In this document: positions 1 through 23,458 of the stretch, piece by piece
Layout of the letters: each line of letters opens with the position of its first letter
Numbering within the stretch: position 1 is the first letter of the stretch
Program-made: the position numbers and the translations under genes
Source: a virus
IMG/VR virus record: IMGVR_UViG_3300042261_002386
Location: 1-23,458 of that record
DNA length: 23,458 nucleotides
Direction: 5' to 3' (one strand)
Notes under the pieces: model-generated
The model's input: only the letters and a program-made list of their open reading frames with translations
What the model was told of the DNA's origin: nothing
Database searches by the model: none

Positions 1-876
1 CTAAAACTTCGGATTTAATTTCTCGTACTTGGAACATTCCCCTTCAATTTTTATTATCCAATCTGGGTGGTCCTTGACAGTGGCTGACCCCAATATTTCT
101 CCTGTCATTCTATTGATAAGTAATTCTTGGTGTCGAGTATCATTATCAAATATCAGCTTTATAGAGGAATTGGACAATTGAGATTTTATATAAGGCAAAA
201 CAACCATATTTTCATTTTTCACCAAACCATTTTCTTTATCTTCTATTACATAATATGCATGTAGTTTATTAGAATTATCATCAAGTGTAACAATATATTT
301 ACACTCCAATTTGATATCGGGCTTTAAAATATCTGATTTAGATACATCCCTAAAAATAATATCGGTGCTTTTAAGAATTCCAAAGTTGACAAAAGTGATG
401 ACTGTATTACCAATAATCCATTGGCAGTGATAGATTTCTTCCTGATGGATATCAGTTGTTTGAAAGATTTTCCGTGATTCAACATATCCACTACCGTAAT
501 TTTCGACACACCACGATAGTAATTTTGATGTATCAATTTTTGATAATTTCTCAAAACTCAATAAGATTACGTCTAAGTTACTTTCATTTCTCCCGCGAAA
601 GATTACTCTCCCTTTTACGCCATCTATATCAGTATAAGTAGCACGTTCTACAAAGTCCTCTTTGTCATATTTCATTTCCCAATTGACTGAAGTATATAAC
701 TTAGATTTATAGACATTATTCCATTCAAAATTCTTCCAAGTATTTTTTAAAGACATCATTTTTACCGGACAATTATTAACAGTTCCTGCATATGCAAAGT
801 GACATAAATAAATTGCGACAATGTTCACAAATACAATAATTTTATACTTATAAAATGAGCGCTTTTCTAAAAACAT
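1..876 (-). CDS. Secreted hypothetical protein (291 aa)
   Basis: Unrecognised protein. The ATG at 874-876 opens a basic N-terminus followed by a hydrophobic stretch (about residues 12-29) ending in AYA|G, a good signal-peptidase I site, so the product is probably periplasmic or secreted. The rest is hydrophilic and rich in beta-prone segments, with cysteines near residues 36, 123, 150, 191 and 282 that could form disulphides after export. The stop codon is the first three bases of the window, so the gene is complete. On the coding strand a run of seven G lies four bases before the ATG and is the only Shine-Dalgarno-like element. Base composition is much more AT-rich than the phage cluster. 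It follows another exported-protein gene in the same direction and may share its transcript. No function can be assigned. Confidence 0.6.
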   Translation of the reverse strand: MFLEKRSFYKYKIIVFVNIVAIYLCHFAYAGTVNNCPVKMMSLKNTWKNFEWNNVYKSKLYTSVNWEMKYDKEDFVERATYTDIDGVKGRVIFRGRNESNLDVILLSFEKLSKIDTSKLLSWCVENYGSGYVESRKIFQTTDIHQEEIYHCQWIIGNTVITFVNFGILKSTDIIFRDVSKSDILKPDIKLECKYIVTLDDNSNKLHAYYVIEDKENGLVKNENMVVLPYIKSQLSNSSIKLIFDNDTRHQELLINRMTGEILGSATVKDHPDWIIKIEGECSKYEKLNPKF

Positions 877-999
877 ACTGCCCCCCCAAAAATATTATCT
901 TTTTCTTCCACACCATTGTCATCGAACATATTCAGCCAAACGGAAACCTACCCGGAGCAGCCCAGCCGGTTGCGATCGAGCTTAGCAACAGGTTCGATT

Positions 1000-2007
1000 C
1001 TATTTGTATTTGTCATTTAAAATGAATGTATTGGCAATCGCTTTATAAGTAGGGAGATACTTCTTTTGTAATTCATCCAACGATTCGCTGGAATCATCCA
1101 TCTTTGCTACCATGAATTGGATAAAAATCATGGATTTTTCTTGTATAGTAATGAATTGAGTCATTCTCATTTCCAGTGTCAAATCTAAACGTTGTACTGT
1201 TTGGTCGCTAACGAGCATGCCGGCTGGGGTCCCTTCAAGAAAGATGGACTTGGCATCAATAAATTTCCCTCCTTCAGGAACCATATCCTTCAGTTCATTC
1301 GGCTGAAAGAGCTCCTTTATTTCTTTGTTGCTTGGCTTATACCCAGCAGGCAAGGGGATGTCCTTCACCATAAGGTTACACATGATAGGCCCGTGTCCCA
1401 CTACGCTCTGAAAAAACTGAATAATATTCGGTCTGTATCCCTCTCGCCTGCTCCAACTGGCGGGAAAGGATATGGAGAAATCGACACCCTTTGCTTTTGG
1501 GTGGCCTTTTGTCCGAAACGTCTGTTTCCATCCGGCTGATAATTCCAGACCAGGATTCTCGGTAAATCTTGGATGCGCCGAAAGAAGAGTGGATAGAATC
1601 GACTCCGGCAATTTACCTTTCGCTCTCTCGCGAACTTCCTCCAAAAAGGCTATGGCCTGTTTGCGTGTGAGGTCTTGGCCTTCGATGAGCTTTTTCACCT
1701 GGGCGGATATCTCCTTTTCATATTGAAGCCACTTGTCGCCGAGTAGGATGGAAAGTTCTCGCTTGACACCCTGCGCACCATCTCCGAGAGCAGTCGAGTA
1801 AAAGGCAAACTGTGCGTGTTTAACGTCAATTGCCAAATTGGGAAATTTCTGTTCAATGACCTCAAGGGATGCCTGTTGCCCAATAATAAAACCATATGCT
1901 TGGCTCAACTGTTTCAAGCGAGGCTCCTTTGTGGACATGCCCTCGCCTAAGACACCCTCTGCGAGAAAGAGGATCACAAGCACCAGGAAAAATCTCATCC
2001 AATTCAT
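1000..2007 (-). CDS. Secreted hypothetical protein (335 aa)
   Basis: Unrecognised exported protein. I chose the ATG at 2005-2007 because AAAAGG lies about six bases upstream and it puts a clean signal peptide (MNWMRFFLVLVILFLAEG) at the N-terminus. A TTG at 2034 in the same frame would prepend nine charged residues and is less likely. After the signal there is a helical, Lys/Glu-rich half (to about residue 140), then a half with a SISFPASW segment followed by alternating strands and a final helix. This loosely recalls the PsbP/DcrB-like alpha-beta fold, but that is only an impression. No lipobox cysteine follows the signal peptide. The gene lies upstream of the other secreted protein on the same strand and diverges from the phage cluster across the 2008-2336 spacer. 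Confidence 0.6.
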   Translation of the reverse strand: MNWMRFFLVLVILFLAEGVLGEGMSTKEPRLKQLSQAYGFIIGQQASLEVIEQKFPNLAIDVKHAQFAFYSTALGDGAQGVKRELSILLGDKWLQYEKEISAQVKKLIEGQDLTRKQAIAFLEEVRERAKGKLPESILSTLLSAHPRFTENPGLELSAGWKQTFRTKGHPKAKGVDFSISFPASWSRREGYRPNIIQFFQSVVGHGPIMCNLMVKDIPLPAGYKPSNKEIKELFQPNELKDMVPEGGKFIDAKSIFLEGTPAGMLVSDQTVQRLDLTLEMRMTQFITIQEKSMIFIQFMVAKMDDSSESLDELQKKYLPTYKAIANTFILNDKYK

Positions 2008-2208
2008 TGTTAGCCTTTTTTCTTCATCGAACAATTAATATACAGCCAATGGGCTTGTTCCAATATTTGCGCGCCATCCTATTTCATTTGACCATAAATT
2101 AAAATAGAATTTTTGCCCTAAAATCAATTAATACCCCTCTGATTCTCGTTTACATGAAGTAATTTTTTCAAACCCCCCCCTCCAGGCCCTCTATTTCAGA
2201 CCTGTCAA

Positions 2209-2281
2209 CCTCAAAAACACCCCAAAAACCCTCAAAAACACCTCAAAAACCCTTAAATACACCTCAAAAACCCTCAGATAT
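2209..2281. repeat. Phased A-tract array, 21-bp repeat built of 10/11-bp half-units
   Basis: Seven units of the type CCTCAAAAAC(A) follow one another with lengths 11, 10, 11, 10, 11, 10 and 10, so every pair makes a 21-bp repeat. A-tracts are centred near 2215, 2226, 2236, 2247, 2256 and 2268, an average spacing of about 10.6 bp. A-tracts repeated in phase with the helix are known to bend DNA, so the array is predicted to be strongly curved. The fifth unit (TTAAAT) and the last (CAGATAT) are degenerate. The array ends 24 bp before a TATAAT box, which suggests a promoter-upstream bend or a protein-binding array. A phage packaging or replication site is another possibility. Confidence 0.85.
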
Positions 2282-2304
2282 CCATAAGGCCCAAATACCG
2301 CCCT

Positions 2305-2330
2305 TATAATGGCTCCAAAACAAAGGAGCC
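2305..2330 (+). promoter_or_regulatory. Candidate promoter -10 box and overlapping palindrome for the phage cluster
   Basis: A perfect TATAAT lies at 2305-2310, but no good -35 hexamer is found 16-18 bp upstream (that position reads about CCATAA). Activation would therefore need the curved DNA or an activator. GGCTCC (2311-2316) pairs perfectly with GGAGCC (2325-2330) across an 8-nt A-rich loop. If transcription starts about 7 nt after the -10 box, the palindrome spans the start site and would suit an operator. If transcripts arrive from further upstream, the same hairpin would hide the GGAG Shine-Dalgarno of the next gene. Confidence 0.4.
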
Positions 2331-2336
2331 GGGCGT

Positions 2337-2546
2337 TTGAAATCAACCCTTGACAGAATTGCCGAATACGAAGCCGCCGAAACCGCCTGCCTGAAAGCCC
2401 AGCAGTACAGTGTCGGCGACACGAGCAAGGTGCAGGCCCAGCTTCGGGACATCCGGGCCGCCCTGAACGATTTGTATGAGCAGTTGGCAATCGAACAGGG
2501 GACCGCCGTATCCCGCACCTATGCCGGACAGGGGGGAAGTCGATAA
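2337..2546 (+). CDS. gpW/DUF6148-like head-tail joining protein (69 aa)
   Basis: A small helical protein occupying the place of lambda gpW, directly before the portal gene. gpW-type proteins plug the portal after packaging and form part of the head-tail interface. The sequence has an N-terminal helix (IAEYEAAETACLKAQ), a short turn (YSVGDTSKV) and a second helix (QLRDIRAALNDLYEQLA), the arrangement of short phage DUF6148/gpW-like proteins, and its length is close to the 68 aa of gpW. The start is TTG, chosen because AAAGGAG lies eight bases upstream and no ATG is available. The stop overlaps the portal start by one base (TAATG), so the two are translationally coupled. Family assignment rests on position, size and helix pattern, not on an alignment. 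Confidence 0.65.
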   Translation: MKSTLDRIAEYEAAETACLKAQQYSVGDTSKVQAQLRDIRAALNDLYEQLAIEQGTAVSRTYAGQGGSR

Positions 2547-4105
2547 TGGGACGGATTTGGAACCGGCTTCAGGCTTTAATCAACCGCGCCGTCGATAAAT
2601 ACTCCGCCGACGTCGCCCATGAAGTCGCCCTGCGACGGCATCACCAGATTCTTTCCGAACGCTCCATGCAATACGCCGCTGCAAAGACGAATCGCCTGAC
2701 CGGCGCCTGGACGACCCAGTTCCCGAACGTCAACGACATCATTTCCGCCTCATCCCCTGCCATCCGCGCCCGCGTCAACCAGTTGGTGCGCGATTTCCCC
2801 TATTTCGCCAGGGCGCTCAACAATATCGTCGATTACACAGTCGGACAGGGCATCGTCTATCAGAGCCGCGTCAAATTGTCGAACGGGAAGCTCGATAAGA
2901 AAAGAAACCAGATCATCGAAGACGCCTTCAAGTGGTGGGCGGATGAAGCGGACGCCTCCGGCAAGCTGCATTATTACGATATGATGCGCCTTGCCAAGCG
3001 GCAGGACGCCGAAATCGGCGAGTTTCTGATCGTCATGGCGCCGATCAAGGACCCGAACCGCTATCTGCCCATTGCCTTGCAAATTTACGAGGGAAACTGG
3101 CTGACCTCGGCGCGCGATAATTACGGCACCGGCGGCATCGGTCTGTCCGCCAGGCCGGGCGAAACCGAAACACGCCAGGGTATCGAGTACGAAAAGCTGA
3201 CCGGCCGGGTCAAGGGTTACTGGTTCTGCGATCCCTACCACGGCGGACAGGAAGTCTATATCCCTGCCGATCAGGTCATCCATGGTTTCGATATGCTGCG
3301 CCCCCAGCAGTTGCGCGGCATCTCCCAGATGGCCCCCGGCGTGCTCCTCGCCCACGATCTGCACGATTACATGGGCGCGGAAATCGACGGCGCCAAATTT
3401 GCGGCGAAATTCCTGGCCTTCGTCAAAAAACAGCAGCCAAGCCTCGGACAGGGATTGGGTGTGGTCACCAAGGATACCAGCGAGAAAGGCGTCACCCGCT
3501 ACATCGAAGGTCTTGAAAACGCGATTGTCGAGTATCTCAAGCCCGGTGACGACGTCGTCCTGGCCAAATCGGATCGTCCGGGAACAACCTTCACGCCCTT
3601 TGTTCGCCTCCTGTTGACGATGCTTTCCATTACGTCCGGGGTCCCTTATGAGCTTCTGACCGGCGATTACCAGGGGATCAATTTCAGCACGGCCCGGATC
3701 ATCCGAAACGATTTCCAGCAGCAGCTCCGCCCCGTCGCCATCCGTCATATCAGGCAGTTCGGCCTCAGAACCCAGCGAGGCTGCCTCGATTGGGCGGTCC
3801 TGACGGGCAAGATCAATCTGCCCGGATATTTTCAGAATCCTCGCCATTACTGGGAAAGTGAATGGCAGCCCCCCGGCATGGAAGCCGTCGATCCGTTGCG
3901 GGAAGCAAAGAGCCAGGTTGAAGCCATTCGCGCCCTGCTGAAATCGCCCCAGGAGGTCGCCCGCGAACGTGGACGGGATCTGGAAGACATTTACCGGGAA
4001 ATCAAGGAAGCCATGGATCTGGCGGAACAATACGGACTGCCTTTCGATTTGACCGGAATCGACACGACAGTGGCGCCGAATCCGGCCGCGATCATGGAGG
4101 AATAA
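2546..4105 (+). CDS. Phage portal protein, lambda gpB family (519 aa)
   Basis: Forms the dodecameric portal through which DNA enters and leaves the capsid and on which the tail assembles. The sequence shows hallmarks of the lambda-type portal family: an N-terminal LRRHHQILSERSMQYAAAKT region, a segment about residues 80-110 reading RDFPYFARALNNIVDYTVGQG, an EGNWL motif near residue 190, and the late FDMLRPQQLRGISQMAPG and YQGINFSTARIIR motifs that are highly typical of this family. The length is usual. The ATG overlaps the previous stop, and the gene ends three bases before the capsid fusion gene, whose GGAGG ribosome site is inside its last codons. No C-terminal MuF or protease extension is present. 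I see no frameshift or missing segment. Confidence 0.95.
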   Translation: MGRIWNRLQALINRAVDKYSADVAHEVALRRHHQILSERSMQYAAAKTNRLTGAWTTQFPNVNDIISASSPAIRARVNQLVRDFPYFARALNNIVDYTVGQGIVYQSRVKLSNGKLDKKRNQIIEDAFKWWADEADASGKLHYYDMMRLAKRQDAEIGEFLIVMAPIKDPNRYLPIALQIYEGNWLTSARDNYGTGGIGLSARPGETETRQGIEYEKLTGRVKGYWFCDPYHGGQEVYIPADQVIHGFDMLRPQQLRGISQMAPGVLLAHDLHDYMGAEIDGAKFAAKFLAFVKKQQPSLGQGLGVVTKDTSEKGVTRYIEGLENAIVEYLKPGDDVVLAKSDRPGTTFTPFVRLLLTMLSITSGVPYELLTGDYQGINFSTARIIRNDFQQQLRPVAIRHIRQFGLRTQRGCLDWAVLTGKINLPGYFQNPRHYWESEWQPPGMEAVDPLREAKSQVEAIRALLKSPQEVARERGRDLEDIYREIKEAMDLAEQYGLPFDLTGIDTTVAPNPAAIMEE

Positions 4106-4108
4106 CCT

Positions 4109-6136
4109 ATGCCGAAAAGTAAGCAACTCGCCATGAATTACCGATCCGCAACCATTGCACCCGTAAAGCCCGATGGACCGGCAACGCTCGACGAGGCCAC
4201 CCGCTCCGTCGATGTCGTCCTGGCGACGGAAACGCCCTGCCGGGTTTTCGACTGGGAACGCGGGATCGTCAATGAAGTGCTCCTGATGTCCGGTGCAATC
4301 ATCCCGGAAAGCCGCCAGGTGGTCATGCTGGATACGCACAGCCGTTATGAAACGGCCAGGATCATAGGGTCCGCGCGGGACATCCGAACCGAAGGGCAGG
4401 AGATGCCGGGTCGCGCGTATTTTTCCACCGCGCCGGAAGCGGAAAGCCCCTGGATCAAGACGAAGGAAGGCCATTTGACCGACTTTTCCGCCGGTTACAG
4501 TCCGGTTGAATCGATATGGATACCGGAGGGTCAAACCCAGGTCGTAGAGGGGAAAAGATATGAAGGCCCTTTGCTGGTCACGACAAAATGGATTTTGAGA
4601 GAACTGTCGGCAGTCCCCATCGGAGCCGATGAAAACGCGAAGGCAAGATCGTTAGCAACAGACGAACCCAAGGAGGAAACACAGATGGACAAGAAAGTGA
4701 GAGAGTTTTTGGAAAAAAGGGGCCTGGCCTCGACGGCGACGGAAGATGAAGCCTGGGCGTTTTTGTCGAGGATGGAAATGAAGGATGAAAAAGAGCGCAA
4801 TGATGCAGATCTCGAAAAGGCGCTTGCGGAAGCTCATGGCAAGGAATTGGAGAAGGTCCGTGCCGAGGCCACGGGCAAGGAACAGGACCGTATCCGCGAG
4901 ATCGACGCCATGCTGGAGAAATACAATTGCCAGGACTTGGCCCGCGAACTCATCGTCGGCGGTAAGACCCTGACCGAAGCCCGCCAGGCCGTCATGGACA
5001 AGATCCATGAGAAGACAAAGAATCCTGGATTTTCCGGCATGCGCTACGGTCTCGATGAACGTGACAAGTTCCGCGCGGCCGCGAACGACGCCCTCTGCCT
5101 CCACGCGGGACATGTCATTCAGAATCCGTCACCGGGCGCACAGGAATTGCGGGGCTATACCCTCGTCGAGATGGCCCGCGAATGCCTGCGCATGAACGGC
5201 GTCCATTATTTCGGGACGGTCAAGGAAATGGTCGGCCGCGCCCTGACCAGTTCGGATTTTCCGAACATCCTGGCGAACCTGGCCAACAAGTCCATGCAGG
5301 CCGGTTGGGATGGGGCAAACGAGACCTGGCCGATCTGGACCGGAGCCGGGTCCGTCAACGATTTCAAAATCCATAACGACAATGCCCTGTCGGAGTTTGA
5401 CGATCTGGAAGAGCTGAGCGAGACCGGAGAAATCAAATATGGAAAATTCTCCGAAAAACCGCCGGAAACCTATCGGGCCGTAACCTACGCCAAGAAATTC
5501 CGGGTAACGCGCACGGCCATCATCAATGACGACCTGAGCGCCTTGACGGAACTACCAACCAAGAGAGCGGAAGCGGCAAACCGCAAAATCGGCGACGTCG
5601 TCTATGCCGTCATTATCGGCAACGGAAACATGGCCGATGGCTATGCGATTTTTGAAAACGCGCATCACAAAAACGATGCGACGGGAGCAGGCCGGGCCGT
5701 CCCAAGCACAACGACCATCGCCGAGGCCATTCGGGCCATGGGCGTCCAGAAGGACATTGCCGGCAAACGCCGTTTGAACATCCGCCCGGAATTTTTCCTG
5801 GCTCCGAAAGCGTTGGAAGGCTCCAGCGAAGTCTTCTTCAAATCGGATCGCTTCGGAACGAATGAAGCATCCACCCGGGTCAATATCTATTCCGGCGATT
5901 ATTTCACCCGGGTCTATGAATCGCGCCTGGATGACGACTCCCTGACGGCCTATTACCTCATGGGTCCCAAGGGCAAGACGGTCAAGGTGGTCTTCCTGAA
6001 CGGCGTTCAGGCTCCCCTTATGGAAATGCAGCAGCCCGGATTCACCATCGAAGGGTTCGAGTACGCCGTCTCTATCGACGTCGGGGCCTACGCGATGGAT
6101 TTCCGGGGCATGTACCGTAACGAAGGGACTCCGTAA
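4109..6136 (+). CDS. Prohead protease-scaffold-major capsid protein fusion (675 aa)
   Basis: One reading frame carries three head-assembly functions. Residues about 10-175 match the HK97-type prohead protease (S78/U35 fold), with candidate catalytic His77 (MLDTHSRYE), Ser127 (TDFSAGYSP) and Glu165 (WILRELSAVPIGAD). Residues about 193-300 are highly charged and predicted coiled coil (EKALAEAHGKELEKVRAEA), a scaffold/delta-type segment. Residues about 310-675 are the major capsid domain, with the pattern of Mu gpT-like protease/capsid fusions (IWTGAGSVNDFKIHNDN, FRVTRTAIINDD, PEFFLAPKALEG, YAMDFRGMY). The protease would have to cleave itself from the capsid moiety during maturation. An internal ATG at 4685 with an ideal ribosome site could also make the scaffold-capsid part alone. 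GGAGG precedes the main start. Domain boundaries are estimated by eye. Confidence 0.9.
   Translation: MPKSKQLAMNYRSATIAPVKPDGPATLDEATRSVDVVLATETPCRVFDWERGIVNEVLLMSGAIIPESRQVVMLDTHSRYETARIIGSARDIRTEGQEMPGRAYFSTAPEAESPWIKTKEGHLTDFSAGYSPVESIWIPEGQTQVVEGKRYEGPLLVTTKWILRELSAVPIGADENAKARSLATDEPKEETQMDKKVREFLEKRGLASTATEDEAWAFLSRMEMKDEKERNDADLEKALAEAHGKELEKVRAEATGKEQDRIREIDAMLEKYNCQDLARELIVGGKTLTEARQAVMDKIHEKTKNPGFSGMRYGLDERDKFRAAANDALCLHAGHVIQNPSPGAQELRGYTLVEMARECLRMNGVHYFGTVKEMVGRALTSSDFPNILANLANKSMQAGWDGANETWPIWTGAGSVNDFKIHNDNALSEFDDLEELSETGEIKYGKFSEKPPETYRAVTYAKKFRVTRTAIINDDLSALTELPTKRAEAANRKIGDVVYAVIIGNGNMADGYAIFENAHHKNDATGAGRAVPSTTTIAEAIRAMGVQKDIAGKRRLNIRPEFFLAPKALEGSSEVFFKSDRFGTNEASTRVNIYSGDYFTRVYESRLDDDSLTAYYLMGPKGKTVKVVFLNGVQAPLMEMQQPGFTIEGFEYAVSIDVGAYAMDFRGMYRNEGTP
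4670..4687 (+). promoter_or_regulatory. Internal ribosome binding site and in-frame ATG inside the capsid fusion
   Basis: AAGGAGG at 4670-4676 is followed eight bases later by ATG at 4685-4687, in frame with the capsid fusion (codon 193). The site falls exactly between the protease domain and the scaffold-like coiled coil. Initiation here would give a 483-aa scaffold-capsid protein without protease. This resembles the nested C/Nu3 (lambda) and I/Z (Mu) arrangements, in which the scaffold is made from an internal start in the protease gene. Confidence 0.7.
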
Positions 6137-6199
6137 CATGGATTAACGAGCAAAAATAAACGACCGGCAGATACGGTCTATCAGAAGGAGGAAAGCAGC

Positions 6200-6544
6200 A
6201 TGGCAAAAAATCTTATACAGGAAGGCGACGTACTGAGATTGACGGTCGCATCCGATGTGAAAGCGGGCGATCCGGTCGTGGTCGGGGCCTTTCATGGTGT
6301 GGCCCTGACGGATTACAGCGCAACCGACGGCAAGGCGGATATCCGGCTCAAGGGGGTATTCGAACTGTCCGTGAAGGGTGTTGACGGTTCGGGTAACAGT
6401 GCCGTGGTGATTGGCGACAAGATCTACTATGTCGGCGGCGATACGCCGAAGCTTTCCAAAAAGGCGACCGGCGAATATTTCGGCATTGCCTACGGAGCCG
6501 TGACATCCGGAGCGACCGCGAACATTCCGGTCAAGCTGGTTTAG
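6200..6544 (+). CDS. DUF2190-like capsid-associated protein (114 aa)
   Basis: Small beta-rich protein next to the capsid gene, matching the DUF2190 type of phage proteins in position, length and sequence style: MAKNLIQEGDVLRLTVASDV, then AGDPVVVG, GVFELSVKG, VVIGDKIYYV and the terminal ANIPVKLV. Members usually sit directly after the major capsid gene and are thought to be head decoration or stabilisation proteins, so I infer the same role here. AGAAGGAGGA lies about nine bases before the ATG and predicts high expression, as expected for a protein needed in capsid-like copy numbers. A strong hairpin follows 20 bases after the stop and may separate its expression from the lysis genes. Confidence 0.85.
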   Translation: MAKNLIQEGDVLRLTVASDVKAGDPVVVGAFHGVALTDYSATDGKADIRLKGVFELSVKGVDGSGNSAVVIGDKIYYVGGDTPKLSKKATGEYFGIAYGAVTSGATANIPVKLV

Positions 6545-6564
6545 GCAGAACGTGAGATAAAACA

Positions 6565-6590
6565 GTGGGGCGGCGACCGTGCCGCCCCAC
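6565..6590 (+). other. Strong 10-bp perfect hairpin between head and lysis genes
   Basis: GTGGGGCGGC (6565-6574) and GCCGCCCCAC (6581-6590) pair perfectly around the six-base loop GACCGT. The stem is almost all G-C. It is followed by CCACAACAAAATG rather than a T-run, so it is not a classical intrinsic terminator. It lies 20 bases after the DUF2190-like stop and 28 bases before the start of the next gene, where it could act as a partial terminator, an RNase stop protecting the upstream capsid messages, or a translational brake. Confidence 0.8.
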
Positions 6591-6618
6591 CCACAACAAA
6601 ATGACAAGGGGACGACGG

Positions 6619-6807
6619 ATGGCCGAGAATTCAATGCTTTTGTGGGCACTGGGGGGATTGCAGACGGTTAATCTGTTACTCCTCGGTTGGATCAAGCTGG
6701 ACATAAACCAGCTATGGCAACGCGCCAACACACACGGCCACAAGATCGAGTGTGACGTGGATAAATGCAAACCCAAAACCACCGCCGTCATTATTCACGA
6801 GGCGTAA
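6619..6807 (+). CDS. Small membrane protein of the lysis region (62 aa)
   Basis: Short protein with one clear membrane segment (about residues 6-24, LLWALGGLQTVNLLLLGWI) and a cytoplasmic or periplasmic tail with helix propensity (KLDINQLWQRANTHGHKIE) and two cysteines (ECDVDKC). I chose the ATG at 6619 because AAGGGG lies about seven bases upstream. Earlier in-frame starts at 6565 (GTG inside the hairpin) and 6601 lack this. The position just before an endolysin suggests a holin, antiholin or XhlA-like accessory protein, but the sequence alone does not decide. Its stop is two bases before the amidase start, so the pair is co-translated. Confidence 0.6.
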   Translation: MAENSMLLWALGGLQTVNLLLLGWIKLDINQLWQRANTHGHKIECDVDKCKPKTTAVIIHEA

Positions 6808-6809
6808 AG

Positions 6810-7241
6810 ATGATCCCTAAAAGCATGATCATCCACCATTCACTGACAAAGGACGGCCAGACCGTTTCCTGGGGCGCGATCCGTCGCTACCACATAGAGG
6901 AGAACGGCTGGTCGGATATCGGTTACCACTACGGCGTGGAGCTGATCGGAGATCATTATGAAATTCTGGCAGGCAGGCCGGAGAATTTGCCCGGTGCACA
7001 CTGCACGGGTAAAAATGACGACACCCTGGGGATCTGTTTTGTCGGGAATTTCGATCTGGCGCCGCCGCCGGACGCCATGATGCGGCGGGCGGTTGAAGTC
7101 TTTTACCCGATCATGCGCCGCCTGGTCATCCCACCGGAAAATGTTTTTGGGCACCGTGATTTTTCTCAGAAAACCTGCCCCGGAACGCAGTTTCCCCTGG
7201 AACAGTTTCGCGCAGCGCTTCGTTGTGGGCGCTGGAGTTAA
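6810..7241 (+). CDS. N-acetylmuramoyl-L-alanine amidase, phage endolysin (143 aa)
   Basis: Amidase_2/PGRP-type zinc enzyme that cuts the bond between MurNAc and L-alanine in peptidoglycan for host lysis. The residues match T7 lysozyme in order and spacing: zinc ligands His9 or His10 (MIIHHS), His115 (GHRD) and Cys123 (KTCPG), plus catalytic Tyr39 (IGYHYG) and Lys121. The H-x5-K-x-C spacing is exactly as in T7. No signal peptide is present, so release would depend on a holin. I used the ATG at 6810, since translation from the longer in-frame start at 6765 would add residues with no family resemblance. The length is normal for a single-domain endolysin, with no cell-wall-binding domain. Confidence 0.93.
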   Translation: MIPKSMIIHHSLTKDGQTVSWGAIRRYHIEENGWSDIGYHYGVELIGDHYEILAGRPENLPGAHCTGKNDDTLGICFVGNFDLAPPPDAMMRRAVEVFYPIMRRLVIPPENVFGHRDFSQKTCPGTQFPLEQFRAALRCGRWS

Positions 7242-7254
7242 GGGAGAAGAAAAC

Positions 7255-7719
7255 ATGACAACAGGAATACCCGTGATTGACGTAATCGTAGCCCTCGGCG
7301 GACTGATCATCCCGCCTTTTTTCGATTTCATCAAAAAGAAATGGGTTAAGGGCGAAGCCGACACCCCGGAAAGAACCATGGCGTCCCTGGCCACAACGAA
7401 ACCGGAATCATTGCCTGGCTATGTCGAGGCCCTCAGCAAGTATATCGATTCCCAGGTGCGGTTGTTCAATCGGGATGTGACCGGCGCCGCCAGCCAGTGG
7501 GTTGTGGATCTCCGGGCCTGTATCCGGCCGATCACCGTGGCGGTTTCCCTTGTGGTCCTGGTGGGGCTCGCGTTCATCTATCTCAATGTGGACGAACAGC
7601 AGATGAAACCGATGATTTCCGAAGGGCTCTCCGGCATTCGTATCACCTGCGAGGGGATCGCCACATCATGGATCGGCAGCCGGATCGCTGTCGGCGGAAC
7701 GAAAACCATACAGCAGTAG
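7255..7719 (+). CDS. Holin-like membrane protein (154 aa)
   Basis: Protein with an N-terminal hydrophobic segment (about residues 6-24, VIDVIVALGGLIIPPFFDF), a basic patch (IKKKW), a soluble helical middle, and a second strong membrane segment (about residues 93-112, ITVAVSLVVLVGLAFIYLNV). A weaker hydrophobic stretch lies near the C-terminus. This layout and the place right after the endolysin fit a phage holin that permeabilises the inner membrane. The start at 7255 is preceded by AGGGAGAAG. An upstream in-frame start at 7093 lies within the amidase gene and is unlikely. A named holin family cannot be chosen by eye, so the role is inferred mainly from topology and neighbourhood. Confidence 0.65.
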   Translation: MTTGIPVIDVIVALGGLIIPPFFDFIKKKWVKGEADTPERTMASLATTKPESLPGYVEALSKYIDSQVRLFNRDVTGAASQWVVDLRACIRPITVAVSLVVLVGLAFIYLNVDEQQMKPMISEGLSGIRITCEGIATSWIGSRIAVGGTKTIQQ

Positions 7720-7727
7720 GCCGCCCC

Positions 7728-8054
7728 ATGACAACACCCGCCGATGTTGCCTATATGTACCAGGACCTTCTGGCGTCCGGTCTCTCGACGGGAATGGTCA
7801 CCGTCACGACGGCCGGCGCCGTAAAGACGGTACCGGCAATTATCCGTTACGGCAAAGGCGACAAGTACAAGGGCGCTGACGGCTTCGGCGTCGTCGCAAC
7901 CCTGAGAATTCAGGCCCAGGGCGACCAGGGCGTGGAACTGATCACAAAGAAGACAGAAATAACCATCGGGGCCGGAATCTGGCGGGTCATCGATGCGGAC
8001 AAATCCGCTTCCGGCCTGGAATGGATCGTCCAGGTCAATAAGGTAACGAGCTGA
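7728..8054 (+). CDS. Head-tail connector/attachment protein (108 aa)
   Basis: Small beta-rich protein (PAIIRYGKGDKYKGADGFGV, ATLRIQAQG, TEITIGAGIWRVIDAD, WIVQVNKVTS) at the junction between the head and tail modules. Its size and style fit the lambda gpFII / SPP1 gp16-like head-tail stopper or attachment proteins, which cap the connector and dock the tail. No diagnostic motif is visible, so the call is positional. The ATG at 7728 is five bases after an AGTAGG-like site. The stop overlaps the following ATG by one base, indicating coupling with the tail-completion gene. Confidence 0.55.
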   Translation: MTTPADVAYMYQDLLASGLSTGMVTVTTAGAVKTVPAIIRYGKGDKYKGADGFGVVATLRIQAQGDQGVELITKKTEITIGAGIWRVIDADKSASGLEWIVQVNKVTS

Positions 8055-8773
8055 TGCAGATCAATATCGGGCGACATTCGGGAGAATTCGGGGCCGAGAA
8101 TATCGAGGCAATGTTCGCCGAGTTTCCGCAATATGCCCGACGGGCCTTGACATCGGCCCTGTCCGCCGAAGGGTTCCGCTTGAAAACCATCGTGTCAAAA
8201 ACTATTCACGACGGCGGGCCGAATGGTTCCTGGAAGGCGCTCAATCCTCACACGGCCTACCTGAACCGGGCGGCATTTCGCACGATCAAGACCTGGCGCA
8301 TGTCCCGCAAGGGCTTAAAAAGAGGCGAGGCGTCCCGCAAAGTGAGCATGTCGCTGGAAGAAAGAAGCAAGCGCTTCGTTAAAACAAGTAAATCGCCTTT
8401 GCTTAAGCTGAAGGGTGCGGTCCGCTACCGTGTGGACCGGGAAGAAATGTACGCGAACATCGGATTTATCGGTGACGATGCCAGGGGCTACCGCATCCGT
8501 CGGATCGTCAGTCACGCCGCGGAGGGTTTCCGCACACCAGTCACCAGATTGATGCGCCGTTTCGCCTTCGGCCTGGGTTTCCCCCTGAGAAAGGAGACGA
8601 CCGAACTGGTCGCTCCGGCCCGCCCCCTTATCAGGCCCGTATTTCAAAAAGAAGAAGGCAATATCGTGCGCAACATTTCCATGCGCGTGGCAAACAATAT
8701 CACCCGCTACCGGCATGGATTGGAGAAGGACTGGGACGCCTTTCTGCGGGATGACGGAGGGAATTTCCGATGA
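8054..8773 (+). CDS. Tail completion protein, gpZ/HK97 gp10-like (239 aa)
   Basis: Very basic protein with an N-terminal helix pair (FPQYARRALTSALSAEGFRL) and a long Arg/Lys-rich middle. Its C-terminal APARPLIRPVFQKEEGNIVRN motif is typical of minor tail/tail completion proteins of the gpZ and HK97 gp10 type, where Arg-Pro-(Phe/Ile) precedes the final helix. Such proteins finish the tail end that meets the head connector. The length is near that of lambda gpZ (192 aa), with extra basic residues. The start overlaps the previous stop, and its own stop overlaps the next start (ATGA). Family assignment is moderate and would need a profile search. Confidence 0.7.
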   Translation: MQINIGRHSGEFGAENIEAMFAEFPQYARRALTSALSAEGFRLKTIVSKTIHDGGPNGSWKALNPHTAYLNRAAFRTIKTWRMSRKGLKRGEASRKVSMSLEERSKRFVKTSKSPLLKLKGAVRYRVDREEMYANIGFIGDDARGYRIRRIVSHAAEGFRTPVTRLMRRFAFGLGFPLRKETTELVAPARPLIRPVFQKEEGNIVRNISMRVANNITRYRHGLEKDWDAFLRDDGGNFR

Positions 8774-9243
8774 GCGAGGCCCTGATCCGCGCACAGATCG
8801 AGACGATCCTGGAGACGGTGCCCGGAATCGGCGTTGTTTACGACTACGAGCGATACGCCCGGTCCCTGGGTGATTATTTCAAGCTGATGACCCCGGTCGG
8901 GCAGGATGCGGTCAACGGCTGGGTTATCCACCGGGAGGAAACGAAATCCCGCCAGGTGACGATGGGACTACTCGGACAGATCGAACGTGTTCATTCCTAC
9001 CGGATCGCCGGCCTTTACGACATGGATGATGCCGCCGGTTCCGAGAAAGTCTTCCAGGCTATCCTGGACGGAATATTCACGGCGTTCAAAGCAAACGGTA
9101 CGTTGAACGGTACGGCGACAAGCCACGATCAGATTCAGATCGATGAAGTCACGGTCTGCCTGGAAGATGAATTCGGCAGCAGCCTTTACCACGTGGCGGA
9201 TTGCACCCTGACCGTCACCGAACGGGTCGATATCATGACTTAA
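8770..9243 (+). CDS. Tail terminator-like protein, gpU type (157 aa)
   Basis: Protein of alpha-beta character: an N-terminal helix (ALIRAQIETILETVPGIGVVYD), then strands containing VNGWVIHREE and VHSYRIAGLYDM, a helix (SEKVFQAILDGIFTAFKAN) and a last strand pair ending in CTLTVTERVDI. This order is that of gpU-like tail terminators, which stop tail-tube polymerisation and bind the head connector. Position between the tail-completion and tail-tube genes supports it. The ATG overlaps the preceding TGA. A strong AGGAGG site for the next small gene lies right after the stop. Confidence 0.65.
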   Translation: MSEALIRAQIETILETVPGIGVVYDYERYARSLGDYFKLMTPVGQDAVNGWVIHREETKSRQVTMGLLGQIERVHSYRIAGLYDMDDAAGSEKVFQAILDGIFTAFKANGTLNGTATSHDQIQIDEVTVCLEDEFGSSLYHVADCTLTVTERVDIMT

Positions 9244-9255
9244 CAGGAGGAACCC

Positions 9256-9441
9256 ATGAAGAAACTATTTTACGACGAAGGGCCGTTGCTCATGTCTTGC
9301 GGCGCCGCTGGGATTTTCAGGATCAACGAACCGCGGGACTTGGATGACAGCCTGGCGGAGGTCCTGATCAAAAAGGGCCGCCTGAAGGAATGGCCGGGTG
9401 AGCCAGCAAAGATCACAAAAGGCCGGGAAAAGGAGGAATAA
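9256..9441 (+). CDS. Small phage protein of unknown function (61 aa)
   Basis: Unrecognised 61-residue protein (MKKLFYDEGPLLMSCGAAG..., then a Lys/Glu-rich tail). It is a real gene on three grounds: ACAGGAGGAACCC stands directly before the ATG, its codon use matches its neighbours, and it fills the gap between the terminator-like and tube genes without spare bases. The opening half looks like a small beta module ending in IFRINEPRDLDDSLAEVLIKKGRLK, a pattern also seen in small phage and Mu-like proteins in which an aspartate-rich helix defines a binding element. Only three bases separate its stop from the next start. Confidence 0.6.
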   Translation: MKKLFYDEGPLLMSCGAAGIFRINEPRDLDDSLAEVLIKKGRLKEWPGEPAKITKGREKEE

Positions 9442-9444
9442 ACC

Positions 9445-10416
9445 ATGAGCCAGCAGCGCGGTGCGAACGTCACCATTATTTTCGACACGGAAACCACCTT
9501 CAAAGCCACGCCGGGAACGCCCGACGCGATGGTTTTACCCTATGTTACCGAATCGATCCGGCTTAACCGCAACCTGATCGAATCCAAGACAAACCGCTCC
9601 ACGCGCAACCCCCAGATGCCGGGCCGGGGCAAAGTGGACGTCGGCGGCGATATCAACTTCGAGCTTTCGCCGCAGTGCGGCAGGCTCCTGAAGCATATCT
9701 TCGGCGATTATGTCAAAACCGGTTCCGCCGCGCCCTACACCCACACCTACAAGATCGGCGATCTGCCCGCCGGCATGGTGATTGAAAAGCAGTTCAAGGA
9801 CCTGGCAACACCCAAGTTCTTCCAGTACAACGGCTGCAAGATCAATCAGTTCAAGTGCGCGGTAAAGCCCGAAGGCATGATCGATTGTTCCGTATCCGTG
9901 ATGGGAGCCAAGGAAACCATTGCCGACGCCAGTTTCGACAGCACTCCCACGGATATCGGACACAAGCCTTTCGACGGTTTTTCGGGGTCCGTCAAGCAGG
10001 GTGGCGCGGCCATCGGGATCGTGACGGACTTTAACTTCACCCTCGATAATGCCCTGGACGGCGAGACATATGTTCTGGACGGGACCGGACAGCGCTACTC
10101 TATGGCCGAGGGCAAGGTTAAGCTTGAAGGTTCGATCCAGGTTATTTTCGACAGTATCACCCTTTACAACCTGGCCATCGGCCATACGGAAACCAGCCTG
10201 GAACTCCATTTTACGTTCGGGGACGGACTCGGCGGCTCCTCCGGTAACGAAAAGCTCTCCTTCTGCTTCGATGAGATCATCTTCAAGCCCCAGGCGCCGG
10301 TGGTGAGCGGACCGACTGGCCTGCAGGTGGAAATACCCTTCCAGGCTTTTTACAACGACGATGCAGACGCTTCGGCCTGCCGGGCAGTCCTGTTGTCGCC
10401 CATTTCGACCTTCTGA
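9445..10416 (+). CDS. Phage tail tube protein (323 aa)
   Basis: Polymerises into the inner channel of the long tail. The sequence is dominated by beta strands and has features of the Phage_tube_2-type tail tube proteins: an N-terminal IIFDTETTFKATPGTPDAM, the segment NRSTRNPQMPGRGKVDVGGD, FELSPQCGRLLKHIFGDY, and a C-terminal half with a GVVTD-like turn and LEVEIPFQAFYND-like ending. Two tandem beta-domains are suggested by its length (323 aa), longer than a single-domain tube protein. AAAAGGAGG lies nine bases before the ATG, giving the high expression expected of the tube. It precedes the tail chaperone pair and tape measure, the usual order in siphoviruses. No sheath gene follows, so the tail should be non-contractile. 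Confidence 0.88.
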   Translation: MSQQRGANVTIIFDTETTFKATPGTPDAMVLPYVTESIRLNRNLIESKTNRSTRNPQMPGRGKVDVGGDINFELSPQCGRLLKHIFGDYVKTGSAAPYTHTYKIGDLPAGMVIEKQFKDLATPKFFQYNGCKINQFKCAVKPEGMIDCSVSVMGAKETIADASFDSTPTDIGHKPFDGFSGSVKQGGAAIGIVTDFNFTLDNALDGETYVLDGTGQRYSMAEGKVKLEGSIQVIFDSITLYNLAIGHTETSLELHFTFGDGLGGSSGNEKLSFCFDEIIFKPQAPVVSGPTGLQVEIPFQAFYNDDADASACRAVLLSPISTF

Positions 10417-10427
10417 GGTGACGCGGC

Positions 10428-10883
10428 ATGGAACCCATAAAATATGAAATCGACGGTACGGTTTACACGCAGCGCCCCCTTGTCCTGGGCCAGATCGGAC
10501 AAGTGGTTGATGCGTTACGGGATTTTACCATGCCGGCACGTGCGAACGGCGTCGATCTGGTCATGATGCTCGGTGACAAACTGCCGGGGCTCCTGGCAAT
10601 TGTTCTCGGCATCGAGGGCGTGCCCATGCAGAACAAGGATATCGCCGCCCTGACGGAAGAACTCCGGTATTCGGTTCCAACGGAAACGGCGATCAAAATG
10701 GTTGACGATTTTTTCGTCTGCAACCCGATAGCTTCTCTTGCGGAGAAGATGTCGGGATGGATGGAAATACTCACCGCCTGGATTCTGGCCAGGTATGGAT
10801 CGACGACCTTGTCGTCATGCTCTCCGGCGGAGATATCACCCGGCGCGATGCAATCCAATGGGGATTCACCCTCCGGGACGTAA
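10428..10883 (+). CDS. Tail assembly chaperone, gpG-like upstream frame (151 aa)
   Basis: The gene between tail tube and tape measure, where lambda encodes G and G-T. The protein opens with a beta hairpin (IKYEIDGTVYTQRPLVLGQI), followed by helices (IGQVVDALRDF, LPGLLAIVLGIEGVP) and VPTETAIKMVDDFFVCNP, as in other gpG-like chaperones that coat the tape measure during assembly. Coding character is good to about 10790 and poor in the last 30 codons (Ser/Pro-rich), where the overlapping -1 frame takes over. A slippery heptamer T TTT TTC is in frame at 10709-10715. The start is ATG with GAGG nine bases upstream. The gpG role is inferred from context and fold pattern. Confidence 0.65.
   Translation: MEPIKYEIDGTVYTQRPLVLGQIGQVVDALRDFTMPARANGVDLVMMLGDKLPGLLAIVLGIEGVPMQNKDIAALTEELRYSVPTETAIKMVDDFFVCNPIASLAEKMSGWMEILTAWILARYGSTTLSSCSPAEISPGAMQSNGDSPSGT
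10709..10748 (+). other. Candidate -1 ribosomal frameshift site with downstream hairpin
   Basis: T TTT TTC at 10709-10715 is in frame 0 of the chaperone gene and fits the X XXY YYZ rule. The -1 frame has its last stop (TGA) at 10703-10705, only four bases before the heptamer, and is then open to 11071. CTTCTC (10732-10737) and GAGAAG (10743-10748) form a 6-bp stem 16 bases further on. This spacer is longer than the usual 5-9 bases. A slip would give a G-T product of about 214 aa. No other slippery heptamer was found in the overlap. Confidence 0.45.
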
Positions 10884-11071
10884 AACCGTATGCCGAATAC
10901 CGGTCACGGGAGATCCGCTTCCGCGAGGCTGTGATCAGATTTCTCTGCGGGCCGGATAAAAAGGAGATCACGGACAAGTATTGCGAGAACTGCCGCCGGG
11001 CGGGCCGTGACATCGATTGTGCAACTTGTCCAAAAACGATCAGCATCATGGAACAAGACAAGGAAACATAA
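10757..11071 (+). CDS. gpT-like tail chaperone partner with Cys4 motif (104 aa, -1 frame)
   Basis: Overlaps the chaperone gene by 127 bases in the -1 frame and stops directly before the tape measure ATG, the position of lambda T. It may be made as the C-terminal part of a frameshifted G-T protein or from its own ATG at 10757 (GGAG lies 11 bases upstream). Strong coding character starts about 10790 (VWIDDLVVMLSGGDITRRDA). The C-terminus has C76-x2-C79-x8-C88-x2-C91, a zinc-ribbon or knuckle spacing, with another Cys at 64. Lambda T has no comparable cluster as far as I know, so the metal site is a distinguishing feature. Function is inferred from place: an adaptor between the chaperone-coated tape measure and tube subunits. 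Confidence 0.7.
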   Translation: MDGNTHRLDSGQVWIDDLVVMLSGGDITRRDAIQWGFTLRDVKPYAEYRSREIRFREAVIRFLCGPDKKEITDKYCENCRRAGRDIDCATCPKTISIMEQDKET

Positions 11072-13213
11072 ATGCCCATTTCCAAAGCAGACGTTCAAAT
11101 TATTCTCAGCGCAAAAGACCAGGCTTCCGGCGTGGTCAAGCAATTCGGCTCAAACGCCGAAAAGGCTCTGCGCGATATTGAGACCTCGGCATCACGGTTC
11201 AATACAACGTTCGATAAACTCAAGCAGAATTGGCTCGGTCTTGCCGCAACCGCATACGCCGCCAAGGAAACGATGGCGACGTCATGGAATATGATCAAAG
11301 CCGGGGCTGACTATGAAGAGCAAAGCGGTATTCTCGATAATCTTTCCCAAAAATACAAAACGACTGCCAACGACATCGTCGAATCAATGCGTCAGGCCAG
11401 CGACGGGCTCATCGCCGATGCGGATCTGATGCAGGTAGCGCTCGGCGGTATTGCCAAAGGCCTGAAACCCGAACAGTTGACCGAACTTGCCTCCGCCGCC
11501 GCTTTGCTGGGCGATACCGCAGGAAAAACAGCGACCGAGGCCCTGCAGGACCTTACGGAAGCACTGGAGACCGGGCGGACAAAAGGTCTTAAAAATTATC
11601 TCGGCACCACCCTCGATCTTAAAGATTCTTTCGGTGATCTTGAATCTAAAATGACGGCGGTCGAGAAGGCAAACGCCATGTATGCCATTACGATGCTTGA
11701 GTATTCGAAGGCACAGGCCCAACAAAAGTCTGAAGTCGATCAAGCTGCGGATGGCGTTGAACGCCTTGAAGCCAAGTGGAAAAATCTCGGTACGACGATA
11801 TCGCGTGGAATGAAATGGTTTGCCGTCTCAGCGGCGGACTGGGCTTCTGGCGGCTGGCTATCCATGGAAGAATATGCCCGCAGATCGGCTGATAAGCAAG
11901 CCGCCGGTGATAAGTCAAAAAACGCACAGTTAAAAGTAAATCAATATCAGGCGGAGATTGACCGTCTCAAGAAACTGCTCCTGAACAGGGAAGACCCCAA
12001 AGGCGGTGGCGGTAAAGGCGGCGGCACCGGCAACAAAGACGGAAAGAGCGAGGCGAAAAAGGCCGCCGAGGATCGTATCAAGCGAGGCCAGGAGCTTATT
12101 TTGTCTCTGACCAAGGAGCGCGATTTGATCCGGGCCGTCACCGAAGAGGAACGTGTCCGCTGGGAGTTGTCCCAGGGTAAAGGGAAGGATCTGGCCGAAA
12201 AATACAAGCAGGAAGCCATCGCCATCGCCCGGCAAATCGATGCGCAAAACGCGAAGAAGAGGGCCGATGAGGAAAGCGCCGCCAAGACCGCCGCAATTGA
12301 AACCGAAATCTCTGAATTGAAAAAGCAGAGCGACATGTTCGGTATGACGGAAAGCGCCGCCCGCCTCTATGAAATGTCTCTCAAGGGCGCGACAGCCGAA
12401 CAACTGAAATCGGCCGATACTCTGATGGCGGACATCGAACTCAAGCGCCAACTCCAGCAGGTGCTGGAGGGTATCCGCACCCCCCAGGATGAATACAATC
12501 AACAGGTGTCGCTTCTGGATGTGCTGATGCAAAAGGGCATGCTCACAACTGAGCAGTATGCGTTGGCCCTGCAGAAGGCCAAGGAAAACATGGAAAACGC
12601 TGACAGCGATAACATCTTCTCCCTGGAACGTCTGGGCGAAGGGATCCAGCAATGGTCAAGCAATTCCATCGATGCAGTGGTTAATTTCGCCACGACAGGC
12701 AAGGGACAGTTCAAGGATTTCGTTACGAGCGCCCTGGCGGATCTGGCCAAACTGGCCGCACAGGAAGCCAAGATGGGGCTCATCAAGCTGGGTATCAGCC
12801 TGGTCGGATCGTATTTCGGCGGTGGGACGGTCACGGGAACGGCTTACAACGCGGGTGTCGCAGCGAACTTTACCGGCGGCGGTTTGGGCTTTCACAAAGG
12901 CGGCCTGGCCACGGAACCGACCTTTATCCGCGTCGGCCTCAATCCCCGGATTTTCGACATGGCCCCGCGTTATCATTCAGGTATCGGTCCCGGTGAGACG
13001 GCAGCAATCATCGACAAGAAAGAAGGTATTTTCACGGAAGGCCAGATGAAGGCCCTCGGCCTGATGGCCAATGCCGGAATCACGAAGGAAAAAGCCCCCT
13101 CCCCCCAGAACATCCGGATAGTCAACGTCCTTGACCCCGGCATTGTGGAAAACTGGGCCAGCTCGGCGGCCGGGGAACGGGTGATCATGAACGTGATCAG
13201 GAGGAACCAGTAA
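11072..13213 (+). CDS. Tail tape measure protein (713 aa)
   Basis: Sets tail length and is ejected ahead of the DNA. The sequence is mostly helical, beginning with the VQIILSAKDQASGVVKQFGS pattern common to tape measures. It then shows a helical bundle (about residues 60-230), Lys/Gly-rich linkers (about residues 310-325, GGGGKGGGTGNKDGKSEAKK) and a long charged coiled coil (325-500). The C-terminal part resembles lambda gpH (SLERLGEGIQQWSSNSIDAV, then a Gly-rich segment and FHKGGLATEPTFIRVG). At roughly 0.15 nm per residue the tail would be about 100 nm, shorter than lambda's. The stop codon meets the next ATG with no gap. Length and organisation are normal for a small siphovirus; no transglycosylase or peptidase domain is seen. 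Confidence 0.93.
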   Translation: MPISKADVQIILSAKDQASGVVKQFGSNAEKALRDIETSASRFNTTFDKLKQNWLGLAATAYAAKETMATSWNMIKAGADYEEQSGILDNLSQKYKTTANDIVESMRQASDGLIADADLMQVALGGIAKGLKPEQLTELASAAALLGDTAGKTATEALQDLTEALETGRTKGLKNYLGTTLDLKDSFGDLESKMTAVEKANAMYAITMLEYSKAQAQQKSEVDQAADGVERLEAKWKNLGTTISRGMKWFAVSAADWASGGWLSMEEYARRSADKQAAGDKSKNAQLKVNQYQAEIDRLKKLLLNREDPKGGGGKGGGTGNKDGKSEAKKAAEDRIKRGQELILSLTKERDLIRAVTEEERVRWELSQGKGKDLAEKYKQEAIAIARQIDAQNAKKRADEESAAKTAAIETEISELKKQSDMFGMTESAARLYEMSLKGATAEQLKSADTLMADIELKRQLQQVLEGIRTPQDEYNQQVSLLDVLMQKGMLTTEQYALALQKAKENMENADSDNIFSLERLGEGIQQWSSNSIDAVVNFATTGKGQFKDFVTSALADLAKLAAQEAKMGLIKLGISLVGSYFGGGTVTGTAYNAGVAANFTGGGLGFHKGGLATEPTFIRVGLNPRIFDMAPRYHSGIGPGETAAIIDKKEGIFTEGQMKALGLMANAGITKEKAPSPQNIRIVNVLDPGIVENWASSAAGERVIMNVIRRNQ

Positions 13214-14398
13214 ATGGCCTACCAGACCGGCACGGCGGACAATTACAAGCACCTGCTGACGAAGCTGCGTAAATTCATCACGGCGACCAACTGGGTATCC
13301 CAGCGCTGGCAGACGTCTGGAACCGGCGCAATCATCAAGGTCCAGAGCACACCGAACGCCGGCGGCAGCGGGTATACCGTAAGCGACGTGCTGAACGTCG
13401 TCCAGACGGGCGGGTCCGGCGCCACGGTCCGGGTGCTGACGGTCGGCGGTAGTGGCAATGTCCTTACCCTTGAGCTGGTTGCCGCCGGATCGGGTTACAT
13501 GGCCGACTCCGGTGTGACCACCAGCGGCGGGACCGGGACCGGCTGCACCTTAGAATTCGAAGTCAACGGTGAATATGAACTGATAGCCAAGGGCACCGGC
13601 CTGGAAAGCTCCGATGAAATCTATATCGGCATCAAAACCTTTTCCTCCGATGTCGGCGATTATTACAACTGGCTATTGAGTGGATTTCTCGGGTTTAATT
13701 CGGGCCTATCGTTCGATCAACAGCCGGGCGGCATTGCCGTCACGCCGGAACGACCCCGTATAAGCCTGTTCAACGACACGATGAAATATTGGTTCATCGC
13801 CGATGGTCGGCGGGTCATCGTCATTGCCAAGGTGTCCACCGTTTACGAAGCCGCTTACCTGGGCCTGCTCAATCCCTACCTGCCGCCTTCGTCTATGCCC
13901 TACCCTCTCCTCATCGCCGGGACGCACACCGGTTACAGCGGAGAACGCTGGTCTATCCAGAATGTAACGCATTCATTGGGCATCATGTACCCCAACTGCT
14001 GTAATACCAGTTCGACGGAAGGAGATATCCTGGCCAATCCAAGATCGCCATGCCGCTTCTGGAACGGTGAGTGGCACGGCATCCAGCATAGTTTTAACAA
14101 TACCGGTGCATATCAGACGGACATGAAAGCCCTTTGGCCTTATTGCCGGTATAATCATGCCCGCTTTAACAACCTGCGTTCCAATATTAATGATGGGGCC
14201 TATACCCTGGTCCCGGTGATCTTGCACATGAATTCCCCATCGCCGAATATTTTCGGCGAGTTGGATGGCGTCTTTTTCATTACGGGCTTCAACAACGCGG
14301 CGGAAAATATCCATGCCATCGGGGGCAAGGACTATCTTGTCGTGCCGAATGTTTACCGGAACGGCATCTTCGATTATTGCGCAGTGAGGTTATCCTGA
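13214..14398 (+). CDS. Virion-associated protein, paralogue A with Gly-rich insertion (394 aa)
   Basis: Unnamed structural-type protein just after the tape measure. It shares with the next gene an N-terminal module (MAYQTGTADNYKHLLTKLRKF) and a C-terminal module (GGKDYLVVPNVYRNGIFDYC), so the two arose by duplication. Compared with its paralogue, residues about 38-118 are extra: GGSGYTVSDVL and AAGSGYMADSG repeats with beta-strand spacing, like the Gly-Ser-Gly-Tyr modules of phage fibres. The central region is rich in aromatic residues (YYNWLLSGFLGFNSG, FWNGEWHG), suggesting a beta-fold tail-tip or adhesion role. AGGAGG precedes the ATG, and it overlaps the next gene by one base. The family name is not known to me. 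Confidence 0.7.
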   Translation: MAYQTGTADNYKHLLTKLRKFITATNWVSQRWQTSGTGAIIKVQSTPNAGGSGYTVSDVLNVVQTGGSGATVRVLTVGGSGNVLTLELVAAGSGYMADSGVTTSGGTGTGCTLEFEVNGEYELIAKGTGLESSDEIYIGIKTFSSDVGDYYNWLLSGFLGFNSGLSFDQQPGGIAVTPERPRISLFNDTMKYWFIADGRRVIVIAKVSTVYEAAYLGLLNPYLPPSSMPYPLLIAGTHTGYSGERWSIQNVTHSLGIMYPNCCNTSSTEGDILANPRSPCRFWNGEWHGIQHSFNNTGAYQTDMKALWPYCRYNHARFNNLRSNINDGAYTLVPVILHMNSPSPNIFGELDGVFFITGFNNAAENIHAIGGKDYLVVPNVYRNGIFDYCAVRLS

Positions 14399-15378
14399 TG
14401 GCATACGAAACAGGCTCGGCAACGGGCGTCAACGATCTGATCGGCAAGCTGAAGACCTTTCTGGAAACAAACGGTTATACGATCAACAGTTTTACCGCGA
14501 TTAAAACCGGCTACCGCCTGCATGTCCAGAAAGGGGACCTCTATATCAATCTGCGGTCCGCTTTTAATGAAACCTATGCGGCACAAAATCAATCCTTGGC
14601 GTTTTGGGGCATCGCCCTGAACGGCTCGACCGGTTACGATGCAGGCGCGGCCGGCGGAGACTTTGCCTGGCATAACCAGCCCGGACGGCCCGGGCAGACG
14701 GGAGGAAGCTCTTATGGTCTTGTCTCCGTTGCCGGGGGTATGAATGCCGCCATACCCAGTTATTATTTCTTTCTGGATACGGACGGCTTTTGCGCCTGCA
14801 TCGAGATTTCGACGGGCGTGTTTCGCTGGTTTTACTGGGGTAAACTGACCCTGTTCGGCAATGTGGGCGGGAATGCCCTTGACGGTTTTTTCACCGGCGG
14901 CGTATCGGGACCGTTCAATTTCTTGAATGATTCGCTCAATCCGTTCTGCAATGTGTTCGGCGATTATGGCCCCGTCTTTTTCCTGTATTTTAACGTGCCG
15001 GAGAACACGCAAAAATGGTTCAGTGCAGCCAACAGTGTGGGGTCCTACGGCCGGACAACGGGACTTCTTGCCTTTACGCCGTTCAGCAATAGCCTGACGG
15101 CCACTAGCGAAAACTATGCGGGCTACCTCCATAACCTGATGCGGTCGATTCCCGGTAACCTCGGCAACCTCTCGCCGCTTCTGCCTTGCTATATGGGCGT
15201 CGCCACGCCTACCCGGGACACCCTGCTCGGCCATTTCGATATGGTGCGCCTGACCCGCATCGCCGGGTTTACTACCGGGCAGGAAGTATCCCTCGGTGGA
15301 AAGACCTGGAAGGTGCTGCCAGCCATTTCCCGCACCCATGCGGACGGGTACGCCGTGGCCGTGAAGAAAGTGGCCTGA
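14398..15378 (+). CDS. Virion-associated protein, paralogue B (326 aa)
   Basis: Second copy of the duplicated pair. The N-terminus MAYETGSATGVNDLIGKLKT, a short hairpin (YRLHVQKGDLYINLRSAF) and the C-terminal GGKTWKVLPAISRTHADGYA correspond to paralogue A, but the 80-residue Gly-Ser-rich segment is absent. The centre is rich in Phe, Tyr and Trp (VFRWFYWGKLTLFG), as in beta-structured tail-tip proteins. The ATG at 14398 overlaps the previous TGA by one base. An in-frame upstream ATG (14377) exists but is inside the preceding coding sequence. GAGGT precedes the chosen start. Function is unknown; a tail-tip or fibre-attachment role fits the location between tape measure and distal tail genes. 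Confidence 0.7.
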   Translation: MAYETGSATGVNDLIGKLKTFLETNGYTINSFTAIKTGYRLHVQKGDLYINLRSAFNETYAAQNQSLAFWGIALNGSTGYDAGAAGGDFAWHNQPGRPGQTGGSSYGLVSVAGGMNAAIPSYYFFLDTDGFCACIEISTGVFRWFYWGKLTLFGNVGGNALDGFFTGGVSGPFNFLNDSLNPFCNVFGDYGPVFFLYFNVPENTQKWFSAANSVGSYGRTTGLLAFTPFSNSLTATSENYAGYLHNLMRSIPGNLGNLSPLLPCYMGVATPTRDTLLGHFDMVRLTRIAGFTTGQEVSLGGKTWKVLPAISRTHADGYAVAVKKVA

Positions 15379-15380
15379 TC

Positions 15381-17039
15381 ATGAGCGTCGTCGCCCCCGA
15401 TGTTCTAAAATCCTATGTCGCAACCAAACCGCCGGCCTACACGTCTTCCATCTCCCTCCAGGCAATACCTTCAACAGAAGGCGTTTACAGTGCGCGTACA
15501 TCGACGCAGCCGGTGGATGAGCCGGGCACGGCAAAGGCCGGATGCCTTGCACCCCAGTGGGGCAATCTCCTGTACGATCAGATCCTGGCGATCCCCGAGC
15601 GGATCGATTACGGCTATCTGCTTACGCGCCGGGAAGACAACGCGAGCCTGTGGAATACCTTCCGGACCTCGAAGACCCTGTCCACCATCACCGGCTATGG
15701 CATGGAGGGCATTACCTTGACCGGCGTCAATCCGGGTTCCGTGGCAAAACCACTCAAGGCCGTAGCCTTCACGATCGTCGCCACGCTTTCCGGTCCGTCG
15801 AACATCAACGGCTATTATGAGTTCGATTTCGGCGGGGTCCTCGTCGATATTACGATCACGGGCAGCCGGACGATGATCTTCCCCTATCCGCCCCGGACCG
15901 GGATGATCGAAACGCTGGAGTGGCTGACGGACGTGATCACATCCTTTAACGGCGCCGAGGTTCGGGACGGCTCGCGGCTGGCACCCCGGCAGGGATTCGA
16001 GGCAGAATTCCAAAGCACGGACCGCAACGAAAGGGTCCGCATGGCGGCGATCCTGTCCGGATGGCTGGTCAACACGTTTTCCCTGCCCGTTTGGCCGCAG
16101 CACCGTCAGGTCGCCGGCATTGCCTCCGGCGCGACAACGATCATGCTGGATACGTCCTGTGCGGAGTATCGCAACGGCGGTTTCGCGGTCGTCCGCGAGA
16201 GCAACGGCAAGGCGGAGATCGTCACGATCACGGAAGTTCTCGCCGACCGGATCAACCTGGCTTACCCGGTGACCAGGGCCTATACCAATCCCTTTGTCAT
16301 GCCCGCCCGCGTCGCCCGGATCGCCGGCAATGTCTCGATGGGAGACACGGGCCTCAAGGCGGCGCGCTACCAGCTCAAATTCGAAGTCCTGGATAACCGG
16401 GAAGTATCGACGGGACCGTCCGCCGTTCAGTATCGCGGTTATGATGTGTTGACGAAGCCCTCTCTCATGCCCGGCGGCGACATCCTGGAGCGCGATTTTG
16501 AGCGGGACATCGAGCGTATCGATTATGAGACCGGCATAACCTACATCGACACCGGCATGGACTGGAGCCGGATCGGAACCAGGGCGATCCGGACCCTGAC
16601 CCGGACCCGGCAGGAAGCCTGGGAATACCGCCGCTGGCTCCAGCGCCGTGAAGGACGCTTCCGGCCTTTCTGGATACCGACCTTCAGCCGGGACGTGGAG
16701 CTGGCACAGCCCTTCGGCGCCGCTGAAATCAGCCTGCATATCGTCAATATCGATTATACGAACCTGCTATACGGCAACCCGCAATTCCGGCACCTGGCGT
16801 TTTTCCAGACCGACGGGACGGTCCTGTACCGGAAAATCACAGCGGCCGCCGTGACGGACACCGATGAAATCATTTCTCTGGACACGTCTCTGGGATTCGA
16901 CGGGAATATGGGCAGCTTCCAGATGATTTCATTTATGGCCCTCAATCGCCTGGCCGCCGACAGGGTGGAAATGGCCTGGGAAGACCCGGACATCCTGAAT
17001 TCGGAAATCGGCCTCATGGGGATCGATGATGAGAGTTGA
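15381..17039 (+). CDS. Distal tail (Dit)-like protein (552 aa)
   Basis: Large tail-tip protein located where siphoviruses and gene transfer agents encode the distal tail component (lambda gpM/GTA DUF2460 position). Visible features: an N-terminal DUF-like region (residues 1-110), beta-rich cores, and a late segment about residues 400-440 reading TRTRQEAWEYRRWLQRREGR followed by FRPFWIPTFSRDVEL. This RFW-P-(S/T)-(F/W)-(x)-D pattern is common near the C-terminus of distal tail proteins. The C-terminal 120 residues form a further beta domain. I chose the ATG at 15381, two bases after the paralogue B stop; the longer frame to 15186 lies in that gene. It is larger than most Dit proteins, so extra domains are likely. 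Confidence 0.65.
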   Translation: MSVVAPDVLKSYVATKPPAYTSSISLQAIPSTEGVYSARTSTQPVDEPGTAKAGCLAPQWGNLLYDQILAIPERIDYGYLLTRREDNASLWNTFRTSKTLSTITGYGMEGITLTGVNPGSVAKPLKAVAFTIVATLSGPSNINGYYEFDFGGVLVDITITGSRTMIFPYPPRTGMIETLEWLTDVITSFNGAEVRDGSRLAPRQGFEAEFQSTDRNERVRMAAILSGWLVNTFSLPVWPQHRQVAGIASGATTIMLDTSCAEYRNGGFAVVRESNGKAEIVTITEVLADRINLAYPVTRAYTNPFVMPARVARIAGNVSMGDTGLKAARYQLKFEVLDNREVSTGPSAVQYRGYDVLTKPSLMPGGDILERDFERDIERIDYETGITYIDTGMDWSRIGTRAIRTLTRTRQEAWEYRRWLQRREGRFRPFWIPTFSRDVELAQPFGAAEISLHIVNIDYTNLLYGNPQFRHLAFFQTDGTVLYRKITAAAVTDTDEIISLDTSLGFDGNMGSFQMISFMALNRLAADRVEMAWEDPDILNSEIGLMGIDDES

Positions 17040-17796
17040 AATCTACCGCTTCGCATCGCGAACCGAACGCTGGCTGTTTACCTCGGCGGATCGGGACCAG
17101 CTCCATCTGGGCGAAACCTATACGGCCGTGCCGATCGGGCGTGAAAAAATCGAGATGACCGAAAACATCCACAAGGCCACCCTTACCGTCAGCGTTCCGC
17201 GCGACAACGCCCTGGCTTCCAGGTACTTCGCGGACCGGCCGGAATCGACGGTCACGCTGACTGTCTTTGAGATCGGCGGGCCGTCACCCCGGACCATCTG
17301 GAAAGGCCGCATCGTTTCGGTGAATGCGGCGGGCGCCAGGGTCAAGATCACCCTGGAATCCATCTTCACGTCCCTCAATCGGCCGGGCCTGCGGGCGGTC
17401 TATCAGTTATCGTGCCGGCACGCGCTTTATGGCGTCTGCTGCCGCGTTTTGTCCAGCCAGCACCAGACGCTGGCCAATATCACCGCCATATCGGGCGTCA
17501 CCTTGACCGTAAGCGGTATCGGGGGGGTCGCCGCCGGCTGGTTCACGTCGGGCTACCTCGTTCAGGAAGGCATCCGGTACCGGATGATCATGGCCCATAC
17601 AGGCGACCAGATCACCATCGACCGGCCGCTGCGGCATACGGGTGAGATCCGCATCTATCCGGGCTGTAACCACCTGATGTCCGACTGTAAAAACAAATTC
17701 GACAATCATCTTAATTTCGGCGGCTTCCCCTGGATACCGGGGCAGACGCCATTCGAGGGGCTGGGCGCGCTCGGCGTGGCACCTAGGGCGCTATAA
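17026..17796 (+). CDS. Phage BR0599/DUF2163-like tail hub protein with Cys cluster (256 aa)
   Basis: Tail-tip protein of the Phage_BR0599/DUF2163 type, related in position and pattern to GTA gp13 and functionally to lambda gpL. Its C-terminal part has Cys at about 130, 138, 139, 214 and 221 (YQLSCRHALYGVCC; PGCNHLMSDCKNKFDN), followed by FGGFPWIPGQTPFEG, a signature ending of the family. Lambda gpL binds a [4Fe-4S] cluster in its C-terminal domain, so an iron-sulphur or other metal site is likely here too (inference). The N-terminal domain is a beta-barrel-like region. The start overlaps the preceding gene by 14 bases; a second ATG follows at 17029. The gene sits between Dit-like and tip-attachment genes, as expected. 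Confidence 0.88.
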   Translation: MMRVEIYRFASRTERWLFTSADRDQLHLGETYTAVPIGREKIEMTENIHKATLTVSVPRDNALASRYFADRPESTVTLTVFEIGGPSPRTIWKGRIVSVNAAGARVKITLESIFTSLNRPGLRAVYQLSCRHALYGVCCRVLSSQHQTLANITAISGVTLTVSGIGGVAAGWFTSGYLVQEGIRYRMIMAHTGDQITIDRPLRHTGEIRIYPGCNHLMSDCKNKFDNHLNFGGFPWIPGQTPFEGLGALGVAPRAL

Positions 17797-17805
17797 GGTA
17801 AAACC

Positions 17806-18123
17806 ATGCTCGAATCTCTGGAACAATTAAAAACCTTGCAGGTTCCGGACGGCGTCACACCGCTCATGGCCGTTATGGGCTGGGATGACATCATATATGT
17901 TGCCGTCATGCTCATTCTGTCGATGGTCAGTTATTACATCAGCCGGAAGAACCAGCCGGAACCGGTCGCGCCGAAACCGGCCGCCCTGGAGGACTTCAGC
18001 GTCCCCACGGCGGAGATCGGCCGGGAAATCCCGGTGCTTTTCGGAACGCGCTGGATCAAGTCGCCGAATGTCGTCTGGTACGGGGATCTGATGATCGAGG
18101 CCAAAAAGGAAAAGGTGGGCTGA
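17806..18123 (+). CDS. Small tail-tip-associated membrane protein (105 aa)
   Basis: Protein with one membrane segment (about residues 28-47, DDIIYVAVMLILSMVSYYIS), a Pro-rich linker (NQPEPVAPKPAALEDFSVP) and a short globular tail with the motif TAEIGREIPVLFGTRWIKSP and NVVWYGDLMIEA. That motif (P-T-A/E-x-G-x-x-I-P-V-x-F-G-T ... P-N-V-x-W-Y-G-D) occurs at the N-terminus of many tail-tip proteins. Here it stands alone as a separate gene, which suggests a split or an assembly-stage protein that anchors tip assembly at the inner membrane. AAGGTAAAACC precedes the start. The stop overlaps the next ATG by one base (TGATG). Confidence 0.65.
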   Translation: MLESLEQLKTLQVPDGVTPLMAVMGWDDIIYVAVMLILSMVSYYISRKNQPEPVAPKPAALEDFSVPTAEIGREIPVLFGTRWIKSPNVVWYGDLMIEAKKEKVG

Positions 18124-18305
18124 TGAAAGTCACGGTGGCCCACGCCAGGGCGCTTTCCTACTGCCTGACCGGCGTGCGGCGCGTCTGCAACAAGTACGGC
18201 CTGGATTTCAAGGCGTTCATTCGCGAGGGGCTTGATGAGGAAGAGCTGGCCCGCATCGATGACGCGCAGATCAAGAAACTGATCGAGGCGGCTCATGGGC
18301 GGTAA
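18123..18305 (+). CDS. Small tail-module protein (60 aa)
   Basis: Short, helical and unrecognised protein. It has a basic first half (ALSYCLTGVRRVCNKYGLDF) and an acidic second half (REGLDEEELARIDDAQIKK), overall a two-helix unit. AAAGGAAAAGGTGGG lies upstream of the ATG. It overlaps the previous gene by one base and the following J-like gene by 11, so it is translationally coupled at both ends and probably required with the tip complex. Phages with the same tail-tip module often carry a short gene at this place, but I cannot name a family. Confidence 0.6.
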   Translation: MKVTVAHARALSYCLTGVRRVCNKYGLDFKAFIREGLDEEELARIDDAQIKKLIEAAHGR

Positions 18306-20472
18306 GAAGAAAAAAGTCGTCGTCGGGTACCGGTACTATCTCGGTATGCACATGATCATCTGCCACGGTCCGGTGGACGCCGTGACGGGTCTCATGACCG
18401 GGGATTACCTCGCCTGGACCGGCAACGTCAACGCCAATACCCAGATCGGCATCAGCCAGCCGAACCTTTACGGCGGCAAATCCCGGGAAGGCGGCATCTC
18501 CGGTAAGCTGGATATTGAATTCGGCGGCGCCGCCCAGGGTGCGAATTCCTACCTGGCCTCCGTTCTGGGTGATGTACCCGCGTTTCGGGGCGTCGTCGGC
18601 CTCGTATCCCGCCGGATGTACTTAGGCGACAGCCCCTATCTGAAACCCTGGGCGATCCGGGGACGGCGCACACAGATCAACTGGCAGAACACCCTGGCCA
18701 GAATCGGCGAGGACATGAACCCCGCGCACATCATTTATAATTGCTTGACCGACGGCGAGTGGGGCATGGGCTACCCGGAAACCGACATCGACCAGACGGC
18801 CTTCGCGGCGGCAGCTCAGACCCTCTATAATGAGGGCTTCGGTCTTTCCACCTTCTGGGTCCGGTCCATTTCCATCCAGGATTTTATCAATGAGATCAAG
18901 GGTGTCATCGATGCGGCTCACTACGTTGAGCCCTCGAACGGCCTGATTACCCTGAAACTGCTGCGCGGCGATTATGATCCGGCCACGCTCCCGGTGCTTT
19001 CCCCGTCGAATATCGTGAAGATCGAATCTTATACACGGCATACCCACGCGGAAATGGCCAATACGGTTGTGCTTAAATTCTCGGAGCGCCAGGACAAATC
19101 CGACGAGGACAACGCCGTGACGGTCCACAATATCGCCCTGATCCAGAGCATGGGGCAGATCGTGCCCCACCACGTCAACTATCCGGCCATCAGCACGGCC
19201 GCCGTCGCGTCGAAAGTGGCCGCCAGGGAGCTACGGAAAGTCTCGCAGGAGCTTTCGGTGATAAACCTGATCGCCAATTCGGAGGCCAGGGATATGCGGC
19301 CCGGTTCCGTGTTCAAATTAAACTGGCCGAAATACGGCATTGCCTCGGAGATCATGCGGGTGGTCACCGTCGATTTCGGTACGCTGCAATCCGGGGAAAT
19401 CAGGATTTCCGCCGTGCAGGATATTTTCGGCACGGCAACGTCGGTTTACGCGGACGTGCCGCAATCCGGATGGACGCCGCCCCTGTCCCTGCCCGTTGCG
19501 TCCGTCAACCGCCGCCTGGAGGAAATGCCGTACTATACGATCCTGCAGGAGATGGGCGAGAGCGATGCGGCCCTGGCGGAGCTGGTCGAACAGGGGGGCT
19601 TTCTCATGGCCCTTTACACGCAGCCGGTGGGAGACGCCCTGGAATACAGGCTGTTTGTCCGGCCGAACACGGGAGAATATGTCGACACCGGCCGCTATGA
19701 TTTCACGCCGACGGGCATCCTGGAGGGCGCCCTGAGCAAGACGGCGACTTCGGCCATGCTGGATCAGATCCGGGGCATCGATGGCGTTTTTCTGGGCTCC
19801 CTGGCCTTCATCGACGACGAGATTGTCCAGGTGACGGCCGTAACGGATATGTCCATCACGATTGTCCGGGGCGTGCTGGATACTGTCCCGGCGGAACATG
19901 CCGACGGTAAACGGGTCTGGTTCCATGACGACTATTTCGGCGCCGACCGGGTCCAGAAGGTCCGGAATGAGGTCGTCAACGTCCGGTCCTGCACGATCAC
20001 CGGCCGGGGCGAACTCGCCCTGGCCGACGCCCCGACGGACAATTACACCTTTGCGGCCCGGATGATCAAACCTTACCCGCCCGGCCGGTTCCGCCTGAAT
20101 AACGTAGCCTATCCGGAATATATCAGCGGCGAGTTGACCATCGCCTGGGCGCACCGGGACCGCCTGACCCAGACCGGCCCGATTGTCTCCCAGGATGCAA
20201 GCAATATCGGACCGGAAAGCGGCACAACTTACGTCATCCGGATTTACGGCGAAACGGGCGTGCTTAAACGCACTTACAGCGGCGAGACCGGCACGAGCAA
20301 GGTTTATCTGCTGGCCGACGAGATAACGGATTCCGGACTGGGCAGGCCGAACGGCGTCATGCGCGTCGTCTTGTTCAGCCAGCGGGCCGGGTACGATTCC
20401 TGGCAGGCCCAAGATCACACTTTCGACTGCCGTGGATATGGAATGCTCTACGGCCAATCTTACGGGGAGTAA
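18295..20472 (+). CDS. Tail tip attachment/hub protein, J-like (725 aa)
   Basis: Large central tail-tip protein equivalent to lambda gpJ or the tail hub of the tip module. It carries a basic start (MGGKKKKVVVGYRYYLGMH), then an N-terminal region with HMIICHGPVDAVTGLMTGD and a long middle with phage-tail hub features (NPAHIIYNCLTDGEWGMGYP; FINEIKGVIDAAHYVEPSNG; DMRPGSVFKLNWPKYGIAS). A C-terminal beta-rich part (fibronectin-like, residues about 600-725) follows. Hub proteins of this type open after receptor contact and form a trimer around the tape measure tip. 725 aa is shorter than lambda J (1132 aa), with the receptor-binding end probably supplied by the following fibre gene. The start overlaps the small gene upstream. 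Confidence 0.85.
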   Translation: MGGKKKKVVVGYRYYLGMHMIICHGPVDAVTGLMTGDYLAWTGNVNANTQIGISQPNLYGGKSREGGISGKLDIEFGGAAQGANSYLASVLGDVPAFRGVVGLVSRRMYLGDSPYLKPWAIRGRRTQINWQNTLARIGEDMNPAHIIYNCLTDGEWGMGYPETDIDQTAFAAAAQTLYNEGFGLSTFWVRSISIQDFINEIKGVIDAAHYVEPSNGLITLKLLRGDYDPATLPVLSPSNIVKIESYTRHTHAEMANTVVLKFSERQDKSDEDNAVTVHNIALIQSMGQIVPHHVNYPAISTAAVASKVAARELRKVSQELSVINLIANSEARDMRPGSVFKLNWPKYGIASEIMRVVTVDFGTLQSGEIRISAVQDIFGTATSVYADVPQSGWTPPLSLPVASVNRRLEEMPYYTILQEMGESDAALAELVEQGGFLMALYTQPVGDALEYRLFVRPNTGEYVDTGRYDFTPTGILEGALSKTATSAMLDQIRGIDGVFLGSLAFIDDEIVQVTAVTDMSITIVRGVLDTVPAEHADGKRVWFHDDYFGADRVQKVRNEVVNVRSCTITGRGELALADAPTDNYTFAARMIKPYPPGRFRLNNVAYPEYISGELTIAWAHRDRLTQTGPIVSQDASNIGPESGTTYVIRIYGETGVLKRTYSGETGTSKVYLLADEITDSGLGRPNGVMRVVLFSQRAGYDSWQAQDHTFDCRGYGMLYGQSYGE

Positions 20473-20477
20473 TCATC

Positions 20478-21200
20478 ATGCCATCGACAACCGATCCGAA
20501 TCTGGGAATGAATTACGGCTGGGACTTTAGAGAGTCCGGCTGGAAATCCGGTATGGACGCCAACCTGAAAAAGCTGGGTGCAGTCGTGCATCTCTCGATA
20601 AAAACGATCCAGGACGCCCCGCCGACATCGCCCGTCAATGGAGACCGGTATATTATCGGTACCGGCTCCGGCGACTGGTCCGGTAAGAACGGCCAGATCG
20701 CCGTCCGGGTGGCCGGCGCATGGGAATATTATACGCCGCAGAAGGGCTGGTCGGCCTGGAATGAGAACAACGACACCATGTACGTCTATACGACGGCATG
20801 GGGGCCTTACAAGGGCGGAACGACTTTAAGCAAAAGACCTGTGCAGATCCCCGTTTTTGCCCCCGGTATAGACGTCACAGCGGGCGACGGCAAGGCCTAT
20901 TTCATTGTTCCGGACGAGTACAGCGGCATGAACCTGGTCCGCGCGGCGGCGACGGTCATCACCGCCGGCACCACGAACGCCACGGTCATCGACATTTACA
21001 ACGTGACCGACAGTTGCGACATGCTTTCCACGGGGATGAATATCGAAAGCGGCGAAACCTCGACCCGGACCTCCGCCGCGCCGGGAACCATCGACACCGC
21101 TCACGACGATGTGGCGACCGGCGACGTCCTGCGGATCGACCTGACCTCCGTTTCGACCACCGCCCCGAAGGGCCTCATCGTGGAGATGGTGTTTCAGTAA
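20478..21200 (+). CDS. DUF2793-type tail fibre/adhesin (240 aa)
   Basis: Last gene of the phage cluster. The N-terminal half (GMNYGWDFRESGWKSGMDAN, then APPTSPVNGDRYIIGTGSGD and VRVAGAWEYYTPQKGWSAW) fits the DUF2793 domain, found in tail fibre proteins and gene transfer agents. It has a beta-sandwich pattern that contacts the tip. The C-terminal half (about residues 120-240) is a Thr-rich beta domain (GIDVTAGDGKAYFIVPDEYS ... VVFQ-like end) that probably binds the host surface; this is inferred from position. GGGGAG lies about eight bases before the ATG. No fibre assembly chaperone follows. Being small, it is more likely a minor adhesin than a long fibre. Confidence 0.82.
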   Translation: MPSTTDPNLGMNYGWDFRESGWKSGMDANLKKLGAVVHLSIKTIQDAPPTSPVNGDRYIIGTGSGDWSGKNGQIAVRVAGAWEYYTPQKGWSAWNENNDTMYVYTTAWGPYKGGTTLSKRPVQIPVFAPGIDVTAGDGKAYFIVPDEYSGMNLVRAAATVITAGTTNATVIDIYNVTDSCDMLSTGMNIESGETSTRTSAAPGTIDTAHDDVATGDVLRIDLTSVSTTAPKGLIVEMVFQ

Positions 21201-21401
21201 ATAGAAGGCGGACGGCATATCAAGAAGCCGCAACTCCTTAATACAGGCGTCCGGGGGGGTGCCTGACGGGATAAACCCGTTACCATCCGCACTAATATCG
21301 GGTAATGAGTTTGATTGCTGTATCTTCAGGTGCCGCTTTTATATGCCGAACAACGAAATCAGCCAGAGCGAAGCGTAGTTGGTATCCCGTTGAGCATCTT
21401 G
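21201..21401. other. Right junction of the phage cluster, with a hairpin
   Basis: This 200-base gap lies between the convergent ends of the fibre gene and the minus-strand HNH-like gene. TGACGGG (21264-21270) and CCCGTTA (21276-21282) form a 7-bp stem with one G-T pair around ATAAA. No T-run follows, so a terminator role for the phage transcript is possible but not shown. A 7-G run lies at 21253-21259. The composition changes from GC-rich to more balanced here, consistent with the end of the structural module. I found no tRNA, integrase or obvious attachment repeat. Confidence 0.4.
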
Positions 21402-22223
21402 TTAAGCCTTCATGCCTCTGGGCCGAGCATGAACTGCTGTAGCAGCACTTTGCCCCCCAAAGAATACATTGTTGTCTTCGTCACTCGGCGCTTCAGGCCA
21501 GTACGGATCTTCTACTCGCTTCAGATTTATGGGGATATCGATCTCTCTATCTAACTCAGCATGACGGTACCAAGATAGAGCTGTTAAACCTGCATACTCA
21601 GGTTGTGTACTGCACAGGTAAGCAACTGGATAATATTTGAGCAATTGAAATACGGCAGGCTGCTCGAATGTGCCTCTAGGAACAAACATACCAAAATCTC
21701 TTATCGTTACCGATGTTGCGTATGGATAAACCCAATAGAAGATGTGAATGTCTTCAGGAAGGAGCATATTAGGATCCAAAACATACGCCCTTGCTACCCG
21801 ATCAAAAGTGGTATCTTCTATTGCAACCTTTGCCGCGACGATGTGCCCAAGCAGAGCCTTCATTAACCTTTGTGGCTTCACTTTGTGGGAAATTTTCTCA
21901 GGAAGGGCAATGCCGGATTTTAGATAGCACCCAACCGACGTAGCAAAATCGTTGATGACCGGGTCATACTCCAGCCCTAAATATGAGTTACATTCACGGC
22001 AAATGGTTCGGTATTTGACACCATTTTGCGATTCTCTCAGCTTCTGCCTCTCACGGTCTCCGGCCATAATCTCGAAAACCGTTTCCATTTCGACCGGAAC
22101 AAGATCTATTCCGCCTTTCGGTGGAACATGATCCCAAGAAAGAGTCTTTTTCTCGCGGCAGAGATTACATATAGACTCTTTTTCGCGCTTGGATTTAACG
22201 TAATGCAACATCCCCCGATTCAC
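21402..22223 (-). CDS. HNH-like Cys4 nuclease-type protein (273 aa)
   Basis: N-terminal zinc-bound HNH-like (His-Me finger) motif: C19-x2-C22 (CNLC), D31-H32 in LSWDHVPPKGG, and C75-x2-C78-N79 (CRECNSY). In His-Me finger nucleases the DH provides catalytic His and metal contact, the Cys pairs hold structural zinc, and a final Asn or His completes the site. So a nuclease is likely but unproven. The other 190 residues are unrecognised and lack membrane segments. The first start is GTG (22221-22223); an internal ATG four codons later is an alternative, and neither has an ideal ribosome site. The gene is more AT-rich than the phage cluster and points toward it, as for an acquired moron or defence gene. 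Confidence 0.7.
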   Translation of the reverse strand: MNRGMLHYVKSKREKESICNLCREKKTLSWDHVPPKGGIDLVPVEMETVFEIMAGDRERQKLRESQNGVKYRTICRECNSYLGLEYDPVINDFATSVGCYLKSGIALPEKISHKVKPQRLMKALLGHIVAAKVAIEDTTFDRVARAYVLDPNMLLPEDIHIFYWVYPYATSVTIRDFGMFVPRGTFEQPAVFQLLKYYPVAYLCSTQPEYAGLTALSWYRHAELDREIDIPINLKRVEDPYWPEAPSDEDNNVFFGGQSAATAVHARPRGMKA

Positions 22224-22257
22224 TCCGCACCTGTTGATGTTTTGACTTAAATATACT

Positions 22258-22268
22258 GTTCCTGGAAC
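22258..22268. promoter_or_regulatory. Perfect palindrome upstream of the HNH-like gene, possible operator
   Basis: GTTCC-T-GGAAC is a perfect inverted repeat 35 bases before the minus-strand start at 22223. Reading leftward, a TATATT hexamer (22255-22250) follows it, with only a weak -35 (CTTATG at 22278-22273) at 17 bp spacing, so the palindrome would lie in the promoter spacer. Repressor binding is plausible but not supported by a known protein; a LexA-type site is only a suggestion. Confidence 0.3.
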
Positions 22269-22330
22269 TAAACATAAGCCTTCTTTATATTACTTTATAA
22301 TTTCAATCACGATATACAGCATGAGGGCTT

Positions 22331-22945
22331 TCAGATCGCCGCCGGACCCATCTCCATCAGATCCGCCGGATACGGCTTCAGAATGGAGAGGAGGCGTGCC
22401 TGATCCTGATTATCCGGATCGGTCCATGCGGCTTCGTCCGTTTTTGGCACGATGACCGGCATCCGGTCATGGATGGGTGCGATCAGGCTGTTCGCATCGG
22501 TCGTGATTATGGTGCAGGTTTGCAGGGGTGTTTTATCCTGGGCATGCCATATCTCATACAGGCCCGCAAATCCGAACGGCTCTCCTGATTTCAGGCCGAA
22601 CCGCAGCGGCGTCTTTTTCCTGCCCTCCGTTTTCCATTCATAGAATCCGTCGGCGACGATGAGGCAGCGGCGCTTCTTAAATGCCTGCCGGAACGAGGGC
22701 TTCTCCGCCACGGTTTCCGCACGGGCGTTGATCATCTTGTATTCGACTTCCAGGTCTTTTGCCCAGGAAGGAACCAGGCCCCATTTGAAAGGAATCAGCC
22801 GGTTGACCTCATCCCGGACAACCGCCGCAATCATCTGGCCGGGGCTGATGTTGACGCCCTGATGCAGTTCCCCGGACACCCCCTGAATGTCAAAGGATTG
22901 AACAATTCTCGATAAGTCTGTCAACAATACGAAACGGCCGCACAT
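22331..22945 (-). CDS. SOS response-associated peptidase family protein, YedK/HMCES-like (204 aa)
   Basis: SRAP-domain protein that covalently shields abasic sites in single-stranded DNA. Catalytic residues are present in the usual order: Cys2 directly after the initiator Met (MCGRF), which links to the abasic site, Asn73 and Arg75 (MINARAE), Glu105-equivalent at 103 (DGFYEW) and His159 (PIHDRMPV). Length matches YedK (222 aa). AAGGTG lies eight bases before the ATG at 22945. It is transcribed toward the phage cluster and precedes the HNH-like gene on the same strand, separated by 107 bases. SRAP genes are common in hosts and in phages; this copy is GC-rich like the phage genes, unlike its two neighbours. 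I found no convincing LexA box upstream. Confidence 0.95.
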   Translation of the reverse strand: MCGRFVLLTDLSRIVQSFDIQGVSGELHQGVNISPGQMIAAVVRDEVNRLIPFKWGLVPSWAKDLEVEYKMINARAETVAEKPSFRQAFKKRRCLIVADGFYEWKTEGRKKTPLRFGLKSGEPFGFAGLYEIWHAQDKTPLQTCTIITTDANSLIAPIHDRMPVIVPKTDEAAWTDPDNQDQARLLSILKPYPADLMEMGPAAI

Positions 22946-23050
22946 GGGTTATCACCTTCTGTCACGTAGATGACCGAGACGGTGTTTTACAGCAGCATGG
23001 TTGATGAACCACAATGAGCAGCTTGTTTCAGGCATCCCTGCGTCACCCGG

Positions 23051-23458
23051 CTACAATATTCCCCATTCTTTCAATTCGTTTTCAATAGCGTCTATGAATT
23101 TGAGGCATTCGGCCTTGCTAATTACTATTGCTTTGTGTGCTAAATCGTTTCGTTTATCTCTTCCATCGTCAACAAGACCATAATTTTTCCAAGGTAAGAT
23201 ATTTATTGATGCTTCCATCTTAGCACCGAGCTTCCGTGATTTACATCTAATAGTTTTCTGAGCACTTAGTTCCGACAGAACTTCATCAAGCACAGAAAAA
23301 GCCAATACAAACGGAAGATTATATGCTGTATCAGGCGCTTTTTCGTTGATAAATCCACATCCAGGTGCCAAATACACACGTGTTAGGCTATTTTGTATTT
23401 TGCGTAAAGCATTCCATGATTTTACTATTTCGTCTTTTCGAGTTTTGTTATTAATCAT
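23051..23458 (-). CDS. HEPN-motif protein, start at or beyond the window edge (135 aa visible)
   Basis: Helical protein with R103-N104-x3-H108 (RNDLAH) near the C-terminus. This is the R-x4-6-H signature of HEPN domains with the favoured polar residue after Arg, the active site of many HEPN ribonucleases in toxin-antitoxin and abortive systems. Helices precede (LPFVLAFSVLDEVLSELSAQ) and follow (AECLKFIDAIENELKEWGIL). The ATG is the last three bases of the window, so the real start may lie further right. The gene is AT-rich. The usual partner (a minimal nucleotidyltransferase) would be outside the window if present. Whether it is an active RNase is inferred from the motif only; some HEPN proteins are structural. 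Confidence 0.6.
   Translation of the reverse strand: MINNKTRKDEIVKSWNALRKIQNSLTRVYLAPGCGFINEKAPDTAYNLPFVLAFSVLDEVLSELSAQKTIRCKSRKLGAKMEASINILPWKNYGLVDDGRDKRNDLAHKAIVISKAECLKFIDAIENELKEWGIL

Follow-up and report, generated by a model that had tools for sequence, protein, structure and literature searches.

An anchored, helically phased repeat array precedes the head–tail operon of phages linked to Thermodesulfobacteriota hosts

Directly upstream of its head–tail operon, the viral DNA analysed here (an IMG/VR virus record of 23,458 bases, called the window in its entirety) carries a tandem array of 10/11-bp units that starts at a short anchor, TGTCAA, and reaches a −10-like promoter element. 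This layout before the gpW gene is common to related phages, while the letters of the repeats differ. With a probability of roughly 0.55, the structural operon would be controlled through this array, to which a putative winged-helix activator would bind head-to-tail.

The operon forms a co-directional gene set on the plus strand (2337–21200, 18.9 kb), a head/tail cluster encoding a gpW-like adaptor, a lambda-family portal, a protease–capsid fusion, a decoration protein, an amidase, a tail tube, a tape measure, tail proteins and a DUF2793 protein. Its first gene, which starts with TTG, encodes the gpW-like head–tail adaptor (2337–2546; phrog_118, E 5e-7) and is followed on the same strand by the portal (2546–4105; PF05136, E 8e-76) and the fusion of head maturation protease and major capsid protein (4109–6136; phrog_4523, E 2e-135; PF25209). 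The amidase/endolysin gene lies among the head genes (6765–7241), and two adjacent genes (13214–14398 and 14377–15378) both match phrog_687 (structural protein), which suggests a duplication. After the cluster, the opposite strand (21402–22945) carries a weak HNH-like gene, whose match misses the Pfam threshold, as well as an SRAP-domain gene. The window starts 2.3 kb before gpW, and its positions 1–2336 open inside what relatives have as a variable gene insert between a winged-helix gene and the array. The GC content is 30–32% at the left end (1–750) versus about 57% in the phage cluster. The minus-strand gene at 1000–2034 encodes a protein without a family match, for which a pattern scan of viral contigs gave no relative and a search of 297 genomes gave two adjacent weak matches in a single one (G228).

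TRF reports the array at 2208–2276 with a period of 11 (6.5 copies) and at 2209–2276 with a period of 21 (3.2 copies at 91% matches). With 115, the second of these scores highest among the 11 TRF rows for the whole window. The six A-tracts at a spacing of about 10.6 bp, on which the original prediction was built, are present on the plus strand and start at 2213, 2224, 2234, 2245, 2255 and 2266 (spacings of 11, 10, 11, 10 and 11 bp), the tract at 2255 being AAA only. A 22-letter repeat pattern, allowing up to three mismatches, matches three times in the window and never in 100 dinucleotide shuffles. All three matches sit inside the array. The single 11-letter unit (one mismatch allowed) matches four times, all within the array, and is less telling, since one of 100 shuffles also gives four. 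The self-match of 2203–2292 at lag 21 is 0.74 (z 7.0). The element exceeds the originally predicted interval of 2209–2281 and runs from the anchor (2203–2208) as far as the −10. The anchor is part of a conserved block, CAGACCTGTCAAC (2197–2209), and the units pair into 21-bp double units over 2209–2276. A weaker continuation on the same strand (2277–2292) reaches the promoter motif. The window has no Rfam match.

Relatives were collected through the portal, by searching a seven-portal alignment against IMG/VR and taking the best 80 of 146 candidates encoding a relative. Portal relatives also occur at five loci in named genomes, titled Desulfobacterales, Geobacteraceae, Desulfarculus, Desulfarculaceae and Phycisphaerales (the last at 26% identity). 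The first three of these names belong to the Thermodesulfobacteriota (NCBI taxonomy), and a search of 395 Thermodesulfobacteriota genomes gave 10 with a portal match of E 1e-60 or lower. The 80 upstream regions reduce to 56 non-redundant ones (<80% identity) and to 48 usable loci, after removal of four in which no anchor was found by pattern (L016, L043, L078 and L081) and four in which the anchor is doubtful or lies in coding sequence (L018, L054, L088 and L092). Where several anchors fitted, the last one was taken.

The anchor TGTCAA occurs in 44 of the 56 non-redundant upstream regions versus 4.7 expected. The units that follow it measure 10 bp (L085 and L087), 11 bp (L035), 20 bp (L053 and L109) or 21 bp (L065). 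Self-match over the 48 arrays is highest at lags of 10 (z 19.6), 20 (z 17.0; peak at 20–21) and 31 (z 10.9), and 40 of the 48 are individually significant (p < 0.05), kinship among related phages being only partly removed from these statistics. In 29 loci of less than 60% identity, C-rich steps recur at about +7, 17, 27, 38, 48, 57 and 67 from the anchor, with A/T in between. The best periods from the anchor are 10.1 bp for A, 10.1 for C, 10.5 for G and 10.3 for T, and the anchor-phase coherence of each base is matched by none of 300 rotations. L004 (portal identity 63%) has the identical 13-letter block and then a different tandem repeat with a 22-bp unit, in the same place before gpW. Relatives keep the place before gpW, and the letters of the repeat change.

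Neither the repeat nor the block proved useful as a search handle. The exact 21-mer was found elsewhere only in L007 and L008, outside the family; each has one copy behind the end of a gene, in nearly the same sequence context, and these matches are attributed to chance. Among six stretches matching CAGACCTGTCAACNNNAAAA, the only family member is L010, the contig of L004. Loci added later were inspected by eye: array-like repeats are present in L123 (reversed), L125, L128, L154, L157 and L175, weak ones in L135, L137 and L138, and no clear repeats were seen in L124, L129, L131 and L133 (all reversed) or in L156. Two more distant portal relatives (L128, 951–1080; L125, 1065–1115) have long 10-bp arrays before gpW with very different letters, made of AAGT-type and AAAACCGGAC-type units.

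An unbiased EM motif search between anchor and gpW in the 48 loci returned AAAAnCCCnTGnTATAAT, which has a sigma-70 extended −10 profile (T.93 A.97 T.63 A.53 A.39 T.88) and a likelihood (LL) of 292.9 versus at most 100.4 in 12 shuffled sets. The window version of the motif, AAATACCGCCCTTATAAT (2293–2310, plus strand), is without the TG and ends in the −10 hexamer TATAAT (2305–2310). This hexamer is without a recognisable −35, because a strict −35/−10 scan of 2000–2600 gave no plus-strand promoter. As for the anchor itself, reading TGTCAA as a minus-strand −35 was rejected after inspection by eye, which gave no fitting −10 in a few phages.

The distance from anchor to motif is quantized. In the 48 loci it falls at 67–70 (5 loci), 76–79 (16 loci) and 86–90 (16 loci, with the window at 90), and the remaining 11 loci lie at 61–62, 82 and 94–111, the motif having been learned on the same loci as these counts. 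For the 29 non-redundant loci, 2000 uniform and 2000 jittered nulls each contain a single one whose spacing is as coherent as that observed. Taken from the distances alone, the period is broad (9–11 bp), with its best value at 9.55 and R 0.60 at 10.5. Among 11 later loci, five have the anchor–motif pair, three in phase (L075, L132 and L156) and two off phase (L175, which has 11-bp units, and L061), and six have none. In 6 of 47 loci, versus 0.5 expected, the 160 bp ahead of the anchor hold a terminator-like site; a control stretch has such sites in 0 of 48. In some phages the start codon follows only a few bases past the −10, a gap short enough that it would suit a leaderless mRNA.

The −10 of the window and a Shine–Dalgarno-like AGGAG are enclosed by an inverted repeat on the plus strand (2299–2335), with arms CGCCC (2299–2303) and GGGCG (2331–2335), and GGCTCC (2311–2316) and GGAGCC (2325–2330). 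The predicted fold energy is −20.0 kcal/mol for 2290–2345, i.e., for a read-through RNA, and −1.7 kcal/mol for 2317–2345, i.e., for an RNA starting at about 2317; the pairing z in the window is −2.4. Across 40 loci with a long enough leader, the −10 region pairs with the leader at a mean z of −1.5 and at z < −2 in 14 of 40, whereas the control pairing of leader and array segment has a mean z of 0.04 and z < −2 in 0 of 40. In addition, a terminator-like hairpin overlies the promoter in 5 of 48 loci versus 0.4 expected. The pairing is not universal, as the other 26 of the 40 loci fail z < −2. The inverted repeat could silence read-through mRNA of the operon, or it is possibly a promoter-overlapping terminator. 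Only the read-through RNA would be muted, because RNA from the operon's own promoter lacks the 5′ arm.

Between TerL and gpW, the relatives encode a winged-helix protein of 52–125 residues with the consensus GMKEIxxYxxRSExTxLxWIRxxxFPAxK..WESD..ID.WR. Its gene is found by tBLASTn in 39 of 56 loci. With an HMM derived from the proteins of these same phages, it is detected in 40 of the 41 close relatives with a covered TerL–gpW interval, and in 0 of 9 distant ones, which are one related group counted as array-less, six of them having been tested as such (L019, L020, L024, L025, L027 and L028). The sole exception among the 41 close relatives, L078, is likewise without the anchor. Ten of the 40 gene-bearing phages lack either a significant array or a usable anchor, and a crude test of co-occurrence over 79 loci (38/12/17/12) gave p 0.13, with a fixed stretch that may include coding DNA and with loci of short upstream sequence counted. 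In several phages, 1–3.7 kb of other genes separate the winged-helix gene from the array. No terminase was recognised among the window proteins scanned and no winged-helix gene in 1–2336, likely because such intervening genes fill the 2.3 kb before gpW; the winged-helix gene of the window's phage would then sit to the left of the first base of the record.

The AlphaFold model of the winged-helix protein of L080 (pLDDT 90.9) shows a winged helix in which the last helix is long. Its best match by VIA-align is 6hn7_B (RppC/lambda TerS 1–98; Z 7.4, 62 residues, 1.4 Å), whose chain B, judged by its length, would be the TerS part. The viral packaging motors 7lw0 and 7lwr follow (Z 5.8 and 5.7), and then the GIsul2 excisionase (5.7), RdfS (4.8), BldC (4.7) and the Pukovnik Xis (4.6). 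Scores in this middling range point to a shared domain, not to a function. All Foldseek matches have E-values above 1, the PDB sequence search gave a best E of 0.78 (RacA), and the L080 protein has no match in the phage collection searched.

The fold matches and the gene order bear on a rather unlikely alternative, in which the array is a cosB or pac element bound by a winged-helix protein resembling the small terminase subunit. The leading matches are to TerS and to packaging motors, the gene comes after TerL, and the anchor with AAA is a single occurrence in 11 of the 12 phage records holding it. However, 11 of the 21 loci that leave enough room carry a separate, second TerS-like gene upstream of TerL, a putative label that rests on sequence character because L005 and L018 gave no Pfam or PHROG match. 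Lambda cosB resembles the present element in its vicinity to the terminase and in being bound through a winged-helix domain, that of TerS, which is the best fold match of the candidate protein. It is described as R3-I1-R2-R1 with an inverted R2 and an IHF site (PMC9026076), whereas the arrays here read as direct repeats that follow each other head-to-tail at one-turn steps. Furthermore, the conserved motif that borders the array has the profile of a −10, and in some phages terminators lie ahead of the array. The earlier suggestion that the array marks a packaging site fits less well than that of transcription or protein binding, and no incidental sign of the replication site, also suggested, was found.

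In the preferred reading, activation by a bound winged-helix protein, the array would be the upstream regulatory region of a −35-less promoter of the extended −10 type that opens the head–tail operon at gpW. Each 10–11-bp unit, with its C-rich step and its A/T step, would be one binding site, and protein monomers would line up on these units head-to-tail, along a single face of the helix, from TGTCAA onward. The short filament so formed would extend to the RNA polymerase site and activate, or otherwise gate, transcription. The likeliest protein would be the one encoded between TerL and the array region in relatives. Published proteins of this fold (Apl, RdfS and BldC) occupy direct repeats spaced by one helical turn; they line up head-to-tail, cooperatively and with low sequence demand (PMC7498355, PMC11963761 and PMC5859096). 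An anchored array ending at a −35-less promoter at a whole-turn distance would give a filament-type activator the layout it requires. That little sequence is demanded would explain why the arrays drift in their letters and keep their geometry. It would also explain why array and winged-helix sequences show no link once portal distance is allowed for (partial Mantel r 0.018 with n 34, a value reached in 783 of 2000 permutations), a result that equally fits an unrelated protein.

The same filament might instead act as a repressor or silencer that holds the structural operon off until induction. This is unlikely, although the anatomy would be the same and Apl represses promoters through cooperative one-turn binding and spreading (PMC7498355). 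We favour activation because the −35 is missing, and such a promoter would usually call for help, not for blocking; in addition, the array lies upstream of the start site, not over it.

Strong intrinsic curvature was the core of the original prediction, and modelling agrees with it for the window. With Bolshoy–Trifonov wedge parameters, 2209–2281 is modelled to bend by 110° versus 34 ± 18° for shuffles, a value reached by 0 of 1000, and the array ranks 7th of 7795 windows of 73 bp. The window thus combines phased A-tracts with strong predicted curvature, as an intrinsically curved upstream activating sequence does. In a rival reading, phased A-tracts would act alone, by bending the DNA or as an UP-element for the alpha subunit of RNA polymerase, with no dedicated protein. 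We regard this as improbable. Related arrays exceed their shuffles at z > 2 in only 8 of 33 cases (median z 1.6), and only 14 of 48 arrays have at least three A-tracts of four (23 of 48 if T4 is counted too). The units of L087 and L017 are without A-tracts, and the anchor and the co-occurring gene would be left unexplained. Curvature was therefore rejected as the conserved working principle. The earlier proposal that such an array could promote transcription or be the site of an architectural protein agrees with the −10-like motif at a helically quantized distance and with the upstream winged-helix gene. A Rho-utilisation stretch, C-rich and G-poor, that halts read-through into the operon is very unlikely. 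It would suit the composition of the gene strand, on which the arrays average 0.30 C and 0.13 G and C exceeds G in 43 of 48, but such a signal needs neither a 10.1–10.5-bp helical phase from the anchor nor a quantized spacing.

Among known systems, the P-box of Pseudomonas aeruginosa pyocins is the closest functional parallel. It usually consists of four tandem repeats of 10–11 nt to which the activator PrtN binds, 60–100 bp ahead of a bacteriocin gene or of a gene derived from a phage tail (PMC4905994). Several tandem repeats of 10–11 nt upstream of a phage-derived gene cluster are likewise found here. However, its consensus ATTGnn(n)GTnn(n) has no match in the window array and at least three such units in 0 of 48 arrays, and six winged-helix proteins of relatives gave no Pfam match to the PrtN family up to E 0.1. 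The anchor, the quantized spacing and the RNA inverted repeat are found here but do not figure in the excerpted P-box description (PMC4905994). Excisionase/RDF operators (Apl of phage 186, RdfS and Xis) place one monomer per turn on direct repeats, with cooperativity, low specificity, DNA bending and also transcriptional control (PMC7498355 and PMC11963761). They resemble the present arrays in their direct repeats one helical turn apart, and the candidate protein has a related fold, whereas the arrays here are longer, regular, before a structural operon, and not known at an att site or early promoter. BldC of Streptomyces, a small MerR-like winged-helix protein among the fold matches above, forms a head-to-tail filament in which the wing reads the AT-rich minor groove and the helix a C–G pair (PMC5859096). 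In contrast to the proteins considered here it is a host developmental regulator, not a phage protein, and its protomer consensus AATTxxxx(C) is absent from the window array and present in at least two copies in 1 of 48 arrays. A limited literature search returned no printed account of the present element and nothing on late-gene control of phages linked to Thermodesulfobacteriota hosts. A more speculative and quite improbable extension would have a TerS-like winged-helix protein polymerise from the fixed anchor along a fast-evolving one-turn array, serving both as the switch of the head–tail operon and as a start mark for the terminase, with the inverted repeat at the promoter muting all other mRNA.

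In sum, what looked like a lone AT-rich oddity becomes, through the genomes of relatives, a recurring and testable promoter architecture in phages linked to Thermodesulfobacteriota hosts. Because the arrays vary naturally, with units without A-tracts, periods of 10–11 bp and steps of about one turn in anchor distance, one and the same element allows the effect of curvature to be told apart from that of protein binding. From the inverted repeat over the promoter comes a suggestion of how a phage could silence its capsid genes under read-through, and the arrays can show how an array of sites alters its letters yet holds its geometry.
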